Of a stretch of DNA of 64,000 nucleotides, positions 1 to 64,000 are shown in pieces. Origin of the DNA: Sporomusa sp. KB1 (GTDB lineage Bacteria; Bacillota; Negativicutes; Sporomusales; Sporomusaceae); contig NZ_VLKC01000002.1 of assembly GCF_007830295.1 (NCBI RefSeq), positions 3,412,770 to 3,476,769 on the forward strand, written 5' to 3'. The notes under the pieces are model-generated. The model saw nothing but the letters and a program-made list of their open reading frames with translations, had not been told where the DNA came from and ran no database searches. Position numbers and translations under genes: made by a program. Positions within the stretch are counted from its first letter, which is position 1. Every line of letters starts with the position of its first letter.

Positions 1-138
1 GTTCGGTGATCGAAGTTCGAGTGTTCGAATGAGCAACGAATGAAGATAACGAACTAATAGATTAATCCTAATGCGCAGTCTTTCTTCTGTGAAGTTTTTA
101 GGGAACATAATTTAGCAAGATGTTTACCTAATTTATAT

Positions 139-214
139 TCCTCGATAGCTCAGTTGGTAGAGCAATCGGCTGTTAACCGATTTGTCGTAGGTTCGAGTCC
201 TACTCGAGGAGCCA
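139..214 (+). tRNA. tRNA-Asn (GTT)
   Basis: A cloverleaf with a 7-bp acceptor stem (TCCTCGA/TCGAGGA), a D-arm AGCTCAGTTGGTAGAGC, anticodon GTT in the loop CTGTTAAC, a T-arm with GGTTCGAGTCC and an encoded GCCA end is visible by eye. It heads a short tRNA pair with tRNA-Met. Confidence 0.95.
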
Positions 215-220
215 TTTATA

Positions 221-250
221 GATGCCAAACGAGGCAGCTCGTTTGGCATC
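221..250. terminator. 13-bp perfect hairpin between two tRNA genes
   Basis: The 13-base arm at 221-233 pairs perfectly with 238-250 around a GCAG tetraloop. No T-run follows, so it may be a processing or pausing hairpin between tRNA-Asn and tRNA-Met rather than a classical terminator. Confidence 0.55.
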
Positions 251-271
251 TATAATCTAAATATATATAAT

Positions 272-348
272 GGCGGCGTAGCTCAGTTGGCTAGAGCATT
301 CGGTTCATACCCGAAGTGTCCGGGGTTCAAATCCCTGCGCCGCCACCA
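272..348 (+). tRNA. tRNA-Met (CAT), elongator type
   Basis: The acceptor stem GGCGGCG/CGCCGCC is closed perfectly, the anticodon loop is TTCATAC (CAT), the T-loop is GGTTCAAATCC, and CCA is encoded. The first base pair is G-C, which fits an elongator Met tRNA better than an initiator (initiators carry a mismatched first pair). Confidence 0.93.
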
Positions 349-360
349 ATTGCTTATCTG

Positions 361-416
361 ATAGAAAGAGGCTATGTTGAAACCTAAGTTTCAACATAGC
401 CTCTTTCTATATTTTA
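361..416 (+). terminator. Strong terminator after the tRNA pair
   Basis: Two perfect 23-base arms (361-383 and 388-410) flank a CTAA loop and are followed by a T-rich tract (ATTTTATTATT). It ends the tRNA transcript and insulates the regulator gene downstream. Confidence 0.85.
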
Positions 417-512
417 TTATTGCCGTCAGCTGTAATTAATTAGCAAAGTAGTTTTCCGTAGAATTTTATTGCTTTTTTGCACATGCTATGTAATAATAAT
501 ATTGTAGAATAA

Positions 513-538
513 AATTGGATTAATCCATTAATCCAATT
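513..538. promoter_or_regulatory. 12-bp-arm palindromic operator at the GntR gene start
   Basis: AATTGGATTAAT and ATTAATCCAATT form a perfect inverted repeat separated by CC. It lies immediately before the likely start of the GntR-family gene and overlaps the first possible start codon (TTG 537). A dimeric winged-helix regulator binding here would repress itself and possibly the read-through mutase operon. The autoregulation is inferred from position and symmetry; no -10/-35 pair could be assigned with confidence. Confidence 0.6.
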
Positions 539-554
539 GGTTAGGATGATAAAT

Positions 555-1532
555 GTGATTGTACAAAAAATTGGTGTACCTATTTATCTGCAAGTAAAAG
601 CGTATGTTCTAGACAAAATAAAAATGGGTTATTACAAGCCCGGTGATAAACTGCCTGCCGAACGTCAATTAGCGGAGATGCTAGGAATTAGTCGTAACAC
701 TGTCAGTGCTGCGTATAAAGAATTGCTTTTGGAAGGGATTCTTGATTCCGAACAAGGGCGAGGTACTTTTGTGCGTACCCAGACGGCAGATATAACATCG
801 GCTGGTGCCGACATTGCCGGTAGCCGACTTGAACGGGCACTCAAGGTTATTGACTCAGCTATGACGCAGGTGGTTGAGCTTGGCTTTACTGTTGAGCAAT
901 TTGCTACTATTACTGCCATTCGTGCCAAAGAACGGGAACTGGCAACCCGTCAACTCAGGGTGGTTGTCGTAGAGGGGACACAGGAGTATGGTGAACGCTT
1001 TATCGATCAGCTTGGGCAAGTAGCTAATGCACACTTTGAAGCGGTTACGCTGCTCCAATTATCAACAGGTGCTGTAAGAACTGAGTATCTTGAGGCTTGT
1101 GATTTAGTGGTAACAACAATGGATCATCAGGCCGCAGTTGCTGAGATTCTTGGCAACAGTCCCAAGTTGATGGCTGTGGCTACCACGCCGAACCTTGAGG
1201 CGGTAATCAAACTGGCTCGTTTGCCGATTGATAGTGAGGTGGCTGTTATTGCCAAAACACAGGGCTTTATTGATGCTTTAGAACAACTTCTTGCTAAGAT
1301 TGGGTGTAACGCTGTTAAGCTAATGCCTTATCTCGGGGAAGACCGGGAACAAATAAGGGCAGCTATAGTCAACTATAATGTGGTTATTACTGCCTGGGAT
1401 TTGCAGAATGTCGTGCGTCAAGTAGCAAGTGCAACACAGGATATCATCACTTTTTATTATGAAATCGACCAGGGATCGCTCCAGCAGGTTGCTAGCCGGT
1501 TGGTTGCCGAGACTGATAAAGCAAAGGAGTAA
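555..1532 (+). CDS. GntR-family transcriptional regulator of the glutamate fermentation cluster
   Basis: Residues ~5-75 are a GntR winged helix: the PIYLQVKAYV opening, a helix-turn-helix around LPAERQLAEMLGISRNTV, and the wing GILDSEQGRGTFV. The C-terminal ~240 residues do not resemble the FCD, UTRA or aminotransferase effector domains in any way I can recognise, so the ligand is unknown. The frame is open from TTG 537 and also has ATG 546. GTG 555 was chosen because AGGA lies 8 nt before it, whereas the other starts have no spaced Shine-Dalgarno. The gene ends 6 nt before glmS and is probably the first gene of the operon, sensing a pathway substrate or the cobalamin state. Confidence 0.85.
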   Translation: MIVQKIGVPIYLQVKAYVLDKIKMGYYKPGDKLPAERQLAEMLGISRNTVSAAYKELLLEGILDSEQGRGTFVRTQTADITSAGADIAGSRLERALKVIDSAMTQVVELGFTVEQFATITAIRAKERELATRQLRVVVVEGTQEYGERFIDQLGQVANAHFEAVTLLQLSTGAVRTEYLEACDLVVTTMDHQAAVAEILGNSPKLMAVATTPNLEAVIKLARLPIDSEVAVIAKTQGFIDALEQLLAKIGCNAVKLMPYLGEDREQIRAAIVNYNVVITAWDLQNVVRQVASATQDIITFYYEIDQGSLQQVASRLVAETDKAKE

Positions 1533-1538
1533 TGAAAG

Positions 1539-1949
1539 ATGGCAGATAAGGTAAAGGTTGTATTAGGTGTAATTGGAGCTGACTGTCATGCTGTTGGCAA
1601 CAAAATCCTCAACCATGCTATAACAGCAGCCGGTTATGAAGTAATTAATCTCGGTGTTCTGGTTCCACAGGAAGAATTTGTTAACGCAGCTATTGAAACT
1701 GATGCAAAAGCAATTCTGGTAGCTTCGCTTTATGGTCATGGTGAAATAGATTGTCGTGGATTAAGAGATCGTTGCCGCGAAGCCGGTATTGAAGATATCA
1801 TGCTCTATGTTGGTGGCAACCTGGTTGTTGGTAAAACAGACTTTAACGAGGTTGAGAAAAAGTTTCTCGACATGGGATATAATCGTGTGTATGAACCAGG
1901 TACATTACCTGACAGAGTGATTGCAGACATGAAAGAGGACTTGAAATAA
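1539..1949 (+). CDS. glmS: Glutamate mutase, sigma (B12-binding) subunit
   Basis: This 136-residue protein is the small component of methylaspartate mutase (EC 5.4.99.1), which rearranges L-glutamate to (2S,3S)-3-methylaspartate with adenosylcobalamin. The base-off B12 signature is present in order: D-x-H-x-x-G near residue 14 ([12 protein letters not shown]), S-x-L in VASLYGHG near residue 62, and GG in [10 protein letters not shown] near residue 90. Length matches the family (about 137). AAAGGAG precedes ATG with good spacing. It is followed by glmL and glmE, the usual order. Confidence 0.96.
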
Positions 1950-1964
1950 AAGGGGTCTTGTGCT

Positions 1965-3347
1965 TTGAATAACATTTTACTTATTGATTTTGGTAGTACT
2001 TATACCAAAATTACGGCAGTAGATGTTGATCGGGAAGAAGTATTAGGCACAGCTAGGGGTATCACAACGGTTGAAACAGATATTATGGATGGTCTCACGC
2101 AGGCGCTGTCGGACTTATTTGCGAAAACAGGTAAGCTTGAATTTGGCCAAGTATTAGGTTGTTCAAGCGCTGCGGGTGGACTGAAGATGATAGCTGTTGG
2201 CTTAGTGCCGGAGATGACTGCCGAAGCAGCCAAACGAGCCGCATTAGGTGCTGGTGCTAAGGTGCTAAAGGTATTTACTCACGAACTAAGTGAATATGAG
2301 ATCGAAGAAATCGAAGAATTAAAGCCTGATATTATTCTTCTTGCTGGCGGGACTGATGGTGGCAATCAGAAAGTTATTATGCATAATGCCGAACTGCTCG
2401 CCGGACTGAAAATGGATGTACCAGTGGTGGTAGCTGGCAATAAATCGGTTACACCCAAAGTTGTCAAAATTCTATCAGAAAAGCTTACGGAAGTCCGGCC
2501 TACTGAAAACGTCATGCCGAAGTTGGATGAACTCAATATTGAGCCCGCTCGTATTGTTATTCGTGACATTTTTCTAAAGCGGATAACCGAAGCAAAGGGA
2601 TTAAATCGCGCGAATAAAATGGTTGACCGGTTGGTTATGCCAACACCAGCCGCCGTTCTTACAGCCTCTGAACTTTTAAGTCAAGGCGGGGACGGAGAGC
2701 CGGGACTGGGCGATTTGATGGTCATGGATATTGGTGGGGCTACTACTGATGTGTATTCTATCGCCAAAGGTGATCCTACAGCTGGCGGGGTGTCGCTCAA
2801 AGGTTTGTCTGAGCCTTTTGGCAAACGTACAGTTGAGGGTGATTTGGGAATGCGTTATAGTGCCGGGGCGCTCCTAAGGGCAGCCGGAGCTCAGATGATT
2901 GCCAGTTATGCTGGAACTTCGCCGGAAGAAGTAGTTGCCTATGCTGCTAAAGTGGAAGCCGATATTGACCATCTGCCACAAACAGATACAGAAGACAGTA
3001 TTGAGATTGCTATGGGTAAAGCCTGTGTACGGTTGAGCGCAGATAGGCATGTTGGTCATCTGGAAACCTATTTTACGCCTTTTGGTACAAGCCTTGTTCA
3101 GACAGGTAAGGATTTGACCAAAGTGGCCACTGTAATTGGCACTGGCGGGGTTATTGTCAACCATCATAAGCCTGAGGAAATATTGAAGGGCATTGTGTTT
3201 GATGAAACCACCCCTCAAGTACTTAAGCCTCAGCAGCCTGAGTTTTTTATTGACAAGGACTACATTATGGCATCGATGGGGCTGTTGGGCGAAGAATATC
3301 CAGCAGTGGCTGTGCGAATGATGAAAAAATATATTGTTAACAAATAG
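1965..3347 (+). CDS. glmL: Glutamate mutase-associated protein GlmL (MutL), actin-like ATPase fold
   Basis: A 460-residue ASKHA-fold protein of the MutL/GlmL family, always encoded between the two mutase subunits. It is thought to act as a chaperone or reactivase for the B12 enzyme; it is not the mismatch-repair MutL. Phosphate-binding motifs are visible: IDFGSTYTKI at residues ~6-15, and MDIGGATTDVYS near residue 255. It starts at TTG, supported by AAAGGGG about 10 nt upstream and by the IDFGST motif needing to be near the N-terminus. The gap to glmS is only 15 nt. Confidence 0.92.
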   Translation: MNNILLIDFGSTYTKITAVDVDREEVLGTARGITTVETDIMDGLTQALSDLFAKTGKLEFGQVLGCSSAAGGLKMIAVGLVPEMTAEAAKRAALGAGAKVLKVFTHELSEYEIEEIEELKPDIILLAGGTDGGNQKVIMHNAELLAGLKMDVPVVVAGNKSVTPKVVKILSEKLTEVRPTENVMPKLDELNIEPARIVIRDIFLKRITEAKGLNRANKMVDRLVMPTPAAVLTASELLSQGGDGEPGLGDLMVMDIGGATTDVYSIAKGDPTAGGVSLKGLSEPFGKRTVEGDLGMRYSAGALLRAAGAQMIASYAGTSPEEVVAYAAKVEADIDHLPQTDTEDSIEIAMGKACVRLSADRHVGHLETYFTPFGTSLVQTGKDLTKVATVIGTGGVIVNHHKPEEILKGIVFDETTPQVLKPQQPEFFIDKDYIMASMGLLGEEYPAVAVRMMKKYIVNK

Positions 3348-3369
3348 AGATTAGAGGAGGCTTTTCCAC

Positions 3370-4821
3370 ATGGAACTTAAAAATAAAAAGTGGACTCATG
3401 ACGAGTTTAATGCCATTCGCCAAGAGGTTCTCAACCAATGGCCGACTGGTAAAGATGTTAATTTTGAAGAAGCTGTAAAATATCATGAAACCATTCCTGC
3501 CAAGCGTCATTTTGCTAAACGTCTGGTTAAGGCCAAGAAAAATGGTGAAACACTGACCCAACCGCGCGCTGGTGTTGCTCTTATTGATGAACATATTAAT
3601 CTATTAAACTTCTTGAAAAAAGAAGGGGAAGCCGACCTGCTGCCAACCACTATTGACAGCTATACTCGTCAGAACCAATATGAAGCTTGTCAAAAAGGCA
3701 TTGATGAAAGTCTTAAAGCTGGTCGCTCGTTACTAAATGGTTTTCCGGCCGTTAATCATGGTGTAGCCGGCGTACGCCGGGTTGTTGAAAGTGTTGATGC
3801 TCCGCTGCAGGTTCGTCATGGCACCCCGGATGCCCGTCTCCTAGGCGAGATTACGATTGCTGCTGGTTATACTTCCTATGAAGGCGGCGGTATTTCCTAT
3901 AATATTCCTTATGCTAAAAGTGTTTCATTGGAAAAAACAATTTTTGATTGGCAGTATTGTGATCGCATGATCGGGTTGTATGCTGAACATGGGATTGAGA
4001 TTAACCGGGAGCCGTTTGGTCCACTGACTGGCACCTTGGTACCGCCTAGCGTTTCCCATGCTGTTGCTGTTATCGAAGGTATTTTGGCCGCTGAGCAAGG
4101 GGTAAAGAATATTACCTTAGGTTATGGTCAATGTGGCAATTTAATTCAGGATATTGCAGCTATTAAAGCACTTGAACAGCTTGCGGAAGAATATATGCTC
4201 AAACATGGCTATGCCGATTGTGTACTTACTACCGTATTCCATCAGTGGATGGGCGGTTTCCCACAGGATGAGGCCAAAGCCTTTGGCGTTATTTCCTGGG
4301 GCGCAGCAACGGCAATACTGGCTAAAGCTACCAAGGTTATTGTTAAAACTCCGCATGAGGCGCTGGGTATTCCTACGAAGGAGGCCAATGCTCAGGGGCT
4401 TAGAACCACCAAGCAAATGATTAATATGCTCAAAGATCAGGCATTCCCGCTGACCAGTGAGCTGCAGACAGAAATTAATATCATTAAAGCGGAAACTCGC
4501 TGCATTCTTGACAAGGTATTTGAATTGGGTAATGGCGATTACGCGGTTGGTTCAGTTCGCGCCTTCGAAGCCGGTGTTCTTGATGTACCATTTGCTCCAA
4601 GCAAATTCAGCTTGAATAAAATCCTGCCTGCCCGCGATAATAACGGTGCTGTACGTTTGTTCGAGGTTGGCAACCTGCCATTTACTCCCGACCTTGTTGC
4701 TTTCCACCAGGAAAAAATAGCAGAGCGGGCCAAAGCCGAAGGGCGTGCGCCTAGCTTCCAAATGGTTATTGATGATATTTATGCCATTTCCAAAGGCCAT
4801 CTGGTAGGTCGTCCGCGTTAG
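3370..4821 (+). CDS. glmE: Glutamate mutase, epsilon (catalytic) subunit
   Basis: At 483 residues the length equals the family norm for the TIM-barrel substrate-binding subunit, which forms the active site with GlmS. The conserved [11 protein letters not shown] segment (~residues 148-158) holds an arginine of the glutamate-binding cluster, and [13 protein letters not shown] lies just after it. A strong Shine-Dalgarno (GAGGAGG) sits 9 nt before ATG. A hairpin follows the gene before the ammonia-lyase, suggesting tuned expression within the operon. Confidence 0.96.
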
Positions 4822-4856
4822 AGTTAGAATCTATCCATAGTCGAACTATAAAAAAC

Positions 4857-4893
4857 AGCAGGCGAGAAAGCCGGGTGAAGCATCTCGCCTGCT
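4857..4893 (+). terminator. Intra-operon hairpin (attenuator or mRNA-stability element)
   Basis: AGCAGGCGAGA pairs perfectly with TCTCGCCTGCT around a 15-nt loop. Only a short mixed tail follows, with no U-run, so partial termination or mRNA stabilisation between glmE and the ammonia-lyase gene is more likely than a full stop. Confidence 0.5.
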
Positions 4894-4926
4894 TACTAAA
4901 TAAAAGGTAATAAAGGAGCTTGGATA

Positions 4927-6171
4927 ATGAAAATACTTGATGTAGTTTGTTCAAAAGGCCGTACTGGTTTTTATTTTGATGATCAAAGGGCTATTAAAGC
5001 AGGGGCTGGACATGATGGCTTTACCTATATTGGAAAGCCGGTTACTGACGGTTTCAAAGCGGTGCGTCAGGCTGGTGAAGCTGTGTCGGTTATGATCATT
5101 GTGGAAGATGGCCAAATCGGTTATGGTGATTGCGCAGCTGTTCAGTACAGCGGTGCAGGCGGACGTGACCCGTTGTTCTTGGCTGAAGACTTTATCCCGG
5201 TTATTGAGAAAATGATTAAGCCTCGCCTAATTGGCCGCGAACTGAATTCCTTCAAAGAACTGGCCGAAGAAGTCGACAATTTGAATGACGAAAATGGCAA
5301 ACGTATTCATACTGCACTACGCTATGGCGTGACCCAAGCCATTCTTGACGCTGTTGCTAAAGCCAAAAAACAGCTTATGTGTGAGGTTGTTGCTGACGAA
5401 TATAAGACTCAGGTGAGTGAAACCGGAATTGCTATCTTTACTCAGTCAGGTGATGACAGGTATAATAATGTTGACAAGATGATTATTAAACATGCCGAAG
5501 TATTGCCTCATGGCCTTATCAATAATGTTAAGGAAAAACTGGGTGAAAACGGCGAATTGTTATTAGAATATGTTGGTTGGCTTCGTGATCGTATTATGAA
5601 GCTTAAAACTACGCCTGATTATGCACCTGTACTGCACATTGACGTTTATGGAACTATTGGTTTGGCGTTCAAAAATGATGTTGATCGCATAGTGGAATAT
5701 TTCCGTCAGTTAGAAAAAGCTGCCGCACCTTTACACCTCCGCATTGAAGGTCCTGTTGACGTGGAAGAACGCGAACAGCAGATTAAAGTACTTGCTGAAA
5801 TTACCTCCCGCCTTCACAAAGAAAACATCAAGGTTGAAATTGTGGCTGACGAGTGGTGCAATACTTTGCAGGATATTAAAGACTTTGCGGACAACGGTGC
5901 AGGCGACATGCTGCAAATCAAAACACCTGACCTTGGTGGCATAAACAATATTATTGAAGCAGTACTATATTGCCAGAAAAAAGGTGTTGGTGCTTACCAA
6001 GGCGGTACTTGCAACGAGACTAACCGCTCGGCAGAAGTGTGTGTGCATGTGGCTATGGCTACCAAACCAGCACAAATGCTGGCTAAGCCTGGCATGGGCG
6101 TAGATGAAGGCTATATGATTGTTTATAATGAAATGCAACGCATTCTTGCAGTGAGAAAATCACGGAAGTAA
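4927..6171 (+). CDS. mal: Methylaspartate ammonia-lyase
   Basis: This 414-residue enolase-superfamily enzyme (EC 4.3.1.2) deaminates 3-methylaspartate to mesaconate. The three barrel-borne Mg ligands are recognisable in LHIDVYG, RIEGPVD and ADEWCNT, followed by the catalytic lysine in QIKTPDLGG and a conserved His in EVLPHGLINN. Length matches characterised enzymes (about 413). It sits directly after glmSLE, giving the first two committed steps of the methylaspartate pathway. ATG is preceded by AAAGGAG. Confidence 0.95.
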   Translation: MKILDVVCSKGRTGFYFDDQRAIKAGAGHDGFTYIGKPVTDGFKAVRQAGEAVSVMIIVEDGQIGYGDCAAVQYSGAGGRDPLFLAEDFIPVIEKMIKPRLIGRELNSFKELAEEVDNLNDENGKRIHTALRYGVTQAILDAVAKAKKQLMCEVVADEYKTQVSETGIAIFTQSGDDRYNNVDKMIIKHAEVLPHGLINNVKEKLGENGELLLEYVGWLRDRIMKLKTTPDYAPVLHIDVYGTIGLAFKNDVDRIVEYFRQLEKAAAPLHLRIEGPVDVEEREQQIKVLAEITSRLHKENIKVEIVADEWCNTLQDIKDFADNGAGDMLQIKTPDLGGINNIIEAVLYCQKKGVGAYQGGTCNETNRSAEVCVHVAMATKPAQMLAKPGMGVDEGYMIVYNEMQRILAVRKSRK

Positions 6172-6197
6172 TGTAAGAATTTGGGGGTACTTGTTAG

Positions 6198-7121
6198 ATG
6201 AAGTCCACAGTTACTATGGGTCTTGGCGACCAACTTATGTATGCCAGCTACTTTGCACCGCGTGGCCGCAATCGGATGTATATTCTGGGGCAGCAAATAA
6301 GCGAACGCTATTTATCGCCGCTTGACCGGCTAATTGGTGTCATTGGTGACGCCGGTGCCGGTAAGTCTTCGCTGGTAAAAGGTATGTTCCCTGGTTTGGA
6401 ACTCACCAATGATGATGACGGTGTCAATATCCGGCCGCTGCCGCTCTTAAAGAATATTGATAGAGGCTTTTTTTCCAGCCATACCTACCATGTGGATATT
6501 CGGTTTGAACTGGCATTCACACAAATTCATGTTTTAGCGGAAGTCGTTCAGCAAGCGCTGGATCATGGTAAACGGGTTATTGTGGAACACTTTGATCTTT
6601 TGTACCCCATACTCAAAACTAACGCCGATGTACTCATCGGCGTTGGCGGCGAGGTTATTGTTGTACGTCCTACGATATTTGGTCCTATACCGCAGGAGAT
6701 ACGTGATGTTGTTGTAAAAACCTTGCAATACCGAAAAATGGCCCATACGGCAGAAGACCTTACTAACCGTATCTTAGTTAAAGAATATGGTGCTATCTTG
6801 GAATTTCGTCATCGTGACGTTCACCACGGCTTTGTACTGGAATATCCGTTGGAATTATCGGTAGCGTTACCGGAAGTTGAACGCAAGGTGAATCGAATGA
6901 TTGACGAAGGTATCAACATTAGCTATTGTGATGAAGAACATATTAAAATTGATGAGATGACGTGGAGTTGCTCGGGTCCGCGCACCCATGTGCGTAATAC
7001 GGAGGAAATAGAAAACTTCCGCCTTATTCCTGAATATAAATATGACCCTAAGACCCGGACATACCTAATTATTGGTCTTGTTGGCCCTATGTCTGATACG
7101 CTTGATGGTTTTATGCTTTAG
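6198..7121 (+). CDS. P-loop ATP-binding protein of the methylaspartate cluster (unknown role)
   Basis: The most visible feature is a Walker A motif, GDAGAGKSSLVKGM, at residues ~49-62, followed by a segment with two acidic stretches (ELTNDDDGVN). The C-terminal half has a His/Asp-rich patch (FRHRDVHHGF). I recall similar ~305-residue proteins being encoded beside methylaspartate ammonia-lyase in clostridia and fusobacteria, where databases name them after an alanyl-tRNA-synthetase second additional domain; that name comes from memory and is not derived here. It could be a regulatory or metal/cofactor-handling ATPase for the pathway. GGGGG lies upstream of ATG. Confidence 0.7.
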   Translation: MKSTVTMGLGDQLMYASYFAPRGRNRMYILGQQISERYLSPLDRLIGVIGDAGAGKSSLVKGMFPGLELTNDDDGVNIRPLPLLKNIDRGFFSSHTYHVDIRFELAFTQIHVLAEVVQQALDHGKRVIVEHFDLLYPILKTNADVLIGVGGEVIVVRPTIFGPIPQEIRDVVVKTLQYRKMAHTAEDLTNRILVKEYGAILEFRHRDVHHGFVLEYPLELSVALPEVERKVNRMIDEGINISYCDEEHIKIDEMTWSCSGPRTHVRNTEEIENFRLIPEYKYDPKTRTYLIIGLVGPMSDTLDGFML

Positions 7122-7141
7122 TGCACCATCAAGGACTAGAG

Positions 7142-7178
7142 ACTGATTGCTGTTATAGCTTCTAATCAGTTTTTTTTC
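7142..7178 (+). terminator. Probable partial terminator between mutase and lyase modules
   Basis: A 7-bp stem (ACTGATT/AATCAGT) with a 15-nt loop is followed by an uninterrupted run of T residues. The citD ribosome binding site follows immediately, so it likely lowers rather than abolishes read-through from the mutase genes. Confidence 0.55.
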
Positions 7179-7194
7179 TTTAAGGGAGGTTATT

Positions 7195-7485
7195 ATGAAT
7201 GAATTAAAACCGGCGCAAGCCGGTACTCTTGAGTCTAACGATATTATGATAACAATGGCGCCAGGTGCTCAGGGAAGCGGTGTCGTTATTGATCTTGAAA
7301 GCATTGTATTGGCGCAGTACGGCCCAGCGATAAAGCAAGCAATTGCTGCTGTCGTTGCAGAACAAAACGTTACTGATATATATATTAAAGCAGTTGATCG
7401 AGGGGCGCTTGATTGTACCATTCAGGCACGAACGCTGACTGCTCTTGCCCGGATGGGCGTCATTCCCCCAAAGGAGCTGATATAA
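7195..7485 (+). CDS. citD: Citrate/citramalate lyase acyl carrier protein (gamma subunit)
   Basis: A 96-residue carrier protein that bears the 2'-(5''-phosphoribosyl)-3'-dephospho-CoA prosthetic group. The prosthetic-group serine is in the N-terminal TLESNDIMITM motif, and GSGVVIDLESIVLAQYG is the family core. GGGAGG precedes ATG. The stop codon overlaps the citE start (TAATG), so the two are translationally coupled. In a methylaspartate cluster the substrate is more likely citramalate than citrate. Confidence 0.93.
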   Translation: MNELKPAQAGTLESNDIMITMAPGAQGSGVVIDLESIVLAQYGPAIKQAIAAVVAEQNVTDIYIKAVDRGALDCTIQARTLTALARMGVIPPKELI

Positions 7486-8354
7486 TGGATTTGCGCCGAA
7501 CTATGCTTTTTATGCCTGGTAATAATCCTGGCATGCTGCAAAACGGTGGTGTATTCGGGGCTGATGCCATTATTCTTGACCTGGAAGATGCTGTTGCTCC
7601 TCAGGAAAAGGATGCTGCACGGCTATTGGTGGCCCAGGCGTTGAAAACTATTGACTATGGTACCAGTGAAAAGGTCGTACGGATTAATCCGCTAGATACT
7701 TTTGCACATAAAGACATCCCGGCCATCGTACCTTGCTGTCCGGATGCCATTTTGGTACCAAAGGTTGAAAGTCCGGAAGATATACAGGAAGTAGCTCGCT
7801 TAGTGGCAGTTGCTGAAAAACCAGGGCAAGCACCGGTAAAACTGATTGCCCTGTTAGAAACCCCACGTGGTATTGCTGAAGCTTATCAAATTGCTAAAGC
7901 AGACAAACGGGTAGTGGCATTGGCTTTTGGGGCGGAAGACTATACGGCGTCATTGGGGGCTAAACGTACGAAGGAAGGTACAGAAATATTTACCGCCAGG
8001 ACAATTGTAGTGAATAGTGCCGCTGCTGCCGGAATCCAGTCTATTGATACCCCGTTTACTGATGTTAATGACCGTGAGGGGCTTGTGGCAGATACCCAAC
8101 TTGCGAAACAGCTTGGTTTTAAAGGTAAGCTGACCATTAACCCACGACAAATAGATGATATCCATAACGTATTTAACCCAACTGCGCAAGATATTAACTG
8201 GGCTGAGCGGATAATTAAAGCGATCCGTAAGGCAGAAGCGGAAGGCGCAGGGGTAGCTTCGCTTGATGGTAAGATGGTAGATGCTCCTATTGTCGCCAGA
8301 GCGGAACTCATACTGTATCTGGCCCGTTTGCTGGGCTTGGCAAAGGAGGCTTAA
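7485..8354 (+). CDS. citE: Citrate/citramalate lyase beta subunit (citryl/citramalyl-ACP lyase)
   Basis: A 289-residue HpcH/HpaI-type TIM barrel that cleaves the acyl-ACP thioester to acetyl-ACP plus an oxoacid (pyruvate if the substrate is citramalate). Visible motifs are RRTMLFMPGNNP at the N-terminus, LDLEDAV (Mg-binding acidic residues), KVVRINP and ALLETPRGI. The frame is open from 7413, but ATG 7485 is chosen because it overlaps the citD stop, has AAAGGAG upstream and begins with the conserved MDLRRTMLF. Confidence 0.93.
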   Translation: MDLRRTMLFMPGNNPGMLQNGGVFGADAIILDLEDAVAPQEKDAARLLVAQALKTIDYGTSEKVVRINPLDTFAHKDIPAIVPCCPDAILVPKVESPEDIQEVARLVAVAEKPGQAPVKLIALLETPRGIAEAYQIAKADKRVVALAFGAEDYTASLGAKRTKEGTEIFTARTIVVNSAAAAGIQSIDTPFTDVNDREGLVADTQLAKQLGFKGKLTINPRQIDDIHNVFNPTAQDINWAERIIKAIRKAEAEGAGVASLDGKMVDAPIVARAELILYLARLLGLAKEA

Positions 8355-8357
8355 CTA

Positions 8358-9905
8358 ATGAATAAATTAACAAATGCCATTGGTCGTGATCTGCCGGAAT
8401 CTATTGAAGGATATGGTAAGGTGCGGCCTTTTGCCGGTGCTTTTGCCACACTGCCTGATATGCCGCGCCAGGCACCAAAGGTAAAACGGGCGTTGCCTGG
8501 TGAGCAAAAACTGGTAGAAAATATAGAGACAGTATTTAAACGAATCCCGATAAAAGATGACATGACACTCTCTTTCCACCATCATTTACGAAATGGCGAT
8601 GGCGTTGTCAACCTGGTACTCGCTGTTGCTGCTAAGTTGGGACTTAAGAACTTAACCGTTGCAGTGAGCTCGGTATTTCCTGTACATGCCCCGCTGGTGG
8701 AGTATGCTAAAAATGGTGTGGTTGTAGGGCTTGACACTAACTATATGTCGGGCCCGGTAGCACAAGCCGTGTCCAATGGTGTATTTCCCCGGCCTGTAGT
8801 GATGCGGACCCACGGTGGTCGTGCGCGAGCGATAGAATGTGGGCAACTAAAAATTGATGTAGCCTTTATTGCTGCTCCTGCTGCTGACGATTATGGCAAT
8901 GTAAATGGCGTGGAAGGTCCTGCTGCCTGCGGTTCACTCGGCTATGCTATTCCTGATGCCCAGTATGCCGACCATGTTGTCGCTATTACAGATCATTTGA
9001 TGCCTTATCCGCTATCCCCTGTTTCTATTCCACAAACGCGTGTCGACTATGTTGTTAAAGTAGATTGTATCGGTGATCCGAAAGGTATTGTTTCCGGTAC
9101 GACGAAAATCACGCGCGATCCTGTCGGTCTTAAAATTGCAGAAACAACAGCCAAAGTTATTAAAGCCGCTGGTTTGCTTACAGATGACTTTTCCTTCCAG
9201 ACAGGAGCTGGTGGTGCATCCCTCGCAGCTGCCTATTATGTCCGGCAGATGATGGAAGAGGCAGGCGTTACCGGCAGCTTTGCCTTAGGCGGTATAACCG
9301 GCTATATGGTGGAGATGCTGGAGGCTGGGCTCTTTAGAAAACTGATTGATGTGCAGAGCTTTGACCTTGATGCTGTGCGGTCAATAGCGGCCAATCCCAA
9401 ACACTTGGAAGTAGGCGCTGACTATTATGCCAGTCCTTTTACTATGGGAGCTGCTGTAAATAAGCTGGATGTAGTGGTGCTTGGGGCCACTGAGATTGAT
9501 ACAGCTTTTAACGTTAATGTAGTTACTGGTTCTGATGGTGTTGTTATGGGTGGTTCAGGCGGACACAGTGATGCAGCTGCCGGTGCCAAGATGACCATTA
9601 TTGTCACTAATCTGCTGCGTGGTCGTCTGCCGATTATCAAGGGTCAAGTGTTAACGGTGACTACTCCTGGCGAGACAGTAGATGTGCTGGTTACCGAACG
9701 CGGCATAGCTGTTAATCCGAACCGTACCGATCTCTATGAAAAATTTAAGGCGGCAGGTTTGCCGTTAAAAACAGTAGAAGAACTACAGGAACTGGCGGAA
9801 AAAATGGCAGGCATACCTGAAAATATTACTACTGGAGAAAAAATTGTGGCTGTGGTCGAATATCGCGACGGTACTGTGATTGATGTAGTGCGTCAAGCAA
9901 AGTAA
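8358..9905 (+). CDS. citF: Citrate/citramalate lyase alpha subunit (acetyl-ACP:citrate/citramalate CoA-transferase type)
   Basis: A 515-residue member of the CitF CoA-transferase family that swaps the acetyl group on the ACP for the incoming acid. Family segments are MTLSFHHHLRNGDGVVN, HGGRARAIECGQLKIDVAFIAAP and GGITGYMVEMLEAGLF. Length fits (about 510). ATG begins 3 nt after the citE stop and has GGAGG upstream. Confidence 0.94.
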   Translation: MNKLTNAIGRDLPESIEGYGKVRPFAGAFATLPDMPRQAPKVKRALPGEQKLVENIETVFKRIPIKDDMTLSFHHHLRNGDGVVNLVLAVAAKLGLKNLTVAVSSVFPVHAPLVEYAKNGVVVGLDTNYMSGPVAQAVSNGVFPRPVVMRTHGGRARAIECGQLKIDVAFIAAPAADDYGNVNGVEGPAACGSLGYAIPDAQYADHVVAITDHLMPYPLSPVSIPQTRVDYVVKVDCIGDPKGIVSGTTKITRDPVGLKIAETTAKVIKAAGLLTDDFSFQTGAGGASLAAAYYVRQMMEEAGVTGSFALGGITGYMVEMLEAGLFRKLIDVQSFDLDAVRSIAANPKHLEVGADYYASPFTMGAAVNKLDVVVLGATEIDTAFNVNVVTGSDGVVMGGSGGHSDAAAGAKMTIIVTNLLRGRLPIIKGQVLTVTTPGETVDVLVTERGIAVNPNRTDLYEKFKAAGLPLKTVEELQELAEKMAGIPENITTGEKIVAVVEYRDGTVIDVVRQAK

Positions 9906-9934
9906 GTACACTGGCAGTTAAGGAGGCGTGTGGC

Positions 9935-10981
9935 ATGTGGGAAAACTATGATATACGAGAAATTAACCTGGATAGTCCCGGAGAAGTAGAAAGTGTTCGT
10001 GCTTTCCTTGCTGCTTTTGATCTTACTTTTACGGCTACTGTTGACTACACGATTGCTCTTTATCAAAATAATGAAATGATTGCTACCGGCTCGCTGGCGG
10101 GGGAAGTGCTGCGGAATATTGCTGTTGCTCCTCAAATGCAGGGCGAGGGTTTGACCGCTGATGTGGTAAGCCGCCTGATACAGCAAGCCGGGCAGCGCGG
10201 TATTTACCACTACTTTATCTATACGAAACCCAGTGCTGCACCTATGTTTAGTGCATTAGGATTTAAGGAGTTAGCCCGTAGTGAGCCACATGCTATACTA
10301 CTGGAGGCCGGGATAGGCTCAATTGACGAGTATTGCCGGGAAATATCCCGCAAAGTCGAAGGCTTGCCGTCTGGTCCAAGGGCCGTACTAGTAGTCAATT
10401 GTAATCCATTTACATTGGGGCACAAGGCTGTAATCGCTAAAGCAGCCCAAGATAACCAAGCTGTTGTCGTGCTTGTTGTCAGTGAAGAACGCTCGTTGTT
10501 TCCCTTTGCTGTCCGCTTGCGCCTGGTGCGGGAGGGACTGGCTGAATTCAGCAATATTTTAGTGTTGCCTGCCGGTAAATACATTATTTCCGCAGCAACC
10601 TTTCCTGGCTATTTTACGCGTGGAGAAGCTACTGTTATAGCGCAGACACGTCTTGATGCCACAATATTTGCCCGCTACATTGCTCCAGCGCTGGGCGTTA
10701 CCAGGCGTTATGTGGGAGAGGAACCTTATTGCGCAACGACCGGCAGCTATAATGACGCCTTGGCTGATATTCTGCCGCAATATGGGATTGGTCTTGAGAC
10801 TATCCCCCGTATTACTGTTGGTGGCAAGGTTATCAGTGCATCACAGGTACGAGAGTTCATCCGTCAGGATAACTGGCCGGCGATTAAAGAGCTGGTTCCT
10901 GATACTACATACAAGTATCTAATCTCGCCAGAAGCTCAGCCAGTGCTTGCTACTGTTAAAGCGGTGGATTCGCGGCATTGA
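9935..10981 (+). CDS. citC: [Citrate (pro-3S)-lyase] ligase, activates the lyase by acetylating its ACP
   Basis: An N-terminal GNAT-like domain (IAVAPQMQGEGLTADVV, residues ~65-80) is followed by a nucleotidyltransferase fold with VVNCNPFTLGHKAVI, the HxGH-type adenylate-binding site in a relaxed form. It acetylates the thiol of the CitD prosthetic group using acetate and ATP. The length of 348 fits the family. It closes the lyase operon; the prosthetic-group genes citX and citG are not in this cluster and must lie elsewhere or be supplied by a fused homologue. Confidence 0.92.
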   Translation: MWENYDIREINLDSPGEVESVRAFLAAFDLTFTATVDYTIALYQNNEMIATGSLAGEVLRNIAVAPQMQGEGLTADVVSRLIQQAGQRGIYHYFIYTKPSAAPMFSALGFKELARSEPHAILLEAGIGSIDEYCREISRKVEGLPSGPRAVLVVNCNPFTLGHKAVIAKAAQDNQAVVVLVVSEERSLFPFAVRLRLVREGLAEFSNILVLPAGKYIISAATFPGYFTRGEATVIAQTRLDATIFARYIAPALGVTRRYVGEEPYCATTGSYNDALADILPQYGIGLETIPRITVGGKVISASQVREFIRQDNWPAIKELVPDTTYKYLISPEAQPVLATVKAVDSRH

Positions 10982-10992
10982 AAAATAATGCA

Positions 10993-11020
10993 ATGACAGG
11001 TACAATATAGCATATATAAT
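10993..11020 (+). promoter_or_regulatory. Putative sigma-A promoter for malic enzyme and fumarase-type genes
   Basis: ATGACA and TATAAT are separated by 16 bp in the 101-nt gap after citC. The perfect -10 supports a separate start for the malic enzyme, fumarase alpha and beta unit, although the -35 is only moderate. Confidence 0.45.
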
Positions 11021-11082
11021 GTGTAATTTGCTTACTATAGGAGAAAAAGCGAATTGTTACCAAAATAGGGGGCTTATAATAA

Positions 11083-12312
11083 ATGGATATAGGCGAAGCA
11101 GCATTAAAACTTCACCGTGATAATCAAGGAAAATTGGCAGTAACCTCTAAAGTACCATTATCATCCAGGCATGACCTTAGTTTGGCTTATACGCCAGGAG
11201 TTGCAAAACCGTGCATGGAAATAAAAGACAACAAAGAGTTGTCTTTTGAACTTACCTGCCGGGGCAATATGATTGCCGTTGTTTCTGATGGTACCCGCGT
11301 CTTAGGCCTGGGCGACATTGGACCGGAAGCAGCTCTGCCGGTAATGGAAGGCAAATCTGTTTTATTTAAGATGTTTGGTGATATTGATGCTGTACCTATT
11401 TGTCTTGACACCAAAGATCCTGATAAAATCATTGAAACAGTTAAACTTTTGCAGCCTACTTTTGCGGGAATTAATTTGGAGGACTTATCCTCACCAAAGT
11501 GCTATGACATTGAAGATGCGTTGAAAGAACAAATGGATATTCCGGTTTTCCATGACGACCAGCATGGAACAGCTATTGCTGCAGTATCGGCGCTAATGGG
11601 GGCACTGCGGTTTGTGAAAAAAGAGCTGGCAACGGCGAAGATTGTTGTTAATGGTGCTGGCGCTGCCGGTACTGCCATTGGACGTTTGCTGGTTAATGCT
11701 GGTGCAAAAAATGTATTTATGGTTGATGTTCATGGCGCGCTGCACAAAGGTATGACAGGCCTTAACCGTGTTCAGACTGAATTAGCTAAGGTCACTAATC
11801 TAACTAAACTAGAGGGCAATCTGGAATTTGTGTCCAAACATGCAGATGCATTGCTTGGCGTATCGGCTCCAGGGGCCTTTACCAAAGATATTATCCAAAG
11901 CATGAACCCGGATTCTATTGTGATTGCCATGGCCAATCCGATACCAGAAATAAGCTATGAGGATGCCAAAGCTGCCGGAGCCAGAGTAGCTGGGACAGGA
12001 CGCTCTGATGCTCCCAATCAAGTAAATAATGTAACTGTGTTTCCCGGAGTGTTCCGGGGAGCCATTGATGTAAGAGCCCGTCAAATCAATGAAGCTATGA
12101 AGATTGCGGCCGTTAAGGCGATTAGTAGTTTGATTCCTGAGAATGAGCTCAGAGAAGACTATATTGTGCCTGATCCTTTCGATCCACGTATTGCACCTGC
12201 TGTTGCTGCCGCTGTTGCTAAGGCTGCGATGGAGACAGGGGTAGCCCGGATCAAAGTTGATCCTGAAGAAATTCGTAAAAGAACAGCTGAACGGATTAAG
12301 CATAACCGTTAA
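11083..12312 (+). CDS. NAD-dependent malic enzyme (malate dehydrogenase, oxaloacetate-decarboxylating)
   Basis: A 409-residue short-form malic enzyme converting malate to pyruvate and CO2. The family signature SLAYTPGVAKPCMEI is at residues ~29-43, the metal-binding stretch is IPVFHDDQHGTA, and a Rossmann motif VVNGAGAAGTAIG follows. A GGGGG Shine-Dalgarno precedes ATG. It is co-oriented with the hydratase that follows, linking C4/C5 acid metabolism to pyruvate. The NAD rather than NADP preference is assumed from the bacterial short-form family. Confidence 0.93.
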   Translation: MDIGEAALKLHRDNQGKLAVTSKVPLSSRHDLSLAYTPGVAKPCMEIKDNKELSFELTCRGNMIAVVSDGTRVLGLGDIGPEAALPVMEGKSVLFKMFGDIDAVPICLDTKDPDKIIETVKLLQPTFAGINLEDLSSPKCYDIEDALKEQMDIPVFHDDQHGTAIAAVSALMGALRFVKKELATAKIVVNGAGAAGTAIGRLLVNAGAKNVFMVDVHGALHKGMTGLNRVQTELAKVTNLTKLEGNLEFVSKHADALLGVSAPGAFTKDIIQSMNPDSIVIAMANPIPEISYEDAKAAGARVAGTGRSDAPNQVNNVTVFPGVFRGAIDVRARQINEAMKIAAVKAISSLIPENELREDYIVPDPFDPRIAPAVAAAVAKAAMETGVARIKVDPEEIRKRTAERIKHNR

Positions 12313-12325
12313 GTTAGGAGGAAGA

Positions 12326-13171
12326 ATGCGTACAATTGATGCTTCACAAATCACAGAGGCTATTGCCAAGCTTGCTGTCGATGCAAATTATTATTTGTCT
12401 GACGATATGCGCAGTGCATTAGAAACGGCCAAGGAGCAAGAAGAGTCGCCGCTGGGGAAAGCTATTATTGGACAACTGGTAGAAAACGCCTGTATTGCCC
12501 GTGACGAACAAGTTCCTATTTGCCAGGATACGGGGATGGCTGTCATATTTATGGAAATTGGCCAAGACGTTCACATTGCTGGCGGCAGCTTGTCTGATGC
12601 CGTTAATGCGGGAGTGGCTAAGGGCTACACCGAAGGTTATTTAAGAAAATCAGTGGTTTCAGAACCATTGTTTAACCGTAAAAATACCGGCAACAATACG
12701 CCGGCGGTATTACATACCACTATCGTTCCTGGTGATAAAATCAAGATTGTTCTGGCTCCTAAAGGTTTTGGCAGTGAGAATATGAGTGCACTCAAAATGT
12801 ACAAGCCCTCAGATGGCTTGCCGGCAATTAAGAAGTTTCTTGTAGACACTATTTTTAATGCGGGTCCTAATCCCTGTCCGCCAATTGTTGTTGGTATTGG
12901 TATCGGCGGTACGATGGAGAAAGCGGCATTTTTAGCTAAAAAAGCTTTAATTCGTCCTGTCAATCAGCGAAATTCCCATCCTGAATATGCTAAACTTGAA
13001 CAAGAATTCCTAAGTCTAGTCAATCAAACAGGCGTAGGGGCGCAAGGGCTTGGCGGAAGGATAACGGCACTTGCTGTTAATATCGAATACTATCCAACTC
13101 ATATAGCGGGCTTGCCAGTGGCGATCAATATCAATTGTCATGCCACCCGCCATGCTGAAGTTGAGTTATAG
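12326..13171 (+). CDS. Class I fumarase-type hydratase alpha subunit, probable mesaconase
   Basis: A 281-residue N-terminal component of the two-subunit, [4Fe-4S] class I fumarase family. The conserved CIARDEQVPICQDTGMAV carries two of the cluster-region cysteines, and PCPPIVVGIGIGGTME and NRKNTGNNTPAV are typical. In the methylaspartate pathway the equivalent pair hydrates mesaconate to citramalate, and the location after the mutase and lyase genes supports that reading; fumarate hydratase is the alternative. The frame extends upstream into the malic enzyme gene, but ATG 12326 has AGGAGG 7 nt before it. Confidence 0.9.
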   Translation: MRTIDASQITEAIAKLAVDANYYLSDDMRSALETAKEQEESPLGKAIIGQLVENACIARDEQVPICQDTGMAVIFMEIGQDVHIAGGSLSDAVNAGVAKGYTEGYLRKSVVSEPLFNRKNTGNNTPAVLHTTIVPGDKIKIVLAPKGFGSENMSALKMYKPSDGLPAIKKFLVDTIFNAGPNPCPPIVVGIGIGGTMEKAAFLAKKALIRPVNQRNSHPEYAKLEQEFLSLVNQTGVGAQGLGGRITALAVNIEYYPTHIAGLPVAININCHATRHAEVEL

Positions 13172-13184
13172 AGAGGTATTAGAG

Positions 13185-13748
13185 ATGGAAAATACAATAA
13201 AAATTACAACTCCGTTGACCGAGGATAAAGCCCGTAAGCTTAAAGCCGGTGATTTTGTTCTTATTACCGGAACCATTTATACTTCACGGGATGCCGCACA
13301 TAAACGCATGGTGGAAGCCTTGGCCGCAGGTGAAAAGCTTCCGGTTGACTTTAAAGATCAAATTATCTATTATGTTGGCCCAACTCCTGCCAAACCCGGT
13401 CAGGCAATTGGATCAGCAGGACCAACTACCAGTAGTCGTATGGATGCCTATGCGCCGCGCATGCTTGAGGAAGGTTTGCGGGGGATGATCGGCAAAGGCT
13501 ACCGCTCCCCGGCTGTTGTTGAGGCTATGAAAAAACATGGTGCCGTATATTTTGCCGCTACCGGTGGTGCGGCTGCGCTGATTGCCAAAACTATAAAAAA
13601 ATATGAGGTCTTGGCGTATGAGGATCTTGGTCCTGAGGCACTGGCTCGTTTAACTGTGGAAGATTTTCCGGCAATTGTTGTTATTGACAGCGAAGGTCGA
13701 AATTTCTATGAACAAGGTCAAGAAAAATACCGTACGATCAATTGCTAA
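13185..13748 (+). CDS. Class I fumarase-type hydratase beta subunit, probable mesaconase
   Basis: A 187-residue C-terminal component matching the second half of single-chain FumA. Family motifs are LITGTIYTSRDAAHKRM, the glycine/serine-rich GSAGPTTSSRMD (substrate binding) and GAVYFAATGGAAALIAKTI. Together with the alpha subunit it forms the Fe-S hydratase. An upstream ATG at 13140 overlaps the alpha gene; ATG 13185 is preferred because of the AGAGG upstream and the KITTPLTEDKARKL family start. Confidence 0.9.
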   Translation: MENTIKITTPLTEDKARKLKAGDFVLITGTIYTSRDAAHKRMVEALAAGEKLPVDFKDQIIYYVGPTPAKPGQAIGSAGPTTSSRMDAYAPRMLEEGLRGMIGKGYRSPAVVEAMKKHGAVYFAATGGAAALIAKTIKKYEVLAYEDLGPEALARLTVEDFPAIVVIDSEGRNFYEQGQEKYRTINC

Positions 13749-13754
13749 TGAATC

Positions 13755-13793
13755 TTTGGATGCCGCAAAACCAAAGGCTTGGCGGCATCCAAA
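13755..13793 (+). terminator. Hairpin after the fumarase genes
   Basis: The 12-nt arms TTTGGATGCCGC and GCGGCATCCAAA pair perfectly around a 15-nt loop just after the beta-subunit stop. The tail is A-rich rather than U-rich, so it may stabilise the mRNA end more than terminate it. Confidence 0.5.
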
Positions 13794-13811
13794 AAATCCT
13801 TGAAACCCTGC

Positions 13812-13840
13812 TTGACAAACAAATGAAATATCAGTATAAT
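13812..13840 (+). promoter_or_regulatory. Perfect-consensus sigma-A promoter of the tRNA cluster
   Basis: TTGACA and TATAAT are separated by exactly 17 bp, 14 nt before tRNA-Pro. This is the strongest promoter in the window and fits a stable-RNA transcript of tRNA-Pro, tRNA-Gly and tRNA-Arg. Confidence 0.9.
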
Positions 13841-13854
13841 ATATTTTGTGACTA

Positions 13855-13931
13855 CGGGGCGTGGCTCAGTTTGGTAGAGTACCTGGCTTGGGACCAGGGG
13901 GTCGCAGGTTCGAATCCTGCCGCTCCGACCA
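13855..13931 (+). tRNA. tRNA-Pro (TGG)
   Basis: Acceptor arms CGGGGCG and CGCTCCG (one G-T pair), the anticodon loop CTTGGGACC giving TGG, the T-arm GGTTCGAATCC and an encoded ACCA end are all present. Confidence 0.94.
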
Positions 13932-13961
13932 CTTTATCTTAGGATAAAAAAAGTCATTGTT

Positions 13962-14035
13962 GCGGGTGTAGCTCAATGGTAGAGCACTAGCCTTCCAAGC
14001 TAGCTACGAGGGTTCGATTCCCTTCACCCGCTCCA
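13962..14035 (+). tRNA. tRNA-Gly (TCC)
   Basis: The acceptor GCGGGTG pairs with CACCCGC, the anticodon loop CTTCCAA gives TCC, the T-loop is GGTTCGATTCC, and CCA is encoded. It lies 30 nt after tRNA-Pro in the same transcript. Confidence 0.94.
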
Positions 14036-14055
14036 TTTTATGTCTAATAACATAT

Positions 14056-14131
14056 GCGCCTGTAGCTCAGCGGATAGAGCAACCGCCTTCTAAGCGGTTG
14101 GTCGTAGGTTCGATTCCTACCAGGCGTGCCA
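14056..14131 (+). tRNA. tRNA-Arg (TCT), integration target
   Basis: The acceptor GCGCCTG/CAGGCGT (near complete), the anticodon loop CTTCTAA giving TCT, the T-arm GGTTCGATTCC and an encoded GCCA are visible. Its 3' half from the anticodon loop onwards is repeated at three places downstream, marking it as the attB of tandem integrative elements. This copy is the only complete gene. Confidence 0.95.
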
Positions 14132-14138
14132 GAGAAAT
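14087..14138 (+). repeat. att site 1 (tRNA-Arg 3' half), left end of the tandem array
   Basis: The 52 bases from the anticodon stem through GCCAGAGAAAT recur identically at 20135-20186 and over 50 bases at 41037-41086, and with changes at 45685-45735. Integration has regenerated the intact tRNA here. Confidence 0.9.
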
Positions 14139-14139
14139 C

Positions 14140-14169
14140 AAGGCTTCCGAGGAATCGGAAGCCTTTTGT
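14140..14169 (+). terminator. Terminator of the tRNA transcript
   Basis: AAGGCTTCCGA and TCGGAAGCCTT form a perfect 11-bp stem with a GGAA loop, followed by TTGTT. Each downstream att copy is also followed by a hairpin at this position but with different stem sequence. Confidence 0.85.
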
Positions 14170-14179
14170 TATGGTAAAC

Positions 14180-14201
14180 TTGCCGTTTATTTGCCGTTTA
14201 T
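14180..14201. repeat. Tandem 11-bp arm-type repeats next to att 1
   Basis: TTGCCGTTTAT occurs twice head-to-tail without a gap. The same perfect doublet occurs at 20228-20249 and 40901-40922, always within about 140 bp of an att core. This is the layout expected of arm-type binding sites for a tyrosine integrase (inferred). Confidence 0.6.
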
Positions 14202-14254
14202 TTTCAAAAAACACTACAAATAAACACTAAAAATATATAAAGATACAAAAAGTT

Positions 14255-14276
14255 AAGCAGGCTATTTGGCCTGCTT
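14255..14276. terminator. Hairpin at the left edge of element 1
   Basis: AAGCAGGC and GCCTGCTT flank a TATTTG loop. It matches the hairpin found at the integrase 3' ends at 14863 and 20298, so it is probably the original integrase terminator displaced by insertion of the next gene. Confidence 0.5.
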
Positions 14277-14301
14277 TAAAAAACTTTATTTGCTCTTTCC
14301 G

Positions 14302-14799
14302 TTATAGGCTATCATCTTTAAAGTAAGCCTTAATTAATATGAAGAATGCTACTACTCCCAAACCGGTATAAAAAAGAATATTTAATATGTCGCCTTTAGT
14401 GAACCCTATAATCTTCATGTTAGTAAATATCAGCTTCCATGTAGATCGGGGAATGGTATTAATCCAAACAACGCTAGGATCATCTTTGTCATAAATTACT
14501 GGTATTCTACTGGTAAGAGAATACTGGTGATCTAGTTCAATATTATTTGTGAATCCATCATATGTAATTGCATGAATGTGTCTGGTTTCTGTTTGTGTGT
14601 ATTTTTGCCAGAATTTACTTACACGTCCATTTTGGGGTTCATATTCGCTAATAGTTGCGATCGTTTCTACACCGTACTTTTTTAGTTTTATTGCAGTGTG
14701 AATGTTTGTTCCAATGTCTAACAGAAGCGAAAGCATAAAACAAGTTATAAGGAGAAATATAATCCAAAATAGTGCTTTAGATCGTGTTGTATTGTGCAT
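14302..14799 (-). CDS. DUF3592-like membrane protein
   Basis: 165 residues with one N-terminal membrane helix (residues ~10-32, ALFWIIFLLITCFMLSLLLD) and one near the C-terminus (~138-160). Between them is an extracytoplasmic region with the pattern of DUF3592 proteins: a variable beta domain, then RIPVIYDKDDPSVVWI. No enzymatic motif is seen. It lies between two copies of the integrase-terminator hairpin (14255 and 14863), suggesting insertion between the att site and the integrase. Weak Shine-Dalgarno GGGG about 13 nt upstream. Confidence 0.65.
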   Translation of the reverse strand: MHNTTRSKALFWIIFLLITCFMLSLLLDIGTNIHTAIKLKKYGVETIATISEYEPQNGRVSKFWQKYTQTETRHIHAITYDGFTNNIELDHQYSLTSRIPVIYDKDDPSVVWINTIPRSTWKLIFTNMKIIGFTKGDILNILFYTGLGVVAFFILIKAYFKDDSL

Positions 14800-14862
14800 T
14801 TTTTCAAACTAACCCCTTCCAAATAGAGTCAGAATTATTATATCATTTTATAATAGATATCG

Positions 14863-14891
14863 AAAAAGCAGGCTATTTTGCCTGCTTTTTT
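14863..14891. terminator. Bidirectional terminator at the integrase 3' end
   Basis: AAAAAGCAGGC and GCCTGCTTTTT flank TATTTT, with T-runs on both strands. The minus-strand integrase stop codon in the restored frame lies inside the stem. Confidence 0.75.
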
Positions 14892-15645
14892 TGTTTCTCC
14901 AATATCTCTTTTCCTTTAGCTTTACTATCTGCTAATATGCCTGCCATTATATCGATTGTATTACGTGAGCGTAAATATCGGTAGTGGTAGAAGTTCGGGC
15001 GTGTCCTAGTTTACCGGATACTGTGCGAACGTCTACGCCGCTTTTGATTAAGAAGCTGGCCGCCATGTGCCTAAAGCTATGCGGCGATATGTGTGGCAAG
15101 TTATTTGCTTCTGTAAATTTACTAAGCCAATTATTCAATGTGTCGGGGTGCATTGCTTTACCGTTCCAGGTACAGAATAAAAAATCGTTTTCCGGTTCTT
15201 CTGCGCCTTCCCATTTCCCGCCCTTTTCTATTGTGCCACCTAGTTTTAGCCTTTTTGCAGCTTGTTCTGCCTTATGGCGTTTCAATATAGCCATAACAGT
15301 GGGCGGGGCTGATACTATACGGCTGGATAATTCGGTTTTTGGTTCTTTAAGGGTTAGCCCTTCACCTGATATATATTGTAGGGTATGGCGTATTTTTAAT
15401 ATATTTCGGTCAATGTCTATTGAATTCCATTTAAGGGCGAATAATTCTCCGCGTCTCATGCCTGTTGATAGTGCCAGCAGTATTAGCGCTTGATACTTTG
15501 TTTCTTCGGCGTCTAGTTTGGCCAGAAATTCAGATAGTGTCTGTTCATTATATACGGTAATATGTGGTGATGTGGCTTTTGGTGTGTCGGTACGTTCGCA
15601 AGGATTAGCAGAGCATAGGCCCCACTTTATAGCGCAGATGAGCCA
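14873..15645 (-). pseudogene. Tyrosine site-specific integrase, truncated and frameshifted (element 1)
   Basis: The catalytic half is well preserved: TGMRRGELFALKW (first Arg), PHSFRHMAA (H-x-x-R), LGHARTSTTTDIYAH (second His and the nucleophile Tyr). The arm-binding and most of the core-binding domain are missing: homology starts only at AIKWGLCSANPCERTD, about 15640, and upstream codons are unrelated. At the 3' end a shift near 14950 separates the stop after HVIQSI from the natural tail MAGILADSKAKGKEI, which ends at the hairpin. An open frame continues to 15867 but is not integrase. The element therefore cannot excise with its own enzyme. Confidence 0.85.
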
Positions 15646-15653
15646 CCGGGAAA

Positions 15654-15671
15654 GGGGAGGGAAACCTCCCC
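15654..15671. other. GNRA-type hairpin at the integrase breakpoint
   Basis: GGGGAGG, GAAA and CCTCCCC form a perfect 7-bp stem with a GAAA tetraloop exactly where integrase homology ends. It may mark a recombination junction; no function is assigned. Confidence 0.4.
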
Positions 15672-15709
15672 AACTTCCTTGGAGATAGTATATCACCTCT
15701 TTTGATAAA

Positions 15710-15871
15710 ATGAAATGGCTTAACACGGAAGTATTATTTATTGTGGTGGCCGCTCTATATTTTTCCTCTCGGAAACCAGTGGGTGGACTCGAAATGACAG
15801 CCGATGTATTGATGGTGATCGCCTTGATATTGATTGTAGTAAAACATATTGTGTATAGGTGGTACAAATGA
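15710..15871 (+). CDS. Small membrane protein, phage-like
   Basis: An ATG-initiated 53-residue frame with two hydrophobic segments (EVLFIVVAALYF and LMVIALILIVV) separated by a short charged loop. It ends in ATGA, overlapping the start of the next gene, a common arrangement of small phage genes. The Shine-Dalgarno is poor, so confidence is moderate. It resembles in layout the single-helix gene at 52682, which is likewise near an identical terminator. Confidence 0.5.
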   Translation: MKWLNTEVLFIVVAALYFSSRKPVGGLEMTADVLMVIALILIVVKHIVYRWYK

Positions 15872-16077
15872 AATACGAATTCGAATCGGAAAAAGATTTA
15901 ATCCTGTTTATTATTGATAATATAGTCACGACACGCGAAGCTATGGAGATACTCGGCTGCTCCCGGCAAAACATTGATGATTTGATTAAACGCGGGAAGC
16001 TGACACCGGTTAAGAAGTGGGACAGAGATAAACTGTTCTGGAAGTCAGATATAATGAAAAGGATAAAGCCGATATAA
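15868..16077 (+). CDS. Helix-turn-helix protein (excisionase/MerR-like DNA-binding)
   Basis: 69 residues with a helix-turn-helix, TTREAMEILGCSRQNIDDLIKRGKLTPVKK, typical of the excisionase-type HTH_17 fold in which the last strand reads a winged segment. The frame opens at GTG 15859, but ATG 15868 has AGGTGG 5 nt upstream and overlaps the preceding stop. It may control or assist recombination of the element; the integrase beside it is broken. Confidence 0.65.
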   Translation: MKYEFESEKDLILFIIDNIVTTREAMEILGCSRQNIDDLIKRGKLTPVKKWDRDKLFWKSDIMKRIKPI

Positions 16078-16082
16078 GTAGC

Positions 16083-16113
16083 AAAGCCCCTGGCGTGTGC
16101 CGGGGGCTTATTT
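16083..16113. terminator. Rho-independent terminator, same family as at 52793
   Basis: AAGCCCCTGGC and GCCGGGGGCTT pair around GTGT, then a T-rich tract follows. A near-identical hairpin ends the small-gene run at 52793-52822. Confidence 0.8.
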
Positions 16114-16167
16114 CTTCTGTCAGCCTACTTTGGTTTCAGAAGGAAGTTTTTTATTTAATTTTGAAAT

Positions 16168-18213
16168 CTAAATTTGAAACTTGCCAATGGCATCCTGAAG
16201 ATCGGATGCCAATTTTGCCAATGATTGACTAGAGGCTGCGATTTCTTCCATGGATGCCGATTGCTCCTCTGTGGCTGCAGAAACAGTCTGCGTCTCGGAT
16301 GCCGCCTGTTTACTAGCCATATCAATCTTCTGGATAACGTCGACCAGTGTTTGATTGCCATCGGCAATCTGCTGGATAGCACTAGTAATATCTGAAATTT
16401 GCTCAGAAAGTCGAAGAATTGCATCTACAATTTGTTTAAAGGTTTCTCCTGTATTATGCACCAAGGAAACACCAACTTCAATACCAGTGGCTCCCGCTTG
16501 GGTGGTGGTAACAACTTGATTCAGATTGGTCTCGTTTTTTGCTACCAGGGTGCCGATTTGTTGAGCTGCCTGATTGGATTCTTCCGCTAATTTGCGGACT
16601 TCTTCCGCTACCACGGCAAAACCGCGTCCCTGTTCACCGGCCCTAGCTGCTTCAATAGCGGCATTCAAGGCCAGAAGGTTGGTTTGTCCCGCTATAGAAG
16701 ATATAAGAGTGACCATTTCACGAATATCCCGGGAGCTGTTGCTTAGTTCGGTTATACATTCCTGCGTAGCGGCAGTATTTTGACCAATCTCATTCATTTG
16801 TTTTACCGCTTGCTCCGCTATCTGCTGTCCCTGTTCAGCCGACTGGGTAGTAGCGGCAGCTGTATTGGATACATTACTCGCTGATCGAGAGATGTGAGTT
16901 ACTTGCTCTGTCATATTTTGAGCGATACCTTGGATTTGGTCAGCGTTTTCTGATTGCAGATCCGCGCCGTGAGCAATTTCAGTAATGGATCCGGCAACTT
17001 GATTGGCGGCATCGGCCGATTGCTGAGCGCTGGCTGTTAGTTCCTCGCTGGAGGCGGCTAATTGATCGGACTGAGACTGAACTTGCTGTACTAGGCTGCG
17101 CAAATTTTGATTCATAAGCAGCATACTATCTTCCAATTCTCCTATCTCATTCTTGGTATGGAATGCTTTTGTCCGGTTTATTAATTTACCTTCGGCAATT
17201 TCTTTAGCAATTTGATTGATGCGTAAAATCGGGCGGGCAGACGATCGACTAAGCCAGAAAGTGAAGCCTAATGCAAGTAAGAAACAAAAAAAGGAAGTTC
17301 CGAATAAAAGTCTTGATAAGGTTGTAGTTTCACTGGCGGCATCGGCTTCAGTCGTTGTCACCAATAAGAACCAGCGTTGGCCGCCAGGCAAGTCAATTGG
17401 GTTAAACGAGCCGATTTGCTCGACACCGGATGTATTCGGTTTGTATTGCACAGCAACATGACCATTTTTCTCAGCTGCTTCTGCAAAAGCGGTGCTTAGC
17501 CTAGGGTCAATCCCTTCGGTGATGTTTAATTTATTCTTCAGTTCTGCGGATATCTCACCGGTTTTGACGTTCATATTGCCAGGAATTTCCGGGCGGGTGG
17601 GATGTGCCAAATAGATGCCGTTGTTGTCAAGCAAAGCACCGTACCCTTTTTGCTTGAACTTAATATCTTGTACAATTGGAATTAATTTATCCAAAGAATA
17701 ATTGCCAAACAGGATGCCGATAAATTCATTCCCACGCATGACGGGAATACATAATGATACAGACTGCTTCTGAGTACCTCGGGACAGAAATACCTCAGAA
17801 ATATATGGCTTTTTTGTAGCTACTACTTTTTTAAAAAATTCCCGTTCACTGACATTAACCGTGAAATTCGCCGCATTAATCAACATGCCATCTGGAGAAG
17901 CAAAAGAAATGTCATCGAATTTATCCAGGCGCTGCTGTGCTTCTTTTAGGGCCGGCTGAATTTGTGTTTTATCGCCGCTTTGCAGTCTTGCTATACTAGC
18001 GAGATCCTGCAATTGAGACATAGATAATGCAAGCTCTGATTGGACATGGGCGACAGCCTTAGATACTACTGCTTCTTCTGTCTGATTTAGGCTTTCGCGC
18101 AGAGATTTCTCAGAAAAATAGTACCCCGTGCAGGATACGAGTAGCAATGTGCCGACAACTAAGGCGCCGATTAGGGTCATTAGCTGAAACCGGATACTTT
18201 GAGTGAACTTCAT
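16168..18213 (-). CDS. Methyl-accepting chemotaxis protein with dCache-type sensor
   Basis: 681 residues. A first membrane helix spans residues ~8-32, then an extracellular Cache-type domain of about 250 residues ([22 protein letters not shown] is typical of its second lobe), a second helix near 285-308, HAMP, and a long coiled coil. The signalling tip is intact: [39 protein letters not shown], split here as the conserved hairpin around residue 530. It relays a small-molecule signal to CheA/CheW. The open frame begins 3 codons earlier, but the second ATG has GGGAG at proper spacing. Its presence between att sites 1 and 2 means it travelled with element 1. Confidence 0.93.
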
Positions 18214-18500
18214 GATAGTCATCTCCCTAGTAAAATATTTTATATTACAGATAAAAACTTGATTTCTACTTTTTACTTTATAAAAAGATATTGCTAATAT
18301 TCTTACTAATTAAGCTCTAATCAGGCTGAGTGGATGATATTTAAAAAGTATTATAGGCTTTATGAAATACTCATTTTATAAGTTATGTAATTACTACTTA
18401 CTACTACAAAATAGCAATAAATCCCTCCTATTTACAAAAAATAAAAAGGAATTATTTATCGTGCTGTCTCAATTATACTTTAGAAGATATTGTTTATGTA

Positions 18501-18547
18501 TTTACAGAACAAATGTTCTATGGTATAGTAATACCGAACAAATGTTC
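18501..18547 (+). promoter_or_regulatory. SOS promoter of recA with two LexA boxes
   Basis: TTTACA (18501-18506) and TATAGT (18524-18529) are 17 bp apart. Two identical GAACAAATGTTC boxes lie at 18507-18518, inside the spacer, and at 18536-18547, between the -10 and the ribosome binding site. They match the Firmicute LexA consensus GAAC-N4-GTTC, so repression by LexA is very likely. Confidence 0.85.
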
Positions 18548-18565
18548 TGCGGGGAGGGTGTTACT

Positions 18566-19671
18566 ATGGCTAACGACAAAAACAAGGAATTCGAAAAGAA
18601 TATCGAAATGGGCAAAGAAAAGGCTCTGGAAAACGCATTACGCGGCATTGAAAAAGAATTCGGTAAAGGCGCGATCATGAAGCTGGGCGAAGCTGCCGCG
18701 CAAATGAATGTGGAGGTAATCCCTACCGGCTGCCTGCCGATCGATATGGCTTTAGGCGTTGACGGTGTACCGCGTGGCCGGGTGATTGAAATATTTGGCC
18801 CGGAATCGTCGGGTAAAACTACGGTAGCCCTGCATATTATTGAGAAGCGCAGAAAATGGACGGCGTTGCTGTGTTCATTGACGCTGAACATGCACTTGAC
18901 CCGACCTACGCGAAAAGGCTGGGCGTTGATATAGATAATTTACTGATTTCTCAACCTGACAATGGAGAAGAAGCACTTGATATCGCAGAGGCCTTGGTGC
19001 GCAGTGCAGCGGTAGATGTTATTGTTATTGACTCTGTGGCTGCCCTGGTGCCAAAGAGTGAGATTGATGGCGATATGGGCGATTCACATGTTGGCCTTCA
19101 GGCTAGGCTAATGTCACAGGCCTTGCGTAAATTAACAGGTTTTGTGAGTAAGTCTCGAACCACAATTATTTTTATTAATCAATTACGGGAAAAAGTTGGT
19201 GTTATGTTTGGTAACCCTGAGACAACTACAGGGGGCCGGGCCTTAAAATTTTATGCCTCTGTTCGGATGGATGTCCGGAAAGGCGAGGCACTAAAACAAG
19301 ACAATGTTGTTGTTGGCAGTCGGACTAGGGTAAAAGTCGTTAAAAATAAAATTGCTCCGCCATTTAAGAAAGCCGAGTTTGATATTATGTACGGCGAGGG
19401 TATTTCGCGGGTAGGCAGTCTGATTGATCTAGGAGTAGATTTGGATATTATTGCCAAGAGTGGCGCTTGGTTTTCATATAAAGCAAATCGATTGGGGCAA
19501 GGTCGGGAAAACGTAAAAATCATGCTAAAAGAAAATCCGGAGCTTGCAAACGAAATTGAGCAGGCTATCAGGGATAAGATAGCGGGCGGCGCGGAAATGC
19601 CGACAGGAACTTCTACTCCTGAGGATAACACCGACGAAGAAGCAAGTTACAGCTTAACAGAGGAGGCGTAA
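18566..19671 (+). pseudogene. recA: recA, interrupted by a single-base deletion
   Basis: The first segment (18566 onwards) has the RecA N-terminus and Walker [16 protein letters not shown]. The second frame carries [12 protein letters not shown], the Walker B-region [13 protein letters not shown], loop L2 with [10 protein letters not shown] and the acidic C-terminus. Restoring one base between 18842 and 18843 gives ATT ATT GCA GAA GCG CAG AAA ATG and joins the frames exactly at the expected AEAQK motif. In the deposited sequence translation runs into 30 unrelated codons. A TGA at 18841 bars in-frame upstream extension of the second part. It is either a real mutation or a sequencing error. ATG has GGGAGGG upstream. 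Confidence 0.9.
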
Positions 19672-19677
19672 CATACG

Positions 19678-20007
19678 ATGCGGAGCTTTGATGAAATAAT
19701 AGCTGCAGGAGTTATCCGTCATCCAGACGAAGCCGAATGTTTATTTTATGGCAATCATGTTCCCAATCAAGAAAATGGTGCTTTTTTCATGGGAAATTTA
19801 TTAATCATGGCTACCACAGAACATGAAAATGGCATTATAATAGAACATGTGAGCGCCAGTCTGCCATATGGAAAATTAGATTCACAAGACATTAGGGATA
19901 TTAAAGAAATTTTTTGGTTGCCACACGAAATAAAAGATGTAGTAAGATTGCATATACCGTCAAAGATAGTTCATTTACAGAGAAAACGTAAAGTTCGAGT
20001 CGCGTAA
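19678..20007 (+). CDS. Phage-type small protein resembling DUF7694
   Basis: 109 residues. The pattern HVSASLPYG followed by IRDIKEIFWLPHEIKDVVRLHIP resembles the phage family in which a conserved HVSVS strand precedes a K-x-x-FW-x-x-E-x-V-x-x-LH-x-P motif (DUF7694-like, from memory). No catalytic motif is seen. It starts 4 nt after the recA stop region, with GAGGAGG upstream, and so is probably co-transcribed with recA under SOS control. Confidence 0.6.
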   Translation: MRSFDEIIAAGVIRHPDEAECLFYGNHVPNQENGAFFMGNLLIMATTEHENGIIIEHVSASLPYGKLDSQDIRDIKEIFWLPHEIKDVVRLHIPSKIVHLQRKRKVRVA

Positions 20008-20021
20008 TTATAGTAAAATTG

Positions 20022-20043
20022 GGTGTGCAATTGGTGTGCAATT
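20022..20043. repeat. Tandem 11-bp repeats left of att 2
   Basis: GGTGTGCAATT occurs twice without a gap about 90 bp before the att 2 core. Its position and 11-bp spacing mirror the TTGCCGTTTAT doublets at the other att sites, suggesting arm-type integrase sites with a different sequence. Confidence 0.45.
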
Positions 20044-20134
20044 AACCATGTTTTTTAATAATTTTACGGCTTTTTGCTAAAGATAAATCACGTACTTACT
20101 GGATTTGCAAGGTTTTAAAGCCCACTTTTTCACA

Positions 20135-20186
20135 CTTCTAAGCGGTTGGTCGTAGGTTCGATTCCTACCAGGCGTGCCAGAGAAAT
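20135..20186 (+). repeat. att site 2, tRNA-Arg 3'-half repeat
   Basis: Identical over 52 bases to 14087-14138. It marks the junction between element 1 and element 2. Only the anticodon-to-3' half of the tRNA is present, so no functional tRNA is made. Confidence 0.92.
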
Positions 20187-20187
20187 A

Positions 20188-20215
20188 AAGGGTTTGCGGG
20201 TGATGCAAGCCCTTT
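20188..20215 (+). terminator. Hairpin after att 2
   Basis: AAAGGGTTTGC and GCAAGCCCTTT pair (one G-T) around GGGTGAT and are followed by AATTAT. It occupies the same position as the tRNA terminator after att 1 but with unrelated stem sequence. Confidence 0.6.
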
Positions 20216-20227
20216 AATTATGTCAAG

Positions 20228-20249
20228 TTGCCGTTTATTTGCCGTTTAT
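20228..20249. repeat. Tandem 11-bp arm-type repeats next to att 2
   Basis: A perfect TTGCCGTTTAT doublet, same as at 14180 and 40901. Confidence 0.6.
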
Positions 20250-20299
20250 TTTCAAAAAAGCATACAAAAGAATACCAAAGATATCAAAAGTTAAGCAGG

Positions 20300-20541
20300 C
20301 TATTTGGCCTGCTTTTTTCGTTTCTCTATAGCATTTTTACCTTCAAGTGTACTCTTCTCTAAGAAGCTTCCATAATGTCAGCGGTTTGCTGCTCAGCCGA
20401 CTGTATTACATGTGCATATATATCTGTAGTGGTGGATGTACGAGCGTGACCGAGTTTGGCGCTAACAGTGCGAATATCTACCCCGCTCCTTATTAAAAAG
20501 CTGGCAGCCATATGCCTAAAGCTATGTGGTGAAATATGGTC
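20300..20541 (-). pseudogene. Integrase C-terminal remnant (element 2)
   Basis: Only the last quarter of a tyrosine recombinase survives: HISPHSFRHMAASFLI, LGHARTSTTTDIYAHV. It is about 85% like the element 1 copy by eye. A single-base shift near 20362 separates the stop after MEAS from the natural tail FLEKSTLEGKNAIEKRKKQ, which ends in the terminator at 20298-20316. The 5' part is gone; homology stops at 20541 and unrelated sequence follows. Confidence 0.85.
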
Positions 20542-20968
20542 CAGTAAAAACGCTCCATTTCAATAGGGAAGCGTTCCATATAATATAGGAGCGCTGCGGT
20601 AATAAGGGAGCGCTGATACTAACGGAGTTTTCATATGAATGTGTAAACAGCGATGTATTTAATAGTGCACATGAGCAGTTAGCGAATTTCAGAAACCGAC
20701 ACAAATAATATGGTATTTTGAGTTAAGAAAAGTTAAGGTTTTTTGAAGCTGAAAAGGCAATTGCAGTAGGCCGCGGCGATGAATTTTGCATGTACCCTTT
20801 GCACCCCAAAAATGCACCCTGGCTGGGATGCAAATAAGATGCATAAAAAAGTGTGCACATGAGTGCGTTTCCCGCCCGTAAAGCTGCGAGTTATTAAGTA
20901 TATAGGTTTTTAATTGTCCAGTAAAATATAAGAAGCCCGCCAGGGGCTTAAAAATGGGAGAGATAATA
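20542..20968. other. Gene-poor stretch with short GGAGCGCT repeats
   Basis: No convincing gene is seen. Variants of GGAGCGCT recur at short intervals (around 20560-20620), and both strands have short overlapping frames without ribosome binding sites. This is probably decayed sequence left by deletion of the integrase gene body. Confidence 0.4.
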
Positions 20969-21155
20969 ATGAAAAATGTAAAGATGGAAGTAGCCGGCGA
21001 CATTCTAACAATCACAGTGGATCTGAGCAAGCGCTATGGAAAGAGCAGCAGCGGTAAGAATGTGATTGTGGCCAGCAGTGAAGGTAATCAGGTCGGTACC
21101 GGAGACGGATTATAAGATTGGATTGAATATCTACACTAAGGCCGGCGAGGAGTGA
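20969..21155 (+). pseudogene. Small prophage protein, frameshifted
   Basis: The frame starts MKNVKMEVAGDILTITVDLS after a GGAGAG site, then RYGKSSSGKNVIVASSEG, and stops early at a TAA at about 21114. In another frame the expected ending VPETDYKIGLNIYTKAGEE runs to a TGA at 21153. It looks like a ~60-residue conserved prophage protein broken by a one-base indel near 21085. The function of the family is unknown to me. Confidence 0.55.
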
Positions 21156-21161
21156 AGCACC

Positions 21162-21347
21162 ATAGAACAAAGGAGAAAACGCGGAGCTCCGCCCGGGAAT
21201 AAGAATGCGGCCGGCCATGGAGCTCCAAAAGGCAATAAGAATGCCGCCAGTAATTGTGGCGGCCGGGGTGGTCCGGTGGGTAATAAGTATGCTGTCGGGC
21301 GGGGTAGGCCAAAAAAGGTAGTTGCTGAGTCTGTAACGGGGACGTAG
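21162..21347 (+). pseudogene. Phage GNKNA-repeat protein (terminase-small-subunit-like N-terminus), no valid start
   Basis: The frame reads GAPPGNKNAAGHGAPKG, then GNKNAASNCGG and GNKYAVGRGRPKK, the glycine/asparagine repeat seen at the N-terminus of many Firmicute phage terminase small subunits. The only in-frame initiator position after the GAGGAG site is ATA (21162), so the start codon appears mutated, and the protein ends after 61 codons without the HTH or core domain. Parts of its 3' end recur at 22952 and 25117. Confidence 0.6.
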
Positions 21348-21364
21348 GTGGCCAAGGTAGCTGC

Positions 21365-21562
21365 ATGATTTCGAGTCGTACAGCTTGTTTTTTCAGTTTA
21401 CTGGTACCCGACGAATACTGCGAGCTGGATAAGGGTCCAAACTATCTGTCCAAACTTGTATTAGGGAAGCATTTTAAGAGGGGAGAAGTAAAAGCCGAAA
21501 TTAAAACGGCAGATGTACAAACAGACTTCACTAAGAAAAACTCAAAAAAATCAATAGGGTAA
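21365..21562 (+). CDS. Short hypothetical frame, doubtful
   Basis: 65 codons from ATG. The C-terminal part (GKHFKRGEVKAEIKTADVQT) reads like protein but has no recognisable family, and the Shine-Dalgarno is poor. It may be the 3' remnant of a larger gene that entered with the downstream PLP-enzyme gene. Confidence 0.25.
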   Translation: MISSRTACFFSLLVPDEYCELDKGPNYLSKLVLGKHFKRGEVKAEIKTADVQTDFTKKNSKKSIG

Positions 21563-21676
21563 GTTAGATTGTTTTGGATTCTTAAAAGGGTATTCGGATT
21601 ATTGGGTTGAAATCTACCTAGCATAGTCATTAAAGAACCATAAATTTATGTGACAAGGTTTGGAGGCGAATTTCCT

Positions 21677-22954
21677 ATGGACGGCAAAGTAGTAGAATCC
21701 TCAATCAAATCCGAAGCAAGACGTGCGTTTCTCGCGCTCTGCATGCATAAAACACGACTCTTACAAGAGCCTGTTGTCGATCCCTATATGGCTTGTGGAC
21801 ATCCAAATCCATCTGGCCTTGGCGAAGCAGCCCGCTTTTCGCAAACTGGTTCCTGGGGGCAAAGTTCAGTTTTGTTTCCTAATCTTGAGACCTATCGTTT
21901 AGCGGACAAATGCGGCAGAGCACCTTATGGCGGGGCGGAATATGGCGTTCCTCAGACGCCCGAAGCCGATGTTGTGTGTAGAAAAATTGCGGCGCTTCAT
22001 AAAGGTCATAGCGCCGTCATCTGTCCCTCGGGATTATCTGCGATTGCGACAACTTTAGACGCATTTTCACCAAAAGCGGTTCTTATCCCTGACAATGTAT
22101 ATGGGCCAATGATCCGATTCCTGAACCGACGACGTATAACCCAAATCCGATATCCATCAGGCGCTTCAACAGATGAATTTAGCTCGGCCCTATTAAAAGC
22201 GCGTATCGAATATCCTCAACGCGAAGACTTGATTGTCTATATCGAGGCTCCGGGCAGCGGTACTTTTGAAATCCCCGACATCGATGGTATTATAGCTGCA
22301 TCACAAAATGCGAAGTTACGTACTGTTATGGACAACACATGGGCAAGCCACGTCCGTTTTATACCGCTTGAACATGGTATAGATGTTGTTGTGCAAGCGA
22401 CAACTAAATACGAAGGTGGATATGGTGATACTCCATCGGGTATTGTTATCGCCAAGCACCCACAAGACATGCAGATCATCGCCGACGAATTGCGCGCAAC
22501 CGGTAATGGTGCGGTCGCACCAACGACTTGCTCGCGGCTTTATCATAGAATTGATTCTACAGAAGAACGTCTCAATCAACACGCCGACACCGCACAGCGG
22601 CTGATCGACTGGTTCTTGAAACAGCCTTTCGTCACCGCCGTCCTGTCGCCGACTTTAGAAACCTCACCTTATCACGAACGTTTTAAACGCTATTTCGGCA
22701 AAGGGAATGGCCTTTTTAGCGTCGTTTTCCATCCGGAAATATCGGCAAAACATATAGAGGATTTTGTCGATGCACTACACTTGTTCTGGGTTGCCGAAAG
22801 CTGGGGCGGGCATTTGTCGCTGGTATTGCCAGTGCATGCCAAGCGCGAAGTCACACCCCTGCCGGATGGTTATGTTTTACGTTTCCACGCCGGACTCGAA
22901 GAATACCAAGATCTTTTGCGTGATCTCAATCAAGCGACAGGGTGCTTATCGTAA
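21677..22954 (+). CDS. Cys/Met-metabolism PLP-dependent enzyme (cystathionine lyase/synthase family)
   Basis: 425 residues. The PLP lysine is in VVQATTKYEGGYGDTPSG, preceded by the phosphate-binding GLSAIATTLDAF (~residue 113) and the DNTWAS strand that holds the ring-stacking aspartate. It is closest in plan to cystathionine beta-lyase or gamma-synthase, but the TTKY context differs from the usual SATKY, so the reaction is uncertain. The frame opens at 21650; ATG 21677 has GGAGG 10 nt upstream. Base composition is more balanced than the neighbours, suggesting separate transfer. It lies between two remnants of the GNKNA phage gene. Confidence 0.85.
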   Translation: MDGKVVESSIKSEARRAFLALCMHKTRLLQEPVVDPYMACGHPNPSGLGEAARFSQTGSWGQSSVLFPNLETYRLADKCGRAPYGGAEYGVPQTPEADVVCRKIAALHKGHSAVICPSGLSAIATTLDAFSPKAVLIPDNVYGPMIRFLNRRRITQIRYPSGASTDEFSSALLKARIEYPQREDLIVYIEAPGSGTFEIPDIDGIIAASQNAKLRTVMDNTWASHVRFIPLEHGIDVVVQATTKYEGGYGDTPSGIVIAKHPQDMQIIADELRATGNGAVAPTTCSRLYHRIDSTEERLNQHADTAQRLIDWFLKQPFVTAVLSPTLETSPYHERFKRYFGKGNGLFSVVFHPEISAKHIEDFVDALHLFWVAESWGGHLSLVLPVHAKREVTPLPDGYVLRFHAGLEEYQDLLRDLNQATGCLS

Positions 22955-23012
22955 ATAAATATGCTGTTGGGAGCGGCAGGCCGAAAAAGGCTGTTGCCGG
23001 CTTGGAGTAGTC
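22952..23012 (+). repeat. Remnant copy of the GNKNA-gene 3' end (copy B)
   Basis: Right at the end of the PLP-enzyme gene, AATAAATATGCTGTTGGG and following codons read NKYAVGSGRPKKAVAGLE-stop, a second version of the end of the gene at 21162-21347. The cargo gene is thus bounded by two copies. Confidence 0.55.
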
Positions 23013-23052
23013 TGTTACTCACTGTTGGTGAACATACTCTGCTACAGGTGAT

Positions 23053-23087
23053 AGGGGGCGAGACTAAGATCCCGCCCTAAGTGTTTA
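23053..23087. repeat. Cassette tail repeat, copy 1
   Basis: CCCTAAGTGTTTAAACAGCAGTA here and CCTAGGTGTTTAAATTCAGTA at 24212-24234 are related. One follows the PLP cassette and the other the LRR gene, pointing to a repeated boundary sequence. Confidence 0.4.
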
Positions 23088-23186
23088 AACAGCAGTATGC
23101 TGGCTTTCCCGGTTTATAGGAAGGGTTTTGTTGGCACAATTGCTATTAAATAATGCCGTCACATGACGTTAAAAGTTGCAGGACAA

Positions 23187-24035
23187 TTACGTCCATTCGT
23201 TTCCCCGGTACTTGTTCACTAGATCATTAAATTCCCTTTCATATTTTTCAAGACGTACCTTATCTTCTTGTGAATTCAAAAATGGTTTTCGTTTACCGAT
23301 AACTAAAACATCCTTTGTCTTTCTCTCAGTTTTAAGCGGATTCTTCAATTTTTTGTAAGGTTCAAGTACAGATGAAGTGATATTAACAGTATTTGCTGTC
23401 AACCATGCAATTTGTTCAGTTGAAAACAAATTACCATTAAACTCTAACCTTTCTAATTTCACGATTTTTGCAAGTGGAGTAATATCATTGTCATTAATTT
23501 TTTTAGCTGAAAAAATAAGTGTCTTTAAATTTTTTGTGCGTGAAAGCGGTGTTAAAGAATCTAAAATATACTTATTCCATATCTTATCTCCGAAATACAA
23601 CTCTTCTAAACTAGGTGCTAAGGGGATTTCTTCTAACGTGTGCATCCTTGTAAAGTCGTCAAAACTAAGACCTTTTAATTTTGAGTTTTTTGATAAATCC
23701 CAAAGATGAGTAACGCGCTGATTCCAAAAAAATATCAAATACTCAATATTTATAATGGTTTCCAGCTTTTTGAAATCAGCTATTAAAGGGCACTTCCAGA
23801 AACATATAATTTTGAATTGGTGCCCATAGGTTTCAATAAAGTACTCGAATGTATCCTGAGTTAATCCACTAATCCATATTTCAGTTGCTTTGCAATCCTT
23901 TAAACTATCAATATCATTTTTTGTAATGCGTCCACCAGATATATCGGATTGAAGTAAAGATACGCATTTATCAGCAATCATATCTCTGCAAGAAAAACTC
24001 TGTAAGTAATAATCCAATCCTTGTATCTTTCCCAT
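23187..24035 (-). CDS. Leucine-rich-repeat protein
   Basis: 282 residues. From residue ~60 to ~215 there are irregular 22-24 residue repeats with the L-x-x-L-x-(F/L) spacing (LKGLSFDDF, LEELYFGDK, LKTLIFSAKKI, LERLEFNGNLF). No signal peptide or anchor is visible, so it is probably intracellular and a protein-binding factor. A charged C-terminal tail follows. AGGAG lies 6 nt before ATG. It sits between cassette-tail repeats; no partner gene is obvious. It could be cargo with a defence or immunity role, but that is speculation. Confidence 0.7.
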   Translation of the reverse strand: MGKIQGLDYYLQSFSCRDMIADKCVSLLQSDISGGRITKNDIDSLKDCKATEIWISGLTQDTFEYFIETYGHQFKIICFWKCPLIADFKKLETIINIEYLIFFWNQRVTHLWDLSKNSKLKGLSFDDFTRMHTLEEIPLAPSLEELYFGDKIWNKYILDSLTPLSRTKNLKTLIFSAKKINDNDITPLAKIVKLERLEFNGNLFSTEQIAWLTANTVNITSSVLEPYKKLKNPLKTERKTKDVLVIGKRKPFLNSQEDKVRLEKYEREFNDLVNKYRGNEWT

Positions 24036-24211
24036 TATTTTCTCCTATTTTATCTGAGCAGTTTTAAATGCCTAGAACTCTGAGGCATCGACAACGAAAG
24101 CATAAGTAGTGTGGCTGCTGGCCTTTGATGTTAGATTCGCTCGAATTACAAACTTGCTTTGCTTTTTGTCACAACTGACAAAGTAACTTTCTCGGTGGGG
24201 GTGAAGTTCCG

Positions 24212-24234
24212 TCCTAGGTGTTTAAATTCAGTAG
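24212..24234. repeat. Cassette tail repeat, copy 2
   Basis: Related to 23053-23087 (shared G-TGTTTAAA core with CAGTA downstream). It lies between the LRR gene and the acetyltransferase gene. Confidence 0.35.
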
Positions 24235-24245
24235 ACTTAAACCGG

Positions 24246-24998
24246 CTAGTGCCGAGAACTTTTCTTAATTCCATATAAACCTAGAGCGTCGCTTGCCAGT
24301 GCATCTTTATAAAGATTTATTATATTATTAACTTTGAAAAACATACACTTTGCTTTTCCGATAGTGATATCTTTTATATGGCCTCTGGCATATGCTTGAT
24401 CTTGTATCTTGTACCAAGCCTTTTCGGGAGGTTTCCCGGTTTCGATATACCATTGCTCTTTGGGGTAATAACGTTGAACTTCAGCTGTCGGCCTAAAAAT
24501 GTCTTGGATCTCCGATGGAAGATTATCTTCTACATAATGCATGCTAGTGAGCTTATATATATCGACGCCTAATAATAAGCCGTATCCATCTTTAACGTGT
24601 AGATTTGATAATCCTTCGCTATTCTTATCCTGTTCCGCACCCCAGGCCGATACTCTATGCATTCCCTCGCCGGTTATTACATCAGGCATTTGCCGAAACG
24701 TATCTGAAATAATCCCCATGCCGGTTCTTTCGCTAAAAGTGGGATCTAATATTTTTATTTTGCAGGTTAAACCTCTTTGCTTATCATCTTCTGTGAGTTC
24801 AAATGGTTTTGACATGGGAAATGAAGGCATAATAATTGCGCCTTCCGGTGTAACAATATTCTTCAATGCGGAAATTACTGTTTCGGCACCACCATCGACT
24901 TTACCAAAACTGCTGAGAGAACTATGGATTTCAATATACATGCCTTTTTGTAAGCCAAGCTCACGGAACCTGGTTTCGATTTCATCACGGGTAATCAT
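24246..24998 (-). CDS. AAC(3)-family N-acetyltransferase
   Basis: 250 residues of the aminoglycoside 3-N-acetyltransferase fold (YokD/FrbF-like), which uses acetyl-CoA. The N-terminal half carries IHSSLSSFGKVDGGAETVI and IIMPSFPMSKPFE, and the later AWGAEQDKNSEG and LLLGVDI stretches match the family order. Whether it acetylates an aminoglycoside or another amine cannot be told. The frame opens at a TTG 6 codons earlier; ATG at 24998 has GAAGGA 6 nt upstream. It is cargo of element 2. Confidence 0.85.
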   Translation of the reverse strand: MITRDEIETRFRELGLQKGMYIEIHSSLSSFGKVDGGAETVISALKNIVTPEGAIIMPSFPMSKPFELTEDDKQRGLTCKIKILDPTFSERTGMGIISDTFRQMPDVITGEGMHRVSAWGAEQDKNSEGLSNLHVKDGYGLLLGVDIYKLTSMHYVEDNLPSEIQDIFRPTAEVQRYYPKEQWYIETGKPPEKAWYKIQDQAYARGHIKDITIGKAKCMFFKVNNIINLYKDALASDALGLYGIKKSSRH

Positions 24999-25016
24999 AT
25001 TATTTCCTTCTCTCAA

Positions 25017-25339
25017 TTTGTCTGTAAACCCCTGGAATGAGTAGAGTTCTCAGCATTCCTGGGGTTACTATTTATAAGCTGCAATGGCGGCCGGGCTGGG
25101 GCTGGGGCTGGTTTAATAAGTATGCTGTCGGGCGGAGGAAGCTGCAGTGACCAGTGTTTGAAAAACTTTGTGCTTAAAAAAGAATTTGTTTTCAGCCCTA
25201 GCCAATAAAAAGAGAGTCCTTACAGCCATCTATAACGTCAAATATACTTACATCTAACTGCGTTTTATATCATATAGAGTAGGAGGGTTAGTCCCCTCCT
25301 ATGAATTACCCTATGTAAGTTTACCACTAACTACAAAAT
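25017..25339. other. Intergenic stretch with a third GNKNA-gene remnant (copy C)
   Basis: AATAAGTATGCTGTCGGGCG at 25117-25136 repeats part of 21279-21302 exactly. No gene is visible. The remaining 200 bases are AT-rich, and a short GAGTAGGAGGGTTAGTCCCCTCCTATG hairpin-like region near 25279-25302 could terminate the leftward STAND gene. Confidence 0.45.
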
Positions 25340-28300
25340 TCAGCTTTCCTCAACAAACCCCATATCTTCATCCGTTTCTTCAATCCCTAGTTTAATCTCT
25401 TTTTGTATTTTTAGTAGCAAAGGATGTTTTGGATTAGAGGCAAGTCCTTTTTGAACTTGAATCATTGCTTCTTCCAAACGCCCCTTATTTCGGTACAGCT
25501 TAATTATTAGCATATACCCCGACATATGTCCTGGATTATCTTTAATAGATTCAAGATAAAAGTTTTCTGCTCCCTGAATATCTCCGTCTTTTTCTCTCAC
25601 CTTCCCAAAAACAGTTTTAATACGTGCTTTCTCCAGCTTGCTAATTCTTTGTTCTTCAGCAATTTCTTCTGATTTTAGCGCCAGACTCTCCGCCTCGTTC
25701 CTATATGTCCTTGAGTGTGTTACAAGGGCATATGCAAAACCAGAGTATACCCACCATGCTTTCGGGTCGATTTCGAGAGCCTTATTGAAATGTTTATGGG
25801 CCAGGCGTATGTCTCCAACCCGAACATAAGATACTGCTAATCTATACTCAACATCAACGTCGTCCTGCATTTTAGACAGCACAATATAATATTTTATTGC
25901 TTCGCTATAATCTCCCCTCTTATAAAGCTCCAAGGCCATAGGCCGAAGTTCGCTTGCATAGGAACTTTTGAATTGGAGCGCCTTATTCAAGTTGAGTGAT
26001 GCGCTAAAATGAGATACTGTTTCGCCTATATTTTCCGGACTGTTATTCGCTAGGCATAGTCCTTCATAGTATTGAGCTACCTTATCGTGTAATATTAAGC
26101 GTTCTTCTTTTGTAAGCATTCGATAGAAATGTTTTTTTAGTAGTGGGTGCAACCAATACTCATCTTGATCATTAATCCCTACAATAAATCTATCAATTAG
26201 ACTAGATAAAGTATTATAAGCTTCTGTTCCCCAAAGGTTTGTTATTAAGCTTAGTGTTGCTGGAACGTTCAGAACCGATAAAAATTTAGCTAGACTTAAT
26301 TGATCTTCAGGAATTTCTATGCCTTCTAATAAATATTCAACTAGCAATTCCCTAAAACGGTTATAAATTTCCGGATTGGAAATTATCTCCTGAAGTGAGA
26401 TTTTTTCAACTTGCTGTGCGGCTAGAATTGCCGCCATAGGATGTCCATGTAAATTTGGAACTAAATCCGTACTATCAAAGCTGTAATTCCCCCCACGAAT
26501 AGATCTTATATGAAAGTCAAGTATTGCTTTAATATATTCGTCCGACATTGGAAACAGTCGTATAGGATTAGCTTTATATTCAAGTGCAAAAGATCTTGTA
26601 CCTACTAGAATAATTTTATTTCCCTGGTAACCCGAAGAACTACAAAGACAATCAAAAAATTCTCTAAATCCATTATGAATGAAGTGTCCACTTTGATTCA
26701 ATACATACTGCCAATCATATATTACGAGACATGCATCACTATACGTATTAAATGCAGCCATTAGCTTATCGATGATAGGCGTATAATCTTTGTTATTGTT
26801 ATATATTTGTTCTATTTCTTCTGTTTTTATGTCAGCACGTAGTACATGTACTAATTGGCTAAGGAACCGTACTATTCCCGTTCCTGGGGTTAGACGTATT
26901 TCACACTTTGTCCACCTTGCTTCGGGTAGAACCTTCTTAAAAATCTGGGATAAAAATGCGGTTTTACCAATACCTCTAATACCTTTAATAAAGACTACTC
27001 GTTCATCTTTGCTATTAAAAAAATTGTTTACCGTCGGAATAAGGTCTTCTCGATCAAAAAAAGGCTTACTATCCTCATTAGACTGTTCCTGATGCTTAGT
27101 ATATTTCGAGAGATTCATAGAAAGGTTCTTTAGAATATCAGGGACTTTAGCTAGATGATCTGGGGATAAATTAGGCATTAGACTTGAAATCTTAGCAAAA
27201 GCCTGTTGTAGATTATTAAATCTAAAGGAATCTAAGTTCAAATTCGTCCCTAGTGGCAAATAAGACAATATTTGAGCGACATCTTCCTGGCGTAGTCCTC
27301 CATTAGACATAGCTTGAGAAAGGTAATTCATTTTTGCTTTCCAAATTTTGTTTTGAATAACAGGTAAATTATTGTAGTTTCCGGCACTAATTTTATCACA
27401 CTCAAGTTGCACCTTAGTTAGCGCAGCGCTATCCAAATATAAAATAGGAATATAACTAACCAGTTGGGCGGGCAGATGTTCCACGGCAGACTGTTTTTTT
27501 TGAAATTGCAGTTCTAAGTCTATATCAGCGATTACAATAGCTTCACAATCCTTGTTAATGGGCTTAGTGAACTTTTCGTCGGTCATTCCTAGGTTATCCC
27601 CAACGAACTGAGCGAAAATCTTAGAATCGCCGATTTTTGCGGTGTTAGCAAATACACTTGGAAGTTCATTTAAAAGTTTACTCGAACAGATATCTTCAAA
27701 AGGTGCAGTCGATGGTGACCATGCTGGCACGACTAGCAACAAGTTATCTGTATAATTTGCAGTTAATCGAATAGCTTCAATACATATCATTACCAAGATA
27801 TTGAACCGCTTTCCGTTTACCTCAACTTCAATACTTTTCCGCTCTTGACTCTCAGTTACTATATCAGTTTCCCATTTAGAGCGATATTGCTTTTTAATAA
27901 TATAATTCTGACCAGGAGTTATAATTGGACAGACTGCTTTCCGTATATCAGATTCGGTACCAGAAAGAGAGACTGCGATATGGCTTTCTGTATAACTATT
28001 CTCCGCATTTGCATTAACGACATGCGTTCCTGCAATTATAATGATATTATTGGATTTTGCAAATTCGTCTAGTTGTGGTAGCAAATAAGGGGGTATAGAA
28101 TACTCTGGGAAAATAATAATATCCGCTTTGCCCCCAGCCGCTAATTCTAAGCAAGCCTTGATTTTTTCAGTAATAATTTCAAGATACTCTTTTTCTATGT
28201 TTGTACAAAATTTCTGTATCGAATCGTTTATTGACCTTATCTGATTAAATCCGTCCTTATAATCACCCGAAGGTTCTTGGAGCCAGTTAGCACTCACTGT

Positions 28301-28354
28301 CAAATATGCTGGGAAAAAATCAATCTGTGCTAAAGCAACCCGTACCTTTGCCAT
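25340..28354 (-). CDS. Nitrilase-STAND NTPase-TPR fusion, probable antiviral defence protein
   Basis: 1004 residues in three parts. Residues ~3-310 are a carbon-nitrogen hydrolase: IIIFPEYSIPP (catalytic Glu), IIKKQYRSKWE (candidate Lys) and ILVMICIEAIR (nucleophile Cys followed by Glu), so the triad looks intact. Residues ~435-720 are a STAND/NACHT-type ATPase with Walker A IKGIRGIGKTAFLSQI and Walker B-like ACLVIYDWQYVL. Residues ~790-990 hold TPR repeats (YKRGDYSEAIKYYIVL, AHKHFNKALEIDP, NPGHMSGYMLIIKLYRNKGRLEEAMIQVQKG). By analogy with Avs proteins the TPR region would sense a phage product and the ATPase would oligomerise to switch on the hydrolase. The start was moved to the ATG preceded by GGGGGTG. 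Confidence 0.85.
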   Translation of the reverse strand: MAKVRVALAQIDFFPAYLTVSANWLQEPSGDYKDGFNQIRSINDSIQKFCTNIEKEYLEIITEKIKACLELAAGGKADIIIFPEYSIPPYLLPQLDEFAKSNNIIIIAGTHVVNANAENSYTESHIAVSLSGTESDIRKAVCPIITPGQNYIIKKQYRSKWETDIVTESQERKSIEVEVNGKRFNILVMICIEAIRLTANYTDNLLLVVPAWSPSTAPFEDICSSKLLNELPSVFANTAKIGDSKIFAQFVGDNLGMTDEKFTKPINKDCEAIVIADIDLELQFQKKQSAVEHLPAQLVSYIPILYLDSAALTKVQLECDKISAGNYNNLPVIQNKIWKAKMNYLSQAMSNGGLRQEDVAQILSYLPLGTNLNLDSFRFNNLQQAFAKISSLMPNLSPDHLAKVPDILKNLSMNLSKYTKHQEQSNEDSKPFFDREDLIPTVNNFFNSKDERVVFIKGIRGIGKTAFLSQIFKKVLPEARWTKCEIRLTPGTGIVRFLSQLVHVLRADIKTEEIEQIYNNNKDYTPIIDKLMAAFNTYSDACLVIYDWQYVLNQSGHFIHNGFREFFDCLCSSSGYQGNKIILVGTRSFALEYKANPIRLFPMSDEYIKAILDFHIRSIRGGNYSFDSTDLVPNLHGHPMAAILAAQQVEKISLQEIISNPEIYNRFRELLVEYLLEGIEIPEDQLSLAKFLSVLNVPATLSLITNLWGTEAYNTLSSLIDRFIVGINDQDEYWLHPLLKKHFYRMLTKEERLILHDKVAQYYEGLCLANNSPENIGETVSHFSASLNLNKALQFKSSYASELRPMALELYKRGDYSEAIKYYIVLSKMQDDVDVEYRLAVSYVRVGDIRLAHKHFNKALEIDPKAWWVYSGFAYALVTHSRTYRNEAESLALKSEEIAEEQRISKLEKARIKTVFGKVREKDGDIQGAENFYLESIKDNPGHMSGYMLIIKLYRNKGRLEEAMIQVQKGLASNPKHPLLLKIQKEIKLGIEETDEDMGFVEES

Positions 28355-28652
28355 ATTGTTCACCCCCACGATCAGCAAATATATATTGTATTTTCTAGAC
28401 TAATTGCGATTTTCCTCCACTTTGGTAAACTTTAGTAGAATATTGACTTTTTTTGTATTTATTACAATCCACTGCACATCCAGCAATCTTGTTTTTATGT
28501 TTACCTATAATAAATATTTAGAAAACACGGGGATATTCTCTACAGGAGCACAAGACCTATATATCCCATTCAAAATACAAGACCTCTTTGTAAATTCCGA
28601 CATTTTCCAAGTTAAGAAAAAGAAAAATCCTGACAGATTTGCCAGGATGAAA

Positions 28653-29591
28653 TTAAAATGTCGGGAAGTAGAGTTGATTATTTTTTAGATATGTTGCTGC
28701 ACGGAACTCACTTGGAAGATTTAAAATATCAAAAAGTATATCAAAATAAATGCATTGCATATAGTCTAGCAAATTTCCGGAAGGACAAGCCAGTAGGCCA
28801 TTATGTACAATATGGGACCTTAGGCCAAAAATCCTTCCTAGTTGAAAAGTATCATAAACTTTTGATAAGGGCATTTCGTATATCCGTGCTAGCCTTTCGT
28901 TAAGGGGTTTGATATTTGTATCAGGCATAGCCAATGTTTCTAATGCAATCCAAAATTTCAAAAAACTGTTTATTCCTTCATCATATGTAGCAAGTTTGAG
29001 CCATCTTAATGATAAAAAAATTCTGTTCTGGTCAGGTACTGGTAACATGAATATAATTCTACTCACTTTTGACATAACATTCAATGAATCAGTATCTAAC
29101 TTAGTTTTTGGCAGACACATTGGATTCCGAAATACTCTCCCAGAAAAGGAAGTTTGTTCCCGGGAGGGAACGATAATTTGGTCAAATTCATGTTCGTACA
29201 GTATGTTTTGACCATTAAAAGCAATAAAGAGTCCAGCAATGGTGTCTAGTTTATCTTTTGCTGTATTAATATCCTGCCCCTCTTGAGTTGGGCAAGGAGT
29301 TAATAGTACTAAATGCCAACCTTCACTTGTGCTCTTATTATCCAAGTCAACTTCGATTTTAATTTCAGCATTGTTATTCTGATAAATGTTTTGATTCTCC
29401 CAAAAGTAAGCTAGTTTACCAAAAATAAATATGGCTTGAACATAGCCAAAGTTTACTGATTTTACTCCATTCGGGACTTCGCTTGGATTAACCCGCAAAA
29501 TTTTATAAGTTGATAAGAATAATGTAGTATTTCTCCAGGATTCTGGAAGCAAAGCAATTAGATTAAGGGTGTACTTTGATTCTTTAGACAT
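28653..29591 (-). CDS. Apea-like HEPN-domain protein, probable abortive-infection effector
   Basis: 312 residues. The C-terminal third (~residues 205-300) is an Apea-like HEPN domain: FLKFWIALETLAM on the first helix and LRSHIVHNG on the last, which supplies the R-x4-6-H motif of HEPN ribonucleases. The N-terminal ~200 residues are a beta-rich region of unknown function. It is encoded immediately upstream of the nitrilase-STAND gene on the same strand with a 298-nt gap, so the two may form a unit or be neighbours in a defence island. GGTGAG precedes the ATG; an earlier GTG is possible. Confidence 0.75.
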   Translation of the reverse strand: MSKESKYTLNLIALLPESWRNTTLFLSTYKILRVNPSEVPNGVKSVNFGYVQAIFIFGKLAYFWENQNIYQNNNAEIKIEVDLDNKSTSEGWHLVLLTPCPTQEGQDINTAKDKLDTIAGLFIAFNGQNILYEHEFDQIIVPSREQTSFSGRVFRNPMCLPKTKLDTDSLNVMSKVSRIIFMLPVPDQNRIFLSLRWLKLATYDEGINSFLKFWIALETLAMPDTNIKPLNERLARIYEMPLSKVYDTFQLGRIFGLRSHIVHNGLLACPSGNLLDYMQCIYFDILFDILNLPSEFRAATYLKNNQLYFPTF

Positions 29592-29637
29592 AAAATCACT
29601 CACCGATATTAAATAGACTTGTCATTTAAAGCTGTTA

Positions 29638-29853
29638 CTAAACCTTATAATCAACATGATCTCCAACGCCATCCAAGATAGCATGTTGCTGCTTATCTGG
29701 TTTCAGCTTGGAGTTATTTTTTTTGGATTTTTTGGCTCTAAACTGCCTTTTTTGTCTTGGTAGGTACTGTGTTTCAAAATCAAAGTAATCCGGCATTGCT
29801 TTACGAACGGGCATGATTTTTCTTATAGGTTGTACCGGTTCAACACGTTCCAC
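29638..29853 (-). CDS. Small basic protein, hypothetical
   Basis: 71 residues, rich in Lys/Arg/Gln in the middle (RQKRQFRAKKSKKNNSKLK). It starts at GTG with GGGGGTGG 4 nt upstream. No domain is recognised. It lies between the HEPN gene and the repressor on the same strand and could be part of the leftward lysogeny-type transcript. Confidence 0.4.
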   Translation of the reverse strand: MERVEPVQPIRKIMPVRKAMPDYFDFETQYLPRQKRQFRAKKSKKNNSKLKPDKQQHAILDGVGDHVDYKV

Positions 29854-29961
29854 AATACCACCCCCGCTATTTTGTTAGTACGGAGTTTTACATTATGTTG
29901 AAGATTTTTCCTCTTGAGTTGCTATGTATTCTAGTAAATCTCCTAACAGGCAGTTGAAGAT

Positions 29962-30174
29962 TCAGATTTTTTCACCAGTATCATTCAAAACAAAGGCTGC
30001 TTCGAAGGTGCAATCAAGAGCGGTAGCAATGGCAGCTAGTTCCTTTTGACTAAAATTATCTCGTGTTAGCTTACCGCTAAGATTTTGTGATGACGTATTA
30101 AGTTTTTCGGCTAATGCACTTACTGTCATTTTACGCTTTATGAGAATGATTCGGATTTTTTCAGACATAGACAT
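29962..30174 (-). CDS. Cro/C1-type (XRE) repressor
   Basis: A 70-residue single-domain helix-turn-helix protein: IILIKRKMTVSALAEKLNTSSQNLSGKLTRDN is the HTH core. GGGAGG is 11 nt before ATG. It is transcribed divergently from the HIRAN/antirepressor operon across a 155-bp AT-rich region, the layout of a lysogeny switch, and presumably represses both promoters. Confidence 0.85.
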   Translation of the reverse strand: MSMSEKIRIILIKRKMTVSALAEKLNTSSQNLSGKLTRDNFSQKELAAIATALDCTFEAAFVLNDTGEKI

Positions 30175-30265
30175 TTTAGCAAAACCTCCCTTATTAAATT
30201 TTAAACTATTTAATTACAAATATCAATAATTAATTAAAAATGTAGCGAAATAATTAAATAAAATA

Positions 30266-30294
30266 TTTACAAATGAAATTAAATAATTTATAAT
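30266..30294 (+). promoter_or_regulatory. Promoter of the early operon, with AATTAAAT-type operator repeats
   Basis: TTTACA and TATAAT are 17 bp apart. The surrounding 30195-30290 contains repeated variants of ATTTAATTA in both orientations, which are likely sites for the adjacent Cro/C1-type repressor (inferred). Confidence 0.7.
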
Positions 30295-30329
30295 GTAACT
30301 ATAAAGTTTTAACAAGGGGGGTAACTACA

Positions 30330-30758
30330 ATGTTAAAATCCATAGTAACCACTCTTGGCAATACCCTAGTAAAGCGAGGCATATCCCGCCCACACGCCTT
30401 TCAAAAAGCCTGGCGTATGGCCCGGCAAAACAAATTCTTTGCCAAAGCTGTCGGCGTGACTATCGGCAGCCGTCAGGAAGCGCTTAAGCGCCTGGCGCAA
30501 TATGGCCGGGATATGGTCAGGGTGTACCTGGTGCATGAGAGCAATAACCCGGTGGATTCCAACGCAGTGGCCGTGGTTGTTGCGGTGGCCGGTAAAGGGG
30601 AATACAAGGCTGGATATTTGCCGAAAGAAGGCGCCAACCTTTTGGCCCGGGTGATCGATAAGTTAGGCGGGCAGCTGGCAGCCACATTAGAGAATATTAC
30701 GGGCGGAGGTGATCGCAAATACGGACTAAATATAAGCTATGCATTGAGGGCGGCATAG
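30330..30758 (+). CDS. HIRAN-domain protein
   Basis: 142 residues. A HIRAN domain covers ~residues 38-135: VTIGSRQEALKRLAQYG, then VRVYLVHESNNPVDSNAVAVVV and YKAGYLPKEGANLLARVID. HIRAN domains bind single-stranded DNA ends in repair and remodelling enzymes; here it stands alone, as often in prophages. The N-terminal basic segment may be a family-specific extension. It is the first gene of the rightward early operon with a strong AAGGGGGG site. Confidence 0.82.
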   Translation: MLKSIVTTLGNTLVKRGISRPHAFQKAWRMARQNKFFAKAVGVTIGSRQEALKRLAQYGRDMVRVYLVHESNNPVDSNAVAVVVAVAGKGEYKAGYLPKEGANLLARVIDKLGGQLAATLENITGGGDRKYGLNISYALRAA

Positions 30759-30786
30759 CTCGCCTGGTAAGAACGGAGTGTGAGAG

Positions 30787-31587
30787 ATGAATTTACAATT
30801 GGTAAGCGGTAACATGCTGGAGGCAAAGGAATATCAGGGGCAGCGGGTAGTGACCTTCCGGGACATCGATGCTGTACACCAAAGGCCGGAGGGAACGGCT
30901 GGCCGGAACTTTCGAGAGCATCACCACTACTTTGTTTGTGGGGAAGATTTTTTCAGAGTCGCCGGAGATGAATTGAGTAGATTGAAACAGGCGACGAATT
31001 TCGTCGGCAGTAACGCGAAGGAATTAATCCTTATCACCGAATCAGGCTATCTCATTCTGGCTAAGTCCTTCATTGATGATCTCGCCTGGCAGGTGCAGCG
31101 AATGCTAGTCAAAAGCTACTTCCGGGCCAAAGGCCAGGCCGAGGAAAAGCAACTATCGCCACCAGGCACCACAGCCGACATACTTAAAGAGAATATACTC
31201 ACAGGTAAAGCCTTTGCCGAAGCTATGGGCCTGGATGAGCATCAAGTCTTAATAGCTGCGATTGCAAAAACTGAGCGCCAAACGGGGGATGATCTTCAAG
31301 ACTTCAGGCACCTGCTGACTTCTGCGCCGAATGCCAGGCAAATAGAGCCTAGATATAAAGGCAGATCCCGGGGCGAGAACAAGTTAAGCCCTGAGCGGTT
31401 AGCTGTATTAGAGGCACTAAGCAACGCCGGGGGGCCGCTAACACCAAAGCAAGTAGCAATTATAACCGGTCGGGGAAGGAATGCAGCACAGAAACTACTT
31501 ATAAAACTAAAGGAGGCGGGAGCAGTCGATATTGTGAGGTATGGGCAATACGTTCTAAAGGAATCGCAAGTACCAGTCAAGCAATAG
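30787..31587 (+). CDS. ORF6N-domain phage antirepressor
   Basis: 266 residues. The N-terminal ORF6N domain (residues ~13-115) shows the usual TFRDIDAVHQRPEGTAGRNF opening and LITESGYLILAKSF; the C-terminal ~70 residues look like a winged helix (LTPKQVAIITGRGRNAAQKLLIKLKEAGAVDIV). Such proteins lift Cro/C1 repression. A connecting region with ILTGKAFAEAMGLDEHQV lies between. Confidence 0.85.
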   Translation: MNLQLVSGNMLEAKEYQGQRVVTFRDIDAVHQRPEGTAGRNFREHHHYFVCGEDFFRVAGDELSRLKQATNFVGSNAKELILITESGYLILAKSFIDDLAWQVQRMLVKSYFRAKGQAEEKQLSPPGTTADILKENILTGKAFAEAMGLDEHQVLIAAIAKTERQTGDDLQDFRHLLTSAPNARQIEPRYKGRSRGENKLSPERLAVLEALSNAGGPLTPKQVAIITGRGRNAAQKLLIKLKEAGAVDIVRYGQYVLKESQVPVKQ

Positions 31588-31711
31588 AAAAGGCCGCTAA
31601 GTGTTTGCACCACTCAGCAGCCAGGGACAAGCAAGGAATCAGGAGAAACCCCGCCGTCAAATTCATTCTATCAGGCGGCGGGATTAGAGTCAAATGATAG
31701 GGGGATTAAAT

Positions 31712-32092
31712 ATGAATATTAATGTGCCTAAAAATGATGATTCAGGAATTTTACATAGGTTATTTGAGTTAGCCCATAAACGCGGCATTAAGATTTATTC
31801 AGATTTCGATCTTGGCGAAAACATTTTTGGCTTGTGTGTTAATTTTGATGGAATAAAGAGAATTGGGCTCAGCAGCAGACTCTCTCTTACTGCGGCAATC
31901 TATGTATTATCGCATGAGCTAGGCCATTGTCAGCTACATGCAGCTAAAGTCAATTACGCTCTGTATCACAAGCGGGATAATTACTATGACAGCATAGAGC
32001 AGCAGGCAGACCGGTTTGCCGCAAGGTTAATAAAAGTGTTGAATCGGAGTACCGGGGTAAATCACCAAATGAATATTGATGGGGGGCAGTAA
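31712..32092 (+). CDS. ImmA/IrrE-type metallopeptidase
   Basis: 126 residues with a zinc motif SHELGHCQLH (HExxH) and the third ligand region EQQADRFAARLI. ImmA-type proteases cleave the partner repressor when the element is induced. An ATG at 31694 is possible, but ATG 31712 has GGGGG at correct spacing. It sits in the same operon as the antirepressor rather than beside the Cro/C1 gene. Confidence 0.85.
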   Translation: MNINVPKNDDSGILHRLFELAHKRGIKIYSDFDLGENIFGLCVNFDGIKRIGLSSRLSLTAAIYVLSHELGHCQLHAAKVNYALYHKRDNYYDSIEQQADRFAARLIKVLNRSTGVNHQMNIDGGQ

Positions 32093-32094
32093 GC

Positions 32095-32370
32095 ATGTAT
32101 TTATCAAATCAAACCTGCCCCGTATGCGGGCACCGTCTACATGTAACCTGGCCGTGGCCGCCGGTCATTACCGGTACGCCAACAGCGCTAGTATTTGTTT
32201 GTCAGAACTGCGCTATTAACGAGATGGCTGACGGGTATATAGAACGAAAGCCTTTTGCAGATGATGTGATTATTAAGCCAGAGGGCCGGAATGTTTTAGC
32301 GCGGCATTACAGCGCCTATAACCAGGCGATTCCCTATATGGCTGAGAAAAAGTTTCCTCTTGGTGCTTAG
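32095..32370 (+). CDS. Small zinc-ribbon protein
   Basis: 91 residues with CPVCGHRL near the N-terminus and CQNC about 25 residues later, forming a C-x2-C...C-x2-C zinc ribbon. The rest is unremarkable. It follows the protease gene by 2 nt, so they are co-translated. Function unknown. Confidence 0.65.
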   Translation: MYLSNQTCPVCGHRLHVTWPWPPVITGTPTALVFVCQNCAINEMADGYIERKPFADDVIIKPEGRNVLARHYSAYNQAIPYMAEKKFPLGA

Positions 32371-32377
32371 GTAGAAT

Positions 32378-32572
32378 ATGAGATGGGGAGAAGATATCAC
32401 ATTAATTAGCGCATGCAAGTTAAAGGCGATAGCCCAGATGGTGCCAGACGAAAGCGGCCATCGGCGCTGGCAGATTGATAACGTGGTTGATGTTAAGGAT
32501 ATTCTAAATGCTGTAGGCCAGGAATTTGAGGGCGTTGCTCACAGAGATATTGAATTGGGTAGGGAGGAATAA
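32378..32572 (+). CDS. Hypothetical small protein of the early operon
   Basis: 64 residues, mixed charge, no recognised domain. It has a start 7 nt after the zinc-ribbon gene but only a weak upstream GGTAG. Its spacing within a compact operon is the main support. Confidence 0.5.
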   Translation: MRWGEDITLISACKLKAIAQMVPDESGHRRWQIDNVVDVKDILNAVGQEFEGVAHRDIELGREE

Positions 32573-32575
32573 CCG

Positions 32576-32761
32576 GTGCCTAAGTTAAAAGTGGATGAAA
32601 GATTTGTCTGGGCGGAGTTGCTTTGTCTTAAGACGATATTAATAGAAGTTGTGGCTGGTAAGCGGCATGGGATGCATGCAAGGAAAGCTGCGGCGATTGC
32701 GGGGCAGATTGAGAGGCTTGCGGCGGCGGTGATCGTACCGGTGGATAAGATGCTGCTGTAG
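32576..32761 (+). CDS. Hypothetical small protein of the early operon
   Basis: 61 residues starting at GTG with GGGAGG upstream; mostly helical with an alanine-rich centre (MHARKAAAIAGQIERLAAAVIV). No family recognised. Last gene of the run from 30330. Confidence 0.5.
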   Translation: MPKLKVDERFVWAELLCLKTILIEVVAGKRHGMHARKAAAIAGQIERLAAAVIVPVDKMLL

Positions 32762-32900
32762 GGGGTTAATCAAAAGGTCGTACAGGGAGAAACTAGGCAT
32801 TCGACAATAGTTATGAAGTTATATACTGCCGGATATGAAGGATACGGCGGTTAAGGTTTTGGAGGAATGTCTGGTTAACATATAACTTGTTTACCATGGT

Positions 32901-32926
32901 GACAGGTCGCTACCTGTCTCTTTTTT
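32901..32926. terminator. Rho-independent terminator
   Basis: GACAGGT and ACCTGTC form a perfect stem around CGCT, followed by TCTTTTTTT. It ends the early operon. The T-run lies on the plus strand only. Confidence 0.8.
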
Positions 32927-33642
32927 TATTTGAGAAGCCACTTGGCCAAACGCTCGTTCTTAAGGAATTCATTACGGTATCTTTGATTTTCAGCTAATAA
33001 AGGTTCAAATTGCTCAAAGGAATCTTTCCGACTTTTTGCTATTGGACTATTTTGTAGTGTTTTGTAAATTAGACTGAAGACTAAACAAGCAATATTTCCC
33101 AGTTCCCAGATATGTGATTGCTTTATTAACTCATCAGCACGATCAAAGTAGTTATTAACATGTGTCTGTTTATCTATTGTTAGTAGCGAGGCAAATAAAT
33201 TTCCGTGTGCGTAATATTCATTGATTTGTTTTTTTACTCTATGAAGGTGTTCGGACTCCGCTTGATAGCTCTGTTTTAGCCATTTGTACACCTTATGTTT
33301 AATCTCTGGTACGGGTTTAGCCCCTATGCTATCAGTAACTATGAAATTTTCAATTTGGGTGTGGTGTAGACTGTAAGCAGCCAAACAAGCCGCTTCAAGC
33401 GAAAACCTCAACATTAACTGAGCTTGGACTTGATGATCTCTTAAAGTTGAAAGTAAGCACAGGGAAAGACTACTGTGCACTTGTGCGTTAAGCAAATAGA
33501 AAGGCATGGCCTTTCTATTGTGAATTTCTGCTATATTTTCTAGTAGGCCGATTATTTCCTCTGTATTTCGGATGAGGGCTTGGTTATTATCTATAAATTC
33601 TTGTACAATCTGGTTTTCTTGCTCAGCCAACTCGTAGATCAC
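32926..33642 (-). CDS. All-alpha hypothetical protein, perhaps DUF5677-like
   Basis: 238 residues, predominantly helical. The segment LMLRFSLEAACLAAYSL and, later, VKKQINEYYAHGNL resemble helices of DUF5677/HEPN-like proteins, but there is no clear R-x4-6-H motif. Convergent with the early operon. Its position between the control region and the AAA/protease pair suggests an accessory or defence gene. Start ATG is overlapped by a run of possible upstream starts; the Shine-Dalgarno is weak (AGGTGAT). Confidence 0.5.
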   Translation of the reverse strand: MIYELAEQENQIVQEFIDNNQALIRNTEEIIGLLENIAEIHNRKAMPFYLLNAQVHSSLSLCLLSTLRDHQVQAQLMLRFSLEAACLAAYSLHHTQIENFIVTDSIGAKPVPEIKHKVYKWLKQSYQAESEHLHRVKKQINEYYAHGNLFASLLTIDKQTHVNNYFDRADELIKQSHIWELGNIACLVFSLIYKTLQNSPIAKSRKDSFEQFEPLLAENQRYRNEFLKNERLAKWLLK

Positions 33643-33926
33643 CTATATATCACGCCTTTCATTACTGCTCTTTGGTTTCTTCTGCTAAATAATTGCAGAG
33701 CATACCTAATTACATAGTAAAAATTTTTCGATTACATGAATATATCCTGCTTACTATATTTTACTATGTAATTAGATTACTGTTAATGGCAAAAATAAAG
33801 AGGAATAAATTTCATTTTGCCGAATGCGTACAATAATTAGGAGTCTCATTATTTTAGGGGTTCTGATATAATTTTAAATACCATATTTTAAATTTTAGAG
33901 AAGACATATAATAAAGCAGAGGAGAG
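33643..33926. other. AT-rich intergenic region before the AAA/protease operon
   Basis: No gene is seen. TTACTATGTAATTAG-type palindromic stretches around 33707-33780 occur twice in opposite orientation (TACATAGTAAAAATTTTTCG and TTTTACTATGTAATTAG) and might bind a regulator. Confidence 0.35.
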
Positions 33927-34925
33927 ATGAGGTGCGCCACTATGGCAACGGGTGAGCAAATAAAGGCACTAATAAAGGCACATTTTGAAAACAGCTCTGA
34001 CCGATTTGCAACAACTGCTCTACAGGTTGCCGCCCATGAAGCCAGACAAGGGCATGATACACTAGCTGAGCAAATTAGGGATATAGTACAAAAATCAAAA
34101 CCAACAAGTCCTAATGTCTCCGTAATACAGTTTAAGCGAGAAATAAGTGACTTGATAGTTTGTAACAATTCGGAAAACCGGTTAACTGATTTAATTGTTC
34201 CTGATCCGGTTAAAAATAGGCTTAAGAGAATATTAACTGAATTTAAGCAACAAGAGAAATTAAGGAAGTTTGGACTGAAAAATAGACGAAAAATCCTTAT
34301 AACTGGCCCACCTGGGACAGGAAAAACCCTTACAGCTTCTGTACTTGCTGGTGAACTCCACTTACCTTTAATGGTTGTAATGATGGATAAATTACTTACA
34401 AAGTTTATGGGTGAAACAAGTGCTAGACTTCGTCAAATTTTTGATACGATTCAGGATAACATGGGCGTTTATTTATTTGATGAATTCGATACTATAGGTG
34501 CAGACCGAGCATATGATAATGACGTTGGTGAAATGCGACGTGTCTTAAATTCATTTTTGATGTTTATAGAGCAGGACAACTCATCAAGTATTATTATTGC
34601 TGCCACTAACAACGTTCGTATGTTGGATCAAGCATTGTTTCGTCGTTTTGATGATGTATTACAATATGAACGCCCTACTGATACGGATATCGAGCACCTC
34701 ATTAAGAATAGAGTTAGCTCCTTTATTCCTGCTTCTGGCTTGCCACAAAACCTCATTATAGAGGCGAAGGGCTTAAGCCATGCGGAAATAGTTCAAGCTT
34801 GTGATGATGCTTTGAAAGATGCAGTATTGCAAGATAAAATAAGCATATCTCCGGATTTTCTGATTCATTCTGTCCAGGAGAAGAAAAATGCTTACGATCG
34901 TGTCTGGGGGATTGATCGTGGCTAA
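33927..34925 (+). CDS. AAA ATPase partner of a subtilisin-like protease
   Basis: 332 residues. A ~110-residue helical N-terminal domain precedes one AAA module: Walker A GPPGTGKTLTASVLAGEL (~residue 128), Walker B VYLFDEFDTIG (~185), sensor-1 IIAATNN and arginine-finger region LFRRFDD. The module is FtsH/spastin-like. The stop overlaps the start of the protease gene, so the two are coupled and probably act as a complex. A second ATG five codons in is also plausible. Such AAA-subtilase pairs are widespread in accessory regions; an antiviral role is inferred from the island. Confidence 0.85.
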   Translation: MRCATMATGEQIKALIKAHFENSSDRFATTALQVAAHEARQGHDTLAEQIRDIVQKSKPTSPNVSVIQFKREISDLIVCNNSENRLTDLIVPDPVKNRLKRILTEFKQQEKLRKFGLKNRRKILITGPPGTGKTLTASVLAGELHLPLMVVMMDKLLTKFMGETSARLRQIFDTIQDNMGVYLFDEFDTIGADRAYDNDVGEMRRVLNSFLMFIEQDNSSSIIIAATNNVRMLDQALFRRFDDVLQYERPTDTDIEHLIKNRVSSFIPASGLPQNLIIEAKGLSHAEIVQACDDALKDAVLQDKISISPDFLIHSVQEKKNAYDRVWGIDRG

Positions 34926-37368
34926 GAAAACACACATTTTTTTGCAAGATCAACAAGAAACTATAAAATTCCGAGCTCCTGGCGGTGGGTCAGAGGAAAT
35001 ACAACTTCCAAGGAGAAATAGGGTAGACCATGCAGCATTCTTAAGGCGCCGGTTAACAGAGGCGTGGAATCAAGCTTCAGTAATAATGACTCAAAGAAAA
35101 GCAGTCTCGTTACCAACTAGGCAAGGCGTTTATTTGCAGTTTCGGGGTGCTCCAGGGAATAAACTACCTGTAACTAGTTTGGAGCAGATTAGATCGGGTA
35201 TTAGGTTACTCAATGTTCAATATGAAGGTGAGCCAGGCCAAGAGGTCACCACTGCTACAGTTTATATTCCAGATGGGAAGCAAGAATTATTTTTAAAAAA
35301 AATCGCTAAGTACGAAAAAGAAAATACCCCAAAAAAGGGGGAGCCATATCACGAGAACTTATTTGCTCCATTAGACGATATTCGATATGCAATACTGGAA
35401 TCATTCTGGCTCGACCTACCAGAATCTATTCCGACTGATGATCCAATTTGGTGTGAAGCTTGGCTACAGGGTAATTCGCTGGAAATTACGGAATCTATTT
35501 TTGTTATGGCTGAGGTTTTTGGTATTTTAGTTAATAAGAACGAAATTTTACACTTCCCCGAAAGACAGGTTGTGCTTATTAAGGCGAACCGCCAACAACT
35601 CGTAGAACTAATTGAGGGAAGTTCATATATTGCAGAATTTAGAAAGGCTCGAGATACTGCGCGCTTTTTTGAGGAATTGGAAAATGTCGAACAGTCTGAC
35701 TGGGTAAACGAATTACTATCTCGTTTGCAATTTAATGATAGTGATGTTTCCATATGTATTTTGGATACCGGAGTAAATAATGGGCATCCCTTGCTTGCAC
35801 CTGTGATTGATGATTGTGACTGTCATACGTTTAATCCTAATTGGGGGAGAGATGATCAACGGGGGCATGGGACTCGTATGGCTGGGTTAGCTGCTTATGG
35901 TGATCTACGATGTATCCTTGAAGGTAGCAGTCCTGTTGAGGTAAGGCATCGAATTGAGTCTGTAAAAATCCTCCCTTCAGGAGGAAGTAATGATCCGGAT
36001 TTGTACGGGTATATTACTCAGCAAGCTGCAAGTCTAACTGAGATTAGCAATCCTACCCGCAGAAGAATATCATGTATGGCCGTGACGACTTCGGAGGGCA
36101 TTCTTACGGGACGTCCATCTTCCTGGTCAGGTGCAATAGATGCATTAACGTCAGGATATCATGACCAACATAAACGGTTATTTATTGTTTCGGCGGGAAC
36201 AATTCCCGAGGCTCATTGGGGTGACTATCCCCGAATAAACCTTAAGTATCCTGTTGAGGACCCGGGCCAATCCTGGAATGCATTAACTGTTGGGGCATAT
36301 ACCCAAAAGGATAATGTCACAGATTTACGATATGGGCCTCTAACACCTATAGCAAGTGCTAATCAGCTATCGCCATCAAGTACTACTTCTGTTACATGGG
36401 AGGAACGTTGGCCGATTAAGCCTGATGTTGTTTTCGAGGGAGGAAACGGAGTGCGAGATCAAAGTGGTTTCCCTTCCGGTTGCGATGACCTTTCATTGAT
36501 AACTACATATTTTAAACCACATCAGAGACATTTAAGTGTATTTTGGGGTACTAGTGCTGCTACAGCAGAAGCTTCACATCTAGCTGCTCAGATTCAATGT
36601 GAGTATCCTAATATGTGGCCTGAAACAGTTAGAGGTATAATTGTTCACTCGGCAGAATGGACAAGCCAAATGGAAGCACAGTTTCTGGATGGAAGAAGTC
36701 GGGCCGATTATAGAAAACTTATGCGGATAGTTGGTTATGGGGTGCCAAATGTCAATCGATGCTTAGAGTGTTCGAGGCACCGCTTGACGCTAATTGCTCA
36801 AGAGGAGATGCAACCTTTCGAAAAGTCACCTAAAGGTACTTATCGTGCGAAGGATATGCATATCTATAAACTGCCTTGGCCAACTGAAGTGCTCAGAGGA
36901 CTTGGGGAAACATTGATTACAATGAAAGTTACCCTATCCTATTTTGTAGAACCAGCCCCAGGCGAAATTGGATGGGGAGATAGGTATCGTTATTCTTCTT
37001 ATGGATTACGTTTTGATATTAACTCTCCCTTAGAAAGTAAGGATCAATTTTTGGTTAGGCTAAATGCTGCAGTAAGGGACGATGGTGAAAAAGTTGAAAC
37101 TTCAAGTCGTAGCGATCGCTGGAATATTGGTCAAACGAGTGATCTCGGTTCAATACATTCCGACTTTTGGAAAGGCACCGCGGCGGAAATTGCTGAATGT
37201 AATTTAATAGGGATTTATCCCGTATCAGGTTGGTGGAAACTACGGCCACATTTAGGTAAATATGAGCAACGAGCCAGATATTCATTAATAGTCTCACTAC
37301 AAACACCTGATATTGAAACCGATATTTATACACCAATAGTTACACCTATAATTGTACCAGTCTCGTAA
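34918..37368 (+). CDS. S8 (subtilisin-like) serine protease coupled to the AAA ATPase
   Basis: 816 residues. The catalytic triad is present in order: Asp in VSICILDTGVNNGHP (~residue 285), His in QRGHGTRMAGL (~320), Ser in WGTSAATAEASHLA (~550). The oxyanion region reads LFIVSAGTIPE, where most subtilases have SAGN, an unusual substitution. The first ~240 residues form a large N-terminal domain with no signal peptide, so the enzyme is cytoplasmic. GTG 34918 is chosen because GGGGGA precedes it and it overlaps the AAA gene stop; an ATG lies 10 codons upstream. The ATPase may gate or feed the protease. Confidence 0.88.
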   Translation: MAKKTHIFLQDQQETIKFRAPGGGSEEIQLPRRNRVDHAAFLRRRLTEAWNQASVIMTQRKAVSLPTRQGVYLQFRGAPGNKLPVTSLEQIRSGIRLLNVQYEGEPGQEVTTATVYIPDGKQELFLKKIAKYEKENTPKKGEPYHENLFAPLDDIRYAILESFWLDLPESIPTDDPIWCEAWLQGNSLEITESIFVMAEVFGILVNKNEILHFPERQVVLIKANRQQLVELIEGSSYIAEFRKARDTARFFEELENVEQSDWVNELLSRLQFNDSDVSICILDTGVNNGHPLLAPVIDDCDCHTFNPNWGRDDQRGHGTRMAGLAAYGDLRCILEGSSPVEVRHRIESVKILPSGGSNDPDLYGYITQQAASLTEISNPTRRRISCMAVTTSEGILTGRPSSWSGAIDALTSGYHDQHKRLFIVSAGTIPEAHWGDYPRINLKYPVEDPGQSWNALTVGAYTQKDNVTDLRYGPLTPIASANQLSPSSTTSVTWEERWPIKPDVVFEGGNGVRDQSGFPSGCDDLSLITTYFKPHQRHLSVFWGTSAATAEASHLAAQIQCEYPNMWPETVRGIIVHSAEWTSQMEAQFLDGRSRADYRKLMRIVGYGVPNVNRCLECSRHRLTLIAQEEMQPFEKSPKGTYRAKDMHIYKLPWPTEVLRGLGETLITMKVTLSYFVEPAPGEIGWGDRYRYSSYGLRFDINSPLESKDQFLVRLNAAVRDDGEKVETSSRSDRWNIGQTSDLGSIHSDFWKGTAAEIAECNLIGIYPVSGWWKLRPHLGKYEQRARYSLIVSLQTPDIETDIYTPIVTPIIVPVS

Positions 37369-37752
37369 CCAAGAGGTAAATTAATGGGGGTGCAACCTAG
37401 ATAGCGTAACATCACATAGAAATATTATACATAGTAAATAATGAAAGTGGCAATCCCATTGAACCTATTGGGGTTACGGCTACTGTAAGATAGAGTAAAA
37501 CGCCAATTTGCCAACTTCAAAACCATCTGTGTGGCACTAACCTGTTATGGGTGAGTTCGATTCCTCATAGAAAAATAAAAACATCCGAGTATTTTATCTC
37601 GGATGTTTTTTCTTGGTTTAATAAGTGAAATTCATTTTGCAGTGACAATCAAATGACAGTCTAACGTTTTATACTGAAAAGCAGGAGTTGCTATTTCATT
37701 TACAGAAAAAGAAATTTATGGGTTGCAGACAGAAAGATTGGAGATATGTGAA
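37369..37752. other. Intergenic region with a tRNA-like T-arm and a terminator
   Basis: GGTGAGTTCGATTCCTCAT near 37549-37567 looks like a T-arm, and it is followed 13 nt later by a terminator, the same order as at the tRNA-Arg att copies. No full tRNA can be folded upstream. It may be an old attachment remnant separating the protease module from the next genes. Confidence 0.4.
37581..37612 (+). terminator. Rho-independent terminator
   Basis: ACATCCGAG pairs with CTCGGATGT around TATTTTAT, followed by TTTTTC. Confidence 0.85.
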
Positions 37753-38862
37753 ATGTTAAAAAATGCACTTTATTATCCGCATATGACTTTCCAAAATCCT
37801 AGTTGGCTCAAAGCAATGGCAATGTACTATGAAAACATATATAGAATAGTTCCAGATAATATCATTCCAGATGATCCAGAGGAATTACAATCCTTGTTAG
37901 AAGATTCATCTATTGGCAAGATGCTTAATCCAATAAGATATGCAAAAGCTACGGCTCATTTGTTTCTTAAAAAAAAAGAAAATTGGAATGCATCAGCACT
38001 AATCGGAGATGACGAAGAAGAGAAAGAAAAAAATTTTATAAGAGTGCATGAGGATAAGACAGATATTTCAGTGCGAAAATTATTCCTCTCCTTGGGATAT
38101 CAAGAAACCGATTCATGGATAGATTTACCGATAGGCTTAGCATCGAATTACATGTTATTTCTTGCTACAGAAATCGCCAAAAAAAATAAATTAGATTTAA
38201 TTACCGACTCGTGGGCACCTTGGACAGCAACGACCTATTTCAATGTAGATGGTAATATTGATGAATTCTTATTGCCGTGTGGCGTTGGTGGGTATAGTGA
38301 GAACATAGACGATCCTTTTGCATTGTTCTGCCTTCTTATCGGGGAAATTACTCCTATAAACATTCATGAGATTCCGGCAGAAAAAATTGTAGCGTTTAGA
38401 GACAGAAGGCGAGATGAAATATCAAATTTTCGAAATAAGGTTGAGGAATTGTACGAAGAGTTACAGAGTTTAGACGATCCGGTAGTAAGGTATGATTCTA
38501 TTATAAACAAAGTTAAAGAACTAGAAAAAGCAAAACGAGAATATCAAGATAGTGCTGATATAATTAAAGCGAAAAAATGGTTTGGCGCTTCTTTTATGGG
38601 GTTTCCTGCTCCGCTTGCATTAGGAAGTGTTTTTAATATTCCAGTTTCGCAAATCGTTACACTGGCTGCTACTAGTATCGCAATTGGCGGGTTATTTAAT
38701 ATAAAAAACTCAAAGGTCGAATTAAACAAATTGAAGAAAGATAATCCGGCATCATTATTGGTTGAAATAGAACGTAGCTTTAAACAATATACCCGATTTA
38801 GAGGTGTCGGCGATATGAATCACCACGCTTATAATTGTATGGAAGAGTATATTAATGATTAG
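37753..38862 (+). CDS. DUF6236-like protein
   Basis: 369 residues. The N-terminus NALYYPHMTFQNPSWLKAMAMYYENIYRIVP matches my memory of the DUF6236 family, whose members occur in accessory regions and have unknown function. A coiled coil (residues ~215-275) is followed by two hydrophobic stretches (FMGFPAPLALGSVF and VTLAATSIAIGGLF) that could be membrane helices. The frame is open from TTG 37723; ATG 37753 has GGAG upstream and starts at the family motif. Very AT-rich like its downstream neighbour. Confidence 0.65.
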   Translation: MLKNALYYPHMTFQNPSWLKAMAMYYENIYRIVPDNIIPDDPEELQSLLEDSSIGKMLNPIRYAKATAHLFLKKKENWNASALIGDDEEEKEKNFIRVHEDKTDISVRKLFLSLGYQETDSWIDLPIGLASNYMLFLATEIAKKNKLDLITDSWAPWTATTYFNVDGNIDEFLLPCGVGGYSENIDDPFALFCLLIGEITPINIHEIPAEKIVAFRDRRRDEISNFRNKVEELYEELQSLDDPVVRYDSIINKVKELEKAKREYQDSADIIKAKKWFGASFMGFPAPLALGSVFNIPVSQIVTLAATSIAIGGLFNIKNSKVELNKLKKDNPASLLVEIERSFKQYTRFRGVGDMNHHAYNCMEEYIND

Positions 38863-39100
38863 TACTCCTGTATTCACGGTAAGTGTCATGGGGAATTTAA
38901 CTTTATATCTGTAAAATGAGATTTATTTGGAGAGCAAGATTAATAGACAAGAACCATGTTGCATTGTAGATAACTAATGTAAGCATTAAAAATGACGTTA
39001 AAGAGTGGCACGAGTCTTTTAATGCTAATAAACCAGTTTTTAATCTGAGTGGATTATAGCGGAATAATAATGAGAGAAAAACAAAAAGGAAGCGTTACTT
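38863..39100. other. Intergenic, no gene seen
   Basis: An AT-rich gap with no hairpin-plus-T-run and no supported frame; it probably holds the promoter of the nuclease-like gene. Confidence 0.4.
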
Positions 39101-40561
39101 TTGATAAAAGACAAAGAAGAAATAGAAAAATATATTTATATTTTAAGCGAAACTTTATGTAGAAGCGATTATTGGGATGAAGGACAATTTAATATATGTA
39201 AAAATATCGTTGACAATAATTCTAATATGAAAAATTTATATGAAAGTACTCAAAAGAAGTTAGAGACAGATATTTTCAATCAGATGGCTAAAATCAGAAA
39301 TATAGAAGCTTTTCAGACAGCTTTATTTTGTATTCGTTCTAAAGCAAAAATTTTAATGTATAAAGACAATCTTCACGATTGGACAGAAAGATTTAAGATT
39401 GTCAACTATTTGTTTTTGTTTGCTGTTTCAACTGAAATAGGAAATAGGACAGTTCTTTTTTGTAAAGATAGTAATGTTGTTCGAAAAATTATTGGGTTAG
39501 GTTATACTTTTTTTTGTAATTTAGAATTTTACAATCAAACAAAATGTAATATAAAAGAAAAAATATATGAAAAATTTTATGCACGTATGGAAAAAGTGAC
39601 AAATCGGATAGGAGATATGCACACATATCAAATTAAACAAAAGGATATTTTATTGAATCTCCAGAAACGAAACATTAACGAAGTGAAAATGAAATCTAGA
39701 ATAAATGTACAATTGGAGAACTTTGATAAGATAAAACAAGCACTAAATAATAATAGAGTAATCTCAATCGCCAATAAAAATTCTCCGAAGGACGATTTAA
39801 TTATTCTTGAAAATAACGCCTTTAAGTGTCTGCAGAAAGAACTACAAGTTTTTATAGAAAGATTTGAAGCGAAAAAAAGTAAAAATCCATCAGACATAGA
39901 ATGTGATTTTATTTTTTCTTATCGTAATGCATCATATATATTTATATCTAAAAAAATAGTATTTGATACGTTAGAAATGTTTGAAAAGTTTTTTTTAATG
40001 GGACAGTATGAGAATCTATTCAAATATTATTATCAAGTAAATATTGATCAAAAAAATTTATCGGATTATAACAAACTTATGACATATAAAATTGTTGATT
40101 TTCTTTTTATAAATAATTATTTGTTGCCTTTGGAAACTAGAAAGGATAAATTGATAGTTCCGCGAATAGAAATTGAGGATTATACTTTGGAAAAACAGAG
40201 ACAACTTGGAGACATTGATGTATTATTTTATTCCTCGAATACAAGTATATTATATGTTGTAGAGTACAAAAATTACCAAATGATGATAACTAGAGAAAAT
40301 GATGTAAGTGCAGAAATATCTAAAGTGGAACGAGAAGAGACTATAAAAAAAGTATTAAGGCGTCAAGCTTGTATTGAGGAAAATATAGATTATATTTTAG
40401 AACACCTTTTCAAAAACCGATATAATGTAAAGGGAATTAAATCAATTATACTAACTACAAAACCAAATTTTTATTTTTTTCAATTTCCAATTGAAAATAC
40501 TGATTGTGAATATATGGATTGGATAGAATTCGAAGAGAAGGTAATTCAGAAGCAATTTTGA
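39101..40561 (+). CDS. Large hypothetical protein with C-terminal PD-(D/E)XK-like nuclease motif
   Basis: 486 residues, AT-rich, Lys/Asn-rich. The C-terminal part has QLGDIDVLFYSSNTSILYVVEYKNY (residues ~373-397), which fits the D...(E)xK catalytic pattern of restriction-endonuclease-like folds; downstream KSIILTTKPNFYF would be the last core strand. The N-terminal 340 residues are helical and unrecognised. Starts at TTG with AAAAGGA upstream. Its composition and position beside other island genes suggest a defence nuclease. Confidence 0.6.
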   Translation: MIKDKEEIEKYIYILSETLCRSDYWDEGQFNICKNIVDNNSNMKNLYESTQKKLETDIFNQMAKIRNIEAFQTALFCIRSKAKILMYKDNLHDWTERFKIVNYLFLFAVSTEIGNRTVLFCKDSNVVRKIIGLGYTFFCNLEFYNQTKCNIKEKIYEKFYARMEKVTNRIGDMHTYQIKQKDILLNLQKRNINEVKMKSRINVQLENFDKIKQALNNNRVISIANKNSPKDDLIILENNAFKCLQKELQVFIERFEAKKSKNPSDIECDFIFSYRNASYIFISKKIVFDTLEMFEKFFLMGQYENLFKYYYQVNIDQKNLSDYNKLMTYKIVDFLFINNYLLPLETRKDKLIVPRIEIEDYTLEKQRQLGDIDVLFYSSNTSILYVVEYKNYQMMITRENDVSAEISKVEREETIKKVLRRQACIEENIDYILEHLFKNRYNVKGIKSIILTTKPNFYFFQFPIENTDCEYMDWIEFEEKVIQKQF

Positions 40562-40727
40562 TAAAGAAACGCAGAAATGATTAAGAAGCCATTTGGTAGT
40601 TCTGCATACGACGATAAATAGCTTACTTAACACGTAGCGACGAATAAAAATTCCGCCGGGTTCTCCTTTGTTTGGCAGATTGTCCAATTTTATCTCCGAT
40701 TTGTCCTGTAGGTATTATTTAAGATGA

Positions 40728-40874
40728 GTGAAATTGATTGCTAAGCAACGTGGTCATGAAAAGGCTCGGTATTTGAGCGAAAGGATAAAGCAGGAACATG
40801 GAGAGCCAGATTTACTTTATACAGATCTGGTTGTCAATAAGTATACTCTTTCGGACATGCCACAAACCCAGTAA
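40728..40874 (+). CDS. Small hypothetical protein near the right end of element 2
   Basis: A GTG-initiated 48-residue frame rich in charged residues (KQRGHEKARYLSERIKQEHG). AAGATGA upstream is a weak ribosome site. It lies just before the arm-type repeats. It may be a remnant; no family recognised. Confidence 0.35.
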   Translation: MKLIAKQRGHEKARYLSERIKQEHGEPDLLYTDLVVNKYTLSDMPQTQ

Positions 40875-40900
40875 ATAAGCACCATAACAGCTATGTAAAC

Positions 40901-40922
40901 TTGCCGTTTATTTGCCGTTTAT
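40901..40922. repeat. Tandem 11-bp arm-type repeats left of att 3
   Basis: Perfect TTGCCGTTTAT doublet, here about 115 bp before the att core, where at att 1 and att 2 the doublet follows it. This fits arm sites at both ends of element 2. Confidence 0.6.
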
Positions 40923-40944
40923 TTTCGAAAAAGAGCTCAAAAAA

Positions 40945-40956
40945 GAACAAATGTTC
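40945..40956. promoter_or_regulatory. LexA box at the element 2 right end
   Basis: GAACAAATGTTC, identical to the two recA boxes, 81 bp before att 3 and 23 bp after the arm repeats. No gene start lies immediately next to it. A degenerate form (GAACGAACGTGC) sits at the same place relative to the decayed site at 52964. Confidence 0.55.
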
Positions 40957-41036
40957 TAAGAATCAAAAACCTTGAAACTCGTATAAAACAAGCATTTTCA
41001 AACATAACAAAACGTAAACAAAAGCAATGTTTCCAC

Positions 41037-41086
41037 CTTCTAAGCGGTTGGTCGTAGGTTCGATTCCTACCAGGCGTGCCAGAGAA
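41037..41086 (+). repeat. att site 3, tRNA-Arg 3'-half repeat
   Basis: 50 bases identical to att 1 and att 2, ending element 2. A hairpin follows at 41088. Confidence 0.92.
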
Positions 41087-41087
41087 T

Positions 41088-41117
41088 TAAGGCTCTCGAG
41101 GATTCGGGAGCCTTTTG
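41088..41117 (+). terminator. Hairpin after att 3
   Basis: AAGGCTCTCGA and TCGGGAGCCTT pair (one G-T) around GGAT, then TTGTT, equivalent in place to the tRNA terminator after att 1. Confidence 0.75.
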
Positions 41118-41362
41118 TTATGTTAAATGGGGGATAGTTATTTTATACAAACAACAATAGTTACATATAAATGCAGAAGACAGGTTTTACGTTTGCCTGT
41201 TTTTTCATTTGCAGCTTTTCTTGCACGGGCTATTCAGTTTTCCATTAAATTTCCGGTTTCTTGTTCTGCTGATGTGAAAAGCAATAGAAAAGTGAGCCAT
41301 TTGACATTCAGAAAGTGAGCCACTTTTGATGCTCAAGAAGTGAGCCACCCCGATAAAAAATA

Positions 41363-42157
41363 TTAAACCTCTTGGTCTCCGCTGTTGTTGTCTGGAGTCT
41401 CACCTCCAAACTGTCCGGTTGCCGCAATCCTCTGGCGGAGGCGGTATGAGGGACCGTTGGTATCGACAATATGAGAACGATGCGTCATTCGGTCCACGAT
41501 AGCAGCAGTAAGCATAGGATCACCGAAGATCTCCGTCCAGCGTGAAAACTCCAGGTTCGTAGTGATGATCACACTGCCACGCTCATTACGACTGGATAGA
41601 ATCTGAAATAGCAGCTCGGCGCTGGAACGCGCGAAGGTTAGATACGACAGTTCATCCAAAATCAATAGATTGAGTTTGGTGAGTTGTTGTTCCAACTTAG
41701 AAAGTGTGTGATTTTGCTGAGCTTCTAACAAATCATTCACTAGCCCCGCAGCAGTGTAAAACCGCACGCGCAGTCCTTTTTCACAGGCTTTTAGACCGAG
41801 GGCAGTTGCCAGATGCGTTTTCCCAGTACCAGGGTTGCCACAAAAGACAATGCCTTCTTTTTGCTGGATATATTGACAATCAGCCAGTTGCCAAATAACA
41901 GCAGGGTCTATGTGTGGTACGTTTTTGAAGTCAAACTCATCGAGGGTTTTAATGATCGGAAACTTGGCTTGCTGCATTTTTAGGCGGCGTTGATTTTCCT
42001 GACGATGCGCCACTTCATTTTTCATGATTTTGAGCAGAAAATCCGCATAGCCCCAGCCATTTTGCTCCGCTTCCCGAGCCACCGTCTGGTAGTTAGAGAA
42101 ACAAGGCAGCTTTAGCTGCTTAGCATAAAACGTAATCATTCCCGCATGGCTATCCAT
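41363..42157 (-). CDS. istB: IS21 helper ATPase IstB
   Basis: 264 residues with Walker A FCGNPGTGKTHLATALG (~residue 105), Walker B LLILDELSYLTF and the DnaA/DnaC-like sensor IITTNLEFSRW. It assists IstA in target choice. The ATG is 2 nt after the istA stop, with AGGGGAGG upstream inside istA. Confidence 0.94.
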   Translation of the reverse strand: MDSHAGMITFYAKQLKLPCFSNYQTVAREAEQNGWGYADFLLKIMKNEVAHRQENQRRLKMQQAKFPIIKTLDEFDFKNVPHIDPAVIWQLADCQYIQQKEGIVFCGNPGTGKTHLATALGLKACEKGLRVRFYTAAGLVNDLLEAQQNHTLSKLEQQLTKLNLLILDELSYLTFARSSAELLFQILSSRNERGSVIITTNLEFSRWTEIFGDPMLTAAIVDRMTHRSHIVDTNGPSYRLRQRIAATGQFGGETPDNNSGDQEV

Positions 42158-42159
42158 GT

Positions 42160-43689
42160 TTAATTCCTCCCCTTCATGAGTGTGTCATATTGCTTTAAGT
42201 TCACTGGCATGATTTTGGGGAGGCGCGGATCAGTAAGAATAGGCTCTGGTGACTGTACCTGCCTATGTATTGCCTGTAGAAGGTGAAATCGGACAGCCTC
42301 AACGGAGTAATGATTGGCTAATTGGGCTTTACGAACAGCACCCAAGACCGCTTCTTGGCCGTACTGGACAGTGAATTTTAGAATAGTAACGAAATCTCTG
42401 TCGGCGTTTTTCCCCGTCAGGCGATGCTTGAAATCCATAATCTCTGACGGAAGTCCGGCGTGGCGTACTGGTGCTGCATTGGTGACAGCGCGTGGTTTTT
42501 TCTCAAGCACCGGCAAATAATGAGCTAACTTATAGGAAACAGCACCTCTTTTGTAAGAGCGTTGATGAGTCACAATCTTTGCTGATTTGTACCAAACCTC
42601 CACATTTAGAGGATATCCTTTAACAGTGACTTCCTGACCAATGAGGTGCACCGGTACAGAGTACTCGTTATGATCGAACTGTATCAAAGATCCATCTCTC
42701 ACTTTAGCTGGTTTTGTAATGGCACATTCGAAGCTACTGTGCGGCAGAGACGTGAGACAGGCCTGTTCTTCTGCTAGCATAGTACCAACCAGTGCTGGAC
42801 GGCTTTGGATTTTGTGAGTCAAGTAATCCTTGCTGTATTGATCCAAACAACTTTGCAGTTCTTCCCATGAATCTACGTGGGGAATTGGAACGAGGACATT
42901 ACGCCGGGAGAATCCTACCAGATTCTCCACCAGACCTTTTTCATTACCCTGTCCTGGATTGCAGAACGTGCTGGCAAAGGCATAATGAGCTTTGAGATAT
43001 TGAAAGGGCAATTGCTCCTGGGTAACGTGTCTGCCCCAGCCTTCCTTTACTGCAGTCTTTACGTTGTCATAGATTAGACGTCGGGGCACGCCGCCGAAAA
43101 ATTCGAATGCCTTCCGATGGCCCATGAGAAAAGACTCATAACGTTGAGTTGGGAAGGCTGCTACAAAAATGGCCGCACTATGACAGAGGCGCATGCAAAA
43201 GAGTTGGACTACGGTACGTTGGCCTTTTATATACGCGATAGCCGTTCCCCAATCTACCTGGGCTGCTTCGCCTGGATCAAATTCAAGGGGGATATGTACC
43301 TTTGTTGTCTGCTTTAGCTGATGGACGAATTGACGAATGGTGGAGTATCCACCGGTAAAACCATGTTCTTTGCATAAACGATCATAAATTCGTTTGGCGG
43401 TGTGTCGCTGCTTGGGCAGATTATTTTGCCGGTCTTCTTCAAGATAGCCATTAATGATATCTTTGACCGGCCCGATTACTGGAAAACCACGCTGAGGGGT
43501 TTTGACGGTCAATGGCATGACCTCTCCTTCAACGTACTTTTTTACAGTATTTCTAGAAATACCAAGCCTTCTGGCAATTTCTCTTTGCGAAAGCCCTTCA
43601 ACTGCGTAGGCATGTCTGATAAACTGGTATTGATCCACCTCGATCACCTCTAAAACCTCCTGTCGCTTTTGTCTCAGCAACTCTAGCAT
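42160..43689 (-). CDS. istA: IS21 transposase IstA
   Basis: 509 residues. An N-terminal helix-turn-helix (GLSQREIARRLGISRNTVKKYVEG, residues ~32-54) is followed by an rve-type DDE core: the first Asp in AAQVDWGTAIAYI, the second in RRLIYDNVKTAV, and the Glu in NPGQGNEKGLVENLVGFSR. The C-terminal beta domain follows. Complete, so the element could be active. Confidence 0.94.
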   Translation of the reverse strand: MLELLRQKRQEVLEVIEVDQYQFIRHAYAVEGLSQREIARRLGISRNTVKKYVEGEVMPLTVKTPQRGFPVIGPVKDIINGYLEEDRQNNLPKQRHTAKRIYDRLCKEHGFTGGYSTIRQFVHQLKQTTKVHIPLEFDPGEAAQVDWGTAIAYIKGQRTVVQLFCMRLCHSAAIFVAAFPTQRYESFLMGHRKAFEFFGGVPRRLIYDNVKTAVKEGWGRHVTQEQLPFQYLKAHYAFASTFCNPGQGNEKGLVENLVGFSRRNVLVPIPHVDSWEELQSCLDQYSKDYLTHKIQSRPALVGTMLAEEQACLTSLPHSSFECAITKPAKVRDGSLIQFDHNEYSVPVHLIGQEVTVKGYPLNVEVWYKSAKIVTHQRSYKRGAVSYKLAHYLPVLEKKPRAVTNAAPVRHAGLPSEIMDFKHRLTGKNADRDFVTILKFTVQYGQEAVLGAVRKAQLANHYSVEAVRFHLLQAIHRQVQSPEPILTDPRLPKIMPVNLKQYDTLMKGRN

Positions 43690-43818
43690 ACAGGATTTTA
43701 ATGGGGTCGGGGTGGCTCATTTTGACATTGTCATTTTGAGCCACTTTGGCTCACTTCTAGAATATCATTCACATGCTGATTCCAGTACGTGTGCGTATAT
43801 ATCGGTAGTGGTACTAGT

Positions 43819-43954
43819 GTTATCTTTCTGACGGATAACAAAGGGGTTTATTGAGGGAATACCCTTTGCAGGTGAGGTTGATAGTAGAAATGTTTCCACA
43901 AGCTTATAACAGCCAACATTCAAACTATTCATAGCTATCGTTCTGAACGATAAC
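43819..43954. repeat. Two related palindromes next to the integrase break
   Basis: GTTATCTTTCTGACGGATAAC at 43819-43839 (written here as 20+1 bases) and CTATCGTTCTGAACGATAAC at 43935-43954 share the pattern TATC-N-TTCTGA-N-GATAACAAA. The first occurs again at 54279-54299. They lie where integrase homology stops in both copies. Confidence 0.4.
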
Positions 43955-44049
43955 AAATTTGTTGAGACTTTGGCTCCTGACAATTCAGGAGTCAAAAATA
44001 ACTATCCCGCCCACAAAGGAAAAAAATAACCGGCGCAATGGCCGGAGTA

Positions 44050-44400
44050 TTACTTAACTGCTTTTAGCTGATGTATGGCTGCTTCCTGCTGGAATAGGCG
44101 GGAATTAAGAACTTCAAACTTAGCGTTCAATTCGGCAACATCCTCTTTAGTGGACGCCTTACCGGTTAAAACATTCAAACCATGACCGATACTATGAGTT
44201 TGGGCATTCAATTCTTCAGTTCGGTGCAGCAGAGCTTTGATAAACTCGGTGTTTTCACGCTGCTGGCCTGCGATATTGCTGACGGTAGTCTTTAAGTCGG
44301 TCAGATCGGACTCTATACGGTCAAAGCGTTTATTAGTCTGTTGTTGACCTTCTTCCATGCGGTCAAGTCGAGCGATAATCTGTTCTAGCAATTCCTCCAT
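44050..44400 (-). CDS. Coiled-coil protein, hypothetical
   Basis: 116 residues, almost wholly heptad-patterned helix (LEQIIARLDRMEEGQQQTNKR, then LNAKFEVLNSRLFQQEAAIHQLK) with a short break near residue 65 (HSIGHGLNVL). No signal peptide or catalytic motif. The frame begins 19 codons earlier, but the ATG with AAAGGA upstream is favoured. Sequences on both sides are repeated near 54360, so this gene has been lost from the second copy. Confidence 0.6.
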   Translation of the reverse strand: MEELLEQIIARLDRMEEGQQQTNKRFDRIESDLTDLKTTVSNIAGQQRENTEFIKALLHRTEELNAQTHSIGHGLNVLTGKASTKEDVAELNAKFEVLNSRLFQQEAAIHQLKAVK

Positions 44401-44688
44401 GGTGAGCACCGTCCTTTCGTGTATTCTCATTGTAGCATTATTGAGGGCGGGTAGCAATGTACATATAGAAGTTTGCGGATTTCATAGATGATAACAGTTA
44501 GGCAGCATGTGTATTCTATGGTACAATATGTATATGAATAAGTTTTAATAAAAGATGTGGCGTTGTTGTTTAATACTTCGATTGTTTAAATTTTCCATAA
44601 CCAAGCAATAATAGATGTATAAATGATTAGTTTAGTGAGTAACGCTACGCTAACTATAACATGTGTTGAGTAAGGAGGTTGCGAGAAA

Positions 44689-44916
44689 ATGAAACCTACG
44701 GTAAGTTTTAATAATACAATGGAAAAATACAGAAAAAAAGTTATTACGGCTACATTGAATGGCGTACGGCTTGAAAAAACTATTCGTGTGCGACCACGGA
44801 GCGAAAGTGAAAAAGTTGCTTTGTGTCATGCCGTTATTCATACAATTAATGAAGCAAAACGTTCCGGACGGCTAAAGAAAACTGATAGAGGATATGCGTT
44901 GTCATGGAAATTCTGA
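44689..44916 (+). CDS. Small partner protein of a nucleotidyltransferase
   Basis: 75 residues, basic, with a strand-rich N-terminus (TATLNGVRLEKTIRVRP) and a helix HAVIHTINEAKRSGRLKK. AAGGAGG precedes ATG. Its last 13 nt overlap the start of the nucleotidyltransferase gene, an arrangement common in toxin-antitoxin and small defence pairs. No family recognised. Confidence 0.6.
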   Translation: MKPTVSFNNTMEKYRKKVITATLNGVRLEKTIRVRPRSESEKVALCHAVIHTINEAKRSGRLKKTDRGYALSWKF

Positions 44917-45485
44917 GAGAACGTCTTAGTAAGTGCAAAGCGATTCAGGAGATATTGCAAAAACAAATGACGGTTGCCGGGATAATTAGCGAAGCATTTA
45001 AACAGTATAAACTTACCCCGGTCGTAGTAGGCGGATTGGCTGTAGAATTTTATACATTATCCAGTTATCTTACTCAGGATATTGACATGGTCATACCGGG
45101 TGATGCTTATGCAAATGAAATAATGCCTGCATTAGGATTTAAAAAATGTGATAGTGCATGGGTATTTGAACAAGATCCAGCGATTATCGTAGACTTTCCG
45201 CGGAGCCCGCTGGGTGGCTCGTGGGATAAGGTGTTACCGGTTGAACTAGAGTCTGGGGAAATTGTATATATGATTTCCATTGAAGACATTATCATAGATC
45301 GTTTGTTAGCCGTTAAGTATTGGGGTGATCCAGAAGAATGGTCTCAATATATGATGGCTGCTCACTATGATGATATCGATTGGGACTACTGCTTAAAGCG
45401 AGCGGAAGAAGAAGTATGTTTAGCTGTATTCAATAAAGTTAAGGCACTGGCTGAAAAGTACAGACAGGCTTTTAATGAAAGATAA
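44904..45485 (+). CDS. Predicted nucleotidyltransferase (pol-beta superfamily)
   Basis: 193 residues. VVVGGLAVEFYTLSSYLTQDIDMVIP (~residues 38-63) is the GG...D-x-D signature of minimal nucleotidyltransferases like those in AbiEii or DUF6036-type toxins; a third acidic residue is likely in IIVDFPRSPLG. The helical remainder has ISIEDIIIDRLLAVKYWG, typical of these proteins. Overlaps the upstream small gene. Possibly toxin or modifying enzyme of a two-gene module carried by element 3. Confidence 0.7.
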   Translation: MEILRERLSKCKAIQEILQKQMTVAGIISEAFKQYKLTPVVVGGLAVEFYTLSSYLTQDIDMVIPGDAYANEIMPALGFKKCDSAWVFEQDPAIIVDFPRSPLGGSWDKVLPVELESGEIVYMISIEDIIIDRLLAVKYWGDPEEWSQYMMAAHYDDIDWDYCLKRAEEEVCLAVFNKVKALAEKYRQAFNER

Positions 45486-45684
45486 CGAACTTTGTTGTTC
45501 GACATTTTTGACTCAGCATAGACTCAACATAAGTAGTCTGGCTGAGAAAAATTTTAGTAGGGGACCAAAACCTCGTAAAATTTGATAGAAATGATAGACT
45601 GCCTAATCAAAGGTATTCCTGAAATCCTTGATTTATAAGGGTTTGTAGGATTAGAAAAAACGGATTATACAGACCAAATCCAAT

Positions 45685-45735
45685 TTCTAAGCGGTTGGCC
45701 GTAGGTTCAATTCTTACCAGGCGTGCCAGAGAAAT
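45685..45735 (+). repeat. att site 4, diverged tRNA-Arg 3'-half repeat
   Basis: Matches att 1 over 51 bases with about four substitutions (GGCC for GGTC, TTCAAT for TTCGAT, TTCTTACC for TTCCTACC, first base). It ends element 3 and is the oldest-looking recognisable copy. Confidence 0.85.
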
Positions 45736-45737
45736 GT

Positions 45738-45772
45738 AGCATCTACGCGGGTTTTTCGCCCATGTAGGTGCT
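45738..45772 (+). terminator. Hairpin after att 4
   Basis: AGCATCTACGCGGG and a partly complementary CCCATGTAGGTGCT pair around TTTTTCG, followed by CTTTTTATT. Confidence 0.7.
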
Positions 45773-45931
45773 CTTTTTATTGTAAAAATAAAACAAAGTG
45801 TCAGTAACCCCGTCCCATTGACACCTGTTATACAGGAAAAAAGGGACAGCCTCCTCAGTTTTCTTGAGGGACTATACCTTTTTAAGCATTAAAGGGACTT
45901 TTTCAGTGGCCTCGTTACGGACAGCCTTTTT

Positions 45932-46916
45932 TTATTTTAATAGGGCATATGCTATTTTTTCAGAAATAAGCCTGCTGTTTTCCGGAATTTCATGACTATA
46001 AATATCAAGTGTAGTTGAAACTCTTGCATGGTCAAGTGCTTGGGATACACGTAATGGGAACATTATCGGCCAGCAAGGTAGTAGCAAACGTATGTCTTAA
46101 TGTGTGGAAATTCTTGCAGGGAAACCGTTTCCAACCTTTTTTTTTGACGGCACTCTTCCAATATTACTTCATATGATTTCTTTACGCTCATTGGTTTGGC
46201 AATGAAGTTGTTCAATGAAAACTCAATATGTAACTGTAGTTTATTCCAGAAACGCTTTAAAAAGTTCTGTGGGGATATTGGATTGTGGTTATTTGTTACA
46301 AAAGCAAGGTCATCATCACCGGGATGGAGCAAACGGCTTTCGGCCCATTTTTTCTTATAATCTTTTAGAGCGGCAACCGTTTGCGGGGGGATACTAATTT
46401 TTCGTACACTGCTTTGGTTTTTTGGTGGCTCAAAAATGATACCCTTTTTATTTGATACCTGAAGTGTTTGGCGAATAAATATTTCGTTGTTGTTTAAATC
46501 AATATCTTGACATCTTATTTCAAGTAATTCTCCTAATCGAATACCGGTAGTAACCGCTAATAGTAGCAATGGATAAAAACGATCTTTTTTTGCATGGGAT
46601 AACAATAATTCGATTTCAGTAGAAGTGAGAACATGTATCTCTTCGCGCACTACTTTAGGAGTATCAACAAGGTCGGCAGGATTACTTTGGAGATACTTAT
46701 TGATTACTGCCCTTCGCAGCGCGTTTCGAATCATTTGGTGAACCTTTTTTCTAGTTTCTCCAGAAAAACCTTCTTCTTGCATGTCGTTATACGATTCTGC
46801 AAGTGATTAGGGGTAATTTTTTGAATAGGCATATTCCATAAGGGCTCTGTATGATAAATTTGAGATGTATAGCCTTCATATGTACGCTGTCTTATTTTAG
46901 GTTTTGCATAACACAA
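45932..46916 (-). pseudogene. Tyrosine integrase, multiply frameshifted (element 4)
   Basis: Three frames must be joined: RQRTYEGYTSQIYHTEPLW (core-binding domain, 46731-46916), then NPADLVDTPKVV, TTGIRLGELLEI and EFPHIKT (46063-46782), then RVSQALDHARVSTTLDIYSHEIPEN (45932-46060, second His and Tyr). At least two shifts are present. It is a different integrase subfamily from that of elements 1-3 but has the same orientation beside att 4. Confidence 0.82.
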
Positions 46917-46957
46917 AAACAGAGAAGTGGCTTAAAACCACCTCTCTGCTAAAAAGG

Positions 46958-47326
46958 TTATTTATTTGGATTAGGAATATCTTGTGGATTTGCAGTTTCA
47001 TGGTTTACTGGTTTCTTCTCATCGTGCTTTTGAGGAGAGACAGGCTTTTTATTAGTGTCGTCTTTAGGAGGAAGTGGTTTCTTGTCGTCTAAGTTGCATT
47101 TTTCGCCGTGCGGATGATTTTTCTTGCAGTTGGGGTCTTTTTGATGGTTAGGATTCTTGCATTTTTCTCCATCAATGGGTTGATGGTCTTGAGCCTGATT
47201 TTGAACAATCGGTGGTCTTTCTGGAATTTGATCATTCTGAGCAGCAAAAACGGACATAGTGCCGGCACCATATGCCATTACCAATCCTAATGTAAGCGAT
47301 AGCATTGCCTTATTTTTTAGAAACAT
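46958..47326 (-). CDS. Secreted low-complexity Pro/Lys/His-rich protein
   Basis: 122 residues. A signal peptide covers ~residues 1-29 (KNKAMLSLTLGLVMAYGAGTMSVFAAQ) with cleavage near VFA-AQ. The mature part is repetitive and hydrophilic, with CKNPNHQKDPNCKK and several KKP segments, suggesting a periplasmic or surface spacer, possibly metal-binding through His and Cys. The ATG is preceded by AAAGAGG; an earlier in-frame TTG is less likely. Confidence 0.6.
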   Translation of the reverse strand: MFLKNKAMLSLTLGLVMAYGAGTMSVFAAQNDQIPERPPIVQNQAQDHQPIDGEKCKNPNHQKDPNCKKNHPHGEKCNLDDKKPLPPKDDTNKKPVSPQKHDEKKPVNHETANPQDIPNPNK

Positions 47327-47469
47327 GGAAATCGCCTCTTTCAAATAATTATTGAGTACCTTTGTTTGGTACGACTTTATCTTAACAATTAATTTTTAAA
47401 TTTTGTTTAATAAGTTGGCGATATAGGCTAATTTACAGAAATTAACTCAAATAACAGGAGAATACGAAA

Positions 47470-47669
47470 ATGCAAAATAAACTGTCCGATCTAAACAATC
47501 ACCTGTTCATGCAGCTCGAAAGGCTCGGCAATGAGGAACTGAGCGGCGACAAACTCGCCAAAGAGATTAACCGGGCGAGGCTGTTACGGACGTCGCTCAG
47601 CAGATCATCGCGAACGGGAATTTGGTCTTGAAGGCGAAGGTTGCAACTGAAACGGTTGCCAAAGGGTAA
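47470..47669 (+). pseudogene. Small phage protein, one-base deletion
   Basis: The frame starts [20 protein letters not shown] and breaks at INRA. Adding one G after GGGCG (about 47578) restores [20 protein letters not shown] and a natural stop at 47667. I recognise the pattern as a common ~65-residue phage protein of unknown function. ACAGGAG precedes ATG. Confidence 0.6.
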
Positions 47670-47701
47670 CAATCCCCCCGATGTTGCTGGAGTAACGCTT
47701 C

Positions 47702-47788
47702 ATGAACAAAAAATATACGGCAGAGCACATCAATTATATCGCAGCTAATAGAAATAGGCAAAGGGACGGTGGAAGTGTTTTGAAATGA
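47702..47788 (+). pseudogene. 5' fragment of an HNH endonuclease gene cut by repeat R1
   Basis: The codons read MNKKYTAEHINYIAANR, the usual start of phage HNH endonucleases, and then run into the dispersed repeat at 47752, which ends the frame. GGAG is upstream. The rest of the gene is absent. Confidence 0.45.
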
Positions 47789-47829
47789 CAAAAATAATGA
47801 CCAGGACAATACCGCAGTCCCCTTGTCTG
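47752..47829. repeat. Dispersed ~75-bp repeat, copy R1
   Basis: It begins AAATAGGCAAAGGGACGGTG, contains TGACAAAAATA and GACCAGGACAATACC, and ends near TCCCCTTGTC. Copies at 51456 and 52210 are about 85-90% alike by eye. Its ends are roughly complementary (GGGACGGTGG and CC-CCGTCCC in R3), so it could fold on itself. Confidence 0.7.
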
Positions 47830-48057
47830 GCGTTTTCGATACTACTCTGCTGCGGAAAATCTTCACGGGTTTTTATTTTTCCCGGCGGAACAATTTTTAT
47901 TTAGTTAGTATATTATATATTAGTTCGGAAAAAGAAAAAGTGATAAAGTTGAGCTATATGAAAAGTGTAAAAGGCGCTTGGAAGGCAATGTTTCTATAGG
48001 CGTGCTTGAAGACATTTTACAGTCAGCAGGACATAACATATAATAAGGGGATTTGAC

Positions 48058-49224
48058 ATGAGCGAAATTGAGATATTAAACAGTGTTGATCCTGTCGGAA
48101 ATATTATCTTGTGTAATGACAAAGTGTATCGTGGTATAAATGCAGGTTACGAGGAAGAATATGCACAGATTTATAATAAATGCAAAGTGAATGGATTGCT
48201 GGGAAACTTCATAATTCCAACTATAATTGCAGACGATTTTACATTAGAACCATATCAGCTGATATTTGAACATGAATTGGTAAAACCTTATATTTATCCG
48301 TTTGAGTGGACGTTATTGATGCACTGCGATGCCGCTTATACAGTGCTGGATTTAGTAGTGAAACTGGATGAAATCGGCTTAGGATTAAAGGACGGACATC
48401 GTTTTAATATAGCATTTCATAAAGGCAGATTTTTTTGGATAGATTTTGGCTCAATTATTTCCTATAAAACCACGCATTGGATGATTGAAGAGTTTATTGA
48501 TTCATTCATACATTCGATTATTTGTATTGATCAAGGTATTTTTTATAAAAAAGATATATACGAATGTCTAACTGAAGCGCAGAAGGAAAAATACGCCTTA
48601 GCACGCTCAACTATTATCAATTATGGTATGGCAGGCGATATTTCTAACGCAGTTACACTGCTTTACGACTGGATTAAAATATATGAGCATAACATTAAGA
48701 TTTTGCCGTATAATCATGTAACTTCTACCGCCGTACTTGACGGACTTATTGCCTTTATTAAAACAGCAAATATAGATCGTGTTCTTGTAATTGACGGTAA
48801 TGCTGCTGATATTTCATTATCGTTGAATAAATATGGAAATTCAGTTACTGTTTTTAATGCAGATGCTCAGTATATAGATTCTCTTTATTTTCAAATCAGG
48901 AGAAAAATAACCAACATCTCGCCGGTTTTTATTGATGTTACGCTTCCGGATAAGTTAAATGAAGGCTTAAAATGGCCTAAAGCTGAAAAAAGGTTTGCGG
49001 CAGAAATGGCTATCATAGTTAATCCTCCGGGGTCTCAATGTAATCTAGAATTTAATAAGTTGATTCAAAGCCTCAAGTTGTTTTCTGTCAAGTATGTTGC
49101 AATTGAAGTGGAATATCCTTACACTACTAAAACGATTAGCGCCATAGAACAAAGTGTAGAAATCGTAGCGGTGATACAGGATAAATGTAATGATGCAACT
49201 TGTTTGATAATTGTTAAGGTATAA
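48058..49224 (+). CDS. Methyltransferase-like protein with N-terminal kinase-like module
   Basis: 388 residues. Residues ~95-145 contain LGLKDGHRFNIAFHKGRFFWIDFGSI, which looks like the catalytic loop (D-x4-N) and DFG of a small-molecule kinase fold. Residues ~245-380 form a Rossmann-like unit (VLVIDGNAADISLSLNKYG, then VTVFNADAQYIDSLYFQIRR). Similar proteins are annotated as class I SAM-dependent methyltransferases of surface carbohydrate clusters, but the glycine-rich SAM loop is poor here (IDGNAA). AAGGGG precedes ATG. Neighbours give no pathway context. Confidence 0.6.
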   Translation: MSEIEILNSVDPVGNIILCNDKVYRGINAGYEEEYAQIYNKCKVNGLLGNFIIPTIIADDFTLEPYQLIFEHELVKPYIYPFEWTLLMHCDAAYTVLDLVVKLDEIGLGLKDGHRFNIAFHKGRFFWIDFGSIISYKTTHWMIEEFIDSFIHSIICIDQGIFYKKDIYECLTEAQKEKYALARSTIINYGMAGDISNAVTLLYDWIKIYEHNIKILPYNHVTSTAVLDGLIAFIKTANIDRVLVIDGNAADISLSLNKYGNSVTVFNADAQYIDSLYFQIRRKITNISPVFIDVTLPDKLNEGLKWPKAEKRFAAEMAIIVNPPGSQCNLEFNKLIQSLKLFSVKYVAIEVEYPYTTKTISAIEQSVEIVAVIQDKCNDATCLIIVKV

Positions 49225-49381
49225 TCTTGTGTTATGGGGACTCGTAGGAACGGTGTAAGTTTCTTGGAAATTATGGGGACGGTTCCGCTGATGCGAACTC
49301 ACTCTTCTAGCATGATAATTTCTACTGCATCAAAAGAACCGTTCTGTTCGCCAAGCAGCGCACGGAGTATAGCGGCTGTGA

Positions 49382-50029
49382 ATTCTGCCTGAGAAGGCCC
49401 TTGCCGCGACGCGGAAAGACTATGCTCATAAAAAGTTTGAAGCCTTATTGGATTGTGCTAAAGATGCCGAAGTTACTGGTATTCAGCTGTCAGCCAATTT
49501 TAGTGTTATACAAATTTACGCTAGCAATATACAATTTATGGATACCAAAATTAAAGCCATTAATGGTGAAATTAATAAATGGGCAGAACAACTTCCTGAA
49601 ATTGCATTGCTTAAAAGCATACCTGGTATAGGTGAAACATTGGCACCGCTTATTGTGGGAGAAATAGGCGATATCATGCGATTTACCAATGTCAAACAAC
49701 TTGTAGCTTATTGTGGAATTGATCCATCTGTACGCCAATCTGGAAATTTTGTTGGTACCAGAAACAAGGTGACAAAAAGAGGTTCGCCTTTCTTACGACG
49801 AGCATTATATGTTGCCGCAACAACAGCCATTCGCAAAAATCCTAACGGGTGGCTTGTAAATCCAGTCATCTACGAATATTACAAAAAGAAAATTGAGTCA
49901 AAACCTAAAAAACAAGCACTAGGTGCAGTTATGAATAAGCTTCTACGAATTATTTTTTCTGTTCTAAAAAACAAACAGCCTTTGTTTAATTACTCCAGAA
50001 CAGCAAGTTGCTCTGTATCAAGCCAATAG
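49382..50029 (+). pseudogene. IS110-family transposase, 5'-truncated
   Basis: The C-terminal Transposase_20 domain is intact: LKSIPGIGETLAPLIVGEIGDIMRF, YCGIDPSVRQSGNF and KRGSPFLRRALYVAA. The N-terminal DEDD RuvC-like domain is missing: the frame is open only from 49382 and begins at KALAATRKDYAHKKFEALL. No flanking repeats are seen, so this is a dead fragment. Confidence 0.85.
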
Positions 50030-50402
50030 AAAAAAGACGGCGTAAACTCGGCTAAAAATTGAACATTAACATGGCCTTATTAAATAATGTTCGCATTTTT
50101 TGAAGGTTTGTTTGCTATACCCTTTTTTAGTACAAGATTTTTTTAGTTTAGGGCTTGACTTCAGTTAGCTGGTCTTTGTCTGCCTTCCTTTGCGCTATGA
50201 TTATCAAGCTCTTTTTGCATCGTCACAAAATTTGATTGCTTCTTCTTTACTGGTGAAATACTTGTCTTATTTCAAGACTCTAAATTTGATATCAAATACT
50301 TGCCCAAATGCAGGAGTCGTATTTATATAGGAAGAATGTAATATTAGGATGCAGTTGGTAGCATCGGCTTCGTAACTATAATAAAACTGGATGGTGACAA
50401 AT
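50030..50402. other. Intergenic region with a decayed coding remnant
   Basis: On the minus strand codons around 50200-50260 read KYFTSKEEAIKFCDDAKRA-stop, like the end of a small protein, but no upstream frame survives. Nothing else is recognisable. Confidence 0.35.
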
Positions 50403-50738
50403 ATGATTATCAAAACCCAAGATATGAACGTTGAACAGCGAACTGGTGAACGAGAAGGCACTTTGACAACGCTACTCGAAAATTCTCAGATGCACAACAA
50501 AAGTAGCCTCTTTGCCAAAATCACCTTGAAACCAGGACGTAAAACTCCCTATCATAAACACGAAGGTGACTGCGAAGTTTATTACATCGTCTCTGGCCAT
50601 GCCCAAGTAAATGATAATGGCTCTTTAAAAGATGTCAAAGCAGGCGATATTATATTTACTGATAACGGCGAAAGCCATTCACTGGAGAATATCGGTGATA
50701 CCGATTTAGAATTCATTGCACTTATTCTCAAGCTTTAA
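50403..50738 (+). CDS. Cupin-domain protein
   Basis: 111 residues forming a single cupin barrel: motif 1 YHKHEGDCEVYYIVSGHAQV (HxH and later Glu as metal ligands) and motif 2 GDIIFTDNGESHSLEN (His). Usually these bind a metal and a small ligand; the substrate is unknown. ATG 50391 is an alternative start. Confidence 0.85.
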   Translation: MIIKTQDMNVEQRTGEREGTLTTLLENSQMHNKSSLFAKITLKPGRKTPYHKHEGDCEVYYIVSGHAQVNDNGSLKDVKAGDIIFTDNGESHSLENIGDTDLEFIALILKL

Positions 50739-51015
50739 CCTTTTTTCTTCTCTACTACAATATTTTTCACTATGAATTTCTAGGGTTACCATAGAAAGAT
50801 AACTGCAATTAATATAAGTCTGTTTGATAATTACTTAATTATAGACGGCAAACAATACCGCATAGTACACATGATAACAACATAATTGAAGTCTTTGCCG
50901 CATCCTCCGGGGTGCGGTTTTTCTATTTCCAAATTTCTCTAAAGAAATTCTAAATAATGGCGGTTATTATTAATCCATGGATCCAGTAACAAACAGTTAG
51001 GGAGTGAATGTTTCC

Positions 51016-51372
51016 ATGAAAAATATAGGCAAAAAAGTTATCATATACTCAATGCTTGGTTTACTTCAAGTAGGAATGTTTTCCTCAGTAGCCGCAGCAG
51101 CCTCTGGACCATTACATAACGACGGTTTTCAGCGAATCGCGTATCTTGACCGTAATGACCGACATGATAATGACCGCCAACGTCAGCACGATGAACGCAA
51201 ACGCCAGGAAAACGAGCGGCACGAAAGAGAAATGAAGCGCCGGCCGCATGAAGGTGAAAGAAAATGGCGTGAGCGGCAAGAGCGGGAGAAAGACCGTCAT
51301 GATCAGAATTTGCGCCAAATTGCTGCCCTTTTAATTGGTATTGCCATAGGGTCTGGCTCATCGGGTAATTGA
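51016..51372 (+). CDS. Secreted Arg/Glu/His-rich protein
   Basis: 118 residues. The signal peptide is at residues ~1-30 (KKVIIYSMLGLLQVGMFSSVAAAA). The mature chain is a very charged helix (RHDNDRQRQHDERKRQENER) and ends in a hydrophobic IAALLIGIAIGSGSS that could be a C-terminal membrane segment. GGAG is 11 nt before ATG. A hairpin at 51426-51454 follows. Function unknown, possibly envelope-associated. Confidence 0.6.
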   Translation: MKNIGKKVIIYSMLGLLQVGMFSSVAAAASGPLHNDGFQRIAYLDRNDRHDNDRQRQHDERKRQENERHEREMKRRPHEGERKWRERQEREKDRHDQNLRQIAALLIGIAIGSGSSGN

Positions 51373-51425
51373 TAAAACTAAGCCACATTTTTAAAGTGCG
51401 GCTTTCCAAATTTTTATCCATACAA

Positions 51426-51454
51426 GTACCCAGCAGCATGCAGTTGCTGGGTAC
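51426..51454. terminator. Hairpin after the charged secreted protein
   Basis: GTACCCAGCA pairs perfectly with TGCTGGGTAC around a 9-nt loop. It abuts repeat R2 and is not followed by a T-run. Confidence 0.5.
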
Positions 51455-51455
51455 T

Positions 51456-51526
51456 GAAATAGGCAAAGGGACGGTGACCAGTGTCTTGGAATGACAAAAA
51501 TAGTGACCAGGACAACCCCTTGTCTG
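51456..51526. repeat. Dispersed ~75-bp repeat, copy R2
   Basis: GAAATAGGCAAAGGGACGGT at the start, then TCTTGGAATGACAAAAATA, GTGACCAGGACAA and CCCTTGTCTG, in the same order as R1 and R3, with a small internal deletion. Confidence 0.7.
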
Positions 51527-51687
51527 TTCGATGATGGCAAGCCCTTGCTGGGGATGGGAAGGCATGAAAGTAGCAATATATTCGCCTCTTGCGGGATTGG
51601 TTTAAGCGACCAGCAGGATAAAAAAAGAAGCCCAATCAGGGCTTATGAGATGCAGTGATTAGCTTCTTTCGAGAACCGCGAATTTAA

Positions 51688-52014
51688 TTAATACCTACGA
51701 AACTGTCGAGCACTATAGAACCTACGTCTGCCCGATCTACCGAATCTTCTTTCAGGATCACCAGGCGGATCATCGAACGATGATCCACACATAGGACACA
51801 TGTTATGTTGGGTTGAATCGAATTCGTGTCCGCAGCAAGGACAGACTTCGCACATATCGTAGCAACAGTTTTCATAAATTCGGAAGTGTCTACTAAAGGT
51901 TCCGACACACCTTCTTTGGCAACGTGGTCTGCATTCATTTTTTGGCATGCATTCATGTTCTGGCGTGTAATCACAGTCGGGCATACACTCATCATCACGC
52001 ATACGGTATCTCAT
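51688..52014 (-). CDS. Cys-rich double zinc-ribbon protein
   Basis: 108 residues. Two knuckles CPCCGHEF and CPMCGSSF in the C-terminal half, plus an N-terminal region with many cysteines (CMPDCDYTPEHECMPKNECRPRCQRRC), suggest binding of two or more zinc ions. GGAGG is 8 nt before ATG. It has a very basic Arg-rich end. No family assigned. Confidence 0.65.
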   Translation of the reverse strand: MRYRMRDDECMPDCDYTPEHECMPKNECRPRCQRRCVGTFSRHFRIYENCCYDMCEVCPCCGHEFDSTQHNMCPMCGSSFDDPPGDPERRFGRSGRRRFYSARQFRRY

Positions 52015-52127
52015 TATTATACCTCCATAATATTTTTCTGAATGGGTCTATAATATTTTATGCGTAATATTGACTACATGCTACGTCAAATAGAGTCTAA
52101 TAGATAATCTAAAAGGAGGTATTTACC

Positions 52128-52199
52128 ATTCGAGCTATTACTATTTTACAGCCGTGGACAAGCAGTATGTTGGCGGCGATGAAAAAGATGGAGGGGTAA
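52128..52199 (+). pseudogene. ASCH-domain protein, start-codon-less fragment
   Basis: After an AAGGAGG site the codons read IRAITILQPWTSSMLAAMKKMEG-stop, matching the start of ASCH-domain phage proteins (MKAITILQPWAS). ATT replaces the start codon and the remainder is missing. Confidence 0.5.
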
Positions 52200-52209
52200 A
52201 GTGGTATGA

Positions 52210-52285
52210 CAAATAGGCGAAGGGACGATGGAAGTGTCTTGAAATGACAAAAATAGTGACAAGGACAATACCACCGTCCCTGTCA
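52210..52285. repeat. Dispersed ~75-bp repeat, copy R3
   Basis: AAATAGGCGAAGGGACGATG, TGTCTTGAAATGACAAAAAT, GTGACAAGGACAATACC and ACCGTCCCTGTCAT, in the R1 order. Its right edge touches the 5' end of the next coding remnant. Confidence 0.7.
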
Positions 52286-52293
52286 TATCACCG

Positions 52294-52557
52294 GTATCCA
52301 AGAAGCGAAAACCGAGCCAAAAGAAAAGCCAAGGGAAGTCCCAAGGCCAACGACAAACTGTAGTCAAGTATATCTGCTTAAAGTGTAACGAAGAGGAAGC
52401 AATTCCCTATAAGGTAGTCAGAGTCTTTGATGCCATGGATGATGGAGACCCAACAGTACCGCCGCAGTTTAGTTGCGAGAAATGTGGTGGGGCCATGTAT
52501 CCAGAGTATTATAAAGGTATTCACGGATATGAGTATAAGGTTTCGGATGTGAGATAA
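52294..52557 (+). pseudogene. Zinc-ribbon protein lacking a start codon, cut by repeat R3
   Basis: An open frame reads SKKRKPSQKKSQGK, KYICLKCNEEE, SCEKCGGAMYPEYY and ends properly, forming a C-x2-C...C-x2-C ribbon. No ATG, GTG or TTG precedes the first domain; the frame runs back into R3 and stops. The original start was probably removed by the repeat. A non-standard start cannot be excluded. Confidence 0.5.
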
Positions 52558-52681
52558 AGCCCAAGGCCCGCGTTAGCGGTTTTTTTTATTGCCGTCTGCC
52601 AGTTGTCTGGTGGGCGGTTTTTTCATAAATAACCTGTAGGCAGATTCATATATTATATAAAGCACAGAAGGGGGGGATTAG

Positions 52682-52780
52682 GTGTCATTTGATAGTCCGG
52701 ATCTGTTCAAGGTTGTAGTTATTATATTTGTATCAGTTATTTATGGTATTTTTGCTATAATCAATTCGGATAATGTTTAG
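52682..52780 (+). CDS. Tiny single-helix membrane protein
   Basis: 32 residues from GTG with an excellent GGGGGG site 6 nt upstream. Residues ~10-27 are hydrophobic (VVVIIFVSVIYGIFAII). It is followed by a terminator that is nearly the same as the one at 16083. Confidence 0.5.
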   Translation: MSFDSPDLFKVVVIIFVSVIYGIFAIINSDNV

Positions 52781-52792
52781 AGCCTAAGCAAC

Positions 52793-52822
52793 AGCCCCTG
52801 GCATGTGCCGGGGGCTTTGATT
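52793..52822 (+). terminator. Rho-independent terminator
   Basis: AGCCCCTGGC and GCCGGGGGCT pair around ATGT; TTTGATTTG follows. Twin of 16083-16113. Confidence 0.8.
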
Positions 52823-53126
52823 TGTTGCAAAACGGCACGACTCAATTAAAAAGGGACATGTAGCATAAATAGCGTTTTTAGGTGTTTAGCTCGGGATAGT
52901 ATCTATTCTATTGTCTACTATATGTGTTTACGATGTCTAAAAAGTAATATCAAGTGTAAACCGTGGTGCTTATTTAGCGTTTATTTTCGAAAAAGACATA
53001 AAAAAAGAACGAACGTGCCAAGAAGATAAAAGCAATCTTAATTACTCTTAATCAGTAGGTTATAGGTTCTGTGCGGGGCCAGTCCCGCCCCTTAACACCT
53101 TAACTTAATTTAAAATGGCTATTACT

Positions 53127-53155
53127 GATCGGCGGGATGATCCCGTCGATTTTTA
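53127..53155. terminator. Hairpin with T-tract
   Basis: ATCGGCGGGAT and ATCCCGTCGAT pair (one G-T) and are followed by TTTTTATTT. Confidence 0.65.
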
Positions 53156-53238
53156 TTTGTACTGTATGGAGGCCAAGAAAGAGCAAGTGATAGCTGAATT
53201 CTTGGTGGCCCTTCGCCGATAGCATGGGCAAGACCGTC

Positions 53239-53266
53239 TTGGGAATTTTGCCCGGCATGGTATAAT
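53239..53266 (+). promoter_or_regulatory. Putative sigma-A promoter of the DUF4931 gene
   Basis: TTGGGA and TATAAT are 16 bp apart, ending 41 nt before the start codon. Confidence 0.6.
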
Positions 53267-53307
53267 AAGAAAAACAGAGACACTCTAACTCAGAAGGAGA
53301 CTTAGCC

Positions 53308-54075
53308 ATGACCTCAAGGAAGAACCACCTCGTTTTTGACACAAAGATTGGCGGCACCAAACCAGTGACCGTTGTCGATAAAGGCCATAAATGCCCCTTC
53401 TGCTACCGTGACGAACTTGAGGGCATCATAGCCGAAGATGGGCCAATACTTCTCATCGCCAATAAATACCCGGTGCTCCGGGACACTTTCCCGACTGTCC
53501 TTATAGAAACCGATGACTGTGCATCCGAACTATCCCTATATCCAAGGGATCACCTTTACCGGGTCATTCGTTTTGGCATCAAGAATTGGCTGGACATGAT
53601 TGAAGGCGGCGAATTTGCCTCGGTCCTGTTCTTCAAAAACCACGGCCCCAGCTCGGGCGGCAGCATTCGCCACCCCCACATGCAGATCATCGGCCTTCGC
53701 CACCTCGACTACACCGCCAACATCTCCCCGGCCAGCCTCGAAGGAATCGTCATCAGCCGCGACGGCGGCGTCGAACTTGCTATCGCCGACAAGCCGCTGG
53801 TCGGCTTCGTTGAACTCAACATCAAGCTCGCCGACCTCGGGCACCTCGACCGCCTGGCCGACTTCTTGCAGATTTGCGCCCATTACTTCCTCCACCACTA
53901 CAACTGTGACTGCAACAGCTACAATATTTTCTTCTACCATATAAACGGCCAGATAACTGCCAAGATCATGCCCCGGTTCGTTACTTCGCCCATCTACGTC
54001 GGCTACGCTATCCCCCAGCTGTCCAGCCGCATTCCCGACGTCGCCGCTGACCTCAAGCGAATATACGGATTATAA
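53308..54075 (+). CDS. DUF4931 protein (HIT/GalT-like fold)
   Basis: 255 residues. The N-terminal CPFCYRDELEGI is a zinc knuckle half, and SIRHPHMQIIGL is the H-x-H-x-x active-site pattern of galactose-1-phosphate uridylyltransferase/HIT relatives. LFFKNHGPSSGGS precedes it as expected. The family's reaction is unknown. GC-rich codon use from ~53640 onward differs from the flanks, so it probably represents a chromosomal-type or independently acquired gene. AAGGAG is 9 nt before ATG. Confidence 0.8.
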   Translation: MTSRKNHLVFDTKIGGTKPVTVVDKGHKCPFCYRDELEGIIAEDGPILLIANKYPVLRDTFPTVLIETDDCASELSLYPRDHLYRVIRFGIKNWLDMIEGGEFASVLFFKNHGPSSGGSIRHPHMQIIGLRHLDYTANISPASLEGIVISRDGGVELAIADKPLVGFVELNIKLADLGHLDRLADFLQICAHYFLHHYNCDCNSYNIFFYHINGQITAKIMPRFVTSPIYVGYAIPQLSSRIPDVAADLKRIYGL

Positions 54076-54153
54076 TTTCAGTCGAGGTGATTTCAGGAGC
54101 ATAATTGCGGCCCCGTGTAGGCGTTACTTTAATATAAATGCAGAAGACAGGTT

Positions 54154-54278
54154 TTACGTTTGCCTGTTTTTTTCATTTGCAGCTTTCCTTGCATGGGTTA
54201 TTAAGCTTTCCATTATATTTCCGGTTTCTTGTTCTGCTGATTCCAGTACGTGTCGTATATATCGGTAGTGGTACTAGT
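54154..54278 (-). pseudogene. Integrase C-terminal tail, second copy without IS21
   Basis: Codons read ESAEQETGNIMESLITHARK-AANEKNRQT-stop, preceded, after a one-base deletion, by TSTTTDIY. It duplicates 41187-41272 plus 43774-43818, including the palindrome-bearing flank, and shows the sequence before the IS21 insertion. Confidence 0.75.
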
Positions 54279-54394
54279 GTTATCTTTCTGACGGATAACA
54301 AAGGGGTTTATTGAAGGAATACCCTTTGCAGGTGAGGGTGATAGTAGAAATGTAGCATTATTGAGGGCGGGTAGCAATGTACATATAGAAGTGT
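54279..54394. repeat. Duplicate of the 43819-43893 and 44430-44484 flanks
   Basis: Over about 115 bp the sequence follows 43819-43893, then jumps to the GTAGCATTATTGAGGGCGGG block of 44430-44484. The 540 bp with the coiled-coil gene is missing in this copy. Confidence 0.7.
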
Positions 54395-54395
54395 C

Positions 54396-54427
54396 AAAAA
54401 GCAGATCTTATTTAGTCTGCTTTTTGT
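54396..54427. terminator. Bidirectional terminator
   Basis: AAAAAGCAGA and TCTGCTTTTT are perfect 10-base arms around a 10-nt loop. Same style as the integrase-end hairpins. Confidence 0.8.
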
Positions 54428-54492
54428 TGCTCCTTTTCCTTTTTTGTTATTTCCGCAGCTTTTTGTAAAAGCATGTAATACTTTCTTCAAAA

Positions 54493-54514
54493 AATCTTGA
54501 TAAAATCTTGATAA
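54493..54514 (+). promoter_or_regulatory. Tandem 11-bp direct repeats upstream of the RND operon
   Basis: AATCTTGATAA occurs twice head-to-tail with an 11-bp period, one helical turn, as expected for a winged-helix OmpR-type dimer. The block continues with a conserved GATTTATATTTGTTATCTTA containing the likely -10. The same array lies before the secreted-protein gene at 59145. The RR at 60128 is the natural candidate (inferred). Confidence 0.75.
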
Positions 54515-54755
54515 TTTATAAATAAAATCTGGATTTATATTTGTTATCTTAAAACAAAAGTTCAACTCTAATGTAATGCACCGAAAAAGGGAGGAAAGTA
54601 GGCTCTGGTGCAACCTCAGAAAGAACACATAGAATTCCATCGACCTGTCCTTCTGAATCATAAGTATTGCTTCAATTCCACAAATTGTTTTTTCTGCGGT
54701 TTTAATATGGTCAAATAAACTTCCTAACAGTATTAAAGGAGAGCGAGTTAAACAG
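54515..54755. other. Long leader of the RND operon
   Basis: 54585-54599 repeats ATGCACCGAAAAAGGGAGGAAAG from the secreted-protein gene leader (in two pieces), but here no long frame follows, so the promoter block seems to have been duplicated with the 5' end of that gene. The rest is unremarkable leader before AAAGGAG. Confidence 0.45.
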
Positions 54756-56018
54756 ATGGTACGCCAATTTTTTGCAAACAGGAAACGAACAAAACTTATG
54801 ATGCTCATAGGTATAGTGATTATATTTTGCATAGGAGTTGCTGCTTTTACCCGTATGCACGCCAGTAAGCAAATTTATTCCGGAAAAGTGCAGACCACTG
54901 TTGATGTTACAAATGTGCAGCGCACAAATTTAATTAAGCGGATATCGTTAACAGGACAAACAGTAGCAGAAGCACAAGTCGATATTGCGGCTAAATATCA
55001 GGGTAAAGTTACAGCAGTGAATGTTAGTTTGGGGCAAAGCGTATCACCGGGACAAGTCTTGGTTGTTCAGGATACAGGTGATGCGGAAATCTCAATTAAT
55101 CAAAACCAGGCAGCCTATCAACAGGCTTCGGCGGATGCGGTGACAAATGAGGTAGCTTTTAATGCTAATTACGATAAAGTGAGTGCCGATTATCAAAAGG
55201 CAGCAGCTAGTTATCAGAGAAATAAAAGACTGTTTGATATAGGTGGGGTATCCAAAGGTGATCTGGATGTTGTCGAGCAGCAACTGGCCGATGCCAAGGC
55301 TGCTTTTGATGCACTTTCCAATCAAATGAAATCAGGTGTGGCAAGTACCATACAGTCTTCTCAGGCATCGGTTTTAAAAGCGCAGCATGGTATAAGTGCA
55401 GCCCAAAAGCAGCGTGATGATTTAATATTACGTGCGCCGCGTTCCGGGATGATCGGCTATCGTCAGGTTGAAGTTGGCGATATTGTTTCAGCAGGGCAAA
55501 AATTGTTAAGTATCTATGATAACAGCAATATATATGTGGATTGCCAGGTAGCGGAAGAAGACCTCAGTGCGTTGAGTATTGGTATGGATATTAATGTGCA
55601 ACTGGAGTCTCTGGGGAAAACGGTACCAGGAAAAATTATTTACATAAGTCCGGCAATTGATTCGCAGAATTTGGTGTTTTCTTTGCGCATTGCATTGATC
55701 AATCCTGACCCCAGCATTAGAGCCGGAATGTTTGCCAGAGCAGTTATTCAGTTACCGTTGCGGCAAAATACGTTAGTAGTTCCTAAAGAAGCTCTTGTAG
55801 ATAAAAGTGGGAAAAATTATGTCTATGTGGTCACTGCGCAAAATACGGTAGAACAGCGTACTGTTCAAATTGGGACCAAAGGCGATCAGAATGTTGAAAT
55901 TTTAGAGGGGCTTAATGAAGGGGAGCACGTTGCAATCAATAACTTAGCTCGCTTGCGGAATGAGATGGTCATTGTACCTAATTTTATCACACCCAATGAA
56001 CGGGGTGAAAATCAGTGA
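54756..56018 (+). CDS. RND efflux adaptor (membrane fusion protein)
   Basis: 420 residues. An N-terminal anchor helix (residues ~12-30), then the lipoyl half-motif (AKYQGKVTAVNVSLGQSVSPGQVL), a coiled-coil hairpin (~95-220), the second lipoyl half (LRAPRSGMIGYRQVEVGDIV), beta-barrel and membrane-proximal domains (VVPKEALVDKSGKNYVYVV). It joins the inner-membrane pump to an outer-membrane channel. The stop overlaps the pump start (GTGA). No outer-membrane factor gene is nearby, so TolC must be encoded elsewhere. Confidence 0.93.
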   Translation: MVRQFFANRKRTKLMMLIGIVIIFCIGVAAFTRMHASKQIYSGKVQTTVDVTNVQRTNLIKRISLTGQTVAEAQVDIAAKYQGKVTAVNVSLGQSVSPGQVLVVQDTGDAEISINQNQAAYQQASADAVTNEVAFNANYDKVSADYQKAAASYQRNKRLFDIGGVSKGDLDVVEQQLADAKAAFDALSNQMKSGVASTIQSSQASVLKAQHGISAAQKQRDDLILRAPRSGMIGYRQVEVGDIVSAGQKLLSIYDNSNIYVDCQVAEEDLSALSIGMDINVQLESLGKTVPGKIIYISPAIDSQNLVFSLRIALINPDPSIRAGMFARAVIQLPLRQNTLVVPKEALVDKSGKNYVYVVTAQNTVEQRTVQIGTKGDQNVEILEGLNEGEHVAINNLARLRNEMVIVPNFITPNERGENQ

Positions 56019-59000
56019 ATATAACACGTTTTTCTATTCAGAAACCGATAGGCATTTCAATGATTGTCATGCTGTTTGTAGTTTTAGGTTTGGTTAGTTT
56101 TTATCGTATTGGAGTTGAACTGTTGCCGGCCATTAATATTCCCTATGTTACAGTAACTGTTAACTATCCTGGGGCCGGCACAGAGGAAATAGAGCAAGAG
56201 GTTATTAAACCTTTGGAAAATTCATTATCGGCTTTATCCAACTTAAAGCATATTACGGCAGTTGCCCGGCCCGAAAAGGCACAAATCACGCTGGAGTTTG
56301 AATTTTGGGCAAATGTTGATACTTCGGCGATTAATGCCTCGCAATATGTTAATTCAGTACTGAATAAACTGCCGACTGGCATTCAAACACCAACGGTTAT
56401 GAAACGTGATGTGAATGCGTCACCAATCATGGAAATATCCGTTATTGCCGACAAGCCGCTGGGGGATGTCTATACCGTTGCTAATGATGTTTTTGTGGAA
56501 CGACTGCAACGGGCCAGCGGGGTATCTGATGTGCAATTATACGGCGGACGTGATAAGGAAATTGCGGTTGAAGTTGATAAAGATAAATTATCTTATTATA
56601 ATATTTCTCTTAATCAAATTGCCAACCGTATTAAACAAGAAAATGTATTAACTCCCGCTGGATCGGTGTTTAGCGATAATAAGGAAACAAATGTCAGGTT
56701 AATGGCACAATATACTTCCCCGGAAGAATTGGCTTCCATTCATGTTACGAATAGCAAAAATGTAAATATTCCTTTGAGCAATCTTGCAACAATAAAGGAG
56801 CAGGATAAAAGGGTTACGCGTTATGCGCGTACCAATGGGCAAGATGTAGTTTCTCTGACTGTATATAAAAACAGTGATGCTAATCTGGTGGATGCAGCTA
56901 AGGAGACGAAAAAGCAGCTTGATAGTTTACGGACAGAGTATCCTGACTACCAGTTTGTTATCATTACCGATGCGTCACAGTATGTAGAAGATTCATTGCA
57001 TAATACTTTGGAAGCGTTGATAGAGGGCTTATTTACCACCGGGTTGGTGCTGTATTTATTTTTGCGGGGCTGGCGCTCTACAGCGGCAGTTTTAATTGCT
57101 ATACCGACATCGTTGATTTCTACCTTTTTTGTGATGTATATTGCCGGGTTTACGTTTAACATGATGTCCTTGATGGGAATGTCGCTATGCATTGGAATTT
57201 TAGTTGATGACTCTATTGTCGTGCTGGAAAATATTCATCGGCACTTGATGCTGGGGAAGGATGCCAAAATAGCGGCGGAAGATGGTCGAAATGAAATTGG
57301 TATGGCGGCAATAGCCATTACGCTCTGTGATGTTGTGGTATTTATGCCGATTGCCTTTATGAATGGAATGACCGGACAATATTTTCGCCAGTTTGGGCTT
57401 ACCATCGTATTTGCCACTTTGTGTTCACTGTTTGTTTCCTTTACATTGACACCAATGCTGGCGTCAAGATTTTTTGCCAAGGGAATGCAAGAAGCGAAAG
57501 GCAAGTTTTGGGATGCGATGATCCGTGCGGAAAATGTGACAATACAAAAATATGAGCGATTATTGCGCTTAAGTTTAGAGCATCCCAAAAAGATTATTGT
57601 GACAGTGTTGCTGATTTTTATAGGGACGGTCTCGCTTATACCCCTAGGAGTGATTGGTGCTGAATATATGCCTAAAACGGATGAGAGTAGTTTCCGTATT
57701 AATGTACAGTTTCCGGTAGGAGAGAATATTGATAAAACCAATTCTGAAGTGAGACAAATGGAAGAGTTTCTTACAACAATACCGGAAGTGAAAAATTATT
57801 TGTCAAGTGTTGGTCAACCTGCGGGGAATTATGGCGGAATTAGTGTGCAAATGGTTGACCGTAAAGAGCGTGGAAGAAGCGTATGGCAAGTTACAGATCA
57901 GGTTCGCCGCTATTTGCGGGAAAATTTTCCCGAAGCTGTTGTACAGGTTAGTGAAACGCAATCTTCCGTTGCCGGAGTATCAGGCAGTACAGGAACCGGT
58001 GGCAATGGACCTAGTAATGCGCCTATACAAATTGAAATACGGGGAGCAAATTTAGAGGGTATTGTTAAAGCTTCCTATAAAGTTCAGGATATTTTAGCAA
58101 ATCTTAAAGGGACAAAAGATATTCGCAGTTCTTATACAGAAGGGGCACCGGAATTGCGGCTCATAGTAGACCGGGAAAAATTGAAATTTTATAATACGAC
58201 GGTAAACGATATAAATAATGTATTTTCCGGGGCGATAGCCGGTACACTGGCAGGATATTATGTGAACGACCCAAATAATGACAGCCAGGATACCGATATT
58301 TACGTTCGCATTAAAGGCAGTGACGGTTTTAAAGCTTCAGATATCCGTTATATACCTGTGCAGGCCGGTAGTAATTTAATAAAACTCAGCGATGTAGCGA
58401 GAGTGGAGGATAATGTCGGGCCGGTAATGCTGCGCCGCGTGGATAAACAAGAGTCTATCAATATTTCAGCAAACATAACGGATCGACCCTTGCAGGAAGT
58501 TCTTGATGATATTAGCAAAAATATAAAGCCTGGCGATTTAGGGCAAAACATTACCTACCGGTTTACCGGTCAGGCAGATAATATGAAAACTACTTTTGGT
58601 GAAATGGCCCAGGCGTTGGGATTATCGCTGATCCTGGTGTATATGGTGCTGGCTATCTTATATGAATCAATTTCTACGCCTTTAATCAGGATGTGTTCTT
58701 TGCCGTTTGGCTTAATTGGTTCATTAGCCTTTTTGGCGATTACTTATAATACGATCAATTTGTATTCGTTGATTGGTATTTTGGTTATGGACGGCGTTGT
58801 GGCTAAAAATGGTACTTTGTTGTTAGATTATACTTTAACGTTAATGGAAAGTGGGATGAATGCCCGGGATGCCATCATTGAAGCGGGGAAAACCAGGTTA
58901 AAGCCTATTTGTATGACAACATTAACAATGATTTCGGGGATGATGCCGACGGCTTTAGCAATGACAGCTGGTTCGGAAACGAGAGTCAGTATGGCATGGG

Positions 59001-59152
59001 TTATAATTGGCGGCCTTCTTTCATCTACTTTCTTTACACTTATTGCGATTCCGATTATCTTTTTATTCTTTTATAAATACCCGATGTCTAAGTGGTTTAC
59101 TCTTTCGGGAATAAGTACTAAGTTAAAACATTTAATACTTCAAAAATCTTGA
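56015..59152 (+). CDS. RND multidrug efflux pump (AcrB/HAE1-like)
   Basis: 1045 residues with the 12-helix RND plan: TM1 at ~12-30 with ELLPAINIPYVTVTVNYPGA, helix 4 MSLMGMSLCIGILVDDSIVVLENI containing the paired aspartates of the proton relay, periplasmic loops at ~40-330 and ~560-850, and the second half helix ILVMDGVVAKNGTLLLDY. Proton motive force drives export of substrates through the adaptor. The stop codon lies inside the direct repeat that precedes the next gene. It starts with GTG overlapped by the adaptor gene stop. Confidence 0.95.
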   Translation: MNITRFSIQKPIGISMIVMLFVVLGLVSFYRIGVELLPAINIPYVTVTVNYPGAGTEEIEQEVIKPLENSLSALSNLKHITAVARPEKAQITLEFEFWANVDTSAINASQYVNSVLNKLPTGIQTPTVMKRDVNASPIMEISVIADKPLGDVYTVANDVFVERLQRASGVSDVQLYGGRDKEIAVEVDKDKLSYYNISLNQIANRIKQENVLTPAGSVFSDNKETNVRLMAQYTSPEELASIHVTNSKNVNIPLSNLATIKEQDKRVTRYARTNGQDVVSLTVYKNSDANLVDAAKETKKQLDSLRTEYPDYQFVIITDASQYVEDSLHNTLEALIEGLFTTGLVLYLFLRGWRSTAAVLIAIPTSLISTFFVMYIAGFTFNMMSLMGMSLCIGILVDDSIVVLENIHRHLMLGKDAKIAAEDGRNEIGMAAIAITLCDVVVFMPIAFMNGMTGQYFRQFGLTIVFATLCSLFVSFTLTPMLASRFFAKGMQEAKGKFWDAMIRAENVTIQKYERLLRLSLEHPKKIIVTVLLIFIGTVSLIPLGVIGAEYMPKTDESSFRINVQFPVGENIDKTNSEVRQMEEFLTTIPEVKNYLSSVGQPAGNYGGISVQMVDRKERGRSVWQVTDQVRRYLRENFPEAVVQVSETQSSVAGVSGSTGTGGNGPSNAPIQIEIRGANLEGIVKASYKVQDILANLKGTKDIRSSYTEGAPELRLIVDREKLKFYNTTVNDINNVFSGAIAGTLAGYYVNDPNNDSQDTDIYVRIKGSDGFKASDIRYIPVQAGSNLIKLSDVARVEDNVGPVMLRRVDKQESINISANITDRPLQEVLDDISKNIKPGDLGQNITYRFTGQADNMKTTFGEMAQALGLSLILVYMVLAILYESISTPLIRMCSLPFGLIGSLAFLAITYNTINLYSLIGILVMDGVVAKNGTLLLDYTLTLMESGMNARDAIIEAGKTRLKPICMTTLTMISGMMPTALAMTAGSETRVSMAWVIIGGLLSSTFFTLIAIPIIFLFFYKYPMSKWFTLSGISTKLKHLILQKS

Positions 59153-59166
59153 TAAAATCTTGATAA
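59145..59166 (+). promoter_or_regulatory. Tandem 11-bp direct repeats upstream of the secreted-protein gene
   Basis: AATCTTGATAA x2, identical to 54493-54514, followed by the same TTATATTTGTTATCTTA block and the same ribosome-site context. The first copy overlaps the pump stop codon. Confidence 0.75.
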
Positions 59167-59256
59167 TTTCCCAATAAAACCTAGATTTATATTTGTTATC
59201 TTAAATAAAAGTGCTTTGTTAATGAAATGCACCGAAAAAGGGAGGAAAGAATCTTG

Positions 59257-59931
59257 ATGAACATTTTAACGAAAAAGAGTATTCTAGGGTTGACGGCGGG
59301 CGTAGTTATATTAGCAGGTTCAGTGAGTCCATTAGCTGTTCAGGCAGTTGCTGAAAATGACGGGGCTTGTCAGACGCCAGCCATGCATCAGCGCCACTTC
59401 GATCCGGAAAAAATAGCTCAAAGAATAGCTGAGACATATGATGTCAATAAAGACGATGTCTTAAAGTATTGTAATGATGGTATCAGATTTAAAGATATAT
59501 CTAAAGCAGCTTTTTTAGCCAAAGCCAGTAACAAATCTCTAAAGGAAGTTATGGAAGTAAAAACTTACAATAATACCTGGAAAGATGTAGCTCAATCGTT
59601 AGGAGTGACTAGAGAGCAAATGAAAGCTACCCGCAATGACATTGCGGCTACCCGCTTGGAGAACAAATTGCAAATTTCTAAACAAACATCATTGGCTTTG
59701 CTGCAGCAAGGCTACCGTGCACATGATATCGCAGTAGCTAATGCATTATCAAACAATACTAACAAACCAATTAGTGATGTGCTGGCTATGAAGAAGATCA
59801 ACAATACCTGGCATGATGTTGCGAGTGATTTAGGCGTAGACGATAATACATTAAAAAAAGATATGAAAAATATCAGAACAGCTTTTCATAATAAAGGATT
59901 TCATGGCCAACATCGATTTTTCATGATGTAA
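59257..59931 (+). CDS. Secreted two-repeat protein of the pump/two-component locus
   Basis: 224 residues. Signal peptide ~1-33 (ILGLTAGVVILAGSVSPLAVQAVA). Two homologous units follow: NNTWKDVAQSLGVTREQMK and NNTWHDVASDLGVDDNTLK, each after a segment with (S/N)KSLKEVM or NKPISDVL. Probably periplasmic; no catalytic residues. It might be a CpxP/Spy-like helper of the kinase, judged only from place, size and helix content. The ribosome site GGGAGG supports ATG 59257; TTG 59254 or ATG 59227 are other options. Confidence 0.65.
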   Translation: MNILTKKSILGLTAGVVILAGSVSPLAVQAVAENDGACQTPAMHQRHFDPEKIAQRIAETYDVNKDDVLKYCNDGIRFKDISKAAFLAKASNKSLKEVMEVKTYNNTWKDVAQSLGVTREQMKATRNDIAATRLENKLQISKQTSLALLQQGYRAHDIAVANALSNNTNKPISDVLAMKKINNTWHDVASDLGVDDNTLKKDMKNIRTAFHNKGFHGQHRFFMM

Positions 59932-60006
59932 CCATAAAGATGGTAGCATATAGGCGGTACTTTTGAGGACATATGGGGAAATTCACACGGGGATGATAAT
60001 TGATAT

Positions 60007-60047
60007 AAGAGGTTGACCTAAAGAAATTTAGGTCGGCCTCTTTCCTT
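60007..60047 (+). terminator. Terminator after the secreted-protein gene
   Basis: AGAGGTTGACCTAAA and TTTAGGTCGGCCTCT pair (one G-T) around a GAAA loop; TTTCCTT follows. Confidence 0.8.
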
Positions 60048-60127
60048 AATACACAATAAATCATAGGTTAAACTGGCTAAAGGATTTCCAAGGTCGTACT
60101 GGAATACTAAAGAAGGGGTGAATCGTA

Positions 60128-60811
60128 GTGGCGAAAATATTAGTAGTCGAGGATGAGGAAAAGTTACGAAAAAGTGTAGAAAAATTTCTCATTAGTGAAG
60201 GATTTACTGTTTGCAGCGCTGATAATGGAATGGATGCAGTAAAGAAGATTAAAGCGGAAATACCTGATCTAATGATACTTGATATCATGCTTCCAGAACT
60301 AAGCGGTATTCAGGTGTGTCAAATTGTACGACAGGATAGTGACATTCCCATTATTATCGTGACTGCCTTGGGCTCTGAGGAGGACATACTTACCGGACTC
60401 GGCAAAGGTGCTGACGATTATATTGTAAAACCATTCCGGATGCGGGAACTTGTGGCGCGTATTCAAGCGGTGCTGCGCCGTCGCTTACCGGCACAATTTT
60501 TAAAAAAAGTGCTGTATTTGGGTGAACTTACGATAGATCTTGAAACTCTGCGTTTGTTTAAAAATGGTAATAGAATATCTCTGACGCCAACGGAGTTTCG
60601 ATTACTGAGTATGCTGGCTAAAGAACCGGGAAGAGCATTTACCAGGTTGCAATTATTAGAGGGAGCAATAGGAGAATCTTATGAAAACTATGAGCGAGTC
60701 ATTGATACCCACATTTTTAATTTGCGCAGAAAAATTGAATCAAATCGCGGAAAACCCCGCTATATTGAAACGGTCTTCGGAATAGGATATCGATTTGGAG
60801 ACACGATATGA
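60128..60811 (+). CDS. OmpR-family response regulator
   Basis: 227 residues. The receiver has the acidic pair VVEDEE at the N-terminus, the phosphoacceptor Asp in PDLMILDIMLPELSG (~residue 51), Thr in IIVTALG and Lys in DYIVKPF. The C-terminal winged helix carries LTPTEFRLLSMLAKEPGRAFTRLQLL and RVIDTHIFNLRRKIE. It starts at GTG with AAGGGG upstream and overlaps the kinase gene by 4 nt. It likely binds the AATCTTGATAA repeats. Confidence 0.95.
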   Translation: MAKILVVEDEEKLRKSVEKFLISEGFTVCSADNGMDAVKKIKAEIPDLMILDIMLPELSGIQVCQIVRQDSDIPIIIVTALGSEEDILTGLGKGADDYIVKPFRMRELVARIQAVLRRRLPAQFLKKVLYLGELTIDLETLRLFKNGNRISLTPTEFRLLSMLAKEPGRAFTRLQLLEGAIGESYENYERVIDTHIFNLRRKIESNRGKPRYIETVFGIGYRFGDTI

Positions 60812-62196
60812 GATTGAGAAAGCGAATTCTTAAATATCTTATTTTATTAATCGTGATTACTTCTATGACTAATATAACGATTAATTATTATCTAAATCAG
60901 CGTTACGTAGAATACTTTAATAATGCTATACAAGATGCTTATTCTAAAGCTATTATGAGTCAATTAATTACTTACTATCAGACTTATGGTTCTTTTGATA
61001 ACATCAATGATGAGGGCATATTGCCCAAAGAGGTACACGTACAGCTTTCTAAGCATTTTCTCCATAGGGAAATTACTATCCACAAGGTGCATGTCGATGG
61101 TATCTGGCGTGTCTTGCTTGAAGATGAGCAAGGGAATATTCGTTTAGGTCAGGATTTAGCAGACAGCCATGTTGGGCCAGGCTATCCTTTAAAACTACAA
61201 GATAAAGTTGTTGGCACCTTATGGATTATACCCAAGGACAGCAGCGTGTTAGAGTTTTCTCGCCACTATCTATTAGGGCCATTAGTATTACGCAATATTT
61301 GGACGATTATTATTGCTTCAATGGTGGCTTTTCTTATCGCTTTTTTCTTTTCCAATTATTTAATGGAAAGAATTAAATTACTGGCAGAAGCTGCTCGCAA
61401 GATTGCCAACGGCAATTTGGACCATAGAGTTAGCATCACGTCTCACGATGAACTTGAAGAATTGTCGGCAGACTTTAACTTTATGGCAGATCGGCTACAA
61501 GAAGAAAGGCAACTGCAGCGACAACTGCAAGCCGACGTTGTGCATGAACTGCGGACACCGTTAGCCGTGAGCCAGGCTATTTTAGATTCTCTGGAAAATG
61601 GAGTAATCAATTGGAATGAAAAAACATTGTCATCACTGCAAGAAGAAACAAACAGGATGAATCGATTAGTCTCCGATCTTTTCGAACTGAGTAGAGCTGA
61701 AAATAAACAGCTTACCTTCCATAAGGAACTCTTTTTGGTTAGCGATCTTCTTGCTAGGATAGAAGAATCCTTTCTCGAAGTAGCCAGAAGACAGGAGGTA
61801 AATTTTGGGATAGATATAGATCCTTTATTGGAGAATGCTCTACTTTACGTTGATGCGGATCGAACGGTACAAATATTTGTTAATCTTTTACATAATGCTC
61901 TGCGTTATACAGTCCCAGGCGGCAGTATTTATGTGAGCGCTAACAAAAGTGAAAAGACAGCTGTAATTTCCGTCAAAGATAATGGGACAGGAATTCCAGC
62001 AGAGTATTTGCCACATATTTTTAATCGCTTCTTCCGGGGAGAAAATAAAGCTCTTCCTAGTGGGGGATCAGGCCTGGGATTAGCAATAACTAAGGAATAC
62101 ACTACCATGCAGGGTGGAAGTATAAAAGTTGAAAGTACTGTCGGAAAAGGGACGATTTTTACGGTTATACTGCCTTTAGACGAATGTGAATGCTGA
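60808..62196 (+). CDS. Sensor histidine kinase
   Basis: 462 residues. TM helices at ~10-27 and ~165-188 enclose a ~135-residue periplasmic sensor; HAMP (~190-240) follows, then HisKA with ADVVHELRTPLAVSQ (phospho-His) and HATPase_c with N-box NLLHNALRYT, G1 DNGTGIP, and G2 GGSGLGLAI. It phosphorylates the regulator upstream. ATGA overlap with that gene. Confidence 0.95.
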   Translation: MRLRKRILKYLILLIVITSMTNITINYYLNQRYVEYFNNAIQDAYSKAIMSQLITYYQTYGSFDNINDEGILPKEVHVQLSKHFLHREITIHKVHVDGIWRVLLEDEQGNIRLGQDLADSHVGPGYPLKLQDKVVGTLWIIPKDSSVLEFSRHYLLGPLVLRNIWTIIIASMVAFLIAFFFSNYLMERIKLLAEAARKIANGNLDHRVSITSHDELEELSADFNFMADRLQEERQLQRQLQADVVHELRTPLAVSQAILDSLENGVINWNEKTLSSLQEETNRMNRLVSDLFELSRAENKQLTFHKELFLVSDLLARIEESFLEVARRQEVNFGIDIDPLLENALLYVDADRTVQIFVNLLHNALRYTVPGGSIYVSANKSEKTAVISVKDNGTGIPAEYLPHIFNRFFRGENKALPSGGSGLGLAITKEYTTMQGGSIKVESTVGKGTIFTVILPLDECEC

Positions 62197-62292
62197 GTAG
62201 ATGGACTCGTCCTATAAACTGCTCCTGCGATTTCTTTACAGAAATTAATTATACTTGATTTCGAAATTAATAAAAGTGGAAGAGAGAATTAT

Positions 62293-63534
62293 GTGAATAT
62301 TACAAATGGGGCTAAAAATAAATTCAATAATCCGTTTATATCTTTAAAACATAAAAATTTCAGATATTATTGGATAGGCATGTGTGTTTCTTTAATAGGT
62401 ACCTGGATGCAAAATATAGCTCAACCATGGCTAGCATACACTTTAACTAATTCACCATTTCTATTAAGTTTAATTGGAATACTTCAATTTACACCAATGC
62501 TACTATTGTCATTATTTGCAGGGGTTATTATAGATAAATCTTCAAAAAAGAAGATTTTAATAGTTACTCAATCAGCTTCACTTATAATTACTTTAATACT
62601 TGCAATATTAGTATGGACAGGGAAAATACAATATTGGCACATTCTAGTTATGGCGACAGCCCTTGGAATTGTTAATACCATTGATATGCCATCACGTCAG
62701 TCAATGGTCATAGAGCTTGTGGGTGAGGAAGATTTAATGAATGGAATTGCATTAAATTCTATGGCTTTTAATTTAGCAAGAATTATAGGCCCTGCAATTG
62801 CAGGACTAGTAATGGGGTATGCTGGTATTGCAGTTTGCTTTTTTATAAATGCTATTAGCTTTGCAGCAGTTCTAATAAGTTTATTTTTTATTAAGATAAA
62901 GCCAGTAGAAAGGAAACCTAAAAATAATACCAATGTATTAGAAGAAATCAAAGATGGACTTAGATACATTTATCATAAGGATAGTCTTTTATATACTGTA
63001 GTAGTCCTGGCTATAATAGGTACATTTGCGCCGAATTTCAATGTGCTTGTTCCTGTTTTTGCAAAGGAAATACTGAAGCAAAATGAAGCAGGCTTTGGTA
63101 TCCTAATGTCTTTTCTGGGATTGGGATCATTTTTGGGTGCAATGTTCATAGCTACTTTAAGTAAATCAGGACCTCAAAAGTTTGTTATTTATATTGTGCC
63201 TTTAATTGTAGGTATTGCATTAATTATTACTGGTTACACTAATGCGTATTTAGTAACTGGAATACTTCTGTCAATTACTGGATTCTTTTTTATTGCATTT
63301 ACTTCTAGTGCAAATTCAACATTGCAGCTTAATTCAAGTAATGAATACCGTGGCAGAGTTATGAGTATATATACTTTAGTCTTTTCTGGAACCACACCTT
63401 TTGGAAATCTTTATGCTGGATTGTTTGCAGAACATTTTAATGCAAGAGTAGGTTTTGTAGCTTGTGGTGCTATAATAATTATGCTTATGATTCCTTTGTT
63501 TATATATAAAAGGATAAGAAAAGTCATTTCCTAA
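62293..63534 (+). CDS. MFS exporter
   Basis: 413 residues, 12 predicted helices, of the MFS_3/EntS-like group: FRYYWIGMCVSLIGTWMQNIAQPWLAY at TM1, GVIIDKSSKKKILI as the loop 2-3 motif, and MPSRQSMVIELVGEEDLMNGIALNS after TM4. Substrate unknown (drug or siderophore). It starts at GTG with GGAAGAGAG upstream. It is more AT-rich than the two-component genes, resembling clostridial codon use, so it may be a recent acquisition. Confidence 0.88.
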   Translation: MNITNGAKNKFNNPFISLKHKNFRYYWIGMCVSLIGTWMQNIAQPWLAYTLTNSPFLLSLIGILQFTPMLLLSLFAGVIIDKSSKKKILIVTQSASLIITLILAILVWTGKIQYWHILVMATALGIVNTIDMPSRQSMVIELVGEEDLMNGIALNSMAFNLARIIGPAIAGLVMGYAGIAVCFFINAISFAAVLISLFFIKIKPVERKPKNNTNVLEEIKDGLRYIYHKDSLLYTVVVLAIIGTFAPNFNVLVPVFAKEILKQNEAGFGILMSFLGLGSFLGAMFIATLSKSGPQKFVIYIVPLIVGIALIITGYTNAYLVTGILLSITGFFFIAFTSSANSTLQLNSSNEYRGRVMSIYTLVFSGTTPFGNLYAGLFAEHFNARVGFVACGAIIIMLMIPLFIYKRIRKVIS

Positions 63535-63657
63535 AAAGTTTTGCCACTAACTTTAAGCTCTAAGATTAGTTACAATCAAACAAATTTGCGAAATAATCTT
63601 GACGGTACTGGATAGTTTTGAGAATATTATAAGTATTAAAAATTCTAAAAGACAGAC
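63535..63657. other. Intergenic, no att copy found
   Basis: GACAGACTTATTTAGCCTGTC at 63651 is a terminator like those at other integrase ends. No tRNA-Arg fragment precedes it. Confidence 0.4.
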
Positions 63658-63756
63658 TTATTTAGCCTGTCTTTTTTCGTGTGCAATCCTTTTTGTTCGA
63701 GTTATAAAGTCGTCCATAATAGTGGCTGCTTCTTGTTCTGCTGATTCAAGTATAGC
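63658..63756 (-). pseudogene. Integrase C-terminal tail (fifth copy)
   Basis: Codons read AILESAEQEAATIMDDFITR-TKRIAHEKRQAK-stop, the same family of tail as at 14873, 20300, 41187 and 54154. Homology ends at about 63757, before the Tyr helix. Confidence 0.7.
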
Positions 63757-63859
63757 GTTTTGCTAGTCGAGCGTGTATAAAGCGTTATCAGGCTGAGCAG
63801 TCCAGAAAAGACTCAAACTGAGCAACCACTGGTATGATATGTAAAAGCTCATTTCAGTA

Positions 63860-64000
63860 TCACAAGCCTTCCATGTTGGAAGCTAACTCCTTTAGGGTAC
63901 CTTCCAATATCTGTGCAGCCTTTTCTATAGCGTCCCAATCGGACTCCTCTGCAGGAGAATGGCTAATACCGCCGATACTAGGCACAAAAATCATACCTGT
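63860..64000 (-). CDS. M20-family amidohydrolase (carbamoylase/allantoate type), 3' end only
   Basis: The last 46 codons of a leftward gene cut by the window edge. GMIFVPSIGGISHSPAEE matches the conserved C-terminal segment of hydantoinase/carbamoylase-type M20 enzymes (GMLFVPSRGGISHSP), whose His is a zinc-site or substrate residue. The rest lies beyond the window, so function is only indicated. Confidence 0.65.
   Translation of the reverse strand, partial: TGMIFVPSIGGISHSPAEESDWDAIEKAAQILEGTLKELASNMEGL

What the first reader, a model, noticed from the sequence alone, without database searches (positions are those of the whole stretch)
33927..37368. Translationally coupled AAA ATPase and cytoplasmic subtilase with altered oxyanion residue
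The stop of the AAA gene overlaps the GTG start of the protease. The protease has Asp, His and Ser in good motifs, no signal peptide, a 240-residue N-terminal domain, and SAGT where subtilases normally have the oxyanion Asn. Both lie in an island with other defence-type genes. An ATPase-gated suicide protease is a plausible abortive defence or toxin, but the activity is inferred.
Basis: partly seen in the sequence, partly recalled or inferred. Interest (0 to 1): 0.72.

Follow-up and report, generated by a model that had tools for sequence, protein, structure and literature searches.

The report
IetAS toxin-antitoxin / phage-defence pair
This is a member of an already described bacterial self-protection system (IetAS, an ATPase that restrains a toxic cytoplasmic protease) carried on a tRNA-inserted genomic island; its one odd feature is a rare Thr in place of the active-site Asn, shared with only one other relative found.

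Summary
In detail: an AAA+ ATPase gene (most likely 33942-34925) overlaps by 8 bp a cytoplasmic subtilase gene (GTG 34918 to 37368) with an intact Asp283/His317/Ser546 triad and Thr428 at the oxyanion position. The pair is IetAS: best PADLOC hits are IetA (3.9e-68) and IetS (8.4e-34), and it is 45%/40% identical to a Ti-plasmid pair whose DNA is 98.3% identical to that on pTiC58, where ietAS was described as a toxin-antitoxin system. IetA sits just upstream of IetS in every relative whose contig reaches far enough. The oxyanion residue is Asn in 90 of 92 sequences; Thr occurs only here and in one sister (65% identity, another genus of the same family). Both copies are under strong purifying selection with the triad kept, so Thr is a single-origin, retained substitution and not decay. 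The pair lies between two perfect 49-bp copies of the tRNA-Arg(TCT) 3' half, on an integrated island. AlphaFold resolves the N-terminus into a helix plus two alpha/beta modules; the second is ferredoxin-like, with the position of a propeptide. Most likely IetA restrains IetS, and phage infection or loss of the element releases it. Known kind; modest interest.

The parts
33942..34925 (+). ietA: AAA+ ATPase, predicted antitoxin/regulator (ORF opens at ATG 33927; likely start ATG 33942)
   Evidence: PADLOC IetA 3.9e-68; Pfam AAA 7e-28; Met6 is Met in 77/82 aligned relatives
34305..34328 (+). IetA Walker A, GPPGTGKT (residues 127-134 counted from 33927)
   Evidence: K133 in 82/82, T/S134 in all
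34473..34490 (+). IetA Walker B, LFDEFD (residues 183-188)
   Evidence: D185 in 81/82, E186 in 82/82
34638..34652 (+). IetA FRRFD (residues 238-242) with putative arginine finger(s) R239/R240
   Evidence: both Arg in 82/82
34918..37368 (+). ietS: cytoplasmic S8 (subtilisin-like) protease, predicted toxin/effector, 816 aa, GTG start
   Evidence: PADLOC IetS 8.4e-34; Pfam Peptidase_S8 5.8e-63
34918..34925 (+). 8-bp overlap of ietA and ietS (translational coupling likely)
   Evidence: family median gap 6 nt
35434..35655 (+). IetS residues 173-246: ferredoxin-like module just before the catalytic domain, possibly an I9-type propeptide
   Evidence: AlphaFold models pLDDT 89-91; POIA1 1v5i_B Z 7.4, tied with ACT domains; no Pfam I9 hit
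35764..35766 (+). IetS Asp283 (catalytic)
   Evidence: 91/91 sequences that cover the column
35866..35868 (+). IetS His317 (catalytic)
   Evidence: 91/91 sequences that cover the column
36199..36201 (+). IetS Thr428 at the oxyanion-hole position (Asn in nearly all relatives)
   Evidence: Asn in 90/92; Thr only in window and L002
36553..36555 (+). IetS Ser546 (nucleophile)
   Evidence: 92/92; preceding Thr545 also 92/92
33706..33775 (.). perfect 17-bp inverted repeat (33706-33722 / 33759-33775) upstream of ietA; possible operator
37577..37610 (.). bidirectional terminator-like hairpin after ietS
14056..14131 (+). tRNA-Arg (TCT), insertion target of the island(s)
20135..20183 (+). perfect 49-bp copy of the tRNA-Arg 3' half (att repeat), left end of the ietAS segment
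41037..41085 (+). perfect 49-bp copy of the tRNA-Arg 3' half (att repeat), right end of the ietAS segment
45685..45732 (+). 94% copy of the same att repeat
14947..15867 (-). tyrosine integrase beside the tRNA-Arg
   Evidence: Pfam Phage_integrase 6.8e-26
20359..20511 (-). C-terminal integrase remnant beside the left att repeat (LGHA..TTTDIYAHV, by eye)
46063..46782 (-). partial tyrosine integrase beside the 45.7-kb att repeat
   Evidence: Pfam Phage_integrase 4.7e-11

Best explanation
A bona fide IetAS operon. IetA, an AAA+ ATPase with intact Walker motifs, acts as the antitoxin or regulator and keeps IetS inactive. IetS is a leaderless subtilisin-fold protease whose N-terminal part ends in a propeptide-like module. 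When the balance is upset (phage replication, or loss of the element), IetS is released and degrades cytoplasmic proteins, stopping growth: abortive infection and/or element maintenance. Thr428 arose once in the ancestor of this copy and its sister copy and is predicted to lower, not abolish, catalysis. Shown here: homology, operon, conserved catalytic and ATPase residues, Thr distribution, purifying selection, tRNA-Arg island. Shown by others for relatives: toxicity of IetS homologues and neutralisation by IetA homologues. Inferred: activity of this copy, the trigger, the substrate, the role of the propeptide-like module and of Thr428.
For: PADLOC IetA/IetS as best hits. 40% (IetS) and 45% (IetA) identity over nearly full length to the pTi_DC12-001 pair, whose DNA is 98.3% identical to pTiC58 97873-101372. 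IetA lies upstream wherever the contig allows, median gap 6 nt, 79 of 85 within 60 nt. Triad and Walker residues near-invariant in 92 and 82 sequences. Purifying selection between the two Thr copies: dN 0.28 (IetS) and 0.23 (IetA) with dS saturated. Thr clade support 100, one change. Island: att repeats and integrases; genes not found at the matching places in congeners. Functional data on relatives: PMC5006074, PMC8562856; replication proteins as trigger class: PMC10732053, PMC10286901.
Against: NCBIfam equivalog cut-offs for the anti-phage IteA/IteS are far from met (183.8 vs 510 bits; 51.7 vs 900), so equivalence with the phage-tested pair is not shown. Thr at the oxyanion position could cripple the enzyme. 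Published toxin-antitoxin tests used other members. The propeptide reading of residues 173-246 rests on a common fold and has no sequence support.
Confidence: 0.75

Rival explanations
1. Mainly an element-maintenance (addiction) toxin-antitoxin system of the tRNA-Arg island, with no real phage defence: loss of the island leaves stable IetS without IetA.
For: IetAS stabilises pTiC58 and SgiAT helps maintain SGI1 (PMC5006074). IetS-like genes occur on 476 of 72,556 plasmid records, 331 of them conjugative. Here the pair sits on an integrated island.
Against: The family is in the defence databases and flanks of relatives carry type I restriction-modification genes. SgiAT showed no post-segregational killing from its own promoter. 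Not exclusive with defence.
Confidence: 0.3
2. A pseudoprotease: Thr428 abolishes useful catalysis and IetS now works by binding, as a sensor or decoy, with IetA.
For: Asn in 90/92. Replacing this Asn in PC1/3 by Lys abolished activity, and Asn-to-Asp in Kex2 lowered it markedly (PMC4182778).
Against: Asp, His, Ser and the preceding Thr are kept in both Thr copies and the catalytic domain is under purifying selection. PC2 works with Asp here, and changing it to Asn made no measurable difference (PMC4182778).
Confidence: 0.12
3. Not a defence or toxin pair but a housekeeping ATP-dependent protease (FtsH- or Lon-like) in which IetA unfolds substrates for IetS.
For: IetA is an FtsH/Cdc48-type AAA+ ATPase paired with the protease throughout the family.
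Against: Patchy: matches in only 7 of 200 relatives, some of them distant; plasmid and island location; a homologous protease kills when expressed without its ATPase.
Confidence: 0.05

Closest known systems
IetAS of Agrobacterium pTiC58 (Yamamoto 2009; AAA-ATPase antitoxin IetA, subtilase toxin IetS)
   Same: Same two genes, same order, tight spacing, full-length similarity (IetS 40%, IetA 45% to the near-identical pTi_DC12-001 pair), same catalytic and ATPase motifs.
   Different: Chromosomal tRNA-Arg island instead of a plasmid; Thr instead of Asn at the oxyanion position; no DUF6088 gene directly upstream.
SgiAT of Salmonella genomic island 1 (PMC5006074)
   Same: AAA-ATPase antitoxin plus subtilase toxin on an integrated genomic island; toxin lethal in E. 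coli, neutralised by the ATPase.
   Different: Different host and element. Sequences not compared here.
ietAS anti-phage defence system (PADLOC; NCBIfam IteA/IteS)
   Same: Both genes match the PADLOC models strongly.
   Different: Far below the NCBIfam equivalog cut-offs, so a distinct subgroup; no phage data for this copy.
AAA-ATPase/subtilisin-like TA132/3 of Mycoplasma mycoides (PMC8562856)
   Same: Same gene pair type, toxin and antitoxin functions tested.
   Different: Distant host; sequences not compared here.
Prohormone convertase PC2 (subtilase with Asp at the oxyanion position; PMC4182778)
   Same: A subtilase with a natural replacement of the oxyanion Asn.
   Different: Asp, not Thr; secreted eukaryotic enzyme. 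Analogy only.

Membership tests
IetAS (PADLOC / pTiC58 type) | AAA+ ATPase matching IetA | tested here: met
   PDLC04232 3.9e-68 over residues 6-311; 45% identity to the pTi pair
IetAS (PADLOC / pTiC58 type) | Subtilase matching IetS | tested here: met
   PDLC02198 8.4e-34; 40% identity over 810 columns to the pTi pair
IetAS (PADLOC / pTiC58 type) | The two genes adjacent, ATPase first, same strand | tested here: met
IetAS (PADLOC / pTiC58 type) | Intact Asp-His-Ser triad and Walker A/B | tested here: met
IetAS (PADLOC / pTiC58 type) | IetS toxic alone and neutralised by IetA | not testable with these tools
   shown for relatives only (PMC5006074, PMC8562856)
NCBIfam equivalog anti-phage IteA/IteS (NF042959/NF042956) | Curated score cut-offs of 510 and 900 bits | tested here: not met
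   183.8 and 51.7 bits; so not filed under this equivalog
Subtilase family S8 (Pfam PF00082) | Score over the curated cut-off and D-H-S triad | tested here: met
   213.3 vs 21.8 bits; subtilisin fold Z 24-26
Oxyanion-Asn subtilases (the usual type; not required for S8 membership, PC2 has Asp) | Asn at the oxyanion-hole position | tested here: not met
   Thr428; Asn in 90/92 IetS sequences
I9 propeptide in cis (Inhibitor_I9) | Beta-alpha-beta-beta-alpha-beta module directly before the catalytic domain, with sequence similarity to I9 | tested here: inconclusive
   fold and position fit; Z 7.4 to POIA1 is tied with unrelated ACT domains; no Pfam I9 match in 79 members
Anti-phage defence | Protects a host against phage | not testable with these tools
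   inferred from family

The most novel reading that the evidence does not exclude
Thr428 is an adaptive change: a natural low-activity or altered-specificity oxyanion hole that makes IetS tolerable at rest (slow self-activation, little leak), so that the IetA-controlled switch has a higher threshold; a natural Thr-oxyanion subtilase in an immune role.
Probability: 0.2. Interest if true: 0.5.

Novelty: new member of a known kind. Interest (0 to 1): 0.3.

Why it matters
The mechanism of IetAS as phage defence was described as unknown in 2023 (PMC9958689). This copy adds three testable handles: a natural oxyanion variant in an otherwise intact enzyme; a confident structural model that divides the N-terminal region into modules, one of them propeptide-like, which suggests IetS may carry an inhibitor of its own besides IetA; and a family alignment across many phyla showing which residues are invariant. 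Otherwise it is an ordinary member of a widespread accessory system.

Tried and rejected
Viral contigs: no match to the IetS peptide patterns; phage records: no DNA match, so no evidence of phage carriage. Rfam: nothing at 30-45 kb. Sequence searches for a solved IetS structure found only partial S8 hits, and for the N-terminal region only a chance-level hit. A Pfam scan of the N-terminal region in 79 members gave no consistent family. In the structural second look residues 1-170 were barely tested, so no claim is made about their fold. I first took 22.98 kb as the left island border, because similarity to two congeners ends there; the tRNA-Arg repeats put it at 20.18 kb, and the 21.6-22.9 kb gene is itself a shared cassette. 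Considered and rejected: Thr428 as sequencing error (the sister genome has Thr with a different codon, ACT vs ACA); decayed pseudogene (purifying selection). The flanking-gene survey has no random-gene control, so it is only supportive. Congener comparison covered only about 20 kb next to the matching genes. Counts of relatives come from collections with one genome per species and a best-80 cut, so further Thr copies may exist.

Full report
Observation. The window holds an AAA+ ATPase ORF at 33927-34925 and, overlapping it by 8 bp, a subtilase ORF that starts at GTG 34918 and ends at 37368, both on the + strand. The ATPase most likely starts at ATG 33942, because Met6 is Met in 77 of 82 aligned relatives. 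The protease has Asp283, His317, Ser546 and Thr428 at the oxyanion position. The stated coordinates and features are right apart from the start codon and the exact form of the overlap.

Identity. PADLOC's best hits are IetA (3.9e-68) and IetS (8.4e-34); Pfam gives AAA and Peptidase_S8. The pair is 45% (IetA) and 40% (IetS) identical, over nearly the whole length, to an AAA/S8 pair on pTi_DC12-001. That pair's DNA is 98.3% identical to a single place on pTiC58 (NC_003065.3 97873-101372), the plasmid on which IetAS was described as a toxin-antitoxin system (Yamamoto 2009, cited in PMC5006074; that place is taken to be the published ietAS because it is the only match in the record). The NCBIfam equivalog cut-offs for the anti-phage IteA/IteS are not met (183.8 of 510 and 51.7 of 900 bits), so equivalence with the phage-tested pair is not claimed. 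Whether the pTiC58 proteins themselves meet those cut-offs was not tested.

Family. One scan of species-representative genomes returned 80 relatives from many phyla. With plasmid and close-relative copies, every IetS whose contig reaches far enough upstream has IetA in front, with a median gap of 6 nt and 79 of 85 within 60 nt. Triad residues and the Thr before the nucleophile are invariant among rows that cover them; Walker A, Walker B and the two Arg of FRRFD are near-invariant in 82 IetA. More distant AAA-linked subtilases from the same phylum also carry Asn in the SAGN-type motif where it could be read.

The oxyanion residue. Asn is present in 90 of 92 IetS sequences. Thr is found only in the window and in L002, a copy 65% identical from another genus of the same family. 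The codons differ (ACA and ACT), so it is not a sequencing error. On the tree the two form one clade with support 100, and one change explains the label. Between them dN is 0.28 for IetS and 0.23 for IetA while synonymous sites are saturated; the catalytic domain is constrained like the rest. The window departs from a residue kept by at least 90% of the others at only five further IetS positions, mostly conservative; Arg741 to Ser in the C-terminal part, shared with L002, is the exception. So Thr is an old, retained substitution in an otherwise intact enzyme. In other subtilases, replacing this Asn lowers or abolishes activity, but PC2 works with Asp (PMC4182778). What Thr does here is not known; reduced activity is the expectation.

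Structure. AlphaFold gives a confident model (mean pLDDT 89.1). Residues about 262-620 are a subtilisin domain (Z 24-26). The first 262 residues, modelled alone (pLDDT 91.0), form a long helix, an alpha/beta module (70-157) and a ferredoxin-like module (173-246). The latter resembles ACT domains and, tied with them, the subtilisin inhibitor POIA1 (Z 7.4, 74 residues aligned of 76); the whole model's top Foldseek hits include an unprocessed pro-subtilisin, ProN-Tk-SP. The position, directly before the catalytic domain, is that of a propeptide. There is no sequence support, so a propeptide role is a hypothesis.

Surroundings. The pair lies between two perfect 49-bp copies (20135-20183 and 41037-41085) of the 3' half of tRNA-Arg(TCT) at 14056-14131. 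A third, 94% copy is at 45685-45732. In the whole genome, strong copies of this stretch occur only here. Tyrosine integrase genes or remnants stand beside the tRNA (14947-15867), the 20.1-kb repeat (20359-20511, by eye) and the 45.7-kb repeat (46063-46782). This looks like a tandem array of elements inserted at a tRNA, with an IS21 element in it. Genes from 23 to 44 kb were not found in the roughly 20 kb examined at the matching places in three congeners. The sister copy L002 sits beside a type I restriction-modification locus and an IS66-type transposon (by reading the ORFs). Flanks of other relatives include type I methyltransferase and specificity genes and integrases (no control). IetS-like genes occur on 476 plasmid records, 331 conjugative, and in 7 of 200 relatives. 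All this fits an accessory system. Other genes of this island are only weakly defence-like.

Mechanism. For relatives it is published that the protease kills when expressed alone and that the ATPase neutralises it (PMC5006074; PMC8562856). Phage replication proteins are the reported class of trigger for ietAS (PMC10732053, PMC10286901), and the mechanism was called undescribed in 2023 (PMC9958689). By homology, IetA restrains IetS, and infection or loss of the element releases it. Whether this copy serves mainly defence or element maintenance cannot be told from sequence; the two are not exclusive. The pseudoprotease reading is disfavoured by the kept triad and by selection.

Verdict. A real and correctly read pair, but a member of a known system. 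The Thr oxyanion is a genuine, rare, single-origin variant worth a bench test.

Noticed in passing
18362-19671 (+): A second recA, split by a frameshift into two overlapping ORFs, lies between the tRNA-Arg and the first att repeat; the genome has an intact recA elsewhere (G000:C1:4854578-4855366).
   Followed up: partly
25340-28378 (-): 1012-aa protein with an N-terminal nitrilase-like domain (resembling DRT-associated nitrilases), a STAND-type NTPase and C-terminal TPRs: a possible unlisted defence protein.
   Followed up: no
39101-40561 (+): 486-aa protein without any family hit; its stretch GDIDVLFYSSNTSILYVVEYKNYQ looks by eye like a PD-(D/E)XK nuclease motif.
   Followed up: no
37723-38862 (+): DUF6236 protein directly after ietS, behind the terminator-like hairpin.
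   Followed up: no
33706-33775: Perfect 17-bp inverted repeat with a 36-nt spacer between the divergent gene 32926-33642 (-) and ietA: operator or element remnant.
   Followed up: no
47752-47821, 51458-51527, 52211-52280: Three copies of a ~70-nt repeat with AAATAGGCAAAGGGACGGTG.
   Followed up: no
41158-44472 and 54125-54392: Stretches on both sides of the IS21 copy (41158-41273, 43774-43893, 44431-44472) recur in order at 54125-54392, as if an IS21 insertion split a sequence that is duplicated downstream.
   Followed up: no
L014:1-262, L013:2277-2882: A DUF6088 gene stands directly upstream of ietA on a Ti plasmid and on a Pseudomonas putida plasmid, from unlike backbones: possible third component.
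   Followed up: no
L011:1-2260: On Rhizobium plasmid pRlvC a second S8 peptidase with an MBL-fold hydrolase lies just upstream of ietAS.
   Followed up: no
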